Of a stretch of DNA of 62,557 nt, positions 1 to 62,557 are shown piece by piece; within the stretch, counting starts at the first letter, position 1, and every line of letters starts with the position of its first letter. The notes under the pieces were generated by a model that ran no database searches, was not told where the DNA came from, and worked only from the letters and a program-made list of their open reading frames with translations. Source of the stretch: Saprospiraceae bacterium (lineage in GTDB: Bacteria > Bacteroidota > Bacteroidia > Chitinophagales > Saprospiraceae); contig JAJCYI010000089.1 in NCBI GenBank assembly GCA_029263015.1, positions 1 to 62,557 on the forward strand, written 5' to 3'. The position numbers were made by a program, and so were the translations under genes.

Positions 1-17
1 CTGATAATTGAATATTA

Positions 18-99
18 AGACCTGTCAGGTTGTTTTATTTATATGTGTTCGGAGGGAATTCCCTCCGAACACATATAAATAAAACAACCTGACAGGTCT
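18..99. repeat. Perfect 82-bp palindrome, family 1 copy A
   Basis: Both halves are exact reverse complements around the centre at 58/59. The outer 18 bases (gacctgtcaggttgtttt) recur at 40890-40975 and 43085-43162, while the centre differs between copies. The tip acctgtcaggt is itself a small palindrome. It lies upstream of the esterase gene and could form a very stable cruciform or RNA hairpin. Confidence 0.9.
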
Positions 100-214
100 A
101 TTCCTCAAGCATTTCCGGTGTTTCCTTCCACAATTGTATATTCACGTCAAAATGGGGAGCTATTAGACATCTTCTTTGGAACAAATCTATTTTCACATTT
201 TAACTTTTTTCAAA

Positions 215-1354
215 ATGAAACAACTGACTATTTTTCTTTTTATCATTGGGATACCGATTATTGGTTTCTCACAACAAACCATCAATGGCTCCATCACCCA
301 CGACAATTTGCAAAGAGATTATATTCTATACGTACCGGCAAACTATACTGGCGATTCACCTGTGCCGGTGGTCTTCAATTTTCATGGCTATACCAGCAAC
401 GCCAATGAGCAAATGTTTTACGGGGATTTTCGGGCAATTGCGGATACGGCAGGCTTTATTATTGTCCATCCTCAAGGGACATTGTTTGATGGCAATACAC
501 ATTGGAATGTTGGAGGCTGGACATTGGGAAGCACCACGGATGATGTTGGTTTTACAGAAGCCATGATTGATTTTATGGCTGGTGAATACAATATTGATTT
601 AACCAGGGTTTATTCTACGGGCATGTCGAACGGAGGATTTATGAGTTTCCTTTTGGCTTGCCAGTTAAGTGATAAAATTGCTGCGATTGCTTCCGTTACC
701 GGTTCGATGACTCCTGAAATATACAATGATTGTAACCCTCAGCACCCGATGCCTGTCCTGCAAATGCATGGCACGAGCGACAGTGTTGTTCCATACACTG
801 GGGAGACTTGGACGAGATCGATAGATGATGTCATTCAGTATTGGTTGGACTATAATAATTGCAATACTTTACCTGCTACAACTGCTTTGCCGAATACCAA
901 TACCACGGACGGAAGTACCGTCGAACACATCGTATATGATGGAGGTGATAATGGTGCAACTACCGAACATTTTAAAATAACGGGAGGCGACCATACTTGG
1001 CCTGGAACGGTATTTACAGGGCCGGGCACTAACCAAGATATTAATGCCTCCCTCGAAATTTGGAAGTTCTTTTCCAGGTATGATATCAATGGATTAATTG
1101 ACACTGCGACAGGAATTGAAGAGTTGGGTAACAACAAGTTGACAATTTATCCCAACCCGACCGATTCGCATATCAATATCGAGCATAATTTTTCAAAACA
1201 AGTGGAGTATGAAATAATCTCTACTTTAGGTGAGCGCCTCTTGATGGGGCATATTGATTCAAATAATCAGGGAATTGACTTGTCTGGTTTATCACCTAAT
1301 ATCTATATCTTAAAAGTTGGTGACAGCAGTTTTAAAATATTGAAAATGGATTAA
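215..1354 (+). CDS. Secreted PHB depolymerase/feruloyl esterase-like alpha/beta hydrolase with T9SS sorting domain
   Basis: A 379-residue protein starting at the ATG at 215; an earlier ATG at 176 would put 13 residues before a good signal peptide (MKQLTIFLFI..., cleavage near residue 19), so the later start is chosen. The alpha/beta hydrolase signs are an oxyanion segment FNFHGY (about 54-59), the nucleophile elbow GMSNGG with Ser138, an acid in HGTSD (Asp189) and a late His in GGDHTWPG. This is the arrangement of the LpqC/poly(3-hydroxybutyrate) depolymerase and feruloyl esterase group. The last ~75 residues (from IYPNP) form a T9SS type A sorting domain, so the enzyme is expected outside the cell or on its surface. 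The substrate (polyester or hemicellulose ester) cannot be told from sequence. Confidence 0.88.
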   Translation: MKQLTIFLFIIGIPIIGFSQQTINGSITHDNLQRDYILYVPANYTGDSPVPVVFNFHGYTSNANEQMFYGDFRAIADTAGFIIVHPQGTLFDGNTHWNVGGWTLGSTTDDVGFTEAMIDFMAGEYNIDLTRVYSTGMSNGGFMSFLLACQLSDKIAAIASVTGSMTPEIYNDCNPQHPMPVLQMHGTSDSVVPYTGETWTRSIDDVIQYWLDYNNCNTLPATTALPNTNTTDGSTVEHIVYDGGDNGATTEHFKITGGDHTWPGTVFTGPGTNQDINASLEIWKFFSRYDINGLIDTATGIEELGNNKLTIYPNPTDSHINIEHNFSKQVEYEIISTLGERLLMGHIDSNNQGIDLSGLSPNIYILKVGDSSFKILKMD

Positions 1355-1355
1355 G

Positions 1356-1435
1356 AATGCGAATCAGGTGTTGGAATTCAGGATGCTTTTATTAGCCCCG
1401 CTGGGGCTTTCAAAATTCAACCCCCGATTCGCATT
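1356..1435. terminator. Nested inverted repeat after the esterase gene
   Basis: Outer arms aatgcgaatc / gattcgcatt enclose an inner hairpin agcccc-gct-ggggct at 1394-1408. It starts one base after the esterase stop codon and ends just before the next gene, so it probably acts as a terminator. No clear T-run follows the outer stem. Confidence 0.5.
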
Positions 1436-1447
1436 AAGATTTTATTT

Positions 1448-2869
1448 ATGCAAATGAGGATTAAAAAATACATTCATACGCATCACTTCCAACTCAAAAT
1501 CACTTTCGTAATATTAATCACACTTTTCTTTTTTTCCTGCGAAAGGAATACAATTCGAAATTCTGATTTCCAGCCCACTCTCAATAGCCTGTATAATAAT
1601 AAATTAGTTTACAGAAATTTTAAACTAAAAAAGGGCGACAAAATAATTTCCAGAAAAAAATATCAAAATCAACTTTATGGTTTTTGGCTTGCACAATGCA
1701 TTGCTAATTGGACAGGGCTCATTACTGAAATGGATAAAATTGGAGGAGAAGGAAAAGATGGCAAATGCGCAGGATTTTATACAAGAGAAAATTGGGGCAA
1801 AGCAGATGGGCCGAACTTTTGGGGTTCAAATAATTATTCTGATACCATTGACTTTCTATTCGAAGATGAAGGTGGCATTTGGGGAGCGGATGACGACACT
1901 GACATTGAGTATATCTATCAACATCTTTTGTACACGAATAAGACTTCTATATTGACGGGAGAACAAATACGGGATGGTTGGTTGAAACATATAAAAACGG
2001 AGGAGGAAAATTATTTATGGGTATCCAATCAGACAGCTTTTGATTTGATGAAAATTGGAATGATCCCACCCGATACAAGTGATCCTGATAACAATCCAAA
2101 TTATGAAATGATTGATGCACAGTTGACCACTGAGATTTTTGGATTTTTTGCACCTGCTCGCCCTGATATTGCTTTAAAAATGGCACATCTTCCGATACAA
2201 ACAACTGCAAGAAATAATGCCGAATGGATCGCTGAATTTTATGTCATCATGTATTCTTTGGCTTCCCGGGTTGACGAAACCCTGAATATGCAGGAAAAAG
2301 TATTTTGGATGGCCCACATGGCAAGACAGCGATTGCCAAATGATTCATATTCCGCTAAAATGTATGATTTTATAAAAAGCAAATACCAGTCAGGTGCAAC
2401 TTGGGAAGAGGCAAGGGATGCGCTCCATGAAAAATACCAGGTCAATCAGGATGATGGATACGAATGGTCAACAAAAGACAAGGCCTGTAATGGGTGCTTT
2501 GCCGCTGGAATCAACTTTGGAGCGAGCATTGTTAGCCTTTTGTACGGTGGAGGCGATTTAAAAGAAACGATTAAAATCGGTGCTTTGGTTGGTTGGGATT
2601 CTGATAACCCGACTGCTACTTGGGGTGGGTTGTTGGGTTTTATGCTTGGGAAAGATGGGGTCGAAAAAATTTTTAACAGAAAGTTTGCGGAGCAATTTAA
2701 TATACATCGAACGAGAATCGGTTTTCCAAATAATGGTATTGACAATTTTCAGGATATGTCCAAAAAAGGGGTATTTATAATTGACCGGGTAGTGCAAGAA
2801 GAAATGGGTGGGGGCGTGGACTTGGAAAATGATGTGTGGCATATTCCTGAAGCCAAGATTAAGTTATGA
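1448..2869 (+). CDS. Lipoprotein ADP-ribosylglycohydrolase family protein
   Basis: A 473-residue protein. The N-terminus has basic residues, a hydrophobic run and a lipobox-like FFFSC, which predicts a lipid-anchored envelope protein. The body shows the two acidic metal-binding signatures of the ADP-ribosylglycohydrolase (ARH/DraG-like) fold: ADDDTDIEY near residue 155 and GWDSDNPTATWGG near residue 380, the latter matching the usual GGDTDT(I/A)A pattern. These enzymes use two magnesium ions to cleave ADP-ribose N- or O-glycosidic bonds. An envelope-anchored member probably acts on an extracytoplasmic glycoside or nucleoside-type substrate rather than on a cytoplasmic ADP-ribosylated protein; that is inference. 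A second ATG six bases in (1454) could also be the start. The next gene begins about 116 bases downstream. Confidence 0.8.
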   Translation: MQMRIKKYIHTHHFQLKITFVILITLFFFSCERNTIRNSDFQPTLNSLYNNKLVYRNFKLKKGDKIISRKKYQNQLYGFWLAQCIANWTGLITEMDKIGGEGKDGKCAGFYTRENWGKADGPNFWGSNNYSDTIDFLFEDEGGIWGADDDTDIEYIYQHLLYTNKTSILTGEQIRDGWLKHIKTEEENYLWVSNQTAFDLMKIGMIPPDTSDPDNNPNYEMIDAQLTTEIFGFFAPARPDIALKMAHLPIQTTARNNAEWIAEFYVIMYSLASRVDETLNMQEKVFWMAHMARQRLPNDSYSAKMYDFIKSKYQSGATWEEARDALHEKYQVNQDDGYEWSTKDKACNGCFAAGINFGASIVSLLYGGGDLKETIKIGALVGWDSDNPTATWGGLLGFMLGKDGVEKIFNRKFAEQFNIHRTRIGFPNNGIDNFQDMSKKGVFIIDRVVQEEMGGGVDLENDVWHIPEAKIKL

Positions 2870-2985
2870 ATTGGTTAGGAACGATGATTTGTCCGACTAC
2901 TTATTATTCATGTTTTACTCATCGAATTTTTCCGCTGGCAATTCTCAAAAAATCCCCATCTTGCCGTTCTCAAACAAATTCCCAC

Positions 2986-5184
2986 ATGCTAATTTTCATT
3001 AAGAATGTTCTCCTGCCAGTACTGCTCTTCACCAGTGCTATTTCATTTGCCCAAAAGAAGAATGCTTCTTTTGAGTACCATATTCACCGGGCAACGTCTC
3101 CAATCCAGGTGGACGGCCAATCGATTGATGTTGCCTGGCAGGATGCGGAAGTAACCACTGAATTTTACCAGGTGCTGCCGATGGATACTGGAAGGGCCGT
3201 CGTACGTACCGAGGTGCGTATGTGCTACGATGGTGAAAATCTTTACCTGTTGGCCGTCTGTTATGACGAACTTGATGGGCCGTGGATCGTCGAATCGCTG
3301 CGCCGGGATTTTTCTTTTGGTAAAAACGACAACTTCCTCCTCTTTCTGGATCCCTTTGATAATCAGACGAACGGGTTTTCTTTTGGATCCAACGCCCAAG
3401 GTGCCCAGTGGGATGGCCTGATGCACAGTGGTGGTAGCATTGACCTAAGTTGGCAAAACAAGTGGGAATCGGCCGTAAAAGCGACAGACGACCAATGGGT
3501 TTTTGAAATGGCAGTGCCCTTCAAAACCCTGCGCTATAAAAAAGGCATCAACCGCTGGGGCATCAATTTCAGTCGCCTCGATCTGAAGGCTGCCGAAAAG
3601 TCGGCCTGGGCGCCCGTGCCCCGACAATTCCCTACGGCTTCGCTGGCCTATACGGGCGTGCTCGTTTGGGACCAGCCGCCACCTTCTCAAGGCGCCAATG
3701 TTTCGATCATCCCTTATGTGCTCGGCGGACTAAGTAAGGATCACGAAAACGATACTGATGCAGATTTTAAAAGGGAGGTCGGGGCAGATGCCAAAGTTGC
3801 GCTCACTTCCTCCCTGCAACTCGACCTGACGGTAAATCCCGATTTTTCACAAGTAGAGGTGGATGTTCAGCAGACCAATCTCGACCGTTTTGAGCTTTTT
3901 TTCCCGGAGCGCCGACAGTTTTTTCTTGAAAATGCAGACCTGTTCGCCAACTTTGGCTACGGGACGCAGCGGCCATTTTTTTCCCGCCGAATCGGCCTGA
4001 ACGCCCCCATCCATTTCGGTGCAAGGCTGAGCGGCAACTTAAATAAAAATTGGCGCATTGGCGCATTGAACATACAGACGGGCGAGGACGGCGAGGGCAC
4101 CCCGGCACAAAATTTTGGGGTGGTGTCCTTGCAGCGGCAAGTGTTTGCCCGCAGCAACGTCTCGGCCATTTTTGTGAACAAAGAAACTTTCGATTACGAC
4201 AAAGTGACCGACAAGGAGACCATCAAACGGTACAACCGCAACCTTGGGTTTGAATACAACCTTGCTTCCCAAAACAACCTTTGGAATGGTAAATTGCTTT
4301 TCATGAAATCCTTCAGCCCCGACTTGGAGGGAAAGGACCAAGTGGTGGCAGGTAACTTGGATTACCAAGCCAAGGAATGGAATTTTAGCCTCGGCTTTAA
4401 AAATGTCGGTGAAAATTTTAGGGCAGAAACTGGCTTTGTACCCCGCACTGGTTTCAACCAAATTGAAGCCAATGCAGGCCGGTTGTTTTTCCCAAAGTCA
4501 TCGAAGATCCTGAGCCATGGGCCATCCATGAAGCTGGAATTTTATTTTGATGAAAACATGCGGCCAATTGAAAATGAAATCCCTATCATTTACCAGGTCA
4601 ATTTCTTTGACCGCAGCACCTTCGCGTTCTGGACAGCCCACAATCATGTGGAGCTGCTTTCTCCTTTCGATCCCACAAATTTTGCTGGGGACACGCTGGC
4701 CACCGACTCCAAACACGACTGGAATGCTTTTGGAATTAATTACAATTCCAAACCACAAAGTCTGTTTACCTGGTCTGTTGACTCTCGTTATGGTGGCTAC
4801 TACGCCGATGGGTTTCGTCTGCGTCTTGGGGGTGAAGCAGGCTACCGTTTTCAACCCTATGTGGCCATCGGCATGGCGGCACAATACAATCGCATTGCTT
4901 TCGAAACGGACGATCGGCTGCCAGATGGTTTAAAAAACCAAAGCTTCGATCTCTGGCTGGTTGGCCCTCGCATAGATGTGACGGTGACAAACAAACTTTT
5001 TTTCACCAACTTCATCCAATATAATAACCAGACAAAAAATGTGAACCTCAACCTCCGTTTCCAATGGCGCTACAGTCCAGCCTCGGATCTTTTTATCGTC
5101 TATACCAACAATTACTTTTCGGACTTTTCAGAGGTGCGCAACCAGGCGCTGGTGCTGAAAATGACGTACTGGTGGAATCTGTGA
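2986..5184 (+). CDS. DUF5916 outer membrane protein with N-terminal CBM9-like domain
   Basis: The open frame begins at 2866, overlapping the previous gene, but the ATG at 2986 gives a proper signal peptide (MLIFIKNVLLPVLLFTSAISFAQ region) and is chosen; 732 residues. The first ~200 residues resemble a CBM9-like beta-sandwich (I-Q-V-D-G-x-x-x-D-x-A-W pattern and repeated acidic strands). The remainder is DUF5916, with the family hallmark FPERRQFFLEN followed by RRIG and many alternating aromatic strands ending in an aromatic residue, which suggests a beta-barrel. The family is widespread in Bacteroidota; its function is not established. Base composition is richer in G+C than that of the preceding gene. 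Confidence 0.85.
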   Translation: MLIFIKNVLLPVLLFTSAISFAQKKNASFEYHIHRATSPIQVDGQSIDVAWQDAEVTTEFYQVLPMDTGRAVVRTEVRMCYDGENLYLLAVCYDELDGPWIVESLRRDFSFGKNDNFLLFLDPFDNQTNGFSFGSNAQGAQWDGLMHSGGSIDLSWQNKWESAVKATDDQWVFEMAVPFKTLRYKKGINRWGINFSRLDLKAAEKSAWAPVPRQFPTASLAYTGVLVWDQPPPSQGANVSIIPYVLGGLSKDHENDTDADFKREVGADAKVALTSSLQLDLTVNPDFSQVEVDVQQTNLDRFELFFPERRQFFLENADLFANFGYGTQRPFFSRRIGLNAPIHFGARLSGNLNKNWRIGALNIQTGEDGEGTPAQNFGVVSLQRQVFARSNVSAIFVNKETFDYDKVTDKETIKRYNRNLGFEYNLASQNNLWNGKLLFMKSFSPDLEGKDQVVAGNLDYQAKEWNFSLGFKNVGENFRAETGFVPRTGFNQIEANAGRLFFPKSSKILSHGPSMKLEFYFDENMRPIENEIPIIYQVNFFDRSTFAFWTAHNHVELLSPFDPTNFAGDTLATDSKHDWNAFGINYNSKPQSLFTWSVDSRYGGYYADGFRLRLGGEAGYRFQPYVAIGMAAQYNRIAFETDDRLPDGLKNQSFDLWLVGPRIDVTVTNKLFFTNFIQYNNQTKNVNLNLRFQWRYSPASDLFIVYTNNYFSDFSEVRNQALVLKMTYWWNL

Positions 5185-5378
5185 GGAAGGTGTTTTAGGA
5201 TGTGAGGAAGGTTGGGAATTTTTGTAGAAAAGGTAGTTGGAAGACTTGAAATGACTGGTAAAAGGAGTTCATGGTGAAATATAGGATGACGAGGTACTTG
5301 GGTGGGTAGGGCTGATGATTGCATTGAATATCCTACTCCTGCTATTCTCTTTTTCAAGAAAAATAATTCACTCAATAA

Positions 5379-5699
5379 TTAAATCTCAATCTTCGAAGCA
5401 TCCCGGCTCTGATGATATATCGCCAACATCTCAACCTGATTCGGGAAATACTTAAATACCAGTACATACTTTTTCCGAAATATAATTCTGCGGTAAAATT
5501 TGTCCTTTGTTCTTTTCCATTTCCACTCAGGATGGTGGGTAGGGTAGGTAATAATCTTTGTCAAAATAAAATTTTCTAATTCTAAAACGAATTCATGGCC
5601 TTTGCCAGTTTGGACATTTTCGTCCAGCCAGTCTCGGATTGATTTGGTGTTATCTACGAAGCCTTTGTTGTAAATTAGGAGCGCACTGGCGGGTTTCAT
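5379..5699 (-). CDS. RelE/ParE-type toxin
   Basis: A 106-residue basic protein of RelE/ParE size and layout. The N-terminal helices (about 15-50) and a strand-rich C-terminus with YRRIIFRKKYVLVFKY and a final RDASKIEI match the ParE/RelE-like plasmid stabilisation fold. It overlaps the upstream antitoxin gene by four bases (5696-5699), the usual translational coupling for type II pairs, with antitoxin first. RelE members cleave mRNA at the ribosome and ParE members poison gyrase; which applies here cannot be told from sequence. The pair lies directly beside the duplicated purL tail, at the edge of the accessory block. Confidence 0.75.
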   Translation of the reverse strand: MKPASALLIYNKGFVDNTKSIRDWLDENVQTGKGHEFVLELENFILTKIITYPTHHPEWKWKRTKDKFYRRIIFRKKYVLVFKYFPNQVEMLAIYHQSRDASKIEI

Positions 5700-5962
5700 A
5701 TTCCGAGAGCTTTTCTAAATTCTTCGGGCGTTACTTTTTCGCTTATCTCCGCCTCATCCACCAATTCCAATAAATCCTTTTCAGAAAGGGGAGCACCTTC
5801 TGTTATGTACTTTTCATAAGAAAAACCGGACTCATTGTTTTTTTTTGGCAAATTGAAATCCAATACTTTCTTCTGCCTGAAAGCATCCAGTATTTTTAAG
5901 ATAAACGCTAATTCAGTCGGTTTTACAAAAAGCTCAACTTTTACACTATTTGATGTTGCCAT
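5696..5962 (-). CDS. Antitoxin partner of the RelE/ParE-type toxin
   Basis: An 88-residue protein directly upstream of the toxin on the same strand, with a four-base overlap. The C-terminal half is acidic (LLELVDEAEISEKVTPEEF), as expected of an antitoxin tail that wraps a basic toxin. I do not recognise the N-terminal DNA-binding fold with certainty; the first residues (SVKVELFVKP) could form a ribbon strand. The assignment rests mainly on gene order, size and overlap. Such antitoxins usually repress their own promoter, which would lie just beyond 5962. Confidence 0.65.
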   Translation of the reverse strand: MATSNSVKVELFVKPTELAFILKILDAFRQKKVLDFNLPKKNNESGFSYEKYITEGAPLSEKDLLELVDEAEISEKVTPEEFRKALGI

Positions 5963-6018
5963 ATTCTAAATGAATTTTTTATGCTACCAAAAATAACGAT
6001 TATAGCAGAAGAAAAAAA

Positions 6019-6285
6019 CTACTTCCCCTCCAACCACTTCCTCGCATTCAAAAAAGCCTCCACCCAAGGCGAAATATCATCTTTTCTTCCTGCTGGATAA
6101 TTCGCCCAATTCCACTTAAAGATTGATCGCTCAATATGCGGCATGGTCACCAAATGCCTGCCATCCGCACTGGCGAGCATGGCGGTGTTGTAATCGCTGC
6201 CGTTTGGATTGGAAGGGAAGGCATCGTAGCCGTATTTAGCGATGATGTTGTATTGGTCTTCGGGCAGTGGTAATTGGAGTTTTCC
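6019..6285 (-). pseudogene. purL: Duplicated 3' fragment of purL (last ~88 codons)
   Basis: This stretch aligns without gaps to 11729-11995, the 3' end of the intact purL, at an offset of 5710 bases with only scattered substitutions. Its reading frame is fully open and ends in its own TAG stop (purL proper ends in TGA). The translated tail keeps the glutaminase residues of MPHIERSI and the end ARKWLEGK, with about six conservative changes (for example V to I, Y to F, Q to E). The similarity stops abruptly near 6285, 23 bases before the end of the methyltransferase gene. It has no start and is not expected to be expressed. It marks one boundary of the inserted four-gene operon. Confidence 0.92.
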
Positions 6286-6308
6286 TAAAAATTCAGATTA
6301 GTCCCTAC

Positions 6309-7895
6309 CTACACTTCATTTTTCCGCAAACGCTTTAAAATTAATTTTTGCCTAATTTTTGAAATTTTTTGAATTTTTCTATTGGAAAGCTTTAATGTGG
6401 AATTCAATATTCTGTAATCATTTTGGGCCAACACATCTTCAATATTTCTTTTCCTTTCAAACGATTTACGATACAAATTGAATTCACTTTTTGTAATTTC
6501 GAAATATGGAATAGCTAACTTCTTGAATTCGCTGGGAACAAGCTCCAATACTCCTCCTCCATAGTATCTCCCCTCAAGTTCAGCAAATGCCAAGGTAAGT
6601 GAGTTGTAAAAAGAATATATCAAACTACTGATGTTGTAGCCATTATTCATGCTAATTTTATATGCCGAATCCGTTACAAAGACATTAGCTGAATTCTTGA
6701 TAATTTTTGGGTATCGGTGACTACGCTTCAAAAAAAACGCTTCCGGTTCATTTGCGACATTAGGCACAACGAACCAGTTCTTTCTCTTTTGACATTTATA
6801 TCTTGCATGAATCTCTTCTCTTTCTCCTATTTCAAGATACTCAAGCACCTTCTCTGAAAATTTACCTGCATCATTGTCTTCGAACTTCAAGAATTTGGAT
6901 GGCAAATTAGACTTGACCAATTGTAGATAATCCTTTTTATCAAATACGACACCGCCATTAACGAACAACCCTTTTTGAACAATAGGAACTGTATATTTTT
7001 CTAATCCGTATTTCTTTTCAACTTCCTCACTAATGATAAAAAATGAATTAGCAGCGGTGACAATTCCTGGTTTTGAGTCACAATAATATTCAATAGGTTT
7101 TAAATCCTCTTTTAAGTTATGCAAAAAAATTAGTTCATCAGAAGATAGTACATGGTGAGTCCATTTTATATTAGAGTGCACCAAAGCTTCATTTTTTTTG
7201 AGGATATAGGTCTGGTTTTCTAATTGAGATTTATCTTTTATGTTTGAATAATACACACCCTTTTCTTCCGAAGATTTATATGCAATAAGAACAAGCGTAT
7301 CCTGCCCTATTGATTCAAAGACTAAATCATCAAATGTGAATATTTCAATTCGCTCAAAGCTATTTTTAAGAAATTCTCTAATTTCTTCTGTAAACTTCAC
7401 TTGGAGTAATTCTAAAGGGAGGACCAATGCGAGAATGCCATTTTCTTTTAGAAGAAAGGTTGACTTTAATAAGAAAGAAGTCCATATATTTTTTATTGAC
7501 TTACTCGACAAACCATTGTCTAAATGTATTTTTTTACATTTTTTTATCTGAGTACTTGTCAATCTATTTCCCTTAATATAGGGTGGATTTCCAATTGCAA
7601 TCGAAAATTTAGAATCCGTTTTAAAATCTAAGAAATCACATTTTCTAAAGGTTGACCCTTTTTTACACCAAATTTTCCTAACCTTTTTCAATTCTTCTTT
7701 CTCAACATCAATTCCCATGATCGAAATTCTGCCAACACCTTGGGTTTCTTTTATAGCTTTTACAAATTTTCCATTTCCTACGCTTGGCTCAAATATGGAT
7801 ATAGTCTTTCCTTTGTATTTAGAAAAAACACGACGAGACATAAACTCCGCCAAATAATCTGGTGTGTAATATGACCCAGTTTCTTTTTTATTCAT
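6309..7895 (-). CDS. N6-adenine DNA methyltransferase (TaqI/Eco57I-like)
   Basis: A 528-residue gamma-type amino-methyltransferase. Motif X-like GSYYTP is at residues 7-12, the AdoMet-binding motif I EPSVGNGKF at 36-44 and the catalytic NPPY at 103-106. The C-terminal ~270 residues look like a TaqI-type target-recognition region (GIVTAANSFF followed by a long variable part and GGGVLELVPSEF). It should methylate adenine in a specific DNA site. There is no obvious fused nuclease domain of the type IIG kind, so any cutting must come from a partner, the HNH protein being the obvious candidate. It is the last gene of the operon, one base after the HNH gene, and is A+T-rich compared with purL. Confidence 0.88.
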   Translation of the reverse strand: MNKKETGSYYTPDYLAEFMSRRVFSKYKGKTISIFEPSVGNGKFVKAIKETQGVGRISIMGIDVEKEELKKVRKIWCKKGSTFRKCDFLDFKTDSKFSIAIGNPPYIKGNRLTSTQIKKCKKIHLDNGLSSKSIKNIWTSFLLKSTFLLKENGILALVLPLELLQVKFTEEIREFLKNSFERIEIFTFDDLVFESIGQDTLVLIAYKSSEEKGVYYSNIKDKSQLENQTYILKKNEALVHSNIKWTHHVLSSDELIFLHNLKEDLKPIEYYCDSKPGIVTAANSFFIISEEVEKKYGLEKYTVPIVQKGLFVNGGVVFDKKDYLQLVKSNLPSKFLKFEDNDAGKFSEKVLEYLEIGEREEIHARYKCQKRKNWFVVPNVANEPEAFFLKRSHRYPKIIKNSANVFVTDSAYKISMNNGYNISSLIYSFYNSLTLAFAELEGRYYGGGVLELVPSEFKKLAIPYFEITKSEFNLYRKSFERKRNIEDVLAQNDYRILNSTLKLSNRKIQKISKIRQKLILKRLRKNEV

Positions 7896-7896
7896 T

Positions 7897-8526
7897 TCAA
7901 AGATTATTATAATAATCCATCAATTCATTATGCAGGAGTACATATTCAAAACTGATTTTTCCTGCATGATTCATTAAGCCGGCATACTCTGGTGAATCTT
8001 TATCTCTTTTTTTCATTTCATTTGCAAAAGCCATAACAAGTTTCCTCCTCTGATTTAACTCCCACAACAATTTAATTGCATTTGCCCTTTCATCAAATTT
8101 AAAGGCAACAGTTGCCTTCCACTTGCCAAGAGGGGTGTTCCACATTATTCCACCATCTTTTGTTCTTTTCAAGTGAGTATCATATTCAATGTTACAAGGG
8201 TCAACAAATCCTTCATTATTAAGGTTGAACACCGATTCTATTTGAGATGGCCATAAAGAAGATTTATTGTTATTGCAAAATTTACAACTATACACCAAAT
8301 TATCATATTGACACAACCCAATAGTACTCCCAATCTTTTTTAGAAAGTCTTTGGGAATAAAATGGTCAACTTCAAAATAAGTGTGCCTAAACCCATCATA
8401 AGAGCCACAATAGGCACAATGATGATGAAAGTCTACTTTCAAATCGTCTTTATGTTTTGACCAATCAACAGTTGGATTCTTGGTCGGAGTGGAGCGCCTC
8501 TGGGGAAGTAAATCTCTTACTTTCAT
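7897..8526 (-). CDS. HNH endonuclease with CxxC zinc finger
   Basis: A 209-residue protein with a clear HNH nuclease core: CAYCG (Cys37, Cys40), EVDHFIPK (catalytic His55), DNLVY (Asn76) and CKFCNNNKSS (Cys81, Cys84). The four cysteines should bind a structural zinc, and the beta-beta-alpha metal fold cuts DNA. A helical C-terminal part of ~110 residues may give target or partner binding. The start overlaps the end of the receiver gene by four bases (8523-8526), and the methyltransferase gene follows after one base, so all are translated from one message. It is the probable restriction or effector nuclease of the module. Confidence 0.88.
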   Translation of the reverse strand: MKVRDLLPQRRSTPTKNPTVDWSKHKDDLKVDFHHHCAYCGSYDGFRHTYFEVDHFIPKDFLKKIGSTIGLCQYDNLVYSCKFCNNNKSSLWPSQIESVFNLNNEGFVDPCNIEYDTHLKRTKDGGIMWNTPLGKWKATVAFKFDERANAIKLLWELNQRRKLVMAFANEMKKRDKDSPEYAGLMNHAGKISFEYVLLHNELMDYYNNL

Positions 8527-9182
8527 TTACCCTTATTCTTTTCAATTAATGATTTCAAAAAGTCTTCGGCTTCTTTTCTTGTCTTTGACAAGCCCTCTAA
8601 TTTCTCAAATGAAATTAACTGCATGGGGGCTTCACGAACTCTGGATTTATCCATGATAAATAACTCTTCTTGCGCCAGCAAAAGGGTGTCTTTTTCTTTT
8701 GCATTTAAACCTCCACTTGCTTCCTTATCTAATAAATTACCAATTAGTCGTTTCTTCTTAGCAACATAATTTCGATACTGCTCAATACTTTTTTCAAGCA
8801 CTTTGACAAATCTTTCTATACTTATCTCATCTTCAAAAACTACATCTTTGTCAAAAATAATTTTCCAATCTTCAATAAATGGTTCGGCCTGATCAACTTT
8901 ATTGGTAAATATTATATGAGGAAATTTTGGTTTAGTTTCATAAATCTCACTCTCAACTTCTTCTCCATTGAAAGACACTACATTCGTATCATTTAACTTA
9001 TAGTCAATCATCAACAAATCGATAGCTGATTTGTAAACCTGATTCATTAAACCATCTAAAGTCATCCCTTTTGTAAACTTATAGCCAATCACATCAAATC
9101 CGTAATTCTTCAATTTTCGACGATATGTTTTGACTTGTGAATCATCCTCGTCAATGTAACCAATTGTGTATTTTGCCTTCAT
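8523..9182 (-). CDS. Receiver (response-regulator) protein with helical C-terminal region
   Basis: A 219-residue protein. Residues 1-~120 fit a receiver domain: acidic pocket DEDD at 11-14, phospho-acceptor Asp60 in LLMIDYKL, Thr93 in IIFTNK and Lys112 in FDKD. Residues ~120-219 are predicted helical and charged, and I recognise no DNA-binding output domain. It follows the histidine-kinase-like ATPase by one base and precedes the HNH gene with a four-base overlap, so the kinase is the likely phospho-donor and the nuclease or methyltransferase the likely target. The receiver is divergent, with a longer-than-usual loop after the phospho-acceptor strand (NDTNVVSFNGEEVESEI). The role as a switch on the nuclease is inference. 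Confidence 0.78.
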   Translation of the reverse strand: MKAKYTIGYIDEDDSQVKTYRRKLKNYGFDVIGYKFTKGMTLDGLMNQVYKSAIDLLMIDYKLNDTNVVSFNGEEVESEIYETKPKFPHIIFTNKVDQAEPFIEDWKIIFDKDVVFEDEISIERFVKVLEKSIEQYRNYVAKKKRLIGNLLDKEASGGLNAKEKDTLLLAQEELFIMDKSRVREAPMQLISFEKLEGLSKTRKEAEDFLKSLIEKNKGK

Positions 9183-9183
9183 C

Positions 9184-11628
9184 TTATTGTTTTTTTCTTA
9201 TTGGAAAAGAGAGTTTTAACGAAAAGCCTTCTTGTGGTTCTAAAATTTGAACATCTCCATTATAACCTTCTATTACATTTTTTATTAAATACATGCCCAT
9301 TCCTGTTCCAATATCATTACCCTTCCTATCTCGTTTCGTTGTTGTAAAGGGCAAAAATATTTCTTCTTTATCTTCAAAAACCTTAGAAAGCCCAACCCCA
9401 TTGTCTGAATAAATTATATCAATGGTAAAATCTGACAATTCGAATTCGATAGTGATATTTCTATCTTGTACTGCTTTCAGATTACTAAATGAATCAATAG
9501 AGTTATTGATTAGGTTTGTAAAGACAGTATCCATATCCATCTCAAACGCACGAAAGTCATAATCCGCCCCTTTTATCCTATCAGCTGTTTTCAAACGAAT
9601 ATCTCTTGTTTTAAAAATTTTGTTCCACCTTCTCCTTAATCCTTTGAAATAAGCTGAAAAATCTAATTTACTTCTTTTTCTTTTGTCTTTTCGGATAGCG
9701 GATTGGGAATACTCGACCCAATGTTTTATTTTATCACTGTTTTCTTTCAAAAGTTCAATAATATCCAATCCATCATCGAAATCTTCTTTGTGTTTACTTG
9801 ATTTTTTTATGCTGTCGGGGATTAACTTTTTATATATACCTTCCAATAAATTAATTTCGGTTGCGTTATTTTTCACTTCCTTTAGTTCATGGCCAAAAGA
9901 AGAAACGATTAATCCCAAACTGGCCAAAGCCCTTACTTGAACAATTTCTTCATTTTCCTTTTGAGAATACTTATCGTCAATTTCTCGAATTGTCTCTTCG
10001 AATGTCTTTTTATACTTTTTCTTTTCTTCTTCTTCTCGCTTCTCTTGAAATAAATCTACTTTTCTTTTCCCATACATCCTTTCTTCCACATTTTTTCTTT
10101 CTTCGACCATCTGTTCAGCAAGCTTTTCGGCTCTTTCCTGAATCTCCTTTTCTTTTGCTCTTGCCTTTTCCTTTTTGAAAAATAAATAGTAAGGATTTAA
10201 AATTTTTGTTCTGTCCAATTCAAATTCATGTATCACCCCAACTATTATTCTTTTGAATGTATCAAAGGCGTCGTTTTCTTGCAAAGCTCCCCTGTCTGAC
10301 TTGTCAACCAACAATGGATTAGTCTTTCTCGATATTGTAATGATCCCTGCTGTTTGCTCAGGCCTAACCCTCCAATCGCCTACTCGTTGCCCTGCTCCAG
10401 CAGGGCTTTGGGCAACTCTTGCACCTAATTTCAACCAGTCATTTGTTGGCTCTCCGTATGGCCTAACTCTAAATGAATCTCGGTAAACTTTGACGCCTCC
10501 AAATCTATCTAAAACTGACTTCCTTTCCGCTCGATTAATTATCTTATAAGGATATCCTTCCTTTTTCGAATTGTAAAATTTAAGATAATAAAAAGTCAAA
10601 CTAAACGAGCCTACATCTTTCAAAAGTTTCCTGTTCGTTCCATTCAAATCCCAGCTGAGAACTTTCTCGATTGATTTTGAATATTTAAATGCTATGGTTT
10701 CTAATGTTTTTAAATTAAAAGGCTTTCGAGAGCCTTTATAAATATGTGAAAACTGCTTCTTTACCAATTTTAAATCCAATTCGTTCCGAGTCATTTCAAA
10801 ATGAACATTGAGACTTTTAGAGTCATAAGTAGCCTTCAGTCGATAATCGTAATCATTAAAAAAAGCCGTTTCAACATTCCCATAATTTCCAATTTCTTGC
10901 AAATGGCTAAAAAAAACTTCAAACTGAATATTGAGTTCTTTAGGTGGAATCAATGCTTCCAAGCTTTTGAAAACTTCATCAATATTTGTCTTATACCATT
11001 CGTCTTTCAGATTAGTGACTTTAATGAATGTTCCATTGATGAAATTAACAGAATTAAGTAATTTTTCAAATTTTGAATGCTTAATTCCAATCGATTCAAT
11101 TAACTTTCTTAGCTTGAAAATTTCTTGCTTTAATTCAGCTTTAATCTCCGATATTGATTTTTCAGCTTCATCAAATTGATTCCAGTCCATCTCCCAATAA
11201 AGTCCAGAATTTTGTTTAGACTTCTTTGAAATTGTCCATAGTTCAGTTTTAAAGCCTAATCTGTCCAACGCAAATCTGCCAATTCCATTCGCCCCAGTTT
11301 TCACCCTTTTATCATCTGAGATAAAATCTTTCTCTTTATTCCCTGTTCCAATTTTCATCCAATGGTCTTCGATGACTTTTTTGGTCATTCCTTCCCCATT
11401 ATCAATGATATAAATATTGCTTTTTTCCTTATTAGGAATAACGACTTTATTCCCTTTCGTATCTTTTTTTATTTTTACTGGTATATCAAAAAATACAAAA
11501 CAGTTTTTTGCATCCGCATCGTATGAATTTTTGATTAATTCAATAATAGCCCCCTCTGGGTTAGAGAAATTTTCTCTGCCCAGTAATTTACCTGCTCTCG
11601 CTGAAACTTTAAAAGGTATTTTGGCCAT
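9184..11628 (-). CDS. Double GHKL protein: MutL/MORC-like ATPase fused to a histidine kinase core
   Basis: Start taken at the ATG at 11628 (814 residues), because MAKIPFKVSARAGKLLGREN opens the conserved domain; the frame is open to 11694. The first GHKL ATPase has an N-box with Glu30 and Asn34 (ELIKNSYDADA), G1 DNGEGM at 76-81 and G2 GANGIGRFA at 112-120, followed by an S5-like middle part with GGVKVYRDSFRVRPYG near 377-392. A charged coiled coil spans ~484-560. Next comes a kinase core: H-box SFGHELKE with His580, a second N-box NLINNSID (705-712), G1 SDNGVG (741-746), F-box FLPFTTTK (758-765) and G2 GTGMGMY (774-780). It should bind ATP at both ends, and His580 is a candidate phosphorylation site. 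It heads the operon, 100 bases after the purL stop. Related GHKL/MORC-like proteins are known beside restriction-modification genes. Confidence 0.85.
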   Translation of the reverse strand: MAKIPFKVSARAGKLLGRENFSNPEGAIIELIKNSYDADAKNCFVFFDIPVKIKKDTKGNKVVIPNKEKSNIYIIDNGEGMTKKVIEDHWMKIGTGNKEKDFISDDKRVKTGANGIGRFALDRLGFKTELWTISKKSKQNSGLYWEMDWNQFDEAEKSISEIKAELKQEIFKLRKLIESIGIKHSKFEKLLNSVNFINGTFIKVTNLKDEWYKTNIDEVFKSLEALIPPKELNIQFEVFFSHLQEIGNYGNVETAFFNDYDYRLKATYDSKSLNVHFEMTRNELDLKLVKKQFSHIYKGSRKPFNLKTLETIAFKYSKSIEKVLSWDLNGTNRKLLKDVGSFSLTFYYLKFYNSKKEGYPYKIINRAERKSVLDRFGGVKVYRDSFRVRPYGEPTNDWLKLGARVAQSPAGAGQRVGDWRVRPEQTAGIITISRKTNPLLVDKSDRGALQENDAFDTFKRIIVGVIHEFELDRTKILNPYYLFFKKEKARAKEKEIQERAEKLAEQMVEERKNVEERMYGKRKVDLFQEKREEEEKKKYKKTFEETIREIDDKYSQKENEEIVQVRALASLGLIVSSFGHELKEVKNNATEINLLEGIYKKLIPDSIKKSSKHKEDFDDGLDIIELLKENSDKIKHWVEYSQSAIRKDKRKRSKLDFSAYFKGLRRRWNKIFKTRDIRLKTADRIKGADYDFRAFEMDMDTVFTNLINNSIDSFSNLKAVQDRNITIEFELSDFTIDIIYSDNGVGLSKVFEDKEEIFLPFTTTKRDRKGNDIGTGMGMYLIKNVIEGYNGDVQILEPQEGFSLKLSFPIRKKQ

Positions 11629-11683
11629 TATTCGATTGTTTATTCCACGGAAAAGTATTAAATTATTCTGACTATTTAAAAAC

Positions 11684-11708
11684 CTTGCATTCAACTCATA
11701 AATGCAAG
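11684..11708 (-). terminator. Hairpin between purL and the defence operon
   Basis: On the minus strand CTTGCATT, a 9-base loop and AATGCAAG are followed by gttttt. It lies 21 bases after the purL stop and about 55 bases before the operon start, so it may be a weak purL terminator or a leader hairpin for the operon. Confidence 0.45.
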
Positions 11709-11728
11709 AACAATATTATGCCAATGCT

Positions 11729-14700
11729 TCACTTCCCCTCCAACCACTTCCTCGCATTCAAAAAAGCCTGCACCCAAGGCGAAATATCATCTTTTCTTCT
11801 TGCTGGATAATTAGCCCAATTCCACTTAAAGATTGATCGCTCAATATGCGGCATGGTGACCAAATGCCTGCCATCCGCACTGGCGAGCATGGCGGTGTTG
11901 TAATCGCTGCCGTTTGGATTGGAAGGGTAGGCATTGTAGCCGTATTTAGCAACGATATTGTATTGATCTTCAGGCAGTGGCAGGTGAAATTTTCCCTCGC
12001 CGTGTGAAATCCAGACCCCCATCTGGCAACCTGCAAGGGAGGATAACATGACGGAATTGTTTTCAGGAATCGTTACCGAAGTAAAGGCGCTTTCGTGCTT
12101 GTGGGAGTCGTTGTGCAGCATTTTTGAAGGTACGTCGTGATCAGGATTGATCAGCCCCAACTCGACAAAAAGCTGGCAGCCATTGCAGATGCCCACCGAA
12201 AGTACATCGTCACGACTGAAGAAATTATCAAGCGCCTTTTTCGCTTTTTCATTGTATAAAAACGCCCCAGCCCAGCCTTTGGAAGAACCCAATACATCGG
12301 AATTGGAAAAGCCACCTACCGCGCCAATAAACTGAATGTCTTCCAATGTCTCCCGACCGCTAATCAGGTCGGTCATGTGAACATCTTTGACGTCGAATCC
12401 GGCGAGGTACATGGCATGAGCCATTTCCCGTTCCGAGTTGCTGCCTTTTTCGCGAAGCACTGCTGCTTTCGGGCGTGGCTTCGAGAGGTCAGGGGTGGGT
12501 CGCACACCTATAAATCCAGCAGGAAAGTTATATTTCAACGGCTGGTTTTTGTAATTATCGTAACGCTCCTTCGCTTTGGCAATCCCTGACTGATGCTGAT
12601 CGAGCAGATAAGAAGTCTCGTACCATACATCCCTTAATTCAGGAATTTGGAAATTGTACTTCTCCGTACCATTGGTAATTGCAAGCATTGAATTGAAATG
12701 GACAGAACCAATTTTGCGCACATCGATCTGTGCTTTCTGCAAAATGGTTTCCACAGAATCGTCTTTTGCCTGAAAGATGACGCCGCTGTTTTCAGCAAAT
12801 AATAATTTGACGGAGTCCTGTTCTCCAATACCCGTCAGGTCAATTTCAGCACCCAATTCTGGATCGGCAAAACACATTTCCAATAGGGTAGTTAACATCC
12901 CACCTGCGGAAATGTCATGGCCAGCGAGGATGAGATCAGCTTTGATTAATTCTTGTAGCGTGTCGAATGCACGGGCAAAATAGGTGGCATTCTGAATTGA
13001 AGGAGCTTTTGCACCTATCTTACTTTGTGCTTGCGCAAATGATGAACCGCCCAATTGGTATTCATCTTTTGATAGGTTGATATAATAAATAGCCCCGCCA
13101 CTTCTTTGTAAAACGGGTTCCACTATTCGGGTAATATCGTCGCAATGAGCAGCAGCAGAAATAACTACTGTTCCTGGTGAAATAACTTCCTCGTTAGGGT
13201 ATTTCTGTTTCATAGAAAGAGAATCCTTTCCCGTCGGAACATTGATACCCAGCGCTATGGCAAAATCAGAAATAGCTTCTACCGCTTCGTACAATCGGGC
13301 ATCTTCCCCCTCATTTCGGCAGGGCCACATCCAATTGGCCGACAGGGAAACGGAGCGAAGTCCCTTCTCCAGAGGCGCCCAAACAATATTTGTAAGCGCC
13401 TCAGCTATTGAATTCCTCGAACCAGCTACCGGATCAATCAATCCGCTGATCGGGGAATGCCCGATAGAAGTGGCCAGACCGTTTTCACCATCATAATCCA
13501 GCGCCATTACGCCACAATTATTCAGCGGCAATTGCAGCGGACCAGTGCATTGCTGTTTCGCTACCAATCCCCCCACACAGCGGTCCACTTTGTTGGTCAG
13601 CCAGTCTTTGCAGGCGACTGCCTCTAATCTCAAAACCTCTTTAATGTAGTTGGTTATATGCTCGACCTGATATTCTACGGCTTCATACTTCCTGTTCAGG
13701 TTTCGATCTTGCATGATGGTTTTAGGGGAACTGCCAAACATGTCCCCTAATGCCAAATCCATTGGCCGGGCTCCGTCAGATGCAGATTGGAAAGTGAAGC
13801 GCATGTCGCCCGTTACCTCTCCAACTTCATAAATTGGCGCACGTTCCCGAGCTGCAATTTTTTGCAGGGTAGCCATGTTTTTAGCTGAAATGACCAGTCC
13901 CATTCTTTCCTGAGATTCGTTACCGATCACCTCTTTGGCAGATAAGGTGGGGTCCCCGACTGGCAATTTGTCAAGGTCGATTTTTCCCCCGGTTTCTTCA
14001 ACCAATTCAGATAGGCAGTTTAGGTGTCCGCCTGCACCGTGGTCATGAATCGAAACAATTAAACCCTCTTCACTTTCAACGACTCCCCGTATCGCATTGG
14101 CTACTCTTTTCTGCATTTCAGGATTGGAGCGTTGTACTGCATTTAGCTCAATACCTGCACTGAAGGCACCAGTATCGGCAGAGGAAACGGCAGCGCCGCC
14201 CATGCCGATCCGGTAGTTGTCGCCACCCATGACAACAATTTTATCCCCCGTTTGAGGAACATCTTTCAGAGCCTGGTCGGCTTTCCCGTAACCAATTCCT
14301 CCGGCCTGCATGATTACTTTGTCATAACCAAGTTTGCGACCTGCTTCTGAGTGTTCGAAAGTCAACAGGGAGCCAGCAATGAGAGGTTGGCCAAACTTAT
14401 TCCCAAAATCAGAAGCGCCATTGGAGGCTTTGATCAAAATATCCATTGGCGTTTGGTACAACCATGGACGAGCGGCCATTTTCTGCTCCCATGGACGATT
14501 TTCTTGCAGGCGGGAATAAGCAGTCATATATACCGCTGTTCCTGCCAGCGGGAGTGAACCTTTTCCGCCAGCGAGCCGGTCACGGATTTCTCCCCCAGAG
14601 CCAGTTGCTGCTCCGTTAAAGGGTTCTACCGTAGTTGGGAAATTATGGGTTTCAGCTTTTAGTGACAGGACTGAGTCAAAAGATTTCTTTTCATAAAAAT

Positions 14701-15391
14701 CAGGTTTGTCGGCGCTTTTGGGAGAAAATTGAGTGAGTTTTGGGCCGTGTACAAAAGCCACATTGTCTTTATAGGCTGATACAATATCGTTGGGATTTTT
14801 TTTAGAAGTCTTTTTGATCATTTGAAAAAGGGAATTACTCATTTCCTCTCCATCGATCACAAAAGTACCGTTGAATATCTTGTGTCGGCAGTGCTCGCTA
14901 TTGACTTGAGAAAAACCGAATACCTCGGAATCCGTGAGTTTGCGGCCAATCTTTCTAGCAACTTCTTCCAAGTAATGAATTTCCTCTTCACTCAATGAAA
15001 GTCCTTCTTTACCATTAAATTCAGCTATATCCCCAATCTCTAAAATTGGAGCGGGTTCAATATCAATAGTAAATATTTCCTGGTGGAGCTGCATATATTT
15101 TTGCGAGAGCATAGGGTCAAAATGATCGTTCTCAGCTGATACGCTCGTAAACTCCTCAATTCGCTCAATGCCATTGATCGCCATGTTTTGAGTGATTTCA
15201 ACCGCATTGGTACTCCAGGGGGTAATCATGGCAGCACGGGGGCCGACGAATGGACCTGCCACCGAAAGACGCTCTATTTGTGACTGATCGCCAAAGAGCC
15301 ACACCAGCTTTTGGATGTCCTCAACAGGCAGGGTTTGCTCAACTTGAACAGCGAATACTTTTTGGAAAGGATTGCCAAAAAATAAGATCAT
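11729..15391 (-). CDS. purL: Phosphoribosylformylglycinamidine synthase (large, one-chain form)
   Basis: A 1220-residue enzyme of purine synthesis that converts FGAR, ATP and glutamine to FGAM. The ATG at 15391 (MILFFGNPFQ) is chosen over the upstream frame extension because conserved sequence begins there. The order fits the large PurL: PurS-like N-terminus, linker, two ATP-grasp-like AIRS halves with KAETHNFPTTVEPFNGAATG and SIHDHGAGG, and a C-terminal class I glutaminase with Cys in GICNGCQLF and the His/Glu pair in MPHIERSI. Length is slightly below the proteobacterial form (about 1295). The last ~88 codons are duplicated at 6019-6285, with a four-gene operon in between. The gene is complete and should be functional. 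Confidence 0.97.
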   Translation of the reverse strand: MILFFGNPFQKVFAVQVEQTLPVEDIQKLVWLFGDQSQIERLSVAGPFVGPRAAMITPWSTNAVEITQNMAINGIERIEEFTSVSAENDHFDPMLSQKYMQLHQEIFTIDIEPAPILEIGDIAEFNGKEGLSLSEEEIHYLEEVARKIGRKLTDSEVFGFSQVNSEHCRHKIFNGTFVIDGEEMSNSLFQMIKKTSKKNPNDIVSAYKDNVAFVHGPKLTQFSPKSADKPDFYEKKSFDSVLSLKAETHNFPTTVEPFNGAATGSGGEIRDRLAGGKGSLPLAGTAVYMTAYSRLQENRPWEQKMAARPWLYQTPMDILIKASNGASDFGNKFGQPLIAGSLLTFEHSEAGRKLGYDKVIMQAGGIGYGKADQALKDVPQTGDKIVVMGGDNYRIGMGGAAVSSADTGAFSAGIELNAVQRSNPEMQKRVANAIRGVVESEEGLIVSIHDHGAGGHLNCLSELVEETGGKIDLDKLPVGDPTLSAKEVIGNESQERMGLVISAKNMATLQKIAARERAPIYEVGEVTGDMRFTFQSASDGARPMDLALGDMFGSSPKTIMQDRNLNRKYEAVEYQVEHITNYIKEVLRLEAVACKDWLTNKVDRCVGGLVAKQQCTGPLQLPLNNCGVMALDYDGENGLATSIGHSPISGLIDPVAGSRNSIAEALTNIVWAPLEKGLRSVSLSANWMWPCRNEGEDARLYEAVEAISDFAIALGINVPTGKDSLSMKQKYPNEEVISPGTVVISAAAHCDDITRIVEPVLQRSGGAIYYINLSKDEYQLGGSSFAQAQSKIGAKAPSIQNATYFARAFDTLQELIKADLILAGHDISAGGMLTTLLEMCFADPELGAEIDLTGIGEQDSVKLLFAENSGVIFQAKDDSVETILQKAQIDVRKIGSVHFNSMLAITNGTEKYNFQIPELRDVWYETSYLLDQHQSGIAKAKERYDNYKNQPLKYNFPAGFIGVRPTPDLSKPRPKAAVLREKGSNSEREMAHAMYLAGFDVKDVHMTDLISGRETLEDIQFIGAVGGFSNSDVLGSSKGWAGAFLYNEKAKKALDNFFSRDDVLSVGICNGCQLFVELGLINPDHDVPSKMLHNDSHKHESAFTSVTIPENNSVMLSSLAGCQMGVWISHGEGKFHLPLPEDQYNIVAKYGYNAYPSNPNGSDYNTAMLASADGRHLVTMPHIERSIFKWNWANYPARRKDDISPWVQAFLNARKWLEGK

Positions 15392-15778
15392 GGTAAAGTG
15401 TAGTTTGCTTTTGTGATATGAAGGGGCAAAGCTATCTATTTTGAGGGACTGGGGGAGGGAAATGGAGTGGCAGTTTTTTTTGGGAGGGAAATATTGTTTG
15501 TTGATGCTGGACAACGTCCGATTCCTATTTAACGAGGTCTTTGACCTCTACCAATCCGCTCAAAAACCACGTAGGCGGCCTCCCGCCCACGGTAGGGAAT
15601 TAGTTCGACTATTTATGATTGAATAGAGAAATCATTTGATACTGGATGCTGTCTGAAAAAAGTGAAATTAGGCAAAGCCATGAAAGATGAGTCGTTTGCT
15701 GAATTCATTTATCCTTGAAAATTGGGAATCTTGTTCCCAATTTTCAAGGATAAATGGTAAATTTGTTTAAAATTCGCA
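15392..15778. other. Divergent intergenic region with strong hairpin
   Basis: No gene is seen here. It holds the divergent promoters of purL and the ATPase gene. At 15707-15755 there is a hairpin with 22-base perfect arms (atttatccttgaaaattggg...) and a 5-base loop, 24 bases before the plus-strand start, so it may affect translation of that gene. The stretch near 15530-15600 (aacgaggtc...gacctc; cacgtaggcggcctcccgcc) looks like a worn repeat of the family 2 kind. Confidence 0.5.
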
Positions 15779-16921
15779 ATGATTCAAGACATTATAGAAC
15801 GTAAAAAGGACAAGGCGTCCATTTCCGAACTGTTGAAAATCTTTCCAGTGACTGCCATTTTGGGTCCAAGGCAAGCAGGCAAAACAACCTTGGCCAAAAC
15901 TTTCCAACCCGATTATGTTTTCGACCTGGAAAACCCGAGGGACTTTGCGCTGCTGGACAATCCCCAACTTTCTCTGGAGGGACTGGAGGGTTTGATAATG
16001 ATAGACGAAATACAGCGGAAAGCTGAACTTTTTCCATTGCTCCGCTTTCTGGTGGACAGCAATCCCAAGCAGCGGTTCATAATACTGGGAAGCGCATCAT
16101 CTAATCTGCGGCAGCAAAGCGGCGAATCTTTGGCAGGACGCATTGGATATCATTATCTGACTGGTCTAAATTTGTCTGAAACGGGGAAAAGTAGCATGGA
16201 AGAGCTTTGGCTAAGAGGTGGTTTTCCTCGTTCTTTCCTCACAGAATCGGACAGCCAAAGCATGACATGGCGTACCAATTTTATTTCCACTTTTTTGGAA
16301 AAGGATTTAAACGTTTTGGGCATCAGCATCCCCTCTACTTCCATGTACCGCTTTTGGGTCATGCTCAGCCACTATCATGGGCAGACGGTCAATTTCAGCG
16401 AATTGGGCCGCTCGTTCGGTATTAATAATAAGACTGCCAAACATTATATTTCGATCTTGGAAGACACCTTCATGGTACGGCAACTCATGCCCTGGCATGC
16501 CAATGTCAGCAAGCGATTGGTGAAAAGCCCCAAAATATATCTTCGTGATTCAGGCATCTTCCATGCCCTGCAATCTATCAACACGATGCAAGAGCTAAGA
16601 ACCAATCCCAAAATCGGGGCTTCATGGGAAGGCTTCGCGCTAGAAGAACTCATCTCTATTTTGGAAAAAAGGGATAGCGAAGTTTATTTTTATGCAGCTC
16701 ATAGTGGTGTCGAAATCGACCTGTATTGGCAGGATAAGGGCAAAAAAATAGGTGCTGAATTTAAATTCATGGACGCACCAAAAACGACTAAGTCCATGCA
16801 TCAGGCCATTGCAGATTTAGAATTGGACGAATTATGGGTGATTTATCCAGGTGATCGCAAGTATCGGTTGACAGAGAAGGTATGGGTAATGCCATTGACG
16901 GATTTTGGACAATACCGTTAA
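15779..16921 (+). CDS. AAA ATPase with DUF4143 domain
   Basis: A 380-residue protein of the AAA_14/DUF4143 type. Walker A is GPRQAGKTT (about 29-37), Walker B LIMIDEIQ (about 72-79) and the sensor region ILGSASSNL. The DUF4143 part follows, with a winged-helix-like segment and, near the end, GVEIDLYW...GAEFKF, an Asp-ExK arrangement like that of PD-(D/E)XK nuclease folds. Such proteins are common in many bacteria and often occur in multiple copies; their role is not settled, though nucleic-acid-linked ATPase activity is likely. The upstream hairpin at 15707-15755 lies very close to the start. It converges on the 17008-17667 gene, with a shared terminator. Confidence 0.85.
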   Translation: MIQDIIERKKDKASISELLKIFPVTAILGPRQAGKTTLAKTFQPDYVFDLENPRDFALLDNPQLSLEGLEGLIMIDEIQRKAELFPLLRFLVDSNPKQRFIILGSASSNLRQQSGESLAGRIGYHYLTGLNLSETGKSSMEELWLRGGFPRSFLTESDSQSMTWRTNFISTFLEKDLNVLGISIPSTSMYRFWVMLSHYHGQTVNFSELGRSFGINNKTAKHYISILEDTFMVRQLMPWHANVSKRLVKSPKIYLRDSGIFHALQSINTMQELRTNPKIGASWEGFALEELISILEKRDSEVYFYAAHSGVEIDLYWQDKGKKIGAEFKFMDAPKTTKSMHQAIADLELDELWVIYPGDRKYRLTEKVWVMPLTDFGQYR

Positions 16922-16954
16922 TTTAATATTCATTTGACTACCAGTCAATAAAAA

Positions 16955-16988
16955 AAAAGGTGAATGGAAACTATTCCATTCACCTTTT
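16955..16988. terminator. Bidirectional intrinsic terminator
   Basis: Stem of 14 bases (aaaaggtgaatgga / tccattcacctttt) with a 6-base loop, A-run before and T-run after, between two convergent genes. It should work in both directions. Confidence 0.85.
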
Positions 16989-17007
16989 AAATATCGAGAA
17001 GACTTTA

Positions 17008-17667
17008 TCAATTCCCTGGATCACAATCCAACTTAAACTTGCACTTCTCCGCTTTTTTGTCGCTTTCATCGCTGTCGTAATAAGTCACCAAAAAGGCCCA
17101 TTCGTCGCATTCACCTTTACCATAATAAACGACATAAGTGGCGAAATCACTCCCCGCTTTTACATACTCAACGACGCCGTCAACGGGGCAGCCGCAGTCA
17201 TCTTTGACTACAATCGGCTCAACGATATGTTTTACCCAAACGTCAGAGGCAGCGACTTCAGACTCGTCCCAATCACATTCACTCACTTCATCTGTCACTT
17301 CATCACAGTCTTCTTTTACCTCAATCATCGCTTCCTCGTCTTCAATCGTTTTGATTAAATCGCCGATAATGATGTCCACAGGATACTGCAAAATAGCCTT
17401 TGCGTTAGAATCAGGGTGATCTTCGTACCAGGCTTTTAGAGCTAGCTTTAGTTCTTCCTCATTGCCGGAAATGATTGAACCATCAGGCATGGTGTAGGTG
17501 AAGGGATAGACGAGATCAAAGCAATTTGCCTTGTCGTCGTCTCCACTTGCGAGGTCGTCATCTTTTATTTCATTATTATCAATTGAATCCTTTTTAATGT
17601 CACCTTTTTTGCAGGAAGAAAATGCTAAAAGGGATAGGATTAGAAAAGTTAAAATCGAAAATTTCAT
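17008..17667 (-). CDS. Acidic, cysteine-containing lipoprotein of unknown function
   Basis: A 219-residue protein with a clear lipoprotein signal (LLAFSSCKK, Cys near residue 19). The mature part starts with a low-complexity acidic linker (DDDLASGDDDK) and then a domain with strongly acidic patches and several paired cysteines (DDCGCP, CDEVTDEVSECDWD, CKFKLDCDPG). I do not recognise the family. The Asp/Glu-rich sequence and cysteine pairs suggest an exported, disulfide-bonded, perhaps cation-binding protein; that is inference. It is monocistronic, with a terminator at 16955-16988. Confidence 0.7.
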   Translation of the reverse strand: MKFSILTFLILSLLAFSSCKKGDIKKDSIDNNEIKDDDLASGDDDKANCFDLVYPFTYTMPDGSIISGNEEELKLALKAWYEDHPDSNAKAILQYPVDIIIGDLIKTIEDEEAMIEVKEDCDEVTDEVSECDWDESEVAASDVWVKHIVEPIVVKDDCGCPVDGVVEYVKAGSDFATYVVYYGKGECDEWAFLVTYYDSDESDKKAEKCKFKLDCDPGN

Positions 17668-17789
17668 GTTGTGTTTTTTTACAAAAGTACAGGCCAGCTG
17701 AAATTTAGGGAAGGCTGATGTACAAGCGTTTTAAGATTGTGCCAAAGATAAAGAGAATTGAATTGTGAAAAAAGATTTAATTTTATGAC

Positions 17790-19169
17790 ATGAAAATGAT
17801 GAGACTTTCCTTAATGCTGTATGTTTTGCTATTTGCGTTTAGCTGCAAATCCAATGATTCCGATGAGCCGGTCATCATCAACCCACCTGAAATTGAAATA
17901 GAATCAACTGAGCCGACTGGCAATGAACAATATCTTAATCTGGACTCAGATTATATTTTTGATCAGGAAACCCTCCATACTTTTGAGTTGAATTTACCTC
18001 TTGAAGCTTTGGCCGAAATAGATGCAGATCCCGCAGCTGAACAATATGTGGAAGGTAGTTTGACATTCGAAGGCGAAACAATAAGCCCCGTAGGAATTCG
18101 GTACAAAGGATCGGTTGGTGCTTTTGTAAATTGCTTATCTGGTCTAGATTGGGCGAACCCGTCAGGACATAAAACATGCACCAAACTTTCCATGAAAGTT
18201 AAGATCAATTGGGAAGGAAGAGAGGAGAAATTTTATGGATTGAAAAAGCTCCAACTTCATTCCCAAAACCTTGACGCTTCCCAAATGCGGGAGCGGTTGG
18301 GTTACTGGCTTTTTCGCGAGATGGGCGTGCCTGCTCCCCGCTCTGTCCATGCACGGTTGCTCATCAATGGCGAATATTCAGGCATTTATGCGCTCACTGA
18401 ACAAATAGACGGGCGGTTTACGCGGTATAATTATGATGATGGCACGGGAAATCTTTACAAAGAAATATGGCCCGTGAAAATGAATGGACAACCTTATTCA
18501 GAGTTTGAATACTTGAACCGGCTTAAAACGAATGAAGATGAGAACCCTTCTGCCATATTGATTCGGACTTTCGCACAGGATATCGCAAGTTCAACTACTG
18601 GCAATATTCAAAGTGTTATTTCCAGTTGGATGGATGTAGACGAAATTATTTCTTACGCTGTTGTCGACCGAACGATTAGGGTGGATGACGGGCCATTCCA
18701 CTGGTATTGCGGCGGAAGTAATTGTTCCAACCACAATTATTATTGGTATGAAGAACCAACAGCTGGCAGCCTCCACCTTATTCCTTGGGACATGGACAAT
18801 GCCTTTGAGAACATTATTTCAAATGCAAATCCCGTCACGCCCATTGCAGATGGTTGGGGTGAAACCACCAATAACTGCCAGCCTTTCAATTATGGTTTCT
18901 TCCAACTTCAACAATGGTCTGCCGCCTGCGACAAACTAACGGCAGGCTGGGTCAGCTTCTCCGATGAATATGAACAAACGCTCACACAATTTAAAGAAGG
19001 CCCATTTTCTGAAGCCCAAGTCACGATGCTATTAAATGCCTGGGAGGCACAGGTTCGGGATGCAACGCTTGAGGCGGATCAGGCACATGTTGATGCAATA
19101 TCTGTTGCGGAATGGGAAGGGGCATTGAGCGGTTTGAAGGCACAGTTGAAGTGGGCGAGGGAGCATTGA
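17790..19169 (+). CDS. CotH kinase family lipoprotein
   Basis: A 459-residue protein with a lipobox (LLFAFSCKS, Cys19). After a Pro/Glu-rich linker it shows the CotH order: GIRYKGSVGAF, the KLSMKVKIN strand, GLKKLQLHSQ, MRERLGYWLF, a Lys-containing GNLYKEIWP and a metal-binding LIPWDMDNAFE near residue 335. CotH proteins are atypical protein kinases first known from spore coats; in Bacteroidota they are exported proteins of uncertain substrate. The Cys pairs (CLSGL...KTC, CGGSNC) suggest disulfides, as expected outside the cytoplasm. It converges with the SulP gene, 39 bases away. Confidence 0.85.
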   Translation: MKMMRLSLMLYVLLFAFSCKSNDSDEPVIINPPEIEIESTEPTGNEQYLNLDSDYIFDQETLHTFELNLPLEALAEIDADPAAEQYVEGSLTFEGETISPVGIRYKGSVGAFVNCLSGLDWANPSGHKTCTKLSMKVKINWEGREEKFYGLKKLQLHSQNLDASQMRERLGYWLFREMGVPAPRSVHARLLINGEYSGIYALTEQIDGRFTRYNYDDGTGNLYKEIWPVKMNGQPYSEFEYLNRLKTNEDENPSAILIRTFAQDIASSTTGNIQSVISSWMDVDEIISYAVVDRTIRVDDGPFHWYCGGSNCSNHNYYWYEEPTAGSLHLIPWDMDNAFENIISNANPVTPIADGWGETTNNCQPFNYGFFQLQQWSAACDKLTAGWVSFSDEYEQTLTQFKEGPFSEAQVTMLLNAWEAQVRDATLEADQAHVDAISVAEWEGALSGLKAQLKWAREH

Positions 19170-19208
19170 TACTTGGTTCTCTACCCTTGCACCCTGTGGT
19201 TCAATAAT

Positions 19209-21467
19209 TCACTCTTTTGTCTCGGATATCTCCAATATCTTATCAGTCAGTGTTTTCGAGAATTCAAGTATTTTGATGGTCTCGTCCGTTCTGGTGAGTT
19301 TGAGTTTATTGAATATGAGCAAGGCTTCTCCATTACATTCAATATGTTGCAACTGTTCTCTTTCAAAAAATTGAATCAAGTCTTTGGTAAAAAATTTCCG
19401 AATTCCCTGTTCGTTTTCTCCCATTAACAGGAATTTTTTCGAGAAGCCTGGAAACAGGTCAAAGTCAATGTCTTTGTAACCAGAGAAGGCCATGACCCGA
19501 TCAAAAAGTTTTTCAAAAAAACCTTCTTTTTCCATTACAAATTTTGGGACTGGTTTTGGTAATTGCACTGTTAGAACAGTAGAATGAAAAACCTCAGACG
19601 CTAATGAAGCCCCTTCATTGAAGGTCACATCTGCGACTTCCCAATGAACACCATTGTTTTTATACACTCCCCTCAGGCAATTGTCTTTTCGTTCAATGGG
19701 CCTTGTTTCAAAAAACTGGAAATGCCGCAAATAGGAGGTGTTCCAATTGACATGGCTTTCGTAATGATAACCATTTTCCCTGGCGAGGTTTTTCAGTCGC
19801 ATTTGTCTTGGCGACAATTTGTGAGGGATTGGTTTAATCAATATTTTTAATGCTCGGTTGTGATTTGATGAGGAAACATGATTGTCCAGTCCAACTATAT
19901 GCACCGACCCTCCTGCGTCTTCCTGATTTCCTTTGAATTCTATTAATTTTTCCAGGAACGACATCCCTACTAATCTGGTATTGGAAAGGTCAACCCTGAC
20001 GTTTGCTCCTGAGGGGACGAGTGCAATTAATTTGTCAATAGCTGGCAGCGCTAAGAAATTTGCAATTCCCCGTATGCGCATGTCATTACTGCCATCCTTT
20101 TTTGTGTAAACATTCGAGCCAGACTTGAAAGCCATTTTGAAAAAGGTATCCAAAGGCACCTTTGCCAATAGCACGTGTAGCAACAAAGTGATAGCAGTAC
20201 CGCCCAACAATCCCCACAACAAATCGGTGTATAAAGTGATGATAAGGGTAGCTCCCATAACAAGTATCTGCTCTATGCCCATGTCATAGGTTTTTTTGAA
20301 AATTTTTGGTGAGGCCAACTTGTAACCAATGTGTACCAGAATAGCTGCCAATGCTGCCAATGGTACTTTTTGGATCACTGGGGCCAACAAGAATAAAAAG
20401 ACCAGTATGAGAATACCATGGTAAAAGTTGGACCACTTGGTCTTGGCGTTATTGGTCACATTTACGGTGCTGCGCACGATGACTGTAATGATAGGTAACC
20501 CACCTATTGCTCCTGCCACCATAGTACCCATGCCAACACCTACCAGGTCTTTGTTGAGATCTGATTTTCTTTTGTAAGGGTCGAGCTTGTCCACTGCTTT
20601 TGTCATGGCAAGCGACTCAATGGATGCAATGAGGGTGATTGATGCCACGGCCAACCAGAATTCTGGAGTGACGATCTTGCTGAAATTTGGGAAAATGAGC
20701 ATTTGAGATAAATCAGTTGGCAAGTTGATCAGGAACTCTGGTCCGACATGGTACTCGTTTCCAAAAAGAGAAAGGTTTTGGTCTTCAAAAAAATTGAAGA
20801 TGTAAACGAATGGAATTGAAACGATGAGAACCCATAAAGAAGCAGGGAAAAAGTGAAAAAGCCTCGATTGTATTTTTGGAATAATGAAAAGTAAAATGAT
20901 ACCTGTTATTGAGATGACCAGTATGAATGGATTGGCCTCTGGTATTTTGCGAAAAATATCGATCAGGCGCTCCACCGAGTTGTCCGCATCTGATACAGTT
21001 CCCATAGCCACATGTGCCTGGCTGGCAAAAATGATGACTCCAATGGCTACCATTATGCCTTCGATCACAGAGGATGGGATGATTTCGGCCAAGCGCCCAA
21101 GTTTCAAAAAGCCTAATACAACTTGTATGGCTCCAGCTACACAGGTTGCCGCCATGACATAATTAAGTGTTTGTCCAGAACCATCTTCCAGGCTGACAAT
21201 AGCAGATAGTATGACCGCAATTAGCCCAGCAGCAGGTCCATTGATAGCAATGTGACTGCCACGGAAAAGAGTGACCACAATACCACCGATGATGGCCGAT
21301 AAAAGTCCTGCAGCTGGTGGAGCACCCGATGCTACTGCAATTCCCAAACCCAGGGGCATGGCTACAAGCGATACGCTGATTGCAGCAAGAAAATCAGAAC
21401 GCCAATTTTCCACCAGGCCTTTCAGCCCGGGTTTTGGCAAAACGTGAGGATTGTTACTATTTGTCAA
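19209..21467 (-). CDS. SulP family anion transporter with STAS domain and C-terminal extension
   Basis: A 752-residue protein. The first ~430 residues have the SulP transporter core with about 12-14 membrane segments and the start signature DFLAAISVSLVAMPLGLGIA, then GSHIAINGPAAGL and GGLPIITVIVRS. A STAS domain follows (about 470-560, with VDLSNTRLVGMSFLEKL). After it come ~180 more residues of unrecognised sequence. Members carry sulfate, bicarbonate or other anions, usually with sodium or protons; the substrate is not shown here. The extra C-terminal region is longer than in standard SulP proteins and may be regulatory. Confidence 0.88.
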   Translation of the reverse strand: MTNSNNPHVLPKPGLKGLVENWRSDFLAAISVSLVAMPLGLGIAVASGAPPAAGLLSAIIGGIVVTLFRGSHIAINGPAAGLIAVILSAIVSLEDGSGQTLNYVMAATCVAGAIQVVLGFLKLGRLAEIIPSSVIEGIMVAIGVIIFASQAHVAMGTVSDADNSVERLIDIFRKIPEANPFILVISITGIILLFIIPKIQSRLFHFFPASLWVLIVSIPFVYIFNFFEDQNLSLFGNEYHVGPEFLINLPTDLSQMLIFPNFSKIVTPEFWLAVASITLIASIESLAMTKAVDKLDPYKRKSDLNKDLVGVGMGTMVAGAIGGLPIITVIVRSTVNVTNNAKTKWSNFYHGILILVFLFLLAPVIQKVPLAALAAILVHIGYKLASPKIFKKTYDMGIEQILVMGATLIITLYTDLLWGLLGGTAITLLLHVLLAKVPLDTFFKMAFKSGSNVYTKKDGSNDMRIRGIANFLALPAIDKLIALVPSGANVRVDLSNTRLVGMSFLEKLIEFKGNQEDAGGSVHIVGLDNHVSSSNHNRALKILIKPIPHKLSPRQMRLKNLARENGYHYESHVNWNTSYLRHFQFFETRPIERKDNCLRGVYKNNGVHWEVADVTFNEGASLASEVFHSTVLTVQLPKPVPKFVMEKEGFFEKLFDRVMAFSGYKDIDFDLFPGFSKKFLLMGENEQGIRKFFTKDLIQFFEREQLQHIECNGEALLIFNKLKLTRTDETIKILEFSKTLTDKILEISETKE

Positions 21468-21708
21468 GATTCAATGCTTATTCTTCAAAGGTGTGTGGGA
21501 AGGTAGTGAATTTCAGTTTTATTGGGAAAATTTTCATCTAAAACTTTGCAAACCTACTTTTTATATTGTGCTTTCAAAAATGCTCGTTTCTGGTTATTGA
21601 TCAAACTCCCACATAGCAACCTGCCTGACACTGTCGTTCCTCTGTTACAAGCATTCCCCTTTCTCATCGTATCTTCACGGCCTTCATTTTTTCAAACAAA
21701 AACACAAC

Positions 21709-23925
21709 ATGGAATTCAACAATAAACTCATCCGCACCTTGCTGACTCTCTGTTTTCAAGTTTTATTCATTGCACTCTTTGCCCAAGGCATGAAATGGAC
21801 AACTGACGGCAATAGCTATTTCACAAAAGAAGAAGGCGAGATCGTAAAACATGATCTGCCAGGCCTCGACAAAACAACCGTTGTCACCAAAGCTGACCTG
21901 ACTCCATCAGGCTGGGACAAACCACTTGCACTGGATAATTTCAAGTTCACCGACGATGCTAACAAGGTGTTGATTTACACCAACAGCAAGCGGGTGTGGC
22001 GGCAGAAGACGAGGGGCGATTATTGGTTGCTGGACATGCAAACTAAGTCCCTCAAGCAGTTTGGGAAAGACCGTCCTGAATCTACATTGATGTTTGCCAA
22101 ACTGTCGCCCGATGGAACAAAGGCAGCCTATGTCAGCGAGCGGAATGTGTATGTGGAAGAAATCCCCAATGGCGTGATCAAAAAACTCACCGACGACAAA
22201 GGCACAAAAAAACTCATCAACGGTACATTCGATTGGGCATATGAGGAAGAGTTCTTTTGCAGGGACGGGTTCCGTTGGTCGCCTGATAGTAAGAGCATTG
22301 CCTATTGGCAGATTGACGCCAACAAGATCCGTGATTTTTATATGGTGGACAACACCAGTGATGTTTATAGTGAAATCGTTCCTGTGGAATACCCGAAAGT
22401 AGGTGACTCCCCGTCGCCCGCCAGGATTGGCGTGGTGAACATCGCCTCCAGCAAAACCAAATGGATGGATGTGGCAGGTGACCCGCAGCAACATTACATT
22501 ATCAGAATGGAATATACGCCAGATGGACGGAGCATCATTCTGCAACAGTTGAACCGCAAACAGAACCAAAGTTTCCTTATCCTTTGTGACCCAAAAACGG
22601 GGGACGCCAAAACCATTTACAAAGAAAAGGACGAAGCCTGGGTGAGCACGATCAACGAATGGAGCCGCAGTGTGACTGGCTGGGATTGGGTGGACGGTGG
22701 TGAAAAATTCGTCTGGGTGAGTGAAAAAGACGGCTGGCGACACCTATACCTTGTTTCTGCCAATGGCAAAAAAGAAACCTTGCTGACGCGTGCCAAGCAA
22801 GATGTGATAAGCATTGAGTTGATTGACGATAAAAACGATATGATCTATTTCATCTCTACCTCTACCGACCACGCCACCCAACGCTACCTCTATCAGGTAA
22901 GCATGAATGGTAAGGATTTGCCAAAACAGATTTCCCCAGTAGACATGTCAGGCTCGCATAGTTATACCATTTCTGGAAATGGGAAATATGCAAAATGGCG
23001 CTTCTCCAACCATTATACCCGCCCAATGACAGCGTGGGTAAATTTGCCCGGCCACAAGCCTTTGAAAGGTGAAAAAAACTTGAAGAAAGAATACGATCCT
23101 TCCAAAAAAGAAGTCGAAAATGTCGAATATTTTAAAGTAACAACAGAAGATGGTGTGGAGATGGACGGGTGGATGAGGAAGCCATACGATTTTGACGAAA
23201 GCAAAAAATACCCAATTGTTTTCTATTTCTATGGCGAGCCTGCGGGCACCACAGTAAAAGACTCTTGGGGCAATGCGAGCAATTTTCTCTACAATGGCGA
23301 CCTCTCCAAAGATGGGTATATCCACGTCAGTCTCGACAACCGGGGCACTCCTGCGCCAAAAGGACGGGAATGGCGCAAGTCCATCTACCGGAATATCGGG
23401 CAGATAAACATTCGTGACCAGGCGATGGGTGCCAAAGAAATCATTAGTAGGTCCTACATCGACTCAACCCGTGTGGGCGTGTGGGGCTGGAGCGGAGGCG
23501 GTTCTTCCACACTGAACTGCATGTTCCAATATCCCGATATTTTCACTACGGGCGTTTCGATAGCACCAGTCACAAATTCATTGTTTTACGACAATATCTA
23601 CACGGAGCGATATATGGGACTGCCGCAAGAAAACATGGAAGATTATGAAGCTGGGGCAGCAGTTACCCATGCCGAACATCTTGAGGGCAACCTGCTGTTG
23701 ATTCATGGGACGATGGACGACAACGTTCATTTTCAAAATGCCGAAATGTTGGTGAACGAGTTGGTGAAGCATAATAAGCAGTTCCAGTACATGGCCTATC
23801 CTGGCCGCTCACATGGCTTGCGGGAAGGCGAAGGCACGTTCAAACATTTGTCAACGATGGTGTCCAATTATTTGCGGACGCATTGCCCTCCCGGTGGAGT
23901 CGATGTGGATGTGGTGAAGCCGTGA
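21709..23925 (+). CDS. Dipeptidyl peptidase IV-like serine peptidase (S9B)
   Basis: A 738-residue protein with a signal peptide (cleavage near residue 25, after ...FIALFAQG). An N-terminal eight-bladed propeller contains the DPP IV double-Glu motif in FDWAYEEEF, which binds the substrate N-terminus. The C-terminal alpha/beta hydrolase has the nucleophile in GWSGGG (Ser595; most DPP IV enzymes have GWSYGG), Asp670 in HGTMDDN and His702 in GRSHGL. It should release Xaa-Pro or Xaa-Ala dipeptides from peptides in the periplasm, supporting peptide use. It is followed by a small four-helix-bundle gene 48 bases downstream that is probably unrelated. Confidence 0.93.
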   Translation: MEFNNKLIRTLLTLCFQVLFIALFAQGMKWTTDGNSYFTKEEGEIVKHDLPGLDKTTVVTKADLTPSGWDKPLALDNFKFTDDANKVLIYTNSKRVWRQKTRGDYWLLDMQTKSLKQFGKDRPESTLMFAKLSPDGTKAAYVSERNVYVEEIPNGVIKKLTDDKGTKKLINGTFDWAYEEEFFCRDGFRWSPDSKSIAYWQIDANKIRDFYMVDNTSDVYSEIVPVEYPKVGDSPSPARIGVVNIASSKTKWMDVAGDPQQHYIIRMEYTPDGRSIILQQLNRKQNQSFLILCDPKTGDAKTIYKEKDEAWVSTINEWSRSVTGWDWVDGGEKFVWVSEKDGWRHLYLVSANGKKETLLTRAKQDVISIELIDDKNDMIYFISTSTDHATQRYLYQVSMNGKDLPKQISPVDMSGSHSYTISGNGKYAKWRFSNHYTRPMTAWVNLPGHKPLKGEKNLKKEYDPSKKEVENVEYFKVTTEDGVEMDGWMRKPYDFDESKKYPIVFYFYGEPAGTTVKDSWGNASNFLYNGDLSKDGYIHVSLDNRGTPAPKGREWRKSIYRNIGQINIRDQAMGAKEIISRSYIDSTRVGVWGWSGGGSSTLNCMFQYPDIFTTGVSIAPVTNSLFYDNIYTERYMGLPQENMEDYEAGAAVTHAEHLEGNLLLIHGTMDDNVHFQNAEMLVNELVKHNKQFQYMAYPGRSHGLREGEGTFKHLSTMVSNYLRTHCPPGGVDVDVVKP

Positions 23926-23973
23926 ATTAATGGAGAATGGAGAATGGAGAATTTTGGGAAAAGTTGATTTTTT

Positions 23974-24330
23974 ATGAAAGAGAATGTGATAAAGGATAAA
24001 ACATTTGCTTTCGGAAAACGCATTGTACGAATGTGCATTCATTTGGAGGAGAATAAGGAAGAGTATGTTTTATCGAAACAATTAAAAAGAAGCGGGACTG
24101 CGCCAGGGGCTTTGGTCAGGGAGGCAGAACATGCAGAGAGCCATAAGGATTTTATTCATAAAATGAGTATTGCTTTGAAAGAAGCCAACGAAACGGAATA
24201 CTGGCTTCACATGGTAAAAGAAGGCAATTATATTTCCCAAAAGGAATTTGATTCAATCTGGATAGATTGCGATGAGATAGTCAGGATTTTAGTAGCTATC
24301 GTAAAATCTTCAAAACGCAGAAAGGCTTAA
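23974..24330 (+). CDS. Four-helix bundle protein (23S rRNA intervening-sequence/bAvd-like)
   Basis: A 118-residue protein with the family pattern: FAFGKRIVRMC, LSKQLKRSGTAPGALVREAEHAES, FIHKMSIALKEANETEYWL and a basic end SSKRRKA. The family is basic and helical and includes proteins encoded in 23S rRNA intervening sequences and Avd-type accessory proteins of diversity-generating retroelements. Stand-alone copies are common in Bacteroidota; their function is unknown. Copies of a gaatggagaatt-type repeat flank it on both sides (23933-23955 and 24344-24400), which hints that the gene and repeats move together. Confidence 0.85.
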   Translation: MKENVIKDKTFAFGKRIVRMCIHLEENKEEYVLSKQLKRSGTAPGALVREAEHAESHKDFIHKMSIALKEANETEYWLHMVKEGNYISQKEFDSIWIDCDEIVRILVAIVKSSKRRKA

Positions 24331-24343
24331 TAAATTAATTGAA

Positions 24344-24400
24344 AATGGAGAATTGAAAGTGGAAAGAATCATACCATGAAACCATTTTCAATTCTCCATT
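24344..24400. terminator. Repeat-derived hairpin after the four-helix gene
   Basis: Arms aatggagaattgaaa and ttttcaattctccatt pair across a short spacer between two convergent genes. The same word occurs in direct tandem form at 23933-23955 upstream of the four-helix gene. Confidence 0.6.
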
Positions 24401-24417
24401 CTCAATTTTCAATTCAG

Positions 24418-26733
24418 CTATTTTTCCATCAATTTCATCTCCGTCCTCCTGTTTATTTGATGCGCCGCATCTGGGCACTCTATTCCATCATCACAATCAT
24501 TGAGGAGTTGGTCTTCGCCGAGGCCGATGGCGGTCAGGCGGGATTTATTGATGCCTTTTTGCACAAGATAGGCGACTGTCGTTTTGGCTCTTTTCAGAGA
24601 TAGTGTTCGGTTGAAGTCGTCGTCGCCACGAGAGTCGGTATGCGAACGCAATTCGACCAAAAGGGTGGCATGGCGGCTCAGGAATTGAGCAACGAGGTCA
24701 AGCTCTTTGGCGGCGTCCGGGCGGATGTCGGACTGTCCATAATCATAATAAATATTTTCCAGTTCGATGAGTACACCTTCGGCAAATAAGTTGGATGAAG
24801 TAGCGGACGAAGCCAAAAAGTTATCAGTGGCGGGGGTCAGTTGAAGGTCACGGTTCACAAAGCCATTGGTGCCATCGGTATTGATTGTTGAAACAAGTCC
24901 ATTCTCTACAATGAAATTTGCTTTGGAACCTTTCACTATGAAATCATAGCCCCGTTCAAGGCAAAAATTGTAATTCCCCAATTCATCGGAAAAGGTGTCC
25001 TCTTGCTTTCCCGTACTAAGGTTGATGAGCGTGACTGCCGCACCGGCGATGAATTGCTGGTGTTCTTTGTTGCTCACTTTTCCAGTTAAATTGATGCAGT
25101 TTACAGGTTTTAATGAAAAACAATTTAATTTGGTACTGGGTGAAAACTGCCTATTTGTTGGTTCATACCCTGGCACTTTTGCAACCAGAAGATAAGTTTT
25201 GGAATGGTCCAGGTAAAGATCGGTTTGGCCATTTTTATCAGTCTCATAGATGCCGCTTGTCACTTCTCCATAACCAAACGGGTCAGGCTCGATTAGCTGC
25301 TTTTCATAACCGCCTATCATGGTGGAGGCCACTAATTTTACCATATATTCTTTTTCATATCCGATAAACGAACCATCGTCCGTTTTTGAGAATATGGAAA
25401 TGTTTGCTCCAGCAATCCGCTTTTCTGTTGTTTCATCAAAAAGACAGATCGTTGTGTTCGGTAAATGGTTGACTATGTTCGATTGTGGAGTTGGGAGCGT
25501 AAACTGATAAATGTCGTCCTTGCCTGCTCCTCCCTCGCGGGCAGAAGTAAAAAAACCATTCGTACCGGACAAGTCCAGCATATACCCAAAGTCATCCTTG
25601 TTGGAATTGATTGGAGAACCGATGTTGGCGGCTTGTTTCCAAAACCCCTCCACATCCGCCTGTGAATGGAAAATATCCAAACCACCAATACCGCCCCAGC
25701 CATCCGAAGCAAAATACAACGTTCCATCGGCAAAAATGAATGGAAAAACCTCATTGCCTGAGGTGTTTATCTCTGGACCCAGGTTGACGGGAAAGCTACA
25801 TGTCCCATTTAAATATCGGACTACGTACAAGTCCATGCCTCCATACCCGCCTGGTCTGTCGGATGCAAAGTAGAGGTATTTGCAATCAGCGGAAAGCGAT
25901 GGGTGGGCGTCGTTCCAGTTGCCGCTGCCAAGATCGATTTCACCTGCCCTGAGCCACTGTTTCCCCTCTTTGACAGCCCTTGTAATTTTTAAAAAAAGCT
26001 CCTTCTTGCGATCCTTCACTTTATGGGAAATGTTTCTGGTAAACAACATTTCTTTCCCTCCTGGGAAAAAAGCCAGCGGCCCTTCGTGGTGTTTTGATGC
26101 AAGGCCAGCGGAAAAGGGCACAGGTTCAGACAATTTTCCATTAGCTTGATAATCAGTGAAATAAAGGTTTGAAAAACTGTCTCCTGTCCAATTGTCTTTG
26201 TTGTTGGCCAGTGGGTTTTCAGAAGTACGGGTGGATGCGAACACGATGCCATTATTATAAAAGGCTGGACTAAAATCCAATTTGTCAGAGTTGATAATGC
26301 TGGCGTTTTTCACCAGAATTTCCCCACCGGCAGTCATAGTCAGCCGACCCATAGTAGCGGCCATGTCGCTGCCCCTGTTATCAAGATTAGAAGCAATAGC
26401 TTTATCGTATTTCAGGTAAAATTCTTTAGCAAGATCAAGGTTGCCATTGCTTTGAAGGGCGTGAGCATAGTGCAGATAGTTAAGTGGTTCATTGGTTTCT
26501 TCCACGATGCGGGCGTACCATTTTTCAGCGTTTTCGGTATCGTGGTTGAGGCGGTAGCTGTTGGCCATCCGCTCCATGGTGGCAAGGCTGGATTCTGTAT
26601 TATTGTACAGTTCTAATGCGGCATTGTAGCTATGTTGTTGGTACAGCTCGTCCGCCCTTTCGAGGTTGCTGGATGTTTGTGAAAAAGATGGGGTTTGGAC
26701 GATAAGAAGGAAAAGGAAAAAGGTAGAGTACAT
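24418..26733 (-). CDS. OmpA family protein with TPR, PD40 propeller and carboxypeptidase-like domain (PorE-like)
   Basis: The ATG at 26733 is used because it starts a signal peptide (MYSTFFLFLLIVQTPSFSQ); the open frame runs to 26901, but that would put a 34-base palindrome inside the gene. The 771-residue protein has tetratricopeptide-like helices (~25-140), a PD40-type propeller (~150-440, with SADCKYLYFASDRPGG and FADGTLYFASDGWGG), a carboxypeptidase-regulatory-like region (~540-640) and a C-terminal OmpA peptidoglycan-binding domain (IYYDYGQSDIRPDA, LRSHTDSRGDD, NRRTEMKL). This order matches PorE of the type IX secretion system, which ties the T9SS to peptidoglycan, though paralogues with the same order exist. 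Confidence 0.87.
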   Translation of the reverse strand: MYSTFFLFLLIVQTPSFSQTSSNLERADELYQQHSYNAALELYNNTESSLATMERMANSYRLNHDTENAEKWYARIVEETNEPLNYLHYAHALQSNGNLDLAKEFYLKYDKAIASNLDNRGSDMAATMGRLTMTAGGEILVKNASIINSDKLDFSPAFYNNGIVFASTRTSENPLANNKDNWTGDSFSNLYFTDYQANGKLSEPVPFSAGLASKHHEGPLAFFPGGKEMLFTRNISHKVKDRKKELFLKITRAVKEGKQWLRAGEIDLGSGNWNDAHPSLSADCKYLYFASDRPGGYGGMDLYVVRYLNGTCSFPVNLGPEINTSGNEVFPFIFADGTLYFASDGWGGIGGLDIFHSQADVEGFWKQAANIGSPINSNKDDFGYMLDLSGTNGFFTSAREGGAGKDDIYQFTLPTPQSNIVNHLPNTTICLFDETTEKRIAGANISIFSKTDDGSFIGYEKEYMVKLVASTMIGGYEKQLIEPDPFGYGEVTSGIYETDKNGQTDLYLDHSKTYLLVAKVPGYEPTNRQFSPSTKLNCFSLKPVNCINLTGKVSNKEHQQFIAGAAVTLINLSTGKQEDTFSDELGNYNFCLERGYDFIVKGSKANFIVENGLVSTINTDGTNGFVNRDLQLTPATDNFLASSATSSNLFAEGVLIELENIYYDYGQSDIRPDAAKELDLVAQFLSRHATLLVELRSHTDSRGDDDFNRTLSLKRAKTTVAYLVQKGINKSRLTAIGLGEDQLLNDCDDGIECPDAAHQINRRTEMKLMEK

Positions 26734-26797
26734 CCAATTTATGGTACTGTGCTCTATATATGGGTGTTCACGGAAAGGGGACATAGGATGTTGGTTA

Positions 26798-26831
26798 ATA
26801 TTATAAAATACATTAATGTATTTTATAATAT
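26798..26831. promoter_or_regulatory. Perfect 34-bp A+T-rich palindrome between divergent genes
   Basis: The 17-base arm atattataaaatacatt is followed directly by its exact reverse complement, with no spacer. It lies 65 bases upstream of the OmpA gene start and 119 bases before the divergent lipoprotein gene. Length, symmetry and position suggest an operator for a dimeric regulator. Confidence 0.55.
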
Positions 26832-26949
26832 CAAAAACTAATCCACTTCCTTGCCCCCTGGCTTCCACAAACTCTTCAAAAAAATTAATTTTGCTGTCCA
26901 TCTAGTATCAAATCAATGACCAAGGTTTTCGTTTAATAAAATCTATCAC

Positions 26950-27597
26950 ATGAAAAAGCTAATTTACTATTTCCCCATCTTCATTTTAGTAGCGTGCAAT
27001 CAACCCAATGACCAAGGTGCAGAAACAAACGAAAAGGCCAAAGAACCAATCAGCCAAAAAATTGATGAGGGACTGATGACGTTGTTCGAAGAAGTCAACG
27101 TAGTTAAAATGCACCTGTTTGGAACTACAGAAATGGAACCAAATCCAGAAGAATACCCATACACGGGCAAGGCCATCTCAGGCGATGCTATTGGAATGTT
27201 GGGCGAAGGGTTGCAGCCAAATGATATTGGGGCTGTTTATGCCTGTTACTATACGGAGAACAGTGGGCATTTCATTTTACGGGTACCTGGAAAATATGCA
27301 TCGAGCGACCTGGCCTTGGCAAAATGGGATGCCGTAACTGGGAAATTGGTGAAAATAAATGACCTTGCCTTGTTGACCTGCGATGAAGGCATTTGCGACC
27401 AGCAGGACGCTTGGCTCGCCGACCTCGACGACAATCGAACTTTCGAACTGATTGTCCGCAAACACACCCGGGATGCCCAGGGTAATGTCTCCGATGAAAA
27501 TTTTGAGGTGCTGACCGATCAGGGGATGGGAGATTTTGTCGATGCCACTGAACTGCTTGTTTCCTTGGCGGTAAAAGCTAATTACGTGATGCAATAG
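26950..27597 (+). CDS. Lipoprotein of unknown function
   Basis: A 215-residue protein with a short lipoprotein signal (FILVACNQ, Cys16) and a polar linker. The mature domain includes repeated acidic turns such as WLADLDDNRTFELIVRKHT and ends near FVDATELLV; the D-x-D-x-N-x-x-x-x-E pattern resembles a single FG-GAP/VCBS-like calcium turn. Four cysteines (YACYY, LTCDEGICDQQD) may form disulfides. I do not recognise the family. It is divergent from the PorE-like gene, with the 34-base palindrome between them. Confidence 0.7.
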   Translation: MKKLIYYFPIFILVACNQPNDQGAETNEKAKEPISQKIDEGLMTLFEEVNVVKMHLFGTTEMEPNPEEYPYTGKAISGDAIGMLGEGLQPNDIGAVYACYYTENSGHFILRVPGKYASSDLALAKWDAVTGKLVKINDLALLTCDEGICDQQDAWLADLDDNRTFELIVRKHTRDAQGNVSDENFEVLTDQGMGDFVDATELLVSLAVKANYVMQ

Positions 27598-27599
27598 CA

Positions 27600-27680
27600 A
27601 TGAGAGAATGAACGAATGAGAGAATGATGGAATATCGCTTCCGACATTGACTCTCTCATTCCATCATTCCATCATTTACT
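27600..27680. repeat. Repeat-rich intergenic hairpin
   Basis: Variants of gaatgagagaatgatggaat occur on one side and attccatcattccatcatt on the other, able to pair in more than one register (for example 27623-27633 with 27658-27668). It fills the space between the lipoprotein stop and the phosphorylase start and may terminate transcription. Confidence 0.55.
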
Positions 27681-27688
27681 CATTAAAT

Positions 27689-29362
27689 ATGTCAAAAAAG
27701 AATAAAAAAAACCTTCCCCGTGTTGCCTATTTCTGTATGGAATATGGACTCCAGTCATCGTTCAAAATATATGCGGGGGGCTTGGGCATATTGGCCGGAG
27801 ATTATTTGAAAGGAGCCAAAGACCATGGTTTCCCAATTGTGGGGATCGGTATAAAATGGAAACAAGGCTATGGCGACCAGGTAATCGGCCTTGATGGAAA
27901 GCCTTACGATGCCTACCACAACAACGAATATGATTTTCTGGAAGATACAGGTGTGGTGGTTAATGTACGGATCAGGGAGTGTAAAGTAAAATGTAAGGTC
28001 TGGAAAACGGAAGCCCACGGGAATGCTCCGTTGTACTTGCTCGACACCGATTTACCGGAAAATAAAGATGCTTGGATCACTGGCCAGTTGTACGGCTGGT
28101 TCGGGGAGGAAAGGATTGCCCAGGAGATGGTGCTCGGCATAGGTGGGGTACGTGCGTTGAGGGCATTGGGCATTGAGGTCGATACATATCATTTTAATGA
28201 AGGGCATGCGCTTTTTGCAGGGTTTGAACTGTTGAGGGAGGAGATGAAGGAAGGAAAGAGGAAAAAGTTAAAAGTTAAAAGTAAAAAGGCAAAAGTTAAA
28301 AACAAGAAAGGATCGAGCTATAAAGAGGCATTTAAGAAAGTGAGGAAGAAAATTGTTTTCACTACCCACACGCCTGTTGTGCAGGGTAACGAAAGCCATC
28401 CGATCGACCGCATTTTGTACATGGGGGCCAACCTCGAACTCACCCGGAAACAGTTGGAAAAATTAGGCGGAAAACCGTTCAACATGACTGTAGCCGCGCT
28501 GAAGCTTTCCCGCAAGAGCAATGCCGTGGCCCAACTGCACGGTGAAACGGCCAACAAAATGTGGGCACACGTAAAAAAACACTCGGAAATAGTTGCCATT
28601 ACCAATGGTATCCATCTACCGACCTGGGTGGATGGCAATATGTTGAAAGCGGCCCAGAATGAGCAGGAACTTTGGACACCTCACATGAAAAACAAACGGG
28701 CATTGGTCAGGTTTATAAAAGGGAGAACAGGTGTGCAAATGAATGCCAACAAACTCATCATCGGTTTTGCGCGGCGGTCGGTCGCCTATAAAAGAGCCAA
28801 TTTGATATTCAGTAAGCCACGCGTGATTGGTCCATTGCTGAAAGACCAGACCGTACAGATTGTTTTCTCTGGCAAGTCGCACCCACTCGATGACCATGGA
28901 AAAAAATTGGTGGCTGAAATCGTTGCCATCAGCAAAAAGTACCCAAACGCAGTTATTTTCTTGGAAAATTACGATATGGAAATAGGGGCGGCCTTGACCA
29001 GGGGTGTCGATGTATGGCTGAACAACCCCATCCGTCCAAAAGAGGCGAGCGGCACTTCGGGCATGAAAGCAGCCATGAACGGAGCATTGAATTTAAGTGT
29101 GCTTGATGGCTGGTGGCCCGAAGCCTGTGAGCACGGGGTCAACGGTTGGCAGATAGGCGATGCTTTTGAACATGAAGACCCTGTCGTTCAAAATCAACAT
29201 GACTTGGATGCTCTTTATGAAGTCCTGAAAACTGAAGTAATTCCAACCTATTACAGCAATCGCCCAAAATGGAAGGAAATGATGCAGGCCAGTATCCAAA
29301 GTACCTGGGATGCCTTTTCTGTAAAACGGATGCTGGACGAATATTATGAACTGTTGTATTGA
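27689..29362 (+). CDS. Alpha-glucan phosphorylase (GT35, short form)
   Basis: The start at 27689 (MSKKNKKNLPRVAYFCMEYG) is chosen; the frame extends upstream to 27647 through repeat DNA. The 557-residue enzyme has the short-form glucan phosphorylase layout: YGLQSSFKIYAGGLGILAGD near the N-terminus, FNEGHALFAGFE, VFTTHTPVVQGNE and the PLP-lysine motif GTSGMKAAMNG (Lys460). It removes glucose-1-phosphate from glycogen or maltodextrins in the cytoplasm. Residues ~190-208 are an odd Lys-rich insertion encoded by aaaagttaaaag-type repeats (28261-28310), which resembles the non-coding repeat at 60987-61013. No other glycogen genes are nearby. Confidence 0.9.
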   Translation: MSKKNKKNLPRVAYFCMEYGLQSSFKIYAGGLGILAGDYLKGAKDHGFPIVGIGIKWKQGYGDQVIGLDGKPYDAYHNNEYDFLEDTGVVVNVRIRECKVKCKVWKTEAHGNAPLYLLDTDLPENKDAWITGQLYGWFGEERIAQEMVLGIGGVRALRALGIEVDTYHFNEGHALFAGFELLREEMKEGKRKKLKVKSKKAKVKNKKGSSYKEAFKKVRKKIVFTTHTPVVQGNESHPIDRILYMGANLELTRKQLEKLGGKPFNMTVAALKLSRKSNAVAQLHGETANKMWAHVKKHSEIVAITNGIHLPTWVDGNMLKAAQNEQELWTPHMKNKRALVRFIKGRTGVQMNANKLIIGFARRSVAYKRANLIFSKPRVIGPLLKDQTVQIVFSGKSHPLDDHGKKLVAEIVAISKKYPNAVIFLENYDMEIGAALTRGVDVWLNNPIRPKEASGTSGMKAAMNGALNLSVLDGWWPEACEHGVNGWQIGDAFEHEDPVVQNQHDLDALYEVLKTEVIPTYYSNRPKWKEMMQASIQSTWDAFSVKRMLDEYYELLY

Positions 29363-29405
29363 TTGTTGAACCATTATACCAATAAACCTTTCAATTATTA
29401 AAGCC

Positions 29406-30428
29406 ATGAAAAAAAACTATTTACTCCTATTGATCTTTCTTTTTTTGGGTGCAGGCACCATTTGGTACTTGAATTCAAACGACGACAAAGGCTCGTCAAA
29501 TACCCTCGGATGGGACCGCAAATTTGCCGTTGACGACATTAATGAAGTCCATAAAATATTCATTGCAAAGCGGAGCGGCGAAACAACCACGTTGGAGCGG
29601 AATGGTAAACACTGGTTGTTGAATGGCGAAGGCAAGGCAAGCAAGAATGCGGTTGAAAATATCCTTGAAGTAATCAGTGATGTAACGCTGAAATATGTCC
29701 CCCCTGCCGCAGCGCTCGATAACATCGTGAAAGAAATGGCTGCCCGCGGTATCAAGGTAGAAGTTTACAATAAAAAAGGCGACAAGCTCAAAGTTTACTA
29801 CATCGGAGGAGTGACAATCGATGTGCGAGGCACTTATTTCATCATGGAAGGTTCGGAACAGCCCATGGCCGTCGAAATCCCCCAAATGGAAGGCCAGGTC
29901 CGCACTCGTTTTGAATTGACCGGCGACAAATGGCGTGATCGGGCTTTCTTCGACTATGAACCGGAAGAGATCGAAGCTGTCAGCATCGAATACCCCAAGC
30001 AACGCAACAAGTCTTTTAAATTAAAGAGGACGGGCAGTGGTTTTGATGTACAACCATTTTATGATAACCAACAACAGGTCAACAGAAAGGTCGAAAATGG
30101 AAGCGTGGAAGGTTTCCTCAGTGGATTCGATAACCTGATGGCTGAAAGCTTCAGCAACGATTACTCTGAAAAGGATTCCATTCGGCAGACCATCCCATTC
30201 TCTGTTATTTCTGTGACCAGTACAGATGGACAAGAAAAGATGGTGGCATTCTACCCTTATTATCGTAAAGATTCCAATACTGGCGAGCGGAAAGCAGATC
30301 AAGTAGAACGGTTTTTTGCCGATGTCAATACAGGGGATTGGATGTTGACCCAGCACCGGGTTTTCAAAGACATCTTTTGGGCCTATGATGGCTTCTTTGA
30401 ACCAAAAGGCGTTAAAGTTAGGGATTGA
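29406..30428 (+). CDS. DUF4340 domain-containing membrane-anchored protein
   Basis: A 340-residue protein with one N-terminal membrane segment (YLLLLIFLFLGAGTIWYL) and the rest outside the cytoplasm. The pattern of two related beta-rich halves (KHWLLNGEGKASKNAVENILEVIS and the later FKLKRTGSGF region) fits DUF4340, which is often found near gliding or ABC-transporter genes. The function is not known. It follows the phosphorylase by 43 bases on the same strand and may be co-transcribed, though there is no evident link in role. Confidence 0.75.
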   Translation: MKKNYLLLLIFLFLGAGTIWYLNSNDDKGSSNTLGWDRKFAVDDINEVHKIFIAKRSGETTTLERNGKHWLLNGEGKASKNAVENILEVISDVTLKYVPPAAALDNIVKEMAARGIKVEVYNKKGDKLKVYYIGGVTIDVRGTYFIMEGSEQPMAVEIPQMEGQVRTRFELTGDKWRDRAFFDYEPEEIEAVSIEYPKQRNKSFKLKRTGSGFDVQPFYDNQQQVNRKVENGSVEGFLSGFDNLMAESFSNDYSEKDSIRQTIPFSVISVTSTDGQEKMVAFYPYYRKDSNTGERKADQVERFFADVNTGDWMLTQHRVFKDIFWAYDGFFEPKGVKVRD

Positions 30429-30526
30429 CCCCTTTTGAATATTGAATCATTTGGATAATCCCACCGTTGCACGATGATCCAACCTGTGGGAAGTGGTGGT
30501 TTTTCAAAAAAAATTGACAAACAAGG

Positions 30527-30558
30527 TTGTATTTTTCTATTAAAGAATTTTACCTTTG
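30527..30558 (+). promoter_or_regulatory. Bacteroidota-type promoter of tRNA-Asn
   Basis: TTG at 30527-30529, a 21-base spacer and TACCTTTG at 30551-30558 fit the -33 TTG / -7 TAnnTTTG consensus. The tRNA begins 50 bases after the -7 element. Confidence 0.65.
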
Positions 30559-30608
30559 CGTCCGCTTTTCAAAAGAGCAGTTTGATCAAAGTTTCAAACT
30601 TAAAATAA

Positions 30609-30682
30609 GCCTCCTTAGCTCAGCTGGTTAGAGCGCCGGACTGTTAATCCGTAGGTCCTAGGTTCGAGTCCTAGAGGAGGCG
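30609..30682 (+). tRNA. tRNA-Asn (anticodon GTT)
   Basis: A 74-base cloverleaf: acceptor GCCTCCT / AGGAGGC, discriminator G, D-arm GCTC...GAGC, anticodon loop CTGTTAA and T-arm CTAGG-TTCGAGT-CCTAG. The outermost anticodon-stem pair is a C-T mismatch. The 3' CCA is not encoded (GCAA follows the acceptor stem). A terminator follows after 8 bases. Confidence 0.97.
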
Positions 30683-30690
30683 CAAATAGA

Positions 30691-30724
30691 AAGCTCGGTA
30701 GCATTTGGTTACCGGGCTTTTTTT
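30691..30724 (+). terminator. Intrinsic terminator of tRNA-Asn
   Basis: Stem aagctcggta / taccgggctt with a 9-base loop, followed by a run of T. Confidence 0.85.
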
Positions 30725-30732
30725 ATTGCTAC

Positions 30733-30798
30733 CTACCGTATAAAATAACTCACTCCTCCCCCGGACATTCGTAATTTGGCTTCTTTAAAAAAGGCCAT
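30733..30798 (-). pseudogene. Short ORF copy sharing its N-terminus with the 33122-33244 ORF
   Basis: Reads MAFFKEAKLRMSGGGVSYF and stops after 21 codons. Its first ~34 bases are identical except for one base to those of the minus-strand ORF starting at 33244. It may be a broken or diverged copy of a small gene or a piece of a repeat. Confidence 0.35.
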
Positions 30799-31321
30799 TG
30801 CCATACACCTCTCTGGTATTAAGTTGCGACAGCTCGATAAAAATTACACCATTACACGGGCAAAAGTGGAAACCTAAGTCCGTTGAGTAAAAGGCCGTTT
30901 TGCACTCGAAATAATTTGGCGCTTCTACCTGCCAAAGGCCGCCGTTGATGTTAAGGAACAGCTAAAAGCGATAACGGACAGAGAGTTTAGTAAATTTAAA
31001 TCAGAAGGGTAAAGTGTATAAAAGTGCAGCAAACTTAGACATCAAACCTGTGCAAAAACCATGTTCCCACACAGTTACTTGCCGAACCTACACAGTTACT
31101 AGTTGAATGTTGGTTGTATCGGCAAAAAAATAGACTTTTGATTAAGTAGTAGATCATAATTGGCATCAACATCAAATTAAAAAACAAAAACAGGGCATCC
31201 TGCAATGACCATTGCACGGCTGTCCCGCCAATAATCAAATTAACTCTAAGAATGGCTGGCAAGACAAGAAGAACGCGCAGTATTTATTGTTTGCCTTCCG
31301 TCCCTAAATCATCACAGTAAT
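30799..31321. other. Intergenic region with a possible gene remnant
   Basis: No intact gene is seen. An open stretch at 30887-31012 (+) has no start codon and is preceded in frame by a stop; its translation (ALEIIWRFYLPKAAVDVKEQ, ending FKSEG) has protein-like composition and may be the tail of a lost gene. The minus-strand ORF at 31035-31262 contains repeated cacagttact words and does not look real. Confidence 0.35.
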
Positions 31322-32968
31322 ATGAAACGAACCATTACATTCGTACTCTTTTTCTCAGCTGCTTTCACTTTTTCTTATTCACAGACCTGGACCCAAAAGG
31401 TCGATTTTCCCGGTACGGAACGGCAGGGCGCTGTTAACTTTGTTATCGGTAACACAGCCTATGCTGGGCTTGGAAAACATTCCAGCACATATTTCACTGA
31501 TTTTTGGCAATACGATGCTTTAAATGATTCCTGGTCACAAATTGCAGACTTCCCGGGTGCAGCCAGGGCGTATGCTGTCGCCTTTGTATTGGATGGCAAG
31601 GGTTATGTCGGTCTAGGTGAAAGTGCCTCAGGTTTTTTCATAAGCATGTACGAATTTGATCCTACCAACGGATCATGGACACAGGTTGGAAATTTTGGGG
31701 CGCTGGCCCGGTCACGTGCAGTATCCTTTGTCATTGGTGACGTTGCATATGTCGGCACAGGCAACAGTACCAGCGGCGAGTTAAAGGGGTTTCATGCTTT
31801 TGACGGTGCTAACTGGTCAACAGTTGCAGGGATTGACACTTGGCGAAAGGATGCCTTTGGTTTTGCAATCAATGGGAAGGGATATGTCACAGGAGGAAAC
31901 CTTGGAGGTACTTTTTACACCGACATGCTGGAATATGATCCAATGACAAATAGTTGGACTTCGGTTACATCTGGGACAGTAGCTTTGAACCATTTGGGCG
32001 CAACAGGGTTCACGATCGATGGCAAGGCATATTTTGGCTATGGCAGCAATACCCGTTTTACAGAATATGACCCACTTTCAAACCAGGCCACCAACCTGGG
32101 GGATGTGTTGGGACTCGACTCAGAGCGAACACATGGAGTGGGTTTTGTCATTGGGAACATGGCCTATTTGGGACTTGGCTGCGGGGATCCGGGTATTGGC
32201 TGTTTGGACAGAAAAGACATTTGGGCCGCTGAATTTGAAATTGTCACCGTACCCCTGACCGCCGATCTTGACCAGACCAGTTCGATACTATGTTTTGGGG
32301 ACGCTACTGCTTCGATCGTGGTCACGGCGTCTGGTGGTACGCCACCTTACACTTATAACTGGTCGCCCGGCACGGTAACAGGACCTGAACCGACCGGACT
32401 TACTGCGGGAACATATTCGGTAACCATAACTGATAGTGAAGGGGAAGAAGAGATACTGTCAATAGATATCTCCCAACCCAATGCCCTCGTGGGTACAACC
32501 ACATCCGAACCTGAAATGAACGGCAATGACGGGTCTGTTTCAATAACCGTCACTGGCGGCATCCCAACATACAGTTATTTATGGGATACAACTCCCCCTG
32601 CCAATACACCGGAGGTGGATGGATTGCCACAGGGAGAATATACTGTGACTGTCACAGACTTGGTCGGTTGCACTTTGGAAGAGACAGTAGTTGTGGATTT
32701 TGTTGATGATACAGACGAAGCCATGGGCGCATCACTTACCATAGCCCCAACACTGGCGCAGGGTAGTTTTGCCATTTTGTCTCAGGTTGATGTACATAAT
32801 TTGGAAGTAGTTTTGACTGACCAATTGGGCAGACAGGTAAAAAGTTGGGAAGATGTGACCATTGGCCAGCGATTGGACCTGTCTGGTCTGCAGCACAATT
32901 TATATTTTGTTATCGTGAAATTAGAAGGGCAGGTGCAGGCTGTCAGGAAATTGATTGTGCTCAATTAA
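31322..32968 (+). CDS. Kelch-repeat propeller with SprB repeats and T9SS sorting domain
   Basis: A 548-residue secreted protein with a signal peptide (cleavage near residue 20, ...FSYSQ). About six Kelch blades follow (repeated YVGLG / GNTAYAGLG strands with W-T/S-Q), then two SprB-type repeats (GGTPPYTYNWS...GLTAGTYSVTITD and a second ending GEYTVTVTD) and a T9SS C-terminal sorting domain ending KLIVLN. SprB repeats were first named from a gliding adhesin. The protein is probably surface-exposed and binds something through the propeller; no enzymatic residues are evident. Confidence 0.85.
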   Translation: MKRTITFVLFFSAAFTFSYSQTWTQKVDFPGTERQGAVNFVIGNTAYAGLGKHSSTYFTDFWQYDALNDSWSQIADFPGAARAYAVAFVLDGKGYVGLGESASGFFISMYEFDPTNGSWTQVGNFGALARSRAVSFVIGDVAYVGTGNSTSGELKGFHAFDGANWSTVAGIDTWRKDAFGFAINGKGYVTGGNLGGTFYTDMLEYDPMTNSWTSVTSGTVALNHLGATGFTIDGKAYFGYGSNTRFTEYDPLSNQATNLGDVLGLDSERTHGVGFVIGNMAYLGLGCGDPGIGCLDRKDIWAAEFEIVTVPLTADLDQTSSILCFGDATASIVVTASGGTPPYTYNWSPGTVTGPEPTGLTAGTYSVTITDSEGEEEILSIDISQPNALVGTTTSEPEMNGNDGSVSITVTGGIPTYSYLWDTTPPANTPEVDGLPQGEYTVTVTDLVGCTLEETVVVDFVDDTDEAMGASLTIAPTLAQGSFAILSQVDVHNLEVVLTDQLGRQVKSWEDVTIGQRLDLSGLQHNLYFVIVKLEGQVQAVRKLIVLN

Positions 32969-33030
32969 AGAAGATAGTACCTTAACAAACCCCGTGGAAA
33001 CCTTCAAACCAAATTGTAAAAGGAAGCCAA

Positions 33031-33080
33031 AAGGCGACACCTTTCCAAAAGGCGACACCTTTCCAAAAGGTGTCGCCTTT
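33031..33080. terminator. Tandem 18-bp repeat with a shared inverted copy
   Basis: Two exact units (aaggcgacacctttccaa) at 33031-33048 and 33049-33066 are followed by aaggtgtcgccttt, the reverse complement of either unit. Either unit can pair with it, giving two alternative hairpins ~60 bases after the Kelch gene. Confidence 0.6.
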
Positions 33081-33121
33081 GACCCATTCCGAAAATCAAT
33101 ATCACGGGATTTGTCAAAAAA

Positions 33122-33244
33122 CTATGTTTTTTTCTCATTGACGGCTAGGTCTACACAAAGCCACCGCTTTTTATTTCTCACTCCCAAAGAATAATTGCCG
33201 CCGCCTCCGCCTATTCGTAATTTGGCTTCTTTAAAAAAGTCCAT
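33122..33244 (-). CDS. Possible 40-residue small protein
   Basis: An ORF starting MDFFKEAKLRIGGGGGNYSL, with 40 codons and a TAG stop. Its N-terminus is shared with the 21-codon ORF at 30733-30798, the sequence identity being 33 of 34 bases there. Its composition (Gly-rich turn, then RNKKRWLCVDLAV) looks protein-like. There is no support beyond this, and the shared part may be simply a repeat. Confidence 0.3.
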   Translation of the reverse strand: MDFFKEAKLRIGGGGGNYSLGVRNKKRWLCVDLAVNEKKT

Positions 33245-33325
33245 TGTCTACACACAATTCCAAAGTCCGTCTGAAAACCAACCACCAAAATTTCCGAAAT
33301 TCCCACGTCACCAAAATTATCAGAC

Positions 33326-34090
33326 ATGAAACGAAAAAGAGTTTTAATACCTGTTCCAACTTATGGGTTCGACCCAAGTGAAGCGGCCATTCCATGGAAG
33401 TTAATGTCTGAGCAGGGATTTGAGATGGTTTTCATAACTCCCGAAGGCAGCAGGGCATCCGCTGACCGGTTAATGCTCAGTGGAGAGAGATTGGGGATTT
33501 GGAAATCAGTATTGCAGGCAAGAAAAGACGCAATTCTTGCTTATTCCGAAATGGAAAAAAGCAGTTCATTTCTCAATCCATTAAAATACAGTGAGGTTGA
33601 TGAAAATGATTTTGATGCTATTCTTTTGCCTGGAGGTCATGATAAAGGAGCTAAAGAATACCTGGAGTCGGAGACCTTGCAACAACTTATTGTTGCATTT
33701 TTCAAAGTTCAAAAACCAGTGGCTGCGATTTGTCACGGGGTAGTACTGGCAGCGAGGAGTATTGATGCAGGTACGGGGAAATCGGTTATTCGCAATTATA
33801 AAACAACATCGTTGCTGAAATCACAAGAATTGTTGGCTTATAACCTCACCAGGCTTTGGCTCCAAGATTATTACCTTACCTATCCGGGACTAACAACCGA
33901 AGATGAAGTCAAGGCTGTTTTATCGGACCAAAACAATTTCATAAAAGGACCTACTCCATTATTTAAAGATGATCCCAAAAACTTAAAAAGGGGATTTGTT
34001 GTCAGGGATAAAAATTACCTGTCTGCTCGGTGGCCAGGTGATTTATATAATTTTTCCTTTGAACTTATTAAAATGGTTCAGGATAAATGA
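33326..34090 (+). CDS. DJ-1/PfpI family protein (class I glutamine amidotransferase-like)
   Basis: A 254-residue cytoplasmic protein with the DJ-1/PfpI fold. The nucleophile elbow is AICHG (Cys near residue 137), with the preceding strand DAILLPGGHDKG and an early RVLIPVPTYGFDPSE segment. It is longer than the ~190-residue minimal family because of an insertion after residue 50 and a C-terminal part. Members are glyoxalases, chaperones or hydrolases; the exact role is not shown. Its end overlaps the start of the next frame by four bases (ATGA at 34087-34090), so the acetyltransferase was probably its operon partner. Confidence 0.83.
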   Translation: MKRKRVLIPVPTYGFDPSEAAIPWKLMSEQGFEMVFITPEGSRASADRLMLSGERLGIWKSVLQARKDAILAYSEMEKSSSFLNPLKYSEVDENDFDAILLPGGHDKGAKEYLESETLQQLIVAFFKVQKPVAAICHGVVLAARSIDAGTGKSVIRNYKTTSLLKSQELLAYNLTRLWLQDYYLTYPGLTTEDEVKAVLSDQNNFIKGPTPLFKDDPKNLKRGFVVRDKNYLSARWPGDLYNFSFELIKMVQDK

Positions 34091-34616
34091 TTAATTCCAG
34101 TGATATTAAAATCCGTCTGATCGAAATAAATGACACACCCGCCTTTTTTGACTTAATAGAAAAAACAAAGACAGGTTGGTCAGGTTTTTCCCAGTGACAC
34201 TTGAAGAAACATCTTGCCAGCGTGATTGTATAGCGTATGTTGAAGACAAAGTCGCACTGGCCGACAAAAGGGAAATGTTTGTGTTTGTTATTCTTGTGGA
34301 GGAAAAAATCGCAGGGTTATTGATTGTGAAAAATATTAATTGGCGCATTCCAAAATGTGAACTGGCTTATTTTATCGACCGGACGCATGAGGGGCAAAGC
34401 GTGATGAGTGTCGCTTTGGACATGCTGCTGGAGCATTGTTTCAATACCTTAAAAATGCATAAAATATACATCTGCGTTTCGCCAGAAAATGAACGGAGCC
34501 GGCGATTGCCCATAAAAAAAGGCTTCAAATTAGAAGGCCTGTTGAGACATGAATTTCGCATTGAAACTGGCGAGTTGGTTGATGTCGAATATTATGGCAA
34601 AATTAAAGGGGAATGA
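34087..34616 (+). pseudogene. GNAT N-acetyltransferase with a one-base frameshift
   Basis: The ATG at 34087 overlaps the previous stop and opens MINSSDIKIRLIEINDTPAF, a normal GNAT start, but this frame stops at 34197. The rest of the protein continues in the -1 frame from about 34165 (LVRFFPVTLEE..., then FVILVEEKIAGLLIVKN, LAYFIDRTHEGQSVMS, MHKIYICVSPENERSRRL, KKGFKLEGLLRHEF). One missing A in the run gaaaaaac near 34160 explains it. The second part has the acetyl-CoA site and resembles RimJ/RimL-type enzymes. It may be a true inactivation, a sequencing error or a slippage site. Confidence 0.75.
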
Positions 34617-34704
34617 AGAAGGGGCTGAGGAATTAACCATTTCACTCCAACCACCTTTTGTCACCCACAAACCCTTTTTGCAATCTGTTGTTGATAAAGT
34701 TTCT

Positions 34705-34731
34705 TTGAATAAAGCGGTAATTCTACTTTTG
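34705..34731 (+). promoter_or_regulatory. Putative promoter of the metalloprotease gene
   Basis: TTG at 34705-34707 and TACTTTTG at 34724-34731, 66 bases before the ATG. The 16-base spacer is shorter than usual, so support is modest. Confidence 0.4.
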
Positions 34732-34797
34732 CGCACGAATTGAGAAAACGGAATATTTTACTTTCCAAACACTACTTTATCTAATCCAAAATTTGAA

Positions 34798-36276
34798 ATG
34801 AATATTAAAACACTTCTGATAGGCTGTTTTGCAATGGCCTTTTTTACTTTTCTGAATGCACAGGATAAAACTGATTTTCACCCATGCGGAACGCAGGATG
34901 GCAAAGTGCAATGGCTAGTGGATTATCAAAAAGACAAGCAGGCATTTCCACGGTCGTTCAATCTGTTGTTCGTGCCGATCAAGATACACGTGGTTGGCAC
35001 CAGTGATGGGGACGGTTATTTTGGCGTTGACAAAGTATTGGATGCATTTTGTGCACTGAATGAAGACTTTGCGCCGAGCGACATCCAGTTTTTTATCTCA
35101 GGTGATCTGCATTATATCGACAACGATAACTATTACGACCATACCTTCCAGCAAGGTGCCCAAATGATGAACCAGAACAATGTTAACAACGTCATCAATT
35201 GCTATATCGTAGCTTCCCCTGCAGGTAATTGTGGTTATAGTAATTACAGCAGGGGCATTGCGCTGAACAAGGGCTGTTTGGGTGTCGGGGATCATACCTG
35301 GGCCCACGAAGTAGGCCACTTTTTGTCGCTGCCGCACCCATTTTTTGGATGGGAGGGCACCGATTCTGACCATGATTACCTTCAACCTGCGCCTAATTGG
35401 GTTGGTGGCGAGGCGGTAGAAAGAATGGATGGCTCCAATTGCCAATTTGCTGCCGATGGATTTTGTGATACCGCACCCGATTATCTCAGCTATCGCTGGC
35501 AATGCAATGGGGATAGCTTGAGCAATCAATTACAAGCTGACCCCGATAGCGTGACCTTTCGGTCGGATGGGACTTTATTTATGTCATATGCGAATGACAA
35601 TTGCAGTGGCCGGTTTTCCAATGATCAGATGGACGCCATGCGGGCGAATATCAATTTTGCCCGTTCCTATTTGCTAAATCAAATGGATCCGCTCGACCCT
35701 GTTGGAGAGGCGATATTGAACCCTGTGTCGCCGCTCACTGGCGAAACGGTTGATTTCTTTGAAAGTGTACTTTTTGAATGGGAGCCGGTTGCCAATGCAA
35801 CAGGATATTGTCTCGAAATCTCACCGCTGCCTTCATTTGCGCTGGTGCAGTTCCGTTACCATGTCGAGAGTAATTCATTCTTGAGTACCGACTTGCAATC
35901 GGACAGGAATTATTACTGGCGCATCAGGCCTTACAATGCCCAATATACTTGTGAGGATATTTCTGAAAAATCCCCTTTTACCACAGGTTTGCTCAGCGAT
36001 GTGCATACGATTGATGAAATAAACAACCTATTCCTCCATCCAAATCCAGTTGGCCTCGGCAAAGATTTACGCATCAGTTTGGACGTATCGGAAGCTCTTT
36101 TAATGAACTCTAAACTATTGTCCATGACTGGTCAAGTGCTACAAAAATCTACCTGGAATGTACAAGCAGGTCACAACCAATTCTCTTTGCAAACTGCTAA
36201 TCTTTTGCCCGGAGTTTACTTATTCCAGTTGCGTTCGGAAAAGGGTGTGATGAGCAGGAAAGTGGTGGTGAATTGA
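34798..36276 (+). CDS. Secreted M43-like zinc metalloprotease with T9SS sorting domain
   Basis: A 492-residue protein with a signal peptide (cleavage near residue 21). The zinc site HEVGHFLSLPH gives His170, Glu171, His174 and His180, the metzincin pattern, and the Met-turn is in LFMSYAND. Several cysteines surround it (GNCGYSNY, NKGCLG, SNCQFAADGFCDT), as in pappalysin/ulilysin-type M43 enzymes. A fibronectin-like domain (about 305-400) and a T9SS type A sorting domain (LFLHPNPVG...SRKVVVN) follow. It should digest proteins outside the cell. It converges with the GEVED gene, with a shared hairpin. Confidence 0.85.
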   Translation: MNIKTLLIGCFAMAFFTFLNAQDKTDFHPCGTQDGKVQWLVDYQKDKQAFPRSFNLLFVPIKIHVVGTSDGDGYFGVDKVLDAFCALNEDFAPSDIQFFISGDLHYIDNDNYYDHTFQQGAQMMNQNNVNNVINCYIVASPAGNCGYSNYSRGIALNKGCLGVGDHTWAHEVGHFLSLPHPFFGWEGTDSDHDYLQPAPNWVGGEAVERMDGSNCQFAADGFCDTAPDYLSYRWQCNGDSLSNQLQADPDSVTFRSDGTLFMSYANDNCSGRFSNDQMDAMRANINFARSYLLNQMDPLDPVGEAILNPVSPLTGETVDFFESVLFEWEPVANATGYCLEISPLPSFALVQFRYHVESNSFLSTDLQSDRNYYWRIRPYNAQYTCEDISEKSPFTTGLLSDVHTIDEINNLFLHPNPVGLGKDLRISLDVSEALLMNSKLLSMTGQVLQKSTWNVQAGHNQFSLQTANLLPGVYLFQLRSEKGVMSRKVVVN

Positions 36277-36281
36277 GCCAC

Positions 36282-36314
36282 AGAAGCGACGCTTTTCTAA
36301 AAAGCGTCGCTTCT
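36282..36314. terminator. Bidirectional hairpin between convergent genes
   Basis: Arms agaagcgacgcttt / aaagcgtcgcttct with a 5-base loop, 5 bases after the metalloprotease stop and 15 bases from the end of the GEVED gene. Confidence 0.75.
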
Positions 36315-36329
36315 TGAACCTATCACTCA

Positions 36330-39300
36330 TCACTCACTCTTCATTACAACAACCTGCTTGCTCACCATCCGTCTTCCTTCTGGAAAAATAACGACCTGGT
36401 ACAAACCTTCCCGCCATTCGTAAATGGGGATGGATTGGATTGGGTTGATTATTTCAGGGATCACCTTCCGGTAAACGGGTTGCGCTAACTGGTCATAGAT
36501 TTCTATCCTGATATTTTTGCCCAGCATTTCGGTGAGTTTTAGATGAAATTCGGAATGTGCTGGGTTCGGAAAAATTTCAAAAAGGGCGACATGTTCAAAT
36601 GCAACTGCAGTGGATTTTCTGGACAGCAGTTCCCCGTTTTCATCGAATAAAGAAATGCGGTAAAAATTTTGTCCATCCATTGGGTCGTGGTCTTCTTCTT
36701 CCACGAGGAAAGCTTGCTCGTCTTCGACATCACCAGTTTGCATGGTTTCAAAATGAATATTGTCTGCCGATTTTTCCAACTGCCAAGTACCATCCTTTTT
36801 TCCCGCGACCATAGCATAAAGATCAATGTTTTCAAGACCTGAGTTGCCATCAATATCAACCATGAGCTGTTGGCTGCGACCTGTTATGGTGGGGGAAATG
36901 TTTACCGAATAATCTTCAACTTCCCCGAATGGAAGTGTTTCGCATGGCAATGGTGCAACATCCCTTTTCATAGCAATGCGCATTCGGGTAGGGCCAGCGA
37001 GAGCAGCGTTGTCGATATTGATTGAGCCAATTGTGGTGAGTTCGAGCGTACCGTTCGACGGTGCTGCGACAACGGTCGAAAAAGCAATTTCACCTGGCTC
37101 TTGGAACGTGCCGTCCTGGTTGTAGTCAATCCAAACTTTCCAATGTTCTTCGTAAGTAAACCAACTAAAACTGCTGGTCAACTCGATGGGGTAGCTTTCA
37201 CCTGGGGTCACATTTGCCGAAAGGCTGGTAAAATCACTGTACAGGGATTTGCCAGAGGCATTGTCAATTTCCTCAAACAGTACGCCGGCAATCCAATCGT
37301 GCCACGGGAAGTTGCTTTCGGAAGTGCAATAGGTGCCATTGCCGCCACCATTGCTGCATGGCAGCGGGGTTTGGATCGTAAATGTGGTGGTGCAACCAGG
37401 GTCGTTTGAGTCTTGAATAATTAAGGTCTGGTCGCCCTGAGTGATAAGGATCGAGCCGATTTGGGTGGCGACCCCATAGGTGCCAGTTTGCGGTTGGCCT
37501 AATATATTGGCCGTCCAACCAGTACCAGCATTGCTTCCTGTCACAGTCAGGTTGAAAGTGTAGGAATCGTCAGAAGGATCGGCAAGCGTACCGTTGTCAT
37601 CGCAGGTGGGCAACGAATTGGTTGCGGAAATGGAACAAGGTTCGACAGTTGAGCAAGGCGGGGGGGGTAGCACAGTTTGCTGGGTAGAGCAGGTTGAATC
37701 TGCGCTGTCATAAATGTCGAAACCGATCTGTCCTATATTGATTTGAAGGGCACTTATGACCTGGGGGACGCCATAAGGCCCTTCGTAGAGTTGTCCGTTG
37801 ATGGTGGTGGTCCAACTGGTGCTGGCGCCGTTACCATTTACTGTTAAACTAAAGCTGTATAAATCGTCGCCTGTGTCGATGGAGGTACCGTTGTCATCGC
37901 ACTCCATATTGTTGACGGTGGACGAGAGGCTGCAAACAACGGGGCCTCCGTTGGCAATGTTGATGGCATAATCTTCCACCTCACCAAAAGGGATGCTCTC
38001 GCATGGGGTTGCATAAGCACCCCGTTTTAACGCGACCCGCATTCGGGCCGTGCCTTCTTCGGCAGTAGTGGGGATTTGAATGGAACCAGTGCCCACGGCA
38101 GTTGGCGTGCCCAAGGTCGGTGCCGGTATCATTGCTGAAAAAGCAACTTCGGCGGGTTCTTCAAAAACACCATCCCGGTCGTAGTCGATCCAAACTTTCC
38201 AGTATTCGTCATAAGTCTGCCAACTAAAACTGTTTTCTAAAGAAATGGTGTAACTACTACCAGTGCTCAGTTCCGTAACAATATTTGTGAAATCAGAATA
38301 ATTTGATTTTGCAGAAGTATTGTCAATGGTGTTGAGGTTCACCTTACTGATCCAATCCACCCACGGCAAATCCGCGGACGATGGGCAATAACTGGATGGT
38401 ATATTGCCAGAAACAAAAATGACCACACTACCTGAATTAGAGCAACCATTGGCGTCGGTAACGGTAACTGAGTAGGTGCCCGAATCGAGATCAGTAATGG
38501 AGGCTGTTGTAGCACCATTGCTCCATAAAAAGGTATAAGGCGCTGTGCCACCTGTCGGTGCCACAGTTGCCGATCCATTATTAGCGGATGCCGAAGATTC
38601 ATTGATGCTGGTGAGGTTAAGGAGTAGGTTGCCCGGTTGGGAAATGAGCACTGAATAATTGCCGGTATTTCCATCGTTGTCAGTGACGGTGACACTATAA
38701 TTTCCAGCTGAAATGCCTGTAATAGTCGGCCCAGCTGACCCATTTGACCAAATATATGAATAAGGAGGCGTGCCGTTGGTGGTCATTACAGTTGCACTGC
38801 CATCGCTGCTGCCGTGGCAGCTTACATTTTGTTGTTCAGTTAAAACGACAACCAACGAACCTGGCAATCCCGTACTGATTGAAAAAGAAGCTTTGTAATA
38901 GTCCCCGCCATTGTTTTTGGTGATCACATCGTCCACTATGTCATTTCCATTATTGAAACTCACGTCGGACTCCATATATATTTCGATAAAATAATTGCCA
39001 GGAGGCAAGCCCAGCAAGAGGTTGAGGTTTGGGGTTTCAGAATAGATTTTGGTGCGGTAAGTCCCATTGGGGTTCAATAACTGTAGATTGGGCATGCCCA
39101 TCTCAATGAAGCTTCCTGGCGCAGTAGTTTGTTTATAAATGCGATAGTTAAACCTGGCATTCATAACATCGTTATTGCAGCTTTCCCAAGTTGTGGATTC
39201 CAATTCAGTAATGCTAAGGCTGTTGACAAAACCAAAATTGTGGTTATGAAAAACGGTTTGGTAGGTGCAATTGGAAACCTGAAAACCAGAGGTAAAACCA

Positions 39301-39428
39301 TCTACTTCGATTTTCATGGTGGTGGCACATTGGCTCACGTAATTGTACCCACATGCGTTGGTGTTTTGCCAAATAAAAAGGGATAGGATAGCATATGCCA
39401 AGGCAGGTATTAGCGGTTTACGGTTCAT
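36330..39428 (-). CDS. Large secreted GEVED/SprB-repeat protein with T9SS sorting domain
   Basis: A 1032-residue protein with a signal peptide (cleavage near residue 25). After an N-terminal jelly-roll-like domain with cysteines come two SprB repeats (SCHGSSDGSATV...GISAGNYSVTVTD and ANNGSATVAPTGG...), a first GEVED domain ending in GEVEDYAIN (near 480), two Cys-containing 'CDDNGT' modules and a second GEVED domain ending in GEVEDYSVN (near 865). The T9SS C-terminal domain (IFPNPAHSEFHL...) closes it. GEVED domains are ligand-binding modules of secreted Bacteroidota proteins. It is probably a surface adhesin or carbohydrate-binding protein. No catalytic residues are evident. Confidence 0.85.
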   Translation of the reverse strand: MNRKPLIPALAYAILSLFIWQNTNACGYNYVSQCATTMKIEVDGFTSGFQVSNCTYQTVFHNHNFGFVNSLSITELESTTWESCNNDVMNARFNYRIYKQTTAPGSFIEMGMPNLQLLNPNGTYRTKIYSETPNLNLLLGLPPGNYFIEIYMESDVSFNNGNDIVDDVITKNNGGDYYKASFSISTGLPGSLVVVLTEQQNVSCHGSSDGSATVMTTNGTPPYSYIWSNGSAGPTITGISAGNYSVTVTDNDGNTGNYSVLISQPGNLLLNLTSINESSASANNGSATVAPTGGTAPYTFLWSNGATTASITDLDSGTYSVTVTDANGCSNSGSVVIFVSGNIPSSYCPSSADLPWVDWISKVNLNTIDNTSAKSNYSDFTNIVTELSTGSSYTISLENSFSWQTYDEYWKVWIDYDRDGVFEEPAEVAFSAMIPAPTLGTPTAVGTGSIQIPTTAEEGTARMRVALKRGAYATPCESIPFGEVEDYAINIANGGPVVCSLSSTVNNMECDDNGTSIDTGDDLYSFSLTVNGNGASTSWTTTINGQLYEGPYGVPQVISALQINIGQIGFDIYDSADSTCSTQQTVLPPPPCSTVEPCSISATNSLPTCDDNGTLADPSDDSYTFNLTVTGSNAGTGWTANILGQPQTGTYGVATQIGSILITQGDQTLIIQDSNDPGCTTTFTIQTPLPCSNGGGNGTYCTSESNFPWHDWIAGVLFEEIDNASGKSLYSDFTSLSANVTPGESYPIELTSSFSWFTYEEHWKVWIDYNQDGTFQEPGEIAFSTVVAAPSNGTLELTTIGSINIDNAALAGPTRMRIAMKRDVAPLPCETLPFGEVEDYSVNISPTITGRSQQLMVDIDGNSGLENIDLYAMVAGKKDGTWQLEKSADNIHFETMQTGDVEDEQAFLVEEEDHDPMDGQNFYRISLFDENGELLSRKSTAVAFEHVALFEIFPNPAHSEFHLKLTEMLGKNIRIEIYDQLAQPVYRKVIPEIINPIQSIPIYEWREGLYQVVIFPEGRRMVSKQVVVMKSE

Positions 39429-39494
39429 AGTGAAAGTTATTATAATTTGTTAAACAAGTCGGTTTTGGGTTAGGGCAACTTGCAATTATTAACC

Positions 39495-39737
39495 TAACGT
39501 GAGTTCTGGATAGCAGTCTTATTGTCCCGTTAGGGACGGAACATGGGTAGCCAAGCATTTGCAGGGTTTTTCGACGTGCCGTAGGTACGCAACGTGGAAA
39601 ATGTTACGTACCTACGGCACGAAAAATACGGTTGGTTTGGCATTGCTACCCATGTTCCGTCCCTAGCGGGACAATCAAAGGACAGAAACCGCCATAAGCT
39701 CTTGATTGTCAAGGATTATTATCCAGAACTCACGTTA
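39495..39737. repeat. Long nested inverted repeat, family 2 copy A
   Basis: Three nested pairs of arms: outer taacgtgagttctggat / atccagaactcacgtta (39495-39511 and 39721-39737), middle around acggaacatgggtag / ctacccatgttccgt, and inner cgtgccgtaggtacg / cgtacctacggcacg. The inner core matches 44256-44295. No ORF inside. The rest of the gap to 40006 holds no convincing gene; a minus-strand ORF at 39748-40017 looks spurious. Confidence 0.85.
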
Positions 39738-40006
39738 AAGTAAGCGCCTAAATGCTAATTTTTTGCTCGCTGCCTGCCTGTCTATGCGGACGTTCCGGTA
39801 AAGCAGGAAAGTAGTACAGGTGTCCGACGCCTGTACCCAATTTGCTGTTTATCAACAACATAAGTGCCAGCCCAATTTCATGTTTGGATGAAATAAGAAA
39901 ATCTAAATTTGAATAATAGGGAAATAAAATAAGTGGAGTAGATACCAGTGAAAACGAGGAGTAAGAAAAGCGAAGGTAGTCAATGAATTTGAAAACAGGA
40001 AAAATT

Positions 40007-40837
40007 TCATTCTTCATTCATCTGTTCCCCACAATATTTGCAGTGTACCGCATCCTCATCGTGGCCTTCCTCCCCACAATACCGGCACGATTGGGTAGAG
40101 GAGCTATTCTTGCTTCTGAAAATTTCCACTGAAACAATGCCGGTAGGCACAGCTATTATGGCATAACCCATCATCATCACTATTGCAGAGAAGAACCGGC
40201 CTAGGTTGGTCAGGGGCGTGATGTCGCCATAGCCCACAGTAGTAAGGGTAACAATGGCCCAATAGACTGAATCGGGGATACTGGAAAATCCAGTACCTTC
40301 CTCCCCACCTTCCACAAGGTACATCACTGCCCCGATGATGGTGACCATCAGGATAATAAAGAGCATGAACACCGTAATCTTCGCCCGGCTGGCCTTCAAT
40401 GCCTTTAGCAACTGATCGCCTTCGGCCAGAAAATGGCCCAGTTTGAATATCCGAAATACGCGCATCAACCGCAGGATGCGAATAATCAGCAAAGATTGGG
40501 CACCGACAATGAAAAGGCTCAGAAAGGTCGGTAATATTGCGAGCAAGTCAATGATGCCAAAGAAGCTTCTGGCATATTTAAAGGGGCGGTAAACACAGTA
40601 GAGCCGGAGCAGGTATTCGATGGTGAAAAAAATAGTAAAAGCCCATTCTATTATATAAAATAAGTCGAAATATTCATCGTGCAGACTGGGTACTGTTTCC
40701 AGCATCACAATGATGACACTGGCTATGATAACGATCATCAAAGCCACATCAAACCGCTTGCCCATGGGGGTGTCTGCCTCGAAGATGATTTCGTGCAGCT
40801 TTTCTTTGATGGGGTTGTATTCCTTGCTTCTGGACAT
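40007..40837 (-). CDS. Voltage-gated-type potassium channel with C-terminal zinc ribbon
   Basis: A 276-residue ion channel with six membrane segments: S1 (VALMIVIIASVIIVML), S4-like LLIIRILRLMRVFRIFKL with spaced arginines, and a pore loop with the selectivity filter TTVGYGD followed by S6. This is the KvAP/Kch-like bacterial layout and predicts a tetrameric K+ channel gated by membrane voltage. The last ~35 residues are unusual: CRYCGEEGHDEDAVHCKYCG forms a four-cysteine zinc-ribbon-like tail in the cytoplasm, which may sense metal or redox state. It is divergent from the TIR gene. Confidence 0.88.
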   Translation of the reverse strand: MSRSKEYNPIKEKLHEIIFEADTPMGKRFDVALMIVIIASVIIVMLETVPSLHDEYFDLFYIIEWAFTIFFTIEYLLRLYCVYRPFKYARSFFGIIDLLAILPTFLSLFIVGAQSLLIIRILRLMRVFRIFKLGHFLAEGDQLLKALKASRAKITVFMLFIILMVTIIGAVMYLVEGGEEGTGFSSIPDSVYWAIVTLTTVGYGDITPLTNLGRFFSAIVMMMGYAIIAVPTGIVSVEIFRSKNSSSTQSCRYCGEEGHDEDAVHCKYCGEQMNEE

Positions 40838-40889
40838 GGTTGCTGTTTTTGGCTGCCGCTAAATTCTGAAAAAATGTAATAATTTTAGC

Positions 40890-40975
40890 AGACCTGTCAG
40901 GTTGTTTTTTCAATATATGTTGGGCGGAAATTAATTTCCGCCCAACATATATTGAAAAAACAACCTGACAGGTCT
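40890..40975. repeat. Perfect 86-bp palindrome, family 1 copy B
   Basis: Exact symmetry around 40932/40933. Ends share gacctgtcaggttgtttt with 18-99, but the centre (gggcggaaat...) is different. It lies 56 bases upstream of the TIR gene start, within its promoter region. Confidence 0.9.
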
Positions 40976-41030
40976 CAAAAGCTGGTAAATTTATTTCCTT
41001 ACATTTGCTCCATACAAACTCAAGACCAAC

Positions 41031-42872
41031 TTGGACAACCCACTTCAAATATTTATCGCCTACGCCCGCAAGGACACCACCTTCCTCGATGAACTGCGCG
41101 TACAATTGAAGCCGCTTGAGCGATCCGGCAAGGTACACATCTGGTACGATGGCAAAATAGAACCCGGACAGGTCTGGGAGGCAGCCATCAAAAAAAACCT
41201 GCACAGCGCCGACATCATCCTAATGCTCGTCAGTGCCGACGCCATCGCCTCCGATTATTTTTATGACAAAGAAATGGCCGATGCCCTCGAACGCCACCAC
41301 AAGGGCGAGGCAAGGGTAGTGCCCTTCATCATCCGCCCCTGTGCGTGGCAGGCGACCCCGCTGGCCGACCTGCAGGCGCTCCCAAAGAACGGCAAGGCCG
41401 TGACCCGCTGGGACGACCGCGACCATGCCTATTCCGATGCTGTGAACACCCTCTGGGCCATGATCGAAAACCTGAATGCCGACAAACAGGCAGAACGGAA
41501 AAAAGTACAGCAGGAAGAAAAGGAACAAAAAGAAAAAGAACAACAGCGAAAAGAAGCTGCCCTTGCTGCACAACAAAAACACCAACGCCAGCAGCAGGAA
41601 CAGGTAGCCAAAGAGCAGCAACAAAAAGAGGCAGCCCTCACCGCCCAGAAAGAGCAGGGACGTCAGCAAAAACTAAAAGAACAACAAACCCAAAAGGCAA
41701 ATGAACGCCGCCAACTGCAGGCTGCTGAGAAAGAACGGCGGCGGCTGGCCGAGGCAGAAAGGAAACACCAACAGGAAACGAAAAAGAAACAGCGCCAAGA
41801 AAAATTCGCTGCCGGGCTGCTGGCACTGATCCTGCTGCTGATTTCTATTAAAATGTGCAACCAGCCGAACGGCAATTTGCCTATCGGAGAGAATGCAATA
41901 GATAGCACAGAAATTGCCCAAGGCAACGACGGGCCGGTAAGCGACATGGCCCCTCCCCCTGACTTGACGAAAGAAATTGAAAAACAAAAAGAACCAAAAT
42001 CCGACCCCTGCAAAAACCACGGCGGCGACGCCGACAAGGATGGTCTCTGTGCCGACGAGGACTGCAACGACAGCAACCCCAAAGCGAGTGCCTCTAAAGA
42101 CTCCGATGGCGATGGCCTCTGCAACGACATAGACAAATGCGATTACGAAAAAGGCCCGGCAAGCAACAACGGCTGCCCTGTAAAACAGCCCGAATCGCCT
42201 TCCCAAAAAACCAAATCAGGTTTTGACTTCGTGAAAGTAAAAGGCGGCACCTATACCATGGGAAGCCCCAGAAACGAAAAAGACAGGGACGACGACGAGT
42301 GCCAGCACTCCGTAACCGTCAGCAGTTTTGAAATAGGAAAATACGAAGTGACACAGGCCGACTGGCGGAAGGTGATGGGTGAAGACCCGCCGGAGTTAAA
42401 GTTCAAAGGCTGCGACCAATGCCCCGTCGAGCGGGTCTCTTGGGACGACATCCAAATTTTTATAAAAAAAGCCAATGCCAAATACGGCCAAAAATTCCGC
42501 CTGCCGACCGAGGAAGAATGGGAATATGCTGCCCGCGGAGGAAGTAAATCCAAAGGCTACCTATATGCTGGAAGCGACAGCATAAAAGAGGTGGCTTGGT
42601 TCCGTGAAAATTCCAGCAGCAAAACCCATTCCGTCGGCGGCAAAAAAGCCAACGAATTGGGTATTTACGATATGAGCGGCAATGTGTGGGAATGGTGTGC
42701 GGATACGTGGGGGCCATATCCGAATTGTAAAGGCGAGAAAAAAACAAGCATCCGAGTGGTTCGTGGCGGCTCTTGGTACGATAACAACAGGGACTGCCGT
42801 GTCGCCAACCGTGTCAGGTTCATCTCAGACAACCGGTACTTCGAAGTAGGTTTCCGGCTTGTCCGGTACTAA
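41031..42872 (+). CDS. TIR domain-coiled coil-membrane-SUMF1 (FGE-sulfatase-like) protein
   Basis: A 613-residue protein. The best start is a TTG at 41031, since the TIR domain begins at once (QIFIAYARKD) and no upstream ATG fits. Residues 1-~145 are TIR-like, with SADAIASDYFYDKEMADAL holding a candidate catalytic Glu81. A Lys/Gln/Glu-rich coiled coil runs ~150-258 and one membrane segment ~259-275. An acidic calcium-turn region follows (DADKDGLC, DSDGDGLC; ~325-380), then a C-terminal SUMF1/formylglycine-enzyme-like domain (~390-613; GGTYTMGSP, GKYEVTQADW, LPTEEEWEYAARGG, NVWEWCADTW, RGGSWYD). Cytoplasmic TIR and external SUMF1 joined across the membrane suggest a transducer from an outside ligand to NAD+ breakdown or signalling. 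That is inference. Confidence 0.86.
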   Translation: MDNPLQIFIAYARKDTTFLDELRVQLKPLERSGKVHIWYDGKIEPGQVWEAAIKKNLHSADIILMLVSADAIASDYFYDKEMADALERHHKGEARVVPFIIRPCAWQATPLADLQALPKNGKAVTRWDDRDHAYSDAVNTLWAMIENLNADKQAERKKVQQEEKEQKEKEQQRKEAALAAQQKHQRQQQEQVAKEQQQKEAALTAQKEQGRQQKLKEQQTQKANERRQLQAAEKERRRLAEAERKHQQETKKKQRQEKFAAGLLALILLLISIKMCNQPNGNLPIGENAIDSTEIAQGNDGPVSDMAPPPDLTKEIEKQKEPKSDPCKNHGGDADKDGLCADEDCNDSNPKASASKDSDGDGLCNDIDKCDYEKGPASNNGCPVKQPESPSQKTKSGFDFVKVKGGTYTMGSPRNEKDRDDDECQHSVTVSSFEIGKYEVTQADWRKVMGEDPPELKFKGCDQCPVERVSWDDIQIFIKKANAKYGQKFRLPTEEEWEYAARGGSKSKGYLYAGSDSIKEVAWFRENSSSKTHSVGGKKANELGIYDMSGNVWEWCADTWGPYPNCKGEKKTSIRVVRGGSWYDNNRDCRVANRVRFISDNRYFEVGFRLVRY

Positions 42873-42929
42873 CCCTTTATCTCTTTCCCCGCCGCAGGCG
42901 GGGTCAAAATTTTTGAAAACGGGCTAATT

Positions 42930-43014
42930 TTATTTAAGAGACTTTAGCCAGCCGCCAGCCATGCGCCCTATTTCATTCAGTTTTTCGGCGAAATGCTTGT
43001 ATTTGAGGGAGTTG
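42930..43014 (-). pseudogene. C-terminal remnant of a four-helix-bundle-like protein
   Basis: Minus-strand reading gives YNSLKYKHFAEKLNEIGRMA followed by GGWLKSLK and a TAA stop; nothing upstream continues it, since palindromic repeat DNA follows. This ending resembles the last helix of four-helix bundle/bAvd-like proteins. Assignment rests on pattern memory only. Confidence 0.4.
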
Positions 43015-43084
43015 TAAAGGTGACACCTTTGCGCGGCCAAGTGGGCGGAAAGGTGTTGCCTCTGGAAGGGATAATTTTTCCAGC

Positions 43085-43162
43085 AGACCTGTCAGGTTGT
43101 TTTTTCAATAAATGTTTGGGGGGAAATAATTTACGCCCAACCAAGATTTTAAAAACAACCAG
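43085..43162. repeat. Degenerate palindrome, family 1 copy C
   Basis: Left arm begins agacctgtcaggttgttttt, as in the other two copies, but the right arm is worn (aaaaacaacc followed by agaaaggg instead of tgacaggtc). A decayed copy. The gap 42873-43342 also holds a 15-base palindrome (43016-43030). Confidence 0.8.
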
Positions 43163-43187
43163 AAAGGGGTGAAATGGGTCGGAGAAC

Positions 43188-43220
43188 AGAGTTGTCAACT
43201 TTTTAAAAGTTGACAACTCT
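43188..43220. repeat. 33-bp palindrome
   Basis: Arms agagttgtcaactttt / aaaagttgacaactct around a single central base, 16 bases upstream of the -33 element of the next gene. It could be an operator or hairpin. Confidence 0.7.
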
Positions 43221-43235
43221 AACGTTCTTCAACTC

Positions 43236-43264
43236 TTGATTCGCATTAGTGGTTAGTACCTTTG
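43236..43264 (+). promoter_or_regulatory. Putative promoter of the lysozyme-like gene
   Basis: TTG at 43236-43238, an 18-base spacer and TACCTTTG at 43257-43264, followed by gcggg, 78 bases before the ATG. Fits the Bacteroidota consensus. Confidence 0.6.
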
Positions 43265-43342
43265 CGGGGAAAGCTATTTTTGTCAAAATCTGCTGATGCA
43301 GGACAGCATCCTGTGCTGCTCGCACCACCAACTAACTAATTC

Positions 43343-44140
43343 ATGGCAAGTCCGCAAACCCTTAAACGAATAAAAGCAATTCAAGCCCGTCTGGGGCTAA
43401 CTGCCGACGGCATTATCGGTCCAGCAACCTTGACGGTAGTGGAACATCTCATCGAAAAAGTCTTGGGGCCGCCGACTGACCCAGTTGCGCACACCATGAA
43501 GATTTCCCGAAAGGGGATGGATCAAATTGTTGATTTTGAAATATATTCCAAAGCAAACTACAACCGGCGTCTGAAGTCACCCACATGGCCAGGCATCGAA
43601 AGTGGCGTAACAATCGGGATTGGCTACGACCTTGGCTACCACTCCGAAAGCAAGATCGAAAAAGACTGGAAAGGGCAAATAGATGATGTGGATCTCGAAG
43701 ACCTCAAGGCCGTCTCGGGCCTGAGAGGGCAAGCTGCCAAAGCCAAAATCCATTCCCTCCGGCACATATCTATTTCCATTGAGGTGGCACAGGAGGTTTT
43801 CCTCACGAGCGTTTTGGCCGACCAGGCCAAAAAGACGATCAGGGCATATCCGGGGGTAGAGAAACTCCCTGCCGATGCCCAGGCCATGCTGGTTTCACTG
43901 ATATTCAATCGGGGAGGCAGTTTGAAAAACACCGACCGACGAAAAGAGATGCGGGCCATCAGGCCGCTCGTGGCTTTGGGCGACCTTGCCGGTATCGCGG
44001 CGCAAATACGTGCCATGAAACGCTTATGGGAGGGCTTGAACATGGGAGGCCTGCTCAAAAGGCGGAACAAAGAAGCTGATTTCATCGAACATGCCAGAGA
44101 TGATGGTGCTTTGCCAGAATCAGAGATTATTTTGGTATAG
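43343..44140 (+). CDS. Peptidoglycan-binding protein with pesticin/lysozyme-like domain
   Basis: A 265-residue protein without a signal peptide. Residues 5-~45 match a PG_binding_1 domain (IKAIQARLGLTADGIIGPATL). The rest resembles a lysozyme of the pesticin/GH24-like group: an early Glu in DFEIYSKANYN (candidate catalytic acid), then GVTIGIGYDLGY with the metal-like turn and a late LVSLIFNRGGSL...RLW segment. It should cleave glycan strands. With no signal it would need another route out, such as a phage-type or type VI-like system, or would act on lysis; no such genes are nearby. Palindromes stand on both sides of the gene. Confidence 0.75.
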   Translation: MASPQTLKRIKAIQARLGLTADGIIGPATLTVVEHLIEKVLGPPTDPVAHTMKISRKGMDQIVDFEIYSKANYNRRLKSPTWPGIESGVTIGIGYDLGYHSESKIEKDWKGQIDDVDLEDLKAVSGLRGQAAKAKIHSLRHISISIEVAQEVFLTSVLADQAKKTIRAYPGVEKLPADAQAMLVSLIFNRGGSLKNTDRRKEMRAIRPLVALGDLAGIAAQIRAMKRLWEGLNMGGLLKRRNKEADFIEHARDDGALPESEIILV

Positions 44141-44187
44141 CGAGGGGGAATGTAGAATGCAGAATGAAAAATTATGGTTCTTTAACC

Positions 44188-44360
44188 TACACTTTTTTAA
44201 ATTGACCCCAGAGGGGTCGAACGTAGGTAGCTAAATAATAGAAATATATGGACCTCGTGCCGTCAGGTACGTAACGTTACGTACCTGACGGCACGAAACA
44301 ACTGCTTGGTTCATTTTTTCTACCCATGTTAGACCTCTAACGAGGTCAAAAAAAAGTGTA
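44188..44360. repeat. Long inverted repeat, family 2 copy B
   Basis: The core 44256-44295 is a perfect 40-base palindrome (arm cgtgccgtcaggtacgtaac). Outer arms are imperfect: tacactttttt...gtaggtag on the left, ctacccatgtt...aaaagtgta on the right. The core and the acccatgtt element match 39495-39737. The gap 44141-44469 holds no gene. Near 44443-44480 a gtctaatgtctaaaat word is repeated, the second copy containing the MscS start codon. Confidence 0.85.
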
Positions 44361-44469
44361 CGGTGGAGAAATGAAAAATTAAGAATGAACAGCAAATTCC
44401 CAATAAGCTATTATCATTGTTCAACTCAATTATGCCGTAAAGTCTAATGTCTAAAATCTATACTGTCTA

Positions 44470-46080
44470 ATGTCTAAAATAAGAACAGTTTTATTCTTTT
44501 TCCTGTCCGTTTTCTTTTTTCAAAATGGCTATTCCCAGGGGGCTCAACCGCCCGAACCGACGCTCGAAAGCCCGTATAATACCATTCTTGTACATCTGTA
44601 TTACTTGCAGGGGGATAGCTACGGGCCAGAGGTGGCCGCCAAAGTATTTTACCAAAAAGACAGTTTGGAGGCGCAGGAATTAGCCATCAAGCTGCTGCAA
44701 GTATTGGACGGGAAAGGGCTGTTTGTCCGGTTGAACCTCTTACCTCAAAATGCTGACTATCAGGATACTGTGACGCTCAAGGCTTATTACACCCCCTTCC
44801 CCGATCAACTGCCCGATGTTTATTTGGAAAAAAAAGGAGACAAATGGTACTATTCAGAGCAGACAGCTCAGGCGGTCCCCGTCCTGCACAAAGATCTTTA
44901 TCCGTTCGGGACTGATTTTTTACTGAAATATTTTCCCAAAAGTGCAAGGGGCGATTTCTTAGGGCTGGCAACTTGGCAATGGGTAGGCCTGGGGCTGTTG
45001 CTGCTATTGGCCTGGCTGTTCCAGTTTTTCATTTCAAGGTTGTTGCGCCCCATGATCCGGTTGCTTGCGAAATCCAGGTTCAGCTCTCCATTGGAGGATA
45101 AATCCATGTTGTGGAAAGTGGCGAGGCTGGGCAGCTTTTTCATCTTGTTCTTTTTAATAAAATCAACGCTTCCTTTGTTGCAGCTTCCCATCAGGGTCAA
45201 TGTTTTCTGTATCAAAGGACTTGACATAGCTGGGATATTTTTTGGAGTCTGGTTGGGCTTGAGCATCGTTGATGTGGTGATGAAATATGCGTTCCGGTAT
45301 GCTGAGTCCACCACGCAAAAAATGGATGAGCAGCTCATCCCCATCATGCAGCGGATGCTTAAAATCTTGGTTGTTGTGGCTGGGATCATCTATGTGCTGC
45401 AGCTGCTCGAAGTAAACGTAACGGCACTCATCGCTGGGATTTCCATCGGCGGCTTGGCCCTCGCCCTCGCTGCACAGGATACGGTGAGGAACCTCATCGG
45501 CTCGGCCATGATCTTTTTTGACCAACCATTTCAGATAGGAGATTGGGTGGTGGCCGGTGGCAATGAAGGAGAGGTGATTGAAGTTGGTTTTCGCTCCACC
45601 AAGATCCAATCCATAGACAGTTCCATTATTTTTGTTCCCAACAATGAAATCGCATCATCAGCTGTAAAAAACATGGGCGTGCGCCGTCTCCGCCTAATGA
45701 AAGCGACCCTCGGGGTCACTTATGACACTCCGCCTGTTTTGGTCGAAAAATTTATTGCGGGCCTGCGACAACTGATCGAGCGCCACCCGAAAACCAAAAA
45801 GGACAACTACCTCGTGCATTTCAACAGCTTCGGCGATAGTGCCCTTTCCATCTATTTCCGGACTCACCTTTTCACCGAATCGTTTGCAGAAGAACTGAAA
45901 TTGAAAGAAGAACTGGCGTTTGGCATCCTCCGATTGGCGGAGGCTCTGGGCGTTCGTTTTGCCTATCCAACACAGACGTTGTTTATTGAAGAAATGCCGG
46001 GGAAAGGGAATACGACGCCAAAATATGAGACTGATGAAAAGGCGTTGGAGGAAAAAATACAGCACTTTTTTGGGGAATAA
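44470..46080 (+). CDS. MscS family mechanosensitive channel with N-terminal extension
   Basis: A 536-residue protein with a signal peptide (...FFFQNGYSQ) and a ~145-residue periplasmic N-terminal part. About five membrane segments follow (168-190 FLGLATWQWVGLG... onward), then the MscS pore helix and beta-domain: ALIAGISIGGLALALAAQDTV, NLIGSAMIFFDQPFQIGDWV and the FRSTKI/FVPNNEIAS region. This is a larger MscS-like channel that should open under osmotic downshock. The start codon lies in a short direct repeat. Downstream is the family 4 repeat. Confidence 0.92.
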   Translation: MSKIRTVLFFFLSVFFFQNGYSQGAQPPEPTLESPYNTILVHLYYLQGDSYGPEVAAKVFYQKDSLEAQELAIKLLQVLDGKGLFVRLNLLPQNADYQDTVTLKAYYTPFPDQLPDVYLEKKGDKWYYSEQTAQAVPVLHKDLYPFGTDFLLKYFPKSARGDFLGLATWQWVGLGLLLLLAWLFQFFISRLLRPMIRLLAKSRFSSPLEDKSMLWKVARLGSFFILFFLIKSTLPLLQLPIRVNVFCIKGLDIAGIFFGVWLGLSIVDVVMKYAFRYAESTTQKMDEQLIPIMQRMLKILVVVAGIIYVLQLLEVNVTALIAGISIGGLALALAAQDTVRNLIGSAMIFFDQPFQIGDWVVAGGNEGEVIEVGFRSTKIQSIDSSIIFVPNNEIASSAVKNMGVRRLRLMKATLGVTYDTPPVLVEKFIAGLRQLIERHPKTKKDNYLVHFNSFGDSALSIYFRTHLFTESFAEELKLKEELAFGILRLAEALGVRFAYPTQTLFIEEMPGKGNTTPKYETDEKALEEKIQHFFGE

Positions 46081-46084
46081 CCAG

Positions 46085-46246
46085 TAGACATCTTTCCTAA
46101 ATAACTATAAGTCAGCTAAACAGTTTTTTTCCGTCATACTTCGTTATTTTTTTCAGCAATAGCTTCGGCTATTCCTTCAAAAAATGCCTCGTCTGACAAA
46201 AAAATCCTTGTTTCCATGCCTTAAATTTATTTAGGAAAGATGTCTA
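46085..46246. repeat. Family 4 inverted-repeat element, full copy
   Basis: Ends tagacatctttcctaaataa and ttatttaggaaagatgtcta are exact inverted 20-base repeats, like transposon ends. Inside, on the minus strand, a short ORF reads METRIFLSDEAFFEGIAEA and ends after 27 codons. A shortened copy in the opposite direction lies at 50292-50398. It begins 4 bases after the MscS stop codon. Confidence 0.88.
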
Positions 46247-46258
46247 GTGTAAAAAAAA

Positions 46259-46287
46259 TGCCGGGCCTCCTCTCGGAAGCCCGGCAT
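46259..46287. terminator. Terminator of the coiled-coil gene
   Basis: Stem atgccgggc / gcccggcat with an 11-base loop, preceded by an A-run (a T-run on the minus strand), 68 bases downstream of the minus-strand gene. Confidence 0.75.
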
Positions 46288-46354
46288 AATCGGTAATGGT
46301 AAATTGCTATTTTAGGATGTTGGTCGCCAATAATTAGCAACCCAACAATCATAT

Positions 46355-47359
46355 TTATTTCAAACTAAAAGAACCCATGCCTGCCAAATAACCTTTGTTG
46401 TAAATTTCAACGGTATAGCTGCCCGCCATAAAGGCGAGGTTGGTAGGTTGCCAGTAAAGGCAAGAATTGGCCTCTTCATTAGTGTAGTCCACCTCTTCGT
46501 ACTGGGTAAAACGGATTTCTTCGCCAGTGGCTTTGTTGAGGATCACACCAGATCCCATGTCCTCAATGGCCAACGTTTCACCAAGAGGGTTGATGAGGCG
46601 GATGAAAAACCTTTCAGTACCAGCTGACACCACGTCGTTGTCGAGGGTAGTGAAACATACTTTCACTTTGTCCACTTGCTTGGCACGGTTGGTTACTGAC
46701 GCTTTGCCGCTGTTTTTGATTTTCATGCCTTCTACTTTCACTTGTTTCATTTTGATTATAGAGGCGAGGTTTACTTTGCTGGTCAATGCCTCTTTCTCGT
46801 TGACGAGCTGTGACTTAGCTTGGTTCAGCATATCATTTTCATCCACTTTGTTTTGGAGGTCAGAAGTCAGCATATTTTTTTCTTCCGAGAGTTGAGCATT
46901 CTCGCCCGCCAGTAATTCATTGTCAGCTTTCAACTCGTCGATCTGCGCCATGAAGCCACTCGCTTGAGCTTTCAGGTTTTCGATTTCCACGCGGGCTTTA
47001 TTGAGTTTGCCTTTACTGGTAAGCAAGCTTGAAATACGGTTCTTTTGCGATTCGATTTCCTCTATTTGCTGATCGATGATGGCATTGAGTTCTTCACTAG
47101 CCGTTTTTTGCGACTCGAGATCTGCCAAGGCCTGATTGTACTGAATGTCAAGTTCTTCCCGCAGGTTGCTGGATTCTTCCAGTTCGTAAACTGTTTGTTC
47201 CAATTTATTGGCCTTTGTGATGTTGCTGTAAGCCAACCAGCCAATGACAGCCAAAAGGATAATCCCTATAGTGGCAGCGATTGCAATAAAGTTCTGTTGA
47301 TTGGATTTAGTGTCGTTCATTTTAGGTTGATTCAAATTAGATGGATTGTTGTTAGTCAT
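46355..47359 (-). CDS. Membrane-anchored coiled-coil protein of unknown function
   Basis: A 334-residue protein with a polar N-terminus, one membrane segment (~24-44, FIAIAATIGIILLAVIGWLAY), a long coiled coil (~50-195) rich in Glu, Gln, Leu and Asn, and a beta-rich C-terminal domain (~205-334) with VCFTTLDNDVVSAGTERFFI and a final YTVEIYNKGYLAGMGSFSLK. It is likely anchored in the inner membrane with the rest in the periplasm. I do not recognise a named family; similar proteins are seen in this phylum. It stands alone, with its own terminator. Confidence 0.75.
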   Translation of the reverse strand: MTNNNPSNLNQPKMNDTKSNQQNFIAIAATIGIILLAVIGWLAYSNITKANKLEQTVYELEESSNLREELDIQYNQALADLESQKTASEELNAIIDQQIEEIESQKNRISSLLTSKGKLNKARVEIENLKAQASGFMAQIDELKADNELLAGENAQLSEEKNMLTSDLQNKVDENDMLNQAKSQLVNEKEALTSKVNLASIIKMKQVKVEGMKIKNSGKASVTNRAKQVDKVKVCFTTLDNDVVSAGTERFFIRLINPLGETLAIEDMGSGVILNKATGEEIRFTQYEEVDYTNEEANSCLYWQPTNLAFMAGSYTVEIYNKGYLAGMGSFSLK

Positions 47360-48251
47360 AATTGATAAAATTTATGCGGGTTAATGAAATCAGCTATTGG
47401 CTCTTTGAATTTGGCCGTTAACTTTTTAGATAAGGGAGTAGGAAATAAATAAGTACAGGTTGTCCGCATAGGCGTGGAAAAGCTTTTTCTTTTGTTTTTA
47501 AACTTGCTCTAACATGATGTCTTCTGCTGATATGTAGTGATTTTTCAAAAGGTTCGGGAGGGATGAGTTTTTTTTGAAATTTTAAGATTTGTCGAATTTG
47601 GGATAACGAATAAATATAAGGTTGGGGAAATAGTGCTGTAAACGGTTGGTTTTTAGAAAGATAAGGATAAAAATAGTTTAGGGGTTCAGCAATAATTACA
47701 TATTAAATCCAGAGAGAATATTTCGGTTGCAAAGTTACACGTTAGGATCGGTAATTGAGAGTAACAACATTTTGACATTGCACAATCCCCCATTTCAGAG
47801 TGGACATTGGCTGCCTTGAATGGAAAGTGACCTTAAACTTTATTTGGCATCATAATATTGCATGTAAGTAACAAAGCCTAATTATTTGGGTATTTTGAGA
47901 ATATCTTTTTCCGCTACCTGCCTGCCGGCAGGCAGGTTTTCCTCGAAAAAATAAGTCCGTAACTTGGCTATGCACTGATTTTTTCAAGAAAACTATCGAA
48001 AAAATCTTATCCTCAAAATTTACCCAAACAATTAACCTTTGTTACTTAACAGCAACACCCACAACAAAACAACTAAAATTCTGCAAACCACATTAATTTG
48101 TACTAAATTTGCGTTGTTAATTGTTGATTATTGGTTTACAGCAAGTTATGATGGTAATGTAAATGGTTACATGGCTCAATGGCTAAATGGTTTTTATCAA
48201 CCATTTAGCGATTTTGCCATCCAACCATTTAACTAACCAAAGTCAACAAAC
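47360..48251. other. 890-base intergenic region
   Basis: No convincing gene. The part to 47866 looks featureless, though gtacaggttgtccgcatagg near 47455 recalls a stretch near 39800. The family 3 repeat occupies 47867-48046. A plus-strand ORF at 48039-48236 consists largely of repeats of aatggctaaatgg words and is rejected. TAAATTTG at 48104 is a possible -7 element for the SPOR gene. Confidence 0.5.
47867..48046. repeat. Family 3 inverted-repeat element, copy A
   Basis: Imperfect arms agtaacaaag...tttgggtattttgaga and cctcaaaatttacccaaa...ctttgttact span 180 bases. Read on the minus strand, its inside contains aagattttttcgatagtttt and tagcggaaaaagat, which also occur in the same order at 62412-62550. 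A cctgcctgccggcaggcagg palindrome sits in the middle. Confidence 0.8.
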
Positions 48252-50033
48252 ATGAAGTTATCAATTCGTCTTTTTCCGTCTCTCCTTTTCCTTTTCATTG
48301 CTTTTGTTGGAAATGCTCAAGATATTCCTGAATACACCGTACAGGTGGGGCAATTCATCAATCCAAAAACTGCTGATTTCGAGCGGTTGTCTCCATTGGG
48401 TTTTGTCTATTCAACCAAGCGATCAGATAACCATACAGATATTTTTATCGGAGGGTTTGCTTCCGATGAAGCCGCCAATAAAGTGGTTGAGAAACTAAAA
48501 GGCCAAGGTTACAACAATGCTTTTGTCTCAAAATTGAACACCGAAGCTGGCCACAGCCAAACAGTCGTCCAGTTGGCCACCAAGACTTCCGGCGATAAAA
48601 TCAACTGGAACCATTACATGCAGGCAGGTTCCCTGTTTGTGTTGTTGAATGGCAAGGAATTGAAAATACTGTTGGGGGGATTTGCAGATTTGGAGGCAGC
48701 AAAGTCCCGTTTGGTTACATTAAAGGAATTGGGTTTTAGCGATGCTTTTGTGAAAAACGTCAACAATGCCCTTTTGCATGAAATCACAGCATTTGAGGCT
48801 GGCGGAATGATGAAAAAACCTTTGATCCCGCTTGATTTCACCGAAAAAGAAGAAATGGTCGCAAAGTCAGAAACGACTAAGCCCGATGCTGTTCCGACCA
48901 CTTATGACGATATAACGATCATTGTTCCCAAAACAAAGGTGGAGGACCAACAGGTCGTACTTACAGCAAAAGGAGGCGATGCCACCAAAGCAAAAAAAGC
49001 TGTTAACCAGGAACCTGCTTTCGACTTCCAAGCTAAAATGCCTGAGATCAGGGCCAAGGTGAAGAGGACTTCCGCGCTTGAATTGCAGCGAGTGCTCAAA
49101 GCCGAGGGTACTTATAAAAGCTCCCTGGACGGTTACTATGGCAAAGGCACCCGTGCAGGGTACGACCTTGCCCTGCGCACCAATCGCCAGATGCAGAAAT
49201 ACAGCATACTTGCCAAATATTTGCCTATTCCTGCTGCCGAAACCCACGTAGGCGCTTTACAGAGCAGTATCAACAACCTGTGGCAAGACCCAGAAACGGC
49301 ACTTGATGTTTTGAAAAAATCAAAAGCTCCAATCGCCAAGACTTACCGTGCTTACTTCATATATGTCACCGAGGGCGCTGGGTTCGAAGTGAATACCTTG
49401 ATGAACGAATCCATCAACGAAGCATTCAGCAGGGATGTGCGTGCGAGCCTTCCCTCGTTCGATCCATCCTCTACTTATGATTACCGTGACCTCGGCCAAT
49501 TACTATCCCACATGCGTTACGTCCACGAAGCATCCAATGAAGGCATTGCTGCACCATGCTGGTTGTTCCGCAGGCACCCTGGCACTGCCCTGAAATCTTT
49601 TGGTGAAATTGACGGCATAAAATCCAACCTGAACATGCAAACTTGTGGTGGATTTTGGGAATGGCAGGAAGTACAGTTGCTCCACGCAATTGCCTCCGAC
49701 CTCTGCACCAGCGGCCATACCAGCGAGGGCAAAATCGCAAATAGCCAATCCGAACTGGCCCGCCTCTACCTCACGCCCAAACTAATGGGATGGAAAGACC
49801 GGAAAGCGCTTTTGGACTGGAACGAGACCGTTTGGAAAGGCATTGATGGCTGGGCCATCCGTGATCCACTTTTGGCGGAAATCGGCACTGCCCTGAAAAT
49901 TTCTTATTTCCAGACACAGGTGCTGCTCGAAGACTTTTACATGGACGAAGGCTTTGATGAAAAGGAATCAAAAGGACTGGCACTGGCAGCGTTGAAAGCG
50001 TTGGTGGGGCATCATTTTGATCGGTTTATTTGA
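48252..50033 (+). CDS. Exported SPOR-repeat protein with peptidoglycan-binding-like region
   Basis: A 593-residue protein with a signal peptide (...FLFIAFVGNAQ). Two SPOR-like segments lie at ~26-95 (YTVQVGQFINP..., IFIGGFASDEAANKVVEKLKGQGYNNAFV) and ~110-165 (FVLLNGKELKILLGGFADLEAAKSRL...). A peptidoglycan-binding-like helical unit is at ~275-310 (ELQRVLKAEGTYKSSLDGYYGKGT). The C-terminal ~270 residues are helical and unrecognised. SPOR domains bind denuded glycan at division sites, so a role in the cell wall is likely. It ends at a strong hairpin. Confidence 0.78.
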   Translation: MKLSIRLFPSLLFLFIAFVGNAQDIPEYTVQVGQFINPKTADFERLSPLGFVYSTKRSDNHTDIFIGGFASDEAANKVVEKLKGQGYNNAFVSKLNTEAGHSQTVVQLATKTSGDKINWNHYMQAGSLFVLLNGKELKILLGGFADLEAAKSRLVTLKELGFSDAFVKNVNNALLHEITAFEAGGMMKKPLIPLDFTEKEEMVAKSETTKPDAVPTTYDDITIIVPKTKVEDQQVVLTAKGGDATKAKKAVNQEPAFDFQAKMPEIRAKVKRTSALELQRVLKAEGTYKSSLDGYYGKGTRAGYDLALRTNRQMQKYSILAKYLPIPAAETHVGALQSSINNLWQDPETALDVLKKSKAPIAKTYRAYFIYVTEGAGFEVNTLMNESINEAFSRDVRASLPSFDPSSTYDYRDLGQLLSHMRYVHEASNEGIAAPCWLFRRHPGTALKSFGEIDGIKSNLNMQTCGGFWEWQEVQLLHAIASDLCTSGHTSEGKIANSQSELARLYLTPKLMGWKDRKALLDWNETVWKGIDGWAIRDPLLAEIGTALKISYFQTQVLLEDFYMDEGFDEKESKGLALAALKALVGHHFDRFI

Positions 50034-50067
50034 TTTGAGGGTCAGAGAAGAGGAGTCAGGGGTCAGG

Positions 50068-50120
50068 ATATAAAAGGCATACCGAATACTCAGATGGAGT
50101 GTTCGGTATGCCTTTTATAT
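50068..50120. terminator. Strong hairpin after the SPOR gene
   Basis: 19-base perfect arms (atataaaaggcataccgaa and its complement) with a 15-base loop, 35 bases after the stop codon. Probably the terminator, though no long T-run follows. Confidence 0.7.
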
Positions 50121-50291
50121 TGGACTAAACTTGCAACAACGAGTGCTTTCGCTCAGGAGTCAAATATTGAAATCAGAACAATAATCAATAAAATAAATAA
50201 CAGGATTGAACCTGTATTCGCCAAATTTATAGTCCAGCCAAGCGCCTTAAACCGTTTTGGTGGAAATAGTCTTTTATCCTCCTTATTATAA

Positions 50292-50398
50292 TAGACATCT
50301 TTCCTAAATAAATTTAAGGCATGGAAACAAGGATATTTTTGTCAGACGAGGCATTTTTTGAAGGAATAGCCGAAGCTATTGCTGAAAAAAAATGTCTA
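50292..50398. repeat. Family 4 element, internally deleted copy
   Basis: Starts with tagacatctttcctaaataa and follows the reverse complement of 46085-46246 almost exactly for ~100 bases, then jumps to the terminal tgtcta. The ORF METRIFLSDEAFFEGIAEA is kept, here running on past the element end. Confidence 0.85.
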
Positions 50399-50580
50399 AT
50401 AGAAGACTCCAAATTTCCAATTGGAAGGATCCTGGTGCCACTCATCATATTTGTTGTTAGATTCTGCCATTTTGATTTTAGTTTTTGATCACATAAAATC
50501 TTGTTTGCCTTTTTCTATGCAGCAGTCCTTATTTGCTCTTCCAAAAATGGTACATGGATAACGTTTCGAGGGATTCCAAG

Positions 50581-50780
50581 GCCCCCGGCAGGGCAGGGCT
50601 GTTAAGTGCTAAGGGTTTTAATTTAAAATGTAAAATGATAAATAATAAATGTAAAAATCAGACACACGTACCTACCTGATGGCGAGTATTTTACGTACAG
50701 GCCATTTTTACATTTTAAATTCATCATTTTAAATTTTAAATTTAAAAACGAAAACTTAACAGCCCTTCCCTGCCGGGGGC
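50581..50780. repeat. 200-bp nested inverted repeat
   Basis: 27-base arms starting gcccccggcaggg and ending ccctgccgggggc, with one mismatch, enclose A+T-rich inner arms and a core with acgtacctacctgatggcg that recalls family 2. It has T-rich flanks (ttctttttt) at 50781-50790. No ORF. Confidence 0.8.
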
Positions 50781-51228
50781 TTTCTTTTTTTGGCGCACCG
50801 CCAATTTTTTAACGTCTCAATGGAGACGTGAGGGAAAGTGTTTCGCCTTTTTAATCTTTGTGAATTGGTTTTCTGCTTGTTATATTTGTCCAGCGCACTG
50901 GGTTGCGTTTTGATAGTTTACTTGAACTTGATGGTATGGTCCATTTATGATGGAGGGTTGGAGACAAGGCTGGTATTTTGATTTGAAAAAAGGACAGTTT
51001 AGGTGATGTGGGAATTCACGCAATATTGCGTGTGACAGTAGTTAAGCCCTATTAAAAGTAAAACTCAAATGAAATTCGCCAGTGGTTTGAATAGAATTAT
51101 TCAGATCAATCGAAAAAACTAATTTAAAGACATATAAGCATCTTCCATTTTTGGTAGGATTATAAAATATGAACAGCGAAAACTAATTATGGAAAGCATA
51201 CAGCAAAATTTCTAATTTTAAAAAAGAT
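50781..51228. other. Intergenic region before the cassette-like block
   Basis: No gene is seen. A 16-base perfect palindrome (cacgcaatattgcgtg) lies at 51017-51032. From about 51050 the sequence turns clearly A+T-rich, as in the following genes. Confidence 0.4.
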
Positions 51229-51471
51229 ATGTGTGTATATCTTCAATCAAAAATGAAAGAAATGAAAAAAAGAATTTTTATCGGCTTCGGTTGTGAAGTG
51301 ATTGAAAAACTAAATAAAATTATCGTTAGATATGATTCTGGTGGTTCTGCAAGTCAAATGATGGAGAATGAAATTACCTCTGAAGAAGTGGAAAAAATTA
51401 AATTAAGTGAGCAAGATGCATATGAAGTAATATTGAATGCTCGCAAACGTGATAATAACAAGAAACTTTAG
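51229..51471 (+). CDS. Small protein of unknown function (about 72-80 residues)
   Basis: An 80-residue frame; the ATG at 51253 (MKEMKKRIFIGFGCEVIEKL) is a likelier start than the one at 51229. The sequence has a plausible strand-helix pattern (RIFIGFGCEVIEKLNKIIVRYD, then an acidic EITSEEVEKIKLSEQDAYEVI helix). I do not recognise the family. It is followed 65 bases later by an attC-like hairpin on the same strand, as in an integron cassette. Confidence 0.5.
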   Translation: MCVYLQSKMKEMKKRIFIGFGCEVIEKLNKIIVRYDSGGSASQMMENEITSEEVEKIKLSEQDAYEVILNARKRDNNKKL

Positions 51472-51536
51472 CTTTGAAAATTGAGTAAGCAAGCAATGTG
51501 AGCTTATAGAATGGATAATTGAAATTTAAAAACAAA

Positions 51537-51601
51537 GCCTAACAATGTGCATGTCGATTAGTCGGGCTAAACGCCCGCCCACCGTATGCACTTACGTTGG
51601 C
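51537..51601 (+). repeat. attC-like imperfect hairpin 1
   Basis: GCCTAAC at the left and ACGTTGGC at the right, with inner pairs GTGCAT / ATGCAC and GGGC / GCCC around a taaac loop. This imperfect, bulged stem with RYYYAAC-like and GTTRRRY-like ends resembles integron recombination sites, though the right core (GTTGGCA) is one position off the consensus. The remaining gap to 51793 holds no gene. Confidence 0.55.
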
Positions 51602-51793
51602 ATTATCAGGATCACACAAAATAAATAAATAGACTTGTTTCACTATGATAATCAATTGATTACAAAATTGAATTTAAATTTATTGAGTAATAGAGTTTTT
51701 GCGCCAGTTTTTAGATTAAATTAAAAACAAGTATATGCTGATAATCAATCAGTTATGGCAAAACATGTCTAATAAAAAACAAAAAATAAAAAC

Positions 51794-53011
51794 ATGCTAA
51801 AAATAAAATTTATCATCACTCTAATTTTAGGAATTCAGATTGCTGGCTATGGTCAATGGGAAGAAAAAAATATAATGACGACTTCGACTTTGACTTGCGT
51901 TGATTTCTTAAACGACGAAATAGGATTCGTAATAGGGAGCAATAAGATTTACAAGACTGAAAATGGAGGTGACACTTGGGTGATAAGCTATACTGCAAAC
52001 AATTTAGTCGCTTATGAAGATATATTTATCATCGGAAATGATGAAATTATTGCAGTTGGAATGGACTTAAACTCAAATCAATCTATAATTACAAAATCAA
52101 CAAACGGTGGAACAGATTGGGCAGAGATATTTATTACAAATTCTTCATTTTTGAAATCAGTATTTTTCACCTCATCAAATATTGGGTATTGTTCTGGAGG
52201 CGGAGGAACAATTTTAAAATCCACAGATTCGGGAGATACTTGGCAGGAATTAAACTCTGGAACTGGAGCAAATCTGCAATCAATTTATTTTGTTAATGAT
52301 TTGGTCGGAATTGCCGTAGGAGGAAGTCCAGCAAATGCAATAATCCTCAAAACGCAAGACGGAGGTGCAAATTGGAATCAAATAAATTCACCATCAAATA
52401 ATAATCTCCAATCTGCCTTTTTTACGAATCAAGAAACAGGATATGTAGTCGGCTGGAATGGGGAAATTATAAAAACAGAAGATTGCGGTAATTCTTGGAC
52501 AATCCAAAGTTCCGTTGCTATGAATGGTAATTTAGAAGTGATATTTACTGATGACAATACTGGCTATATCGTTGGAGGAGCAATGAACGAGTCCTTAATT
52601 CAAAAAACATCGAATGGAGGTGATTTATGGGAAGATATAAGCCCTCAAATTTCGGAAGGGTTAGTTTGCATTCATTTTCCATCGATCAATATCGGATATG
52701 CAGTTGGGGGCAATGGAACAGTTGTAAAGACTGAATCAGGTGGAATTATAACTTCCACAAATGATATTGAAATACTCGATAAATTCAGCGTTTTTCCTAA
52801 TCCAGTAATCGAAACTTTAAATGTTCAATCAGAGGCAAGTATCCAAATAAGAAGAATAAATATTTATGATGCCAATGGAAGAATAATTAAAGAGGTGCAG
52901 CCAAATTCTGAAAATTCTGAAATTGATTTTTCCGACTTGGAATCGAATGTCTACTATTTAGAGATTCATTCAGATAATATGAAACGAATAAAGAAGATAG
53001 TGAAAAAATGA
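51794..53011 (+). CDS. YCF48/sialidase-like propeller protein with T9SS sorting domain
   Basis: A 405-residue secreted protein with a signal peptide (...GIQIAGYGQ). About six repeats of the form S-x-D-x-G-x-x-W with preceding GYxxGxxGTILKS strands (for example ILKSTDSGDTWQELNSG, ILKTQDGGANWNQINS) form a propeller of the YCF48/sialidase BNR type. It ends in a T9SS type A sorting domain (FSVFPNPVIETLNV...KRIKKIVKK). No catalytic residues are evident. The gene is A+T-rich and flanked by two attC-like hairpins, so it has the form of a single-gene cassette with its own start region. Confidence 0.82.
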   Translation: MLKIKFIITLILGIQIAGYGQWEEKNIMTTSTLTCVDFLNDEIGFVIGSNKIYKTENGGDTWVISYTANNLVAYEDIFIIGNDEIIAVGMDLNSNQSIITKSTNGGTDWAEIFITNSSFLKSVFFTSSNIGYCSGGGGTILKSTDSGDTWQELNSGTGANLQSIYFVNDLVGIAVGGSPANAIILKTQDGGANWNQINSPSNNNLQSAFFTNQETGYVVGWNGEIIKTEDCGNSWTIQSSVAMNGNLEVIFTDDNTGYIVGGAMNESLIQKTSNGGDLWEDISPQISEGLVCIHFPSINIGYAVGGNGTVVKTESGGIITSTNDIEILDKFSVFPNPVIETLNVQSEASIQIRRINIYDANGRIIKEVQPNSENSEIDFSDLESNVYYLEIHSDNMKRIKKIVKK

Positions 53012-53012
53012 A

Positions 53013-53083
53013 AACGGCCTATAGCAAAACATACAACAGGTATGCCCAGCAAAACTGGTCACGCCGTTTATGCACGAGCCGTT
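53013..53083 (+). repeat. attC-like imperfect hairpin 2
   Basis: AACGGC at the left and GCCGTT at the right, with inner imperfect pairs (cata...tatg and ccag / ctgg) over 71 bases. It begins two bases after the preceding stop codon, which is the usual place of an attC site in a cassette. The open frame of the next gene runs through it without a good ATG. Confidence 0.5.
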
Positions 53084-53116
53084 CTTAAATTTAAATTAAA
53101 TCGAATCCAAAATAAA

Positions 53117-53965
53117 TTGAAGTATCAGGTACTGAACACGAAATTAATTGCCCCTCTTTTTATCGCGATATCCACCGTGGCCATTTGTTCGCTTACATGT
53201 GAACAACCTAAACCTGTCCGGTCTTTTGATTATGGTACACAAAGTGATTCAGCACTGTATTATTACAATCAAGGTTGGCGGCAAATTATGGACAATGGCC
53301 AATGGACATTGTCAGAAAATTCATTTAGAAAAGCAATTGAATTTGATACAGGGTTTTTGTTAGGCAAGAGTTTGGTTGGCAGAATCAGTACTGACCTCAA
53401 TGAGAGATCAACAATATACCGAGAATTAGGAACCGGAAAAACAAAAGCCAAAGATTATGAACGCCTACTTTTGGACGCTTACCTCTCGTCCATTAACATC
53501 ATGAATATCCGCGAACAAGAATCTGAACTGAAACCTGAACTGATTTCCAAACACCGTACATTGTCTGAAACAAATTTCAGCAAGGTTATTCAAAAATTTC
53601 CTGAAGCAACCTACGTTAAGGCTGAATATATAGAGGTGTTACATGCCCTGTATGGAGCGAAGCCTGCCCTCGATTCACTCCACAAACTTGTGACTGAAAA
53701 TGAACAGGACATTCCTTTTTTTATTAATTATGCTGCTTCATTGGAAGCTGAGTTGGGTAATTTTGAGAATGCTCTATTAATTGCAAATCGCCTGAGCGAA
53801 ATATTGAACGATACAACTCTCCCTGAGCCATATATGCTATTCGCAAAAATCTATTTCGAAATGGATAGTATTGATAATGCAAAACCATATATAGAAAAGG
53901 CCGTTGAATTAGACCCCAAACATTTAATTGCTCAAGGTTTGAAAAAACGTATTTTCAAACAATGA
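53117..53965 (+). CDS. TPR-like lipoprotein
   Basis: The TTG at 53117 is preferred: it gives 282 residues with a lipoprotein signal (LIAPLFIAISTVAICSLTC). The frame is open from an ATG at 53042, but that part lies in the attC-like hairpin. The mature protein is all helical, with tetratricopeptide repeats (ALYYYNQGWRQIMD...SENSFRKAIEFD near the start; PYIEKAVELDPKHLIAQGL at the end). Such lipoproteins serve as scaffolds in the envelope; no partner is evident. The gene is A+T-rich, in line with its neighbours. Confidence 0.72.
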   Translation: MKYQVLNTKLIAPLFIAISTVAICSLTCEQPKPVRSFDYGTQSDSALYYYNQGWRQIMDNGQWTLSENSFRKAIEFDTGFLLGKSLVGRISTDLNERSTIYRELGTGKTKAKDYERLLLDAYLSSINIMNIREQESELKPELISKHRTLSETNFSKVIQKFPEATYVKAEYIEVLHALYGAKPALDSLHKLVTENEQDIPFFINYAASLEAELGNFENALLIANRLSEILNDTTLPEPYMLFAKIYFEMDSIDNAKPYIEKAVELDPKHLIAQGLKKRIFKQ

Positions 53966-54066
53966 CTTTGGTTATTTAATTTCATTTGAAATTCCACTGG
54001 TGCATTGAATGCTTTAAATTAATGGCAGACGAATTAAGGACCTCAAGTTTGTTAAACAAAATAAAC

Positions 54067-54507
54067 ATGATTAGGCTGTACAAAAATAAAGACCTGGAAA
54101 AACTTGTTGCAATATTGCGACTTAACACGCCTGAATACTTTGCTGTTTCAGAGGAAAAGGATTTTATTAAGTACCTTGAACACCATTCCCAAAATTATTT
54201 AGTTGTGGAGGAAGTTGGTATTATCATTGGTTCAGGTGGATTTAATTATCTTGATGATGGCAAAGAGGTAAGGATATCTTGGGATATGTTCCACCCACAT
54301 TTTCATGGCAAGGGTATGGGGAGTAAATTGACACAGTATAAGATTGATGAAATAAAGAATAATTCGGAAATCGAGATGGTGACGGTAAGGACATCTCAAT
54401 TAGCGTTTAAGTTTTATGAAAAATTTGGATTTGAATTAATAAAATCCGTAAAAGACTTTTGGGCAAAAGGTTTTGATTTATACCAAATGGAGTTAAAGAT
54501 TAGATAA
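54067..54507 (+). CDS. GNAT N-acetyltransferase
   Basis: The ATG at 54067 (MIRLYKNKDLEKLVAILRL) starts a standard 146-residue GNAT domain; an upstream ATG at 53986 would add an unlikely 27 residues. The acetyl-CoA loop is HPHFHGKGMGSKL (a Q/R-x-x-G-x-G/A variant with GKGMG), followed by MVTVRTSQLAFKFYEKFGFE, the typical beta5-alpha4 ending. The substrate is unknown. Small acetyltransferases are frequent integron-cassette cargo, which fits the location, though no attC-like site borders this gene directly. Confidence 0.85.
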   Translation: MIRLYKNKDLEKLVAILRLNTPEYFAVSEEKDFIKYLEHHSQNYLVVEEVGIIIGSGGFNYLDDGKEVRISWDMFHPHFHGKGMGSKLTQYKIDEIKNNSEIEMVTVRTSQLAFKFYEKFGFELIKSVKDFWAKGFDLYQMELKIR

Positions 54508-54528
54508 TAAACAACCACAATAAAATTA

Positions 54529-54999
54529 ATGAAAATGACTATTATAATATTGATTTTCGTCCTGATTGTAGCACTCTGGGCCGTTGGCCGATCCGACTGG
54601 CATTTAAATAGAAACAAGCATAATAAATTGCCTAAAGGTGGGTTGCAATATTTGAGTGGGGATTTGTACAAAGATGATTCTGAATTAATTTGGAAACGAC
54701 AGCCACATATTAAAAATAAATTCCATCAACCAGACGGAGAGGTCGCAATGGTTGATAATCCTTATCCAAATATAAGTGGGACGCTAACATTTGATCCTAA
54801 AAATCCAAACTTAAAGTTTTTATGTGAAACTGCGAGTGGCGGATCTTATGAAGTTATTGTGCAGCCTGATGGAAAATATTTGATAGAGGGTCTAAAACAG
54901 GGAACTTATAATTACGGTCACCCAAGTGGATTTTTTGGCTCCATGAAACATGTATTCCTTGACGTTGTCCCACATTTTATTAATTCGAAATATAAATAA
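54529..54999 (+). CDS. Small membrane-anchored protein of unknown function
   Basis: A 156-residue protein with one N-terminal membrane segment (TIIILIFVLIVALWAVG) and a ~130-residue exported domain rich in Gly, Tyr, Asn and Pro (GGLQYLSGDLYKDD, NPYPNISGTLTFDP, GSYEVIVQPDGKYLIEGL). I do not recognise the family. It follows the acetyltransferase by 21 bases on the same strand. Confidence 0.6.
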   Translation: MKMTIIILIFVLIVALWAVGRSDWHLNRNKHNKLPKGGLQYLSGDLYKDDSELIWKRQPHIKNKFHQPDGEVAMVDNPYPNISGTLTFDPKNPNLKFLCETASGGSYEVIVQPDGKYLIEGLKQGTYNYGHPSGFFGSMKHVFLDVVPHFINSKYK

Positions 55000-55080
55000 T
55001 AGAGAATTTAATGTACACGATAAATTCTGTCGAATTAGTTTTTCCCTCAGCCATTAACCACAATTAAATAGTATAATACA

Positions 55081-56295
55081 ATGGTCAGAAGACGAATGTT
55101 TATTGGCTTCTTCATCTCTATGTTGTTCTTTTCATGCAATAAGAATGTCGATATTGACTTCACCAATGATTGGGATGAGGACGTATATTATTTTGCAGAA
55201 AACCTAAAAGATAAGCACAAAGATTTATTTTATAAAATTAACGAAACTGAATTTAATGATGATATTACAGCGCTCCGAGAAAAAACTGGTGAACTTTCAA
55301 CAAAGGAGATAATCTTCGAATTGGTGAAGGTTGTCAGTAAAGTTGGTGATTCGCATACTGGAATTGAATGGGGGAACAGGTTTGAATTTTTACCATATAA
55401 TGTTGAATGGGTCTCCGATGGAGTGATTGTTACTGCCATTGACTTAAATTATCAACAATATTTGGGTAAAAAAATAACTGGTATTGGAGGTACGCCAATG
55501 AATACCGTCATAGACAGTTTTCGGACAATAATTGCTTTTGAAAACGAATCGAACTTTAAGAGCCAAATCCTTTCATATTTTAAGGTGCCAGAATTTTTTG
55601 AATACTTCGGAATTGTTGATTCAGCTGACACCATTAAATTCAATTTGGAAAATGGAACAGACATTCAGCTAAGTAGTGGAACTGGAGACATGGTGTCTAT
55701 TTACGACAATATTTCCCCACCGCTTTATATTAGCAATATAACAGATTATTATTGGTTCGAAGAATTTGATAGTGACAACCTATTGTACATTCAGTATAAC
55801 CGGGCACAAGAAAGGAGTGATTTATCTTTTCAATCATTTACCAATCAAATTGTTGGCAGAATAAACCAGAACGGTAACATTGAAAAGGTCGCCATTGATT
55901 TGCGGCTAAATGGGGGCGGCAATTCAGCAATAGCCAAGCCTCTTATTGAGGCGATGGAACAATTTGTAAATGACAACAGGTTAAGCCCGGCGGATATTTA
56001 TGTGATCATTGGCAGGCGGACATTTTCATCGGCCTTGTTGAATGCATGGGAATTTAAACAAACCATTGACCCCGTTCTCATTGGGGAGCCAACAGGCGGG
56101 AAACCCAACCATTTTGGAGAAGTGAAAAATTTTAGACTTCCAAATAGCCTGCTGCTGGTATGGTATTCTAGCAAATATTTTGAATTATCACCTGACGATG
56201 AAAATACGTTGGAACCAGACATATTAATTGAATTGAGATCGGAGGATCTTATTAATGGACTTGATCCGATTTTGGATAAGATAAAGCAAGAATAG
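55081..56295 (+). CDS. S41 family peptidase lipoprotein
   Basis: A 404-residue protein with a lipobox (MLFFSCNK, Cys near residue 19). The N-terminal helical part (about 30-110) includes VSKVGDSHTGIEWG, then a PDZ-like region without a clear GLGF core, and the tail-specific protease core: AIDLRLNGGGNS (oxyanion/strand), GRRTFSSALLNAWEF with the presumed nucleophile Ser, and GEPTGGKPNHFGE. This matches the S41 C-terminal-processing peptidase fold; the Lys partner is not clear to me. It is anchored in the envelope and may degrade peptides there. It is the last gene of the A+T-rich block. Confidence 0.8.
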   Translation: MVRRRMFIGFFISMLFFSCNKNVDIDFTNDWDEDVYYFAENLKDKHKDLFYKINETEFNDDITALREKTGELSTKEIIFELVKVVSKVGDSHTGIEWGNRFEFLPYNVEWVSDGVIVTAIDLNYQQYLGKKITGIGGTPMNTVIDSFRTIIAFENESNFKSQILSYFKVPEFFEYFGIVDSADTIKFNLENGTDIQLSSGTGDMVSIYDNISPPLYISNITDYYWFEEFDSDNLLYIQYNRAQERSDLSFQSFTNQIVGRINQNGNIEKVAIDLRLNGGGNSAIAKPLIEAMEQFVNDNRLSPADIYVIIGRRTFSSALLNAWEFKQTIDPVLIGEPTGGKPNHFGEVKNFRLPNSLLLVWYSSKYFELSPDDENTLEPDILIELRSEDLINGLDPILDKIKQE

Positions 56296-56546
56296 AATTT
56301 GGTGGTTTAAAGTTTTTCCCAAGAAAACCCAGTCAAAAAAAATGGGAAGAAGCACCAATACTATTTTAAAGTCCCGTTGGAGCTACGGGTATGGCCAAAG
56401 TATTTTACTGAGTTCCCCCTTAAAAATGTAGTTGCCTGCGCAGGCTTAAGGATTTCTACCTACCTTTGCGGCCTTTTTGAAAAATAGACTGTTTGGATGA
56501 TTAAAATAACAACCATAATCATTCAGCCGTCCAACCACTATAATAA

Positions 56547-58187
56547 ATGATTACTGTTGCAAATATCGGCCTCCAATACGGCAAACGAATTCTCTTTGAT
56601 GAAGTCAATCTTAAGTTTACCCGAGGTAATTGCTACGGCGTTATCGGGGCGAACGGAGCGGGAAAATCCACTTTCCTGAAAATTCTTTCCGGTGAAATAG
56701 ATCCGAACCAGGGTGAAGTGTCCATCGATCCTGGCAACCGAATGGCTGTATTAAAACAAGACCACTTTGAATATGAGGAGAAACTGGTGCTCAACACCGT
56801 GATGATGGGACACCAGGAAATGTACAGTATCATGGTGGAGAAGGATGCTATTTATATGAATCCCGATGCTACTGATGAGGATGGCCTGCGTGCTGCTGAT
56901 TTGGAAAATCAATATGGGGATATGGGGGGCTGGACAGCGGAGAGTGATGCTGCGGAACTCCTCAGCAATATGGGTATCCGCGAAAACCTGCACCACAGGA
57001 TAATGAAAGACCTCACCGGTCCTGAAAAAGTGAAAGTATTATTGGCTCAGGCACTGTTCGGCAATCCGGACGTGCTCCTCCTCGATGAGCCAACCAACGA
57101 CCTCGATGCAGAAACAGCCACATGGCTATCTGACTTTTTAGCGGATTACCAGAATACCGTGATAGTTGTATCGCACGACCGGTATTTCCTCGACATGGTC
57201 TGCACGCATATGGTGGATATTGATTTCCAAAAGATCAAGATTTTCAGGGGCAATTATACTTTTTGGTACGAGACCAGCCAGTTGCTGACGCAGCAAATGA
57301 CCAACAAGAATAAAAAGACCGAGTCCAAACGACAGGAACTGATTGAGTTTATCGCCCGGTTTAGCGCCAATGCATCTAAGTCCAAACAAGCGACCAGCCG
57401 CAAGAAAGCATTGGAAAAACTCAACCTCGAAGATATACAGCCATCGAGCCGCAAGTATCCGTTTATTCATTTCCAGCCCGAGCGGGAGCCAGGCGACCAG
57501 ATACTCCGTGTGCATGGCTTACGAAAAAATGGCCCAAATGGGGAGGTGTTGTTCGAAGATGTGAGTTTCATCATGAATCACGGGGAGAAGATTGCCCTGA
57601 TTGGCCGCGACACCTCTGCCTTGAATGCTTTGTACGATTTGTTGGCGGGCAAAGTGGAAGCAGATGCTGGTACCATAGAATGGGGACAGACCATTACATT
57701 CGATTATTTGCCCAATGAGAATGCTGAATTTTTTCAAGGCGATAATGACCAAGACCTAATTAACTGGCTGCGACAATATTCCAAGGAAAAAGATGAACAA
57801 TTCATCCGGGGATTCCTCGGACGGATGTTGTTTTCAGGAGAAGAAGTTTATAAAAAATCATCCGTTTTATCGGGCGGGGAAAAAGTGCGCTGCATGATGT
57901 CGAAGATGATGCTCAGTCACCCGAATTTCTTACTACTCGATGAACCGACCAACCACCTCGATCTAGAATCCATCACTGCACTTAACAACGCATTAAAAGA
58001 TTTTAAAGGAAACCTGATCCTCACCTCGCATGACCATGCCTTGCTTCAAACAGCCGCCAACCGCATCATCGAAATTATGCCAAGCGGCATGATCGACAGT
58101 TTGATGACCTTTGATGAATACGTGCGGTCGGATAGGATCAAAGCACAGCGGAAGGAAATGTACGAGGGGGTTTTGGAGGCTGCGTAG
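56547..58187 (+). CDS. ABC-F family ATPase (YbiT-like)
   Basis: A 546-residue cytoplasmic protein with two ABC domains and no membrane part. The first has Walker A GANGAGKST (34-42) and Walker B VLLLDEPTNDLD, but the signature reads LTGPEK rather than LSGGEK. The second has a clear signature LSGGEK and Walker B FLLLDEPTNHLD, while its Walker A (IGRDTSALN, ~355) has lost the Lys and Thr. The linker (about 250-320) is basic and helical. ABC-F proteins act on the ribosome, some protecting it from antibiotics. One site is degenerate in each half, so complementary rather than equal roles are likely. TACCTTTG at 56461-56468 is a possible promoter -7 box. Confidence 0.9.
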   Translation: MITVANIGLQYGKRILFDEVNLKFTRGNCYGVIGANGAGKSTFLKILSGEIDPNQGEVSIDPGNRMAVLKQDHFEYEEKLVLNTVMMGHQEMYSIMVEKDAIYMNPDATDEDGLRAADLENQYGDMGGWTAESDAAELLSNMGIRENLHHRIMKDLTGPEKVKVLLAQALFGNPDVLLLDEPTNDLDAETATWLSDFLADYQNTVIVVSHDRYFLDMVCTHMVDIDFQKIKIFRGNYTFWYETSQLLTQQMTNKNKKTESKRQELIEFIARFSANASKSKQATSRKKALEKLNLEDIQPSSRKYPFIHFQPEREPGDQILRVHGLRKNGPNGEVLFEDVSFIMNHGEKIALIGRDTSALNALYDLLAGKVEADAGTIEWGQTITFDYLPNENAEFFQGDNDQDLINWLRQYSKEKDEQFIRGFLGRMLFSGEEVYKKSSVLSGGEKVRCMMSKMMLSHPNFLLLDEPTNHLDLESITALNNALKDFKGNLILTSHDHALLQTAANRIIEIMPSGMIDSLMTFDEYVRSDRIKAQRKEMYEGVLEAA

Positions 58188-58195
58188 ATTTTCTT

Positions 58196-58294
58196 TTTGA
58201 TATTTGATTTAAGATTACATGATATTTGATTTTTGATTGTATGTCCCGCAATCAAAATTCAAAATTCATGTAATCTTAAATCAAATATCAAAAC
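58196..58294. terminator. Long bidirectional hairpin between convergent genes
   Basis: 28-base perfect arms (ttttgatatttgatttaaga... and complement), with a second inner pair (tttttgattg / caatcaaaat). It begins 8 bases after the ABC-F stop and ends 5 bases from the peroxidase stop. Confidence 0.8.
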
Positions 58295-58299
58295 CAAGG

Positions 58300-59628
58300 T
58301 CATTGGCAGCCCATATCGTCCCTCGCTACGGGATCGTTGTTCGGGAAACAATTGCCCGAAAGCACAGATTCCGGCACGTAGCGCTGCACCTCTGCATCAT
58401 AAAGTGCATTTTCCAGAAAATCTATCAACTTGCTTTTTTCTTCCGCCGTTAGATTAAGTGGCTCGAAGGAAGCGGATATCCTACTGTCAGCTACCTGCGG
58501 GTTTTCTGATTTGGCCTTCACCTTAAAATCTACAACTTCCGCCAACGAACTCTTCGAACTGCCGTGGAAATAAGCCGCGTAATCTTTAAGGTTGTACAGT
58601 TGCGGTACTTTAAATCGGTACATGTCAAAGTCCTCGCCTGTAAACATGCCCCTGCCCAGATTCCGGGGATCATCGGGTCCCGTGTTCATGCCGCCCACGG
58701 TGTACATGTCTGGGGTGCCAAGGGCGTGGAAATTCATGGAACTGAACGATGGCCCGCTATGGCAGGTAAAGCACCTTGCTTTCCCAAAAAACAAAAGTGC
58801 CCCTTCTTTTTGGTTATCAGTAAGGGCATTTTTCTCCCCTTTCAACCAGTCCTGAAATGGCGCTTTGTTGGTCAGCATCGTCCTTAGATAAGCGCTGATG
58901 GCAAAGCTCGAAGTGACAGGGGAATATCTTTCACTTTCGTCAAAATCGGGGAATGCGGCATCGTAGTAGGCTCGGTAGCCGTAGTCGTCGAGCACATGGT
59001 CATTGATTTCGAGGCGGTGAAGGGTAAATGCCTCGATGTTCTGTGCCTCTAGTCCGACATAGCCAGTATGGTTCACCTCGGCAAGCCCTGTCCAGGCATC
59101 TTCGGTGCCAGTGTTCACGCCCCCAGCTCCAAACAAACCGCTCCATAGCGTATTGGTCATATAGGCTGTATTCAGTGGGTTTAAGGGTCTCGTTCCCTGG
59201 GCATCAAGGTCATTTTCCTCATATCCATCTATCATGTTACGTTCAGATCCATTGTGGCCAAAGCCCCATGCGCCGTCGGCAATGCCTTGAATCCGACCCG
59301 GCAAAAAACCTGCGGCGGGAACATGGCAAGAAGAGCAGGAATAGGCTTCGTAACAATTGTCATCAAGGGGTATTTGTGCAAGGCCTGTTTCGAAGAACAA
59401 CATTTTCCCCAGTGTGACTTTTTCCGCCGTGATGGGGTTGCTCGGATCTTGGTTTGGAATGGCACTGTAATCATTGGAAGCTGGGAGGGTGTAATAATTG
59501 AGGCTACCCGAAAGGGATGTCAGCGATTCTGTAAGTTGGGTATCCAATTGGTTGGTGTCATTTTCTTTTTCGCAAGCAGCAAAGGCCAGCATGACTGTAG
59601 CCATGAATAGCGGGATCATAATTCGCAT
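58300..59628 (-). CDS. Di-heme cytochrome c peroxidase family lipoprotein
   Basis: The ATG at 59628 gives a lipoprotein signal (MLAFAACEK, Cys19) and 442 residues; the frame runs to 59685. Two c-type heme sites are visible: CSSCH (98-102) and CFTCH (near 318), with the N-terminal heme domain starting IPNQDPSNPITAEKVTLGK, as in CcpA/MauG-type di-heme peroxidases. It should reduce hydrogen peroxide or oxidise a partner in the periplasm, taking electrons from a small cytochrome or quinol-linked donor. No maturation genes are nearby. Confidence 0.9.
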   Translation of the reverse strand: MRIMIPLFMATVMLAFAACEKENDTNQLDTQLTESLTSLSGSLNYYTLPASNDYSAIPNQDPSNPITAEKVTLGKMLFFETGLAQIPLDDNCYEAYSCSSCHVPAAGFLPGRIQGIADGAWGFGHNGSERNMIDGYEENDLDAQGTRPLNPLNTAYMTNTLWSGLFGAGGVNTGTEDAWTGLAEVNHTGYVGLEAQNIEAFTLHRLEINDHVLDDYGYRAYYDAAFPDFDESERYSPVTSSFAISAYLRTMLTNKAPFQDWLKGEKNALTDNQKEGALLFFGKARCFTCHSGPSFSSMNFHALGTPDMYTVGGMNTGPDDPRNLGRGMFTGEDFDMYRFKVPQLYNLKDYAAYFHGSSKSSLAEVVDFKVKAKSENPQVADSRISASFEPLNLTAEEKSKLIDFLENALYDAEVQRYVPESVLSGNCFPNNDPVARDDMGCQ

Positions 59629-60092
59629 AATATTAGGTTTTATATTGATGAAAAAATTAGCACTTACCAAAACCAAGCATGTCAAAATGCACCTTGGTTC
59701 TACTTATTCAAAACAGTGTAGCTATATGCATCAGACACAATAACCACAAAGTGATTGAAAACAAAAAGAGACAGGATGAGGGAATGTTTTGTGGAAGCGG
59801 TTGCGGTGTGTTCATAGTAAAACGCACAACCTTTACGCTGACCTTTCAATTGCCAAAAATAATGGAGTTCATTTTCCAGGTGCAATGATTTTTGTCATGC
59901 GTGTAGTTACCGATAAATATGTCGTTCTATAATTTAGTAGAGCTACCGCTAAACAAAACCGTTGAAATCTGCCTTTTCTTATTACCGTGAATAATCAACC
60001 TTTGGTTTATTGCGTTAAGAATAATCCTGTGAGTAAATAAGTAAGGCCTGATCCCAAACCAATAAATATCCACAAACTAAAATTCATTAATT
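59629..60092. other. Divergent intergenic region
   Basis: No gene is seen; the ORF at 59679-59888 (+) has no protein-like features. The region must hold the promoters of the peroxidase gene (minus) and the SYLF gene (plus), but I see no clear TTG/TAnnTTTG pair. Confidence 0.4.
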
Positions 60093-60635
60093 ATGAAAAC
60101 ACGATTCATCGTTTGCTTAACACTGATGGTATCACCTTTTTTTATGGCTGCCCAAATAAATGGCTATAACCCAAATGCACTTGAAAATGCAGAAAAAACA
60201 ATAACTGCATTTAAAGAAAAAAACACCAAATTTGACACCTACTTTGATGATGCATATGGTTATGCAGTATTCCCTACTGTTGCCAAAGGTGCTGTTGGTA
60301 TTGGCGGCGCCCATGGAACGGGTACTGTTTTCGAGCTTGGAAGTGCTATCGGAAAAGCCAAGGTGACTCAGGTTACGATCGGTTTTCAACTTGGTGGGCA
60401 GGCTTATAGCCAGATCATTTTTTTCGAATCGAAAGATGACCTAATCAGGTTTAAGAAAAACAAGTTTGAATTTGCGGCACAGGCTTCTGCAGTAGCGATA
60501 AAAGAAGGGGCTGCTACCAATCTGGCTTATAATGACGGGGTCGCCGTTTTCACCATGACTAAAGGCGGGCTTATGTACGAAGCCTCTCTCGGTGGACAAA
60601 AATTAAAGTTCAAGCCCTTTAAAACTGTTAACTAA
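60093..60635 (+). CDS. SYLF (YSC84-like) domain lipid-binding protein
   Basis: A 180-residue protein with a signal peptide (...SPFFMAAQ). The SYLF pattern is seen throughout: ALENAEKTITAFKEK, YGYAVFPTVAKGAVGIGGAHGTG, VTQVTIGFQLGGQAYSQIIFF and GVAVFTMTKGGLMYEASLGGQKL. Members bind phospholipids (the eukaryotic YSC84/SH3YL1 domain) and in bacteria are periplasmic proteins of uncertain role. It stands alone with its own terminator. Confidence 0.88.
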   Translation: MKTRFIVCLTLMVSPFFMAAQINGYNPNALENAEKTITAFKEKNTKFDTYFDDAYGYAVFPTVAKGAVGIGGAHGTGTVFELGSAIGKAKVTQVTIGFQLGGQAYSQIIFFESKDDLIRFKKNKFEFAAQASAVAIKEGAATNLAYNDGVAVFTMTKGGLMYEASLGGQKLKFKPFKTVN

Positions 60636-60655
60636 ATCCGGACATATTGCATTTT

Positions 60656-60691
60656 AAAAAAGGTGGTTTTTTTTCAAAATCCACCTTTTTT
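60656..60691 (+). terminator. Intrinsic terminator of the SYLF gene
   Basis: Stem aaaaaaggtggtttt / aaaatccacctttttt with one bulge and a T-run, 20 bases after the stop codon. Confidence 0.85.
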
Positions 60692-60751
60692 ATTGCTCTG
60701 GATTCCGTTGGCTTAGTAATGCTCAAAAAATAGGACGGGATGAGATATGCT

Positions 60752-60979
60752 TCATATCTGTTTCACCTTAATAATGTTCACCGGGCATGCTTTGGCGGCA
60801 GCCTCGTTGGGTTCGAATGCTTCATTTTCCATTCGTTTGGTGAGTATTCCTTTTTTTTCAATAGCTCCGAGTAATACACACTTACCGTCCTTTTTTGACA
60901 TACGCCAATATTCAGCGGCCTGTTCGACACAGTAATTACAACCGATGCATTTTTTCCGTTTATAGGAGACGACGATCAT
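60752..60979 (-). CDS. Small 4Fe-4S ferredoxin
   Basis: A 75-residue protein. CIGCNYC supplies Cys11, Cys14 and Cys17, and ACPVN supplies Cys65, giving one [4Fe-4S] cluster; an extra Cys34 is present. The ~45-residue gap between the third and fourth cysteines is typical of single-cluster ferredoxins. It is a cytoplasmic electron carrier. It lies downstream of the U32 gene on the same strand, 156 bases away, across simple repeats and a small palindrome. The two may be functionally linked. Confidence 0.88.
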   Translation of the reverse strand: MIVVSYKRKKCIGCNYCVEQAAEYWRMSKKDGKCVLLGAIEKKGILTKRMENEAFEPNEAAAKACPVNIIKVKQI

Positions 60980-60986
60980 ATTGGAA

Positions 60987-61033
60987 AGTAAAAAGTAAAA
61001 AGTAAAAAGTAACCTTCCTGCCGGCAGGAAGGA
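60987..61033. repeat. Heptamer tandem repeat and small palindrome
   Basis: About four tandem units of agtaaaa at 60987-61010 are followed by ccttcctgccggcaggaagg, a perfect 20-base palindrome at ~61012-61033. A similar word is found inside the phosphorylase gene at 28261-28310. Further on, attcaccatt words repeat up to 61136. Confidence 0.65.
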
Positions 61034-61135
61034 AAGTAAAATGATGAATTGACGGGACTGTTATGAAATTGGGGGGAGGTTGATTTACAATGAGGCCCCA
61101 TTCACCATTCTTCATTCACCATTTTGCATTCACCA

Positions 61136-62374
61136 TCAGGCATCAACTATTTTGTAAAGTTTATCCGACGCTCTTATTTTTTCAGGTACTTTGATTGAGC
61201 AGGATATGCCCCTTGATGCACTGTCCACGGATTGGTTATCTACACGTATTTCATCTGCTTTGAATTCCATTACGCCCGTGGTAGGCCCAGTGAGGAGGAG
61301 GGTGTCTCCTTTGTTGAGTTTGTGGCTCTCGATTTTGAATTCACCCACATTTATTTTTGGGAAATAATGGACTCCCTTACCAAGGTATATTTTTTTGGTG
61401 GTGGCTTTGGAACCATAGCTGTTGGACCACTCTCCCATTTGTTTGCCCAAATAATAACCACCCCAAAAACCGCGGTTATAGACCTTCTCCACTTCTGCCG
61501 ACCAAGCATCTACTTTTTCTTTGCTAAAACCCCCATCTTGCACTGCTTCAATACCTTCTTTATATGTTCTCGTTACGGTCTTTACATATTCAGGTGCCCT
61601 TGCCCGGCCTTCTATTTTCAGCACATCAATACCGGTGTTCAGTAATTGGTCGAGAAAGGGTAGGGTATTGAGGTCTTTGGGCGACATGATGTATTCATTT
61701 TCAATATGAAACTCAACGCCCTCATCCCTGTCCTTGACCTCGTATTGGCGGCGGCAGTTTTGTATGCACACCCCCCGGTTGGCAGAGGAATTGTGTGAGT
61801 GCAGGCTCAAATAGCATTTCCCAGAAATGGCCATGCACAAAGCACCGTGGGCAAACACTTCGATGCGTACTAATTTACCGGAAGGGCCTTTGATTTGATC
61901 CCGCTCGATTGCTTGGGTTATTTCCTTCATCTGCACCATGCTGAGTTCCCTCGCCAACACCATCACATCGGCAAAGTGGGCGTAAAACTTGACGGTTTCA
62001 ATATTTGAAATATTGACCTGTGTGGAAATATGCACGGCCATACCTTTGGAGGAGGCATAATTTATTACGGCTTGGTCAGATGCGATGACAGCTGATATAT
62101 TGTGTTTTATTGCCTCGTCCACAATCCTTTTCATCAGGCTGAGGTCGTGATTGTACAGGATGGTGTTGAGCGTGATATAAGACCTTACTTGGTGTTTTTG
62201 ACAAAGGGCGGAAACCGCTTCCAAATCATCTATGGTGAAATTCATGGTTGCCCTGGCACGCATGTTCAATTGCTCGATCCCAAAATATACGGCGTCGGCA
62301 CCTCCCTGGATGGCAGCCATCATAGATTCAAAATTGCCCGCTGGAGCCATCAGCTCCACATTTTGTTTCACCAT
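61136..62374 (-). CDS. U32 family protein (TrhP/RlhA-like RNA hydroxylation type)
   Basis: The ATG at 62374 (MVKQNVELMAPAGNFESM) is chosen over the upstream frame extension; 412 residues. The N-terminal barrel shows ELMAPAGNFES, GADAVYFGI and SDQAVINYA, and the U32 signature region EVFAHGALCMAISGKCYLS, followed by NRGVCIQNCRR, supplies the conserved cysteines. A beta-barrel C-terminal domain follows (about 330-412). U32 proteins annotated as peptidases are now known to act in tRNA (TrhP) and 23S rRNA (RlhA) hydroxylation, and others in ubiquinone synthesis. Length and the C-terminal domain suit the TrhP side. The ferredoxin gene downstream may supply electrons. Confidence 0.9.
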   Translation of the reverse strand: MVKQNVELMAPAGNFESMMAAIQGGADAVYFGIEQLNMRARATMNFTIDDLEAVSALCQKHQVRSYITLNTILYNHDLSLMKRIVDEAIKHNISAVIASDQAVINYASSKGMAVHISTQVNISNIETVKFYAHFADVMVLARELSMVQMKEITQAIERDQIKGPSGKLVRIEVFAHGALCMAISGKCYLSLHSHNSSANRGVCIQNCRRQYEVKDRDEGVEFHIENEYIMSPKDLNTLPFLDQLLNTGIDVLKIEGRARAPEYVKTVTRTYKEGIEAVQDGGFSKEKVDAWSAEVEKVYNRGFWGGYYLGKQMGEWSNSYGSKATTKKIYLGKGVHYFPKINVGEFKIESHKLNKGDTLLLTGPTTGVMEFKADEIRVDNQSVDSASRGISCSIKVPEKIRASDKLYKIVDA

Positions 62375-62411
62375 TATTATCAATTTAAGAGCAAAGGTAA
62401 GTGCCACATAG

Positions 62412-62550
62412 TGATTAATTCGGTAAAATTTTTAAGCAAGATTTTTTCGATAGTTTTCCTTAAAAAATACTTGCATAGCTGTGTCCTACGGAAGTATTTT
62501 TTAAGAAAAAATAGCGGAAAAAGATGTTTTAAAAATTACCGAATTAATCA
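62412..62550. repeat. Family 3 inverted-repeat element, copy B
   Basis: Imperfect arms tgattaattcggtaaa and taccgaattaatca enclose aagattttttcgatagtttt and tagcggaaaaagat, in the same order and spacing as copy A (47867-48046, opposite strand). It lies upstream of the U32 gene and reaches almost to the window edge. Confidence 0.8.
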
Positions 62551-62557
62551 GTACGTG

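Follow-up and report, generated by a model that had tools for sequence, protein, structure and literature searches.

Phage defence of the kinase/receiver type is known from Detocs, which uses two-component-like proteins; to our knowledge, the Detocs effector is not an HNH nuclease and the system lacks a methyltransferase. Pairs of HEF_HK (PF19191) and Response_reg_2 (PF19192) proteins have been described near restriction systems (Bellieny-Rabelo et al. 2021, PMC8011034). The methylases of these systems are mostly cytosine-5 enzymes, HNH and N6/N4 methylase genes are among the neighbouring restriction-modification genes, and the receiver protein given as an example has 600 aa. A MORC link was proposed for the HEF_HK-type kinases in that work, which also speculated on signalling that controls restriction. 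Genes of the paraMORC1 family may co-occur with HNH endonuclease genes, according to the passages cited here from Iyer et al. (2008, PMC2292703). In the GHKL-Shedu protein VcSduA, both ATPase and nuclease residues are required for defence, as stated in the cited part of PMC12137116.

The window studied here is a stretch of 62,557 nt from a Saprospiraceae bacterium. Four tightly packed ORFs on its minus strand (6309-11628) encode, in this order, a kinase, a receiver, an HNH nuclease and a methyltransferase (Table 1). As given in the preliminary description, the kinase and receiver genes are separated by 1 nt, the receiver and HNH genes overlap by 4 nt, and a 1-nt gap precedes the methyltransferase gene. 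The cassette is bordered by a direct repeat of 265 nt (94% identical) that corresponds to the purL 3' end. Its GC content is 33-35%, as compared with 43% and 47% in the adjoining 2-kb windows, and no match above 85 bits was found in the 13 other genomes of the genus that were searched. On the basis of this low GC content and absence, the window copy is foreign-looking, low-GC cargo at the purL 3' end. Flanks of 1 kb or more on each side are available for 45 clade-1 loci (defined below). In this set, the window locus, L036, L054 and L077 have direct repeats and L072 has an inverted pair; the flanking repeats of these 45 loci revealed no insertion rule common to them.

Table 1. Features of the four-gene cassette and its borders; positions are those of the window.
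Feature	Position	Strand	Residues	Protein or border	Basis
MORC-like ATPase / histidine kinase chimera, 814 aa	9184..11628	-		P0001	Pfam, alignment, structure model
GHKL-1 domain	11125-11559	-	24-168	P0001	
Coiled coil			453-575	P0001	
Phospho-acceptor candidate	9889-9891 (codon)	-	His580	P0001	
C-terminal ATP-binding domain	9199-9537	-	698-810	P0001	
Stand-alone receiver, 219 aa	8523..9182	-		P0002	Residues, model, structure matches
Receiver residues	9003-9005 (Asp60 codon)	-	Asp11/Glu12, Asp60, Thr93, Lys112	P0002	
Long helical tail			119-217	P0002	Structure model
PtuB-like HNH nuclease, 209 aa	7897..8526	-		P0003	Pfam, PADLOC, residues
HNH residues; zinc cysteines	8362-8364 (His55 codon)	-	His55, Asn76, Asn85; Cys 37/40/81/84	P0003	
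Eco57I-type N6-adenine DNA methyltransferase, 528 aa	6309..7895	-		P0004	Pfam, PADLOC, profile relatives
NPPY motif	7578-7589	-	103-106	P0004	
Detached copy of the last 88 purL codons, 94% identical to the intact end	6021..6285	-		Left cassette border	
Intact purL 3' end (gene 11729-15514, 1261 aa)	11731..11995	-		Right cassette border	

The kinase was matched by the Pfam models HATPase_c_3 (6e-19) and HATPase_c (2e-16), and further matches were to MORC proteins on its N-terminal side and to ZraS/HK853 on its C-terminal side. By sequence, the kinase retains both ATP sites as well as the candidate phospho-His, and the HNH nuclease its active site. With two Pfam ATPase domains matched and His580 where it had been placed, the double-GHKL kinase with an H-box reported earlier was confirmed; the model is weak directly ahead of His580 (pLDDT <50 at residues 571-578). 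Pfam recovers the receiver only weakly: PF00072 scores 17.2 bits (E 0.006), below its cut-off of 30.2. Its model (pLDDT 89.5) has a receiver fold with 133 PDB matches at E<=1e-3, and the key residues Asp60, Thr93 and Lys112 lie at the positions assigned to them before. Taken together, the two proteins are predicted from the models and the alignment to have a phospho-His helix, an ATP-binding domain and, within a receiver fold, the catalytic residues, as is characteristic of a two-component phosphorelay.

The nuclease was matched by Pfam HNH (3e-7), and no PDB sequence match was obtained at E<=0.1. Like the Septu and retron HNH proteins, it is PtuB-like by PADLOC, where PtuB was the best match (1e-13). 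Unlike in Septu, it lies below the cut-off of the NCBIfam PtuB model (19.4 against 150 bits), and PtuA was matched by no other gene of the operon. The methyltransferase was matched by M_Eco57I_C (5e-42) and Eco57I (4e-13) in Pfam and by MTase_II in PADLOC (5e-148), and is classed as a type II-like DNA methyltransferase; BseCI and other adenine methyltransferases are its profile relatives.

The system resembles the HEF_HK systems in that a protein with HATPase_c_3, an H-box and HATPase_c lies beside a receiver and restriction-modification genes, and restriction-type genes are present in the window's operon. The preliminary description took the combination to be unusual and the full set not to be a named system; the combination is not unprecedented, as kinase-receiver pairs beside restriction-modification genes are already reported in PMC8011034. 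In contrast to the HEF_HK systems, the window type has as fixed parts an HNH nuclease, a 219-aa receiver and an N6-adenine methyltransferase, the last being of the Eco57I/N6 type rather than the cytosine-5 type typical of those systems. PF19191 had no match in P0001 at E<=1 and none in the 51 listed clade-1 kinases at E<=0.1, and PF19192 had no match in P0002 at E<=1; neither model found a match in the window's genome. Assignment to HEF_HK/Response_reg_2 was therefore rejected for the window's kinase and receiver. PF19192 matched two of the 51 listed clade-1 receivers at E<=0.1, and the L095 receiver lies narrowly over the cut-off (27.3 against 27 bits). As judged by these profile comparisons, the branch is a variant of the kind described in PMC8011034 that lies largely outside both Pfam models. 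Like the paraMORC families, the system has a GHKL ATPase at the N-terminus, combined with an S5-like domain and encoded near methylases; the cited passages of PMC2292703 mention no receiver for the paraMORC operons. VcSduA likewise has a GHKL ATPase for which control of a nuclease during phage defence is proposed; it is a single protein with a PD-(D/E)xK nuclease, and no kinase, receiver or methyltransferase is described for it in the cited part of PMC12137116. No PADLOC 2.0.0 model matched P0001 or P0002 at E<=1; in the relative L085, the only models to match the kinase were MzaB and one for a type II restriction enzyme, and the receiver had no match.

The relatives listed are the best 80 of 334, and the counts thus apply to the nearer members of the family. 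The boundary between clades 1 and 2 was set by us at 250 bits. Of 62 clade-1 entries, 11 were left out to give 51 non-redundant loci: two from genomes already represented (L062 and L090), four taken as near-identical to another entry (L104, L139, L140 and L141), three cut by contig ends (L059, L066 and L144), and two with the kinase split over two ORFs (L073 and L082). Among these, L090 shows no HNH gene, and L082 neither receiver nor HNH. Eight of the 145 stretches examined yielded no ORF that passes the kinase thresholds of 100 bits and 450 aa (L050, L080, L083, L086, L101, L163, L169 and L172); L080, though left out, is a relative with a tblastn match over the whole kinase (35%). The receiver was assigned by position and alignment, and not by the first five-sequence profile, in four of the 51 loci (L089, L093, L095 and L097), whereas the HNH profile matched in all 51 listed. 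Clade 2 entered the family search with 67 of its 69 ORFs in the receiver position and 30 of the 36 ORFs that come next.

The order kinase, receiver, HNH is retained in every one of the 51 listed clade-1 loci, from at least six phyla, which rules out chance adjacency; among them, spacing ranges from -113 to +24 nt between kinase and receiver and from -41 to +17 nt between receiver and HNH. An N6-type methyltransferase gene adjoins this core in 49 of the 51. All 51 listed kinases share the N-terminal HATPase_c_3 and C-terminal HATPase_c of P0001. His580, Asp60, the acidic residues at 11-12, Thr/Ser93 and Lys/Arg112, as well as His55 of the HNH protein, which had been placed correctly, are likewise present in 51/51 listed loci; a decayed kinase or pseudo-receiver is thus ruled out. 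Variation among them was noted at Asp742 of the second ATP site (Asn in 3/51) and at kinase residue 581 (non-acidic in 3/51). The preliminary description had made its proposal depend on co-occurrence of the genes elsewhere and on retention of the H-box and receiver residues. Both were found, and the order and residues across the 51 listed loci support a module that is conserved in its four parts and in which kinase and receiver are intact.

Kinase, receiver and HNH co-diverge (rho 0.72-0.80, p 0.002), while the methyltransferase barely tracks them (rho -0.04 to 0.12). The co-divergence was judged not to be due to common species history alone, since the methyltransferase of the same genomes does not track. 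Within the window's methyltransferase subtype, the kinase-methyltransferase correlation is rho 0.31 (p 0.027). As kinase, receiver and HNH co-diverge and the methyltransferase hardly follows, the latter is, on this comparison, an apparently swappable module with a history largely independent of the other three. Since it is exchanged between otherwise conserved cores, the methyltransferase rather than the HNH protein is probably the source of specificity, which would resemble type I or BREX-like systems.

Among distant, and not close, relatives (kinase identity ~30%), two occupy prophage cargo slots, L138 between an origin-nicking gene and a portal gene and L139 between an integrase and a repressor; both slots match prophage defence hotspots described in the cited part of PMC9122126. 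The L139-type slot is occupied instead by annotated Rst_3HP genes in a phage whose integrase is 98.6% identical. Only three records of the phage collection had a kinase match, none covering more than 80% of its length, and the receiver alone, used as query against viral_contigs, gave no relatives. The prophage settings of the distant relatives fit a defence role.

Recurrence of the four-gene block in distant bacteria and prophages suggests phage defence in which a DNA cutter would be switched by phosphorylation. A mobile anti-phage restriction module with its nuclease controlled by a His-Asp phosphorelay is the best explanation, to which we give somewhat better than even credence. The methyltransferase would mark host DNA at its own site, and the trigger for the MORC-like domain of the kinase would be DNA that is foreign or lacks the mark, or the methyltransferase on such DNA. 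ATP-driven closure of this domain may then alter the fused kinase via the coiled coil, with phosphate passing from His580 to Asp60. The receiver would act on the HNH protein by contact, most likely switching it on, and the activated nuclease would cut foreign DNA or kill the infected cell. A search of the ORFs in the 145 stretches revealed no protein in which receiver and HNH are fused, and the contact is therefore inferred from gene order and co-divergence alone.

Alternatively, kinase and receiver may sense no infection and hold the nuclease off until a new host's DNA has been methylated, so that the relay would serve to spare the host when the module enters it. Mobile cargo needs such a delay, and co-inheritance of kinase, receiver and HNH is as expected of a nuclease with its brake. 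However, a matched nuclease and methyltransferase should co-diverge, and their correlation is rho -0.04 overall, -0.08 within the window's methyltransferase subtype and 0.21 within another; the largely independent history of the methyltransferase disfavours a simple matched restriction/modification pair, and we regard this alternative as unlikely. The kinase could also act as a DNA clamp of the MORC/paraMORC type, its ATPase directly loading or activating the HNH protein, with the histidine-kinase part and the receiver as structural adaptors without phosphotransfer. The MORC-like N-terminal side, the dependence of VcSduA defence on its ATPase and nuclease residues and the possible paraMORC1/HNH co-occurrence (cited parts of PMC12137116 and PMC2292703) are in line with this, but the invariance of the phosphotransfer residues in the 51 listed loci would be hard to explain, which makes it improbable. 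Control of the expression of restriction or other host genes by an ordinary two-component system, all parts of which are present and for which the speculation in PMC8011034 could be invoked, is very improbable, as the receiver has no Pfam match to a DNA-binding output domain, the model shows long helices in its tail, and HNH adjoins the receiver in all 51 listed clade-1 loci.

Within the preferred phosphorelay reading, the decision between self and non-self would pass to the nuclease by His-Asp phosphotransfer, from a MORC clamp-kinase to a receiver switch on the HNH protein, with interchangeable N6-adenine methyltransferases setting specificity; in this complete form we offer it tentatively, at rather less than even confidence. 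Phosphorelay signalling is known mainly for the control of transcription and behaviour; if the reading is true, a phosphorelay directly gates DNA cleavage in a restriction module. Conserved residues and phage-slot settings make this idea testable with few point mutants. The specificity of the module would be changeable by exchange of one methyltransferase gene, so that the same signalling-nuclease core is retargeted. The MORC-kinase fusion would further be a simple system for studying what ATPases of the MORC type detect on DNA, since the output of the kinase is readable as phosphorylation.

The cassette, on the minus strand of the window at 6309–11628, is made up of four genes with intergenic spacings of +1, -4 and +1 nt, and the ORFs, order and spacings of the operon in the preliminary description were all confirmed, the order being conserved well beyond chance. 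In PADLOC the methyltransferase scores best, over nearly its full length, against a type II methyltransferase model (5e-148); a profile of its family places M.BseCI and two further site-specific adenine methyltransferases nearest among solved relatives. No PADLOC model matched the kinase or the receiver at E≤1.

Features of the cassette and of the purL sequences at its borders
Feature	Coordinates	Strand	Description
Gene 1, kinase	11628–9184	minus	814 aa; N-terminal HATPase_c_3 and C-terminal HATPase_c (Pfam)
Gene 2, receiver	9182–8523	minus	219 aa; receiver-like protein (Pfam weak: E 0.006, under cut-off)
Gene 3, HNH	8526–7897	minus	209 aa; HNH protein (Pfam); top PADLOC match PtuB (1e-13)
Gene 4, methyltransferase	7895–6309	minus	528 aa; Eco57I-type N6-adenine methyltransferase (Pfam)
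purL-tail copy	6021–6285	minus	detached last 88 codons of purL
Intact purL end	11731–11995	minus	other member of direct repeat

The receiver was modelled because Pfam recognises it only weakly. In the model (pLDDT 89.5, pTM 0.77) the receiver core leads into long helices at 119–157, 161–177 and 192–217. Foldseek gave 133 matches in the PDB at E≤1e-3, and almost all of the 50 listed are response regulators or receiver domains by title, with target-length TM-scores of up to 0.76. The kinase model (pLDDT 84.1, pTM 0.79) shows a GHKL domain and a transducer-like middle region, then a long coiled coil (453–575), a helix (579–589, 591–602) with His580 at its start, a second helix at 614–643 and the C-terminal ATP-binding domain; confidence drops below 50 at 571–578 and is moderate near the helices. 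Foldseek pairs the model with two sets of proteins, on the one hand MORC2, MORC3, SMCHD1 and TRAP1 (~500–570 columns), on the other two kinases, ZraS and HK853 (~250 columns). The modest TM-scores (0.38–0.63 by target length) and large rmsd (7–22 Å) are expected, since separate domains of one long model are matched at once; the matches therefore support domain identity, not a common overall shape. We read the protein as a fusion of a MORC-like ATPase with the core of a histidine kinase.

A search of 395 genomes of the phylum with the kinase gave four closest relatives (G057, G025, G226 and G249; 66, 41, 41 and 37% identity), all with the same four-gene order, the fourth gene of G249 being a different Eco57I-type methyltransferase. 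Scans with an alignment of five kinases contributed the best 80 of 334 relatives in species genomes and 44 loci in IMG/VR, and these 124 loci, 20 genome stretches and the window form a set of 145 stretches. A kinase ORF above 100 bits is found in 137 of the 145 listed, 62 of which reach 250 bits. Kinases of at least 250 bits, a cut of our own choice, constitute clade 1 and those below it clade 2; removal of 11 of the 62 rows (duplicates, truncated or split) left 51 clade-1 loci, to which, as listed, the following counts refer.

Kinase, receiver and HNH genes are consecutive in 51 of 51 loci, the kinase being followed by an ORF of 166–262 aa (spacing -113 to +24 nt) and this by the HNH ORF (-41 to +17 nt). 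The phosphorelay residues indicated in the preliminary description are likewise retained, as His580 and receiver Asp60 are unchanged in 51/51, together with HNH His55, Asn76 and Asn85. Neither outcome that the preliminary description would have counted against a phosphorelay module, absence of the gene set elsewhere or loss of the H-box and receiver residues, was observed in these loci. In the receiver, Asp occupies position 11 in 48 loci and Glu in three, position 12 is always acidic, position 93 is Thr in 49 and Ser in two, and position 112 is Lys in 47 and Arg in four; kinase residue 581 is acidic in 48. Residues of both ATP sites are conserved in all 51 loci (Glu30, Asn34, Asp76, Gly78, Gly80, Gly112, Gly115 and Gly117; Asn705, Asn709, Gly744, Gly774, Gly776 and Gly778), and Asp742 is present in 48 and replaced by Asn in three. 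The HNH cysteines co-vary: all four are present in 42 loci, and the second of each pair is jointly Thr/Val in nine.

A gene of methyltransferase size abuts the core in 49 of the 51 loci, 34 times downstream and 15 times upstream; L091 and L094 showed none. All 34 downstream proteins match Eco57I, the upstream ones match N6_Mtase in 13/15 and Eco57I in 9/15, and NPPY or NPPF occurs in 49 of 49. Pairwise co-divergence was measured at the 34 listed loci with a downstream methyltransferase (Spearman, 500 permutations, least possible p 0.002). The core proteins diverge together (kinase-receiver rho 0.80, kinase-HNH 0.76, receiver-HNH 0.72; p 0.002 each), whereas rho with the methyltransferase is 0.12 for the kinase (p 0.10), 0.07 for the receiver (p 0.19) and -0.04 for HNH (p 0.68). 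Within the methyltransferase subtype of the window (24 loci listed) the kinase-methyltransferase correlation is weak, not nil (rho 0.31, p 0.027), and in the remaining 10 it is 0.38 (p 0.11); kinase-receiver rho is 0.78 in both. Extreme pairs illustrate the contrast: L056 and L088 share methyltransferases of 79% identity with kinases of 28%, receivers of 18% and HNH proteins of 17%, and L067 and L070 have kinases of 59% and methyltransferases of 19% identity. Species history alone was rejected as the cause, because all four genes sit in the same genomes. We infer that the methyltransferase, METHYLTRANSFERASE, is a swapped module beside a kinase-receiver-HNH core that acts as one machine, and that specificity would travel with the methyltransferase.

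Record titles among the matches listed in the clade search name Desulfobacterales, Kiritimatiellales and Pirellulales (Thermodesulfobacteriota, Kiritimatiellota and Planctomycetota, respectively) and a TM6 bacterium, as well as members of Bacteroidota, Pseudomonadota and Bacillota. Several of the records are metagenome bins, in which contigs can be wrongly assigned. By annotation, the module is also present on plasmids of Bacteroides finegoldii and Salipiger profundus, in the order sensor histidine kinase, receiver-size hypothetical protein, HNH protein, N-6 methylase.

In the window, the cassette is flanked by a 265-nt direct repeat (94% identical) of purL sequence. Among 60 relatives queried with the purL tail, 19 gave a match and three of these more than one, the genome of the window included. 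Detached fragments lie downstream of purL in this genome and two others of the genus, L201, with two small ORFs between two fragments, and L202, where no convincing gene was seen between them. In this genus, the purL 3′ end therefore seems to have served more than once as a site of insertion. No integrase is among the four cassette genes. The GC content of the cassette is 33–35% and that of the adjacent 2-kb windows 43% and 47%; among 14 genomes of the genus the cassette is found only in that of the window (1272 bits; best 85 bits in the other 13). Past the purL-tail copy (5379–5962, minus strand), two small overlapping ORFs of 106 and 88 aa resemble by eye a RelE/ParE-type toxin and antitoxin. 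Another low-GC stretch (50001–56000, 34–36%) has ORFs for, by eye, a sorting-signal repeat protein, a TPR-like protein, an acetyltransferase and an S41-type peptidase. At L036 and L077, repeats of ~80–160 nt, which may be an array or insertion scars, lie either side of the operon.

Distant relatives occupy prophage slots. On the prophage-like contig L138, an origin-nicking gene (phrog_91) stands on one side of the module and a portal gene (phrog_68) on the other; genes for terminase, scaffold and capsid lie farther out. The gpA-gpQ interval of P2-like phages is described as a hotspot of anti-phage systems in PMC9122126. Tail genes are near the module in L134 and a replication-initiation gene in L133. 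The proteins that flank the module in L139 match, on one side, phage repressors and, on the other, an integrase from Vibrio phage 10N.237.312.G08_PE003 (98.6%). In that Vibrio phage the interval between the same two genes contains four genes, and the notes on three name Rst_3HP, a defence system of three genes reportedly described in the hotspot study. The position of L139 fits the second hotspot described there, the cI-integrase interval of Vibrionaceae prophages (PMC9122126). The P2-like Escherichia coli phage PhiR44_1 (L219, 5001–8049) has, in its GpA-GpQ interval, a ParaMORC3-annotated gene adjoining a Dcm gene. These prophage and phage relatives inform the family, not the window's copy directly, because kinase identity is about 30% or less.

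The nearest published work is PMC8011034, where HATPase_c_3 + HEF_HK + HATPase_c proteins stand beside Response_reg_2 proteins (linkage 91.6%, 644 regions), nearby restriction genes are mostly cytosine-5 methylases, with Vsr and HNH_2 also found, and restriction control is suggested as speculation. The pair in the window has the same architecture, but HEF_HK matches none of the 51 listed clade-1 kinases and Response_reg_2 only two of the receivers (E≤0.1). The two types probably grade into each other, since the clade-1 receiver of L095 is just above the Response_reg_2 cut-off. L230, a strong match to both families, encodes a 992-aa kinase, a 532-aa receiver protein and a 365-aa protein resembling by eye a cytosine methylase; our kinase profile matched this locus in three stretches (3e-31 to 2e-20, nine-protein set), and our receiver, HNH and methyltransferase profiles matched nothing there. 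Clade 2 is intermediate between clade 1 and this type. Genes after its receiver gene include Lactamase_B (metallo-beta-lactamase family) in 15 and HhH-GPD in three of 30 scanned. In a sister group (L047, L049, L052, L112, L113, L114, L117, L120–L123, and likewise L127, L148, L154 and L156) the post-receiver gene aligns as a metallo-beta-lactamase fold in place of HNH, and the effector slot therefore seems exchangeable. The genome of the window also has such a relative, a distant second kinase-receiver system (contig C10; L051, 8296–12770) with a cytosine-5 methylase, a HATPase_c_3/HATPase_c kinase and a 311-aa receiver protein.

In other papers, paraMORC1 is linked to HNH genes (PMC2292703), a GHKL-Shedu protein defends against phage (PMC12137116), and HATPase and REC are among the domains of predicted, non-validated defence systems (PMC13092281, Fig 6F), which could include the present module. 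The view that the set is not a named system stands in part: none was found in a limited search of the open-licence PMC literature, but similar kinase/receiver pairs have been published (PMC8011034). The four-gene set is a variant of such pairs near restriction genes. The best explanation, which we consider somewhat probable, is a mobile restriction module in which a His-Asp relay would gate the nuclease and which would serve in anti-phage defence.
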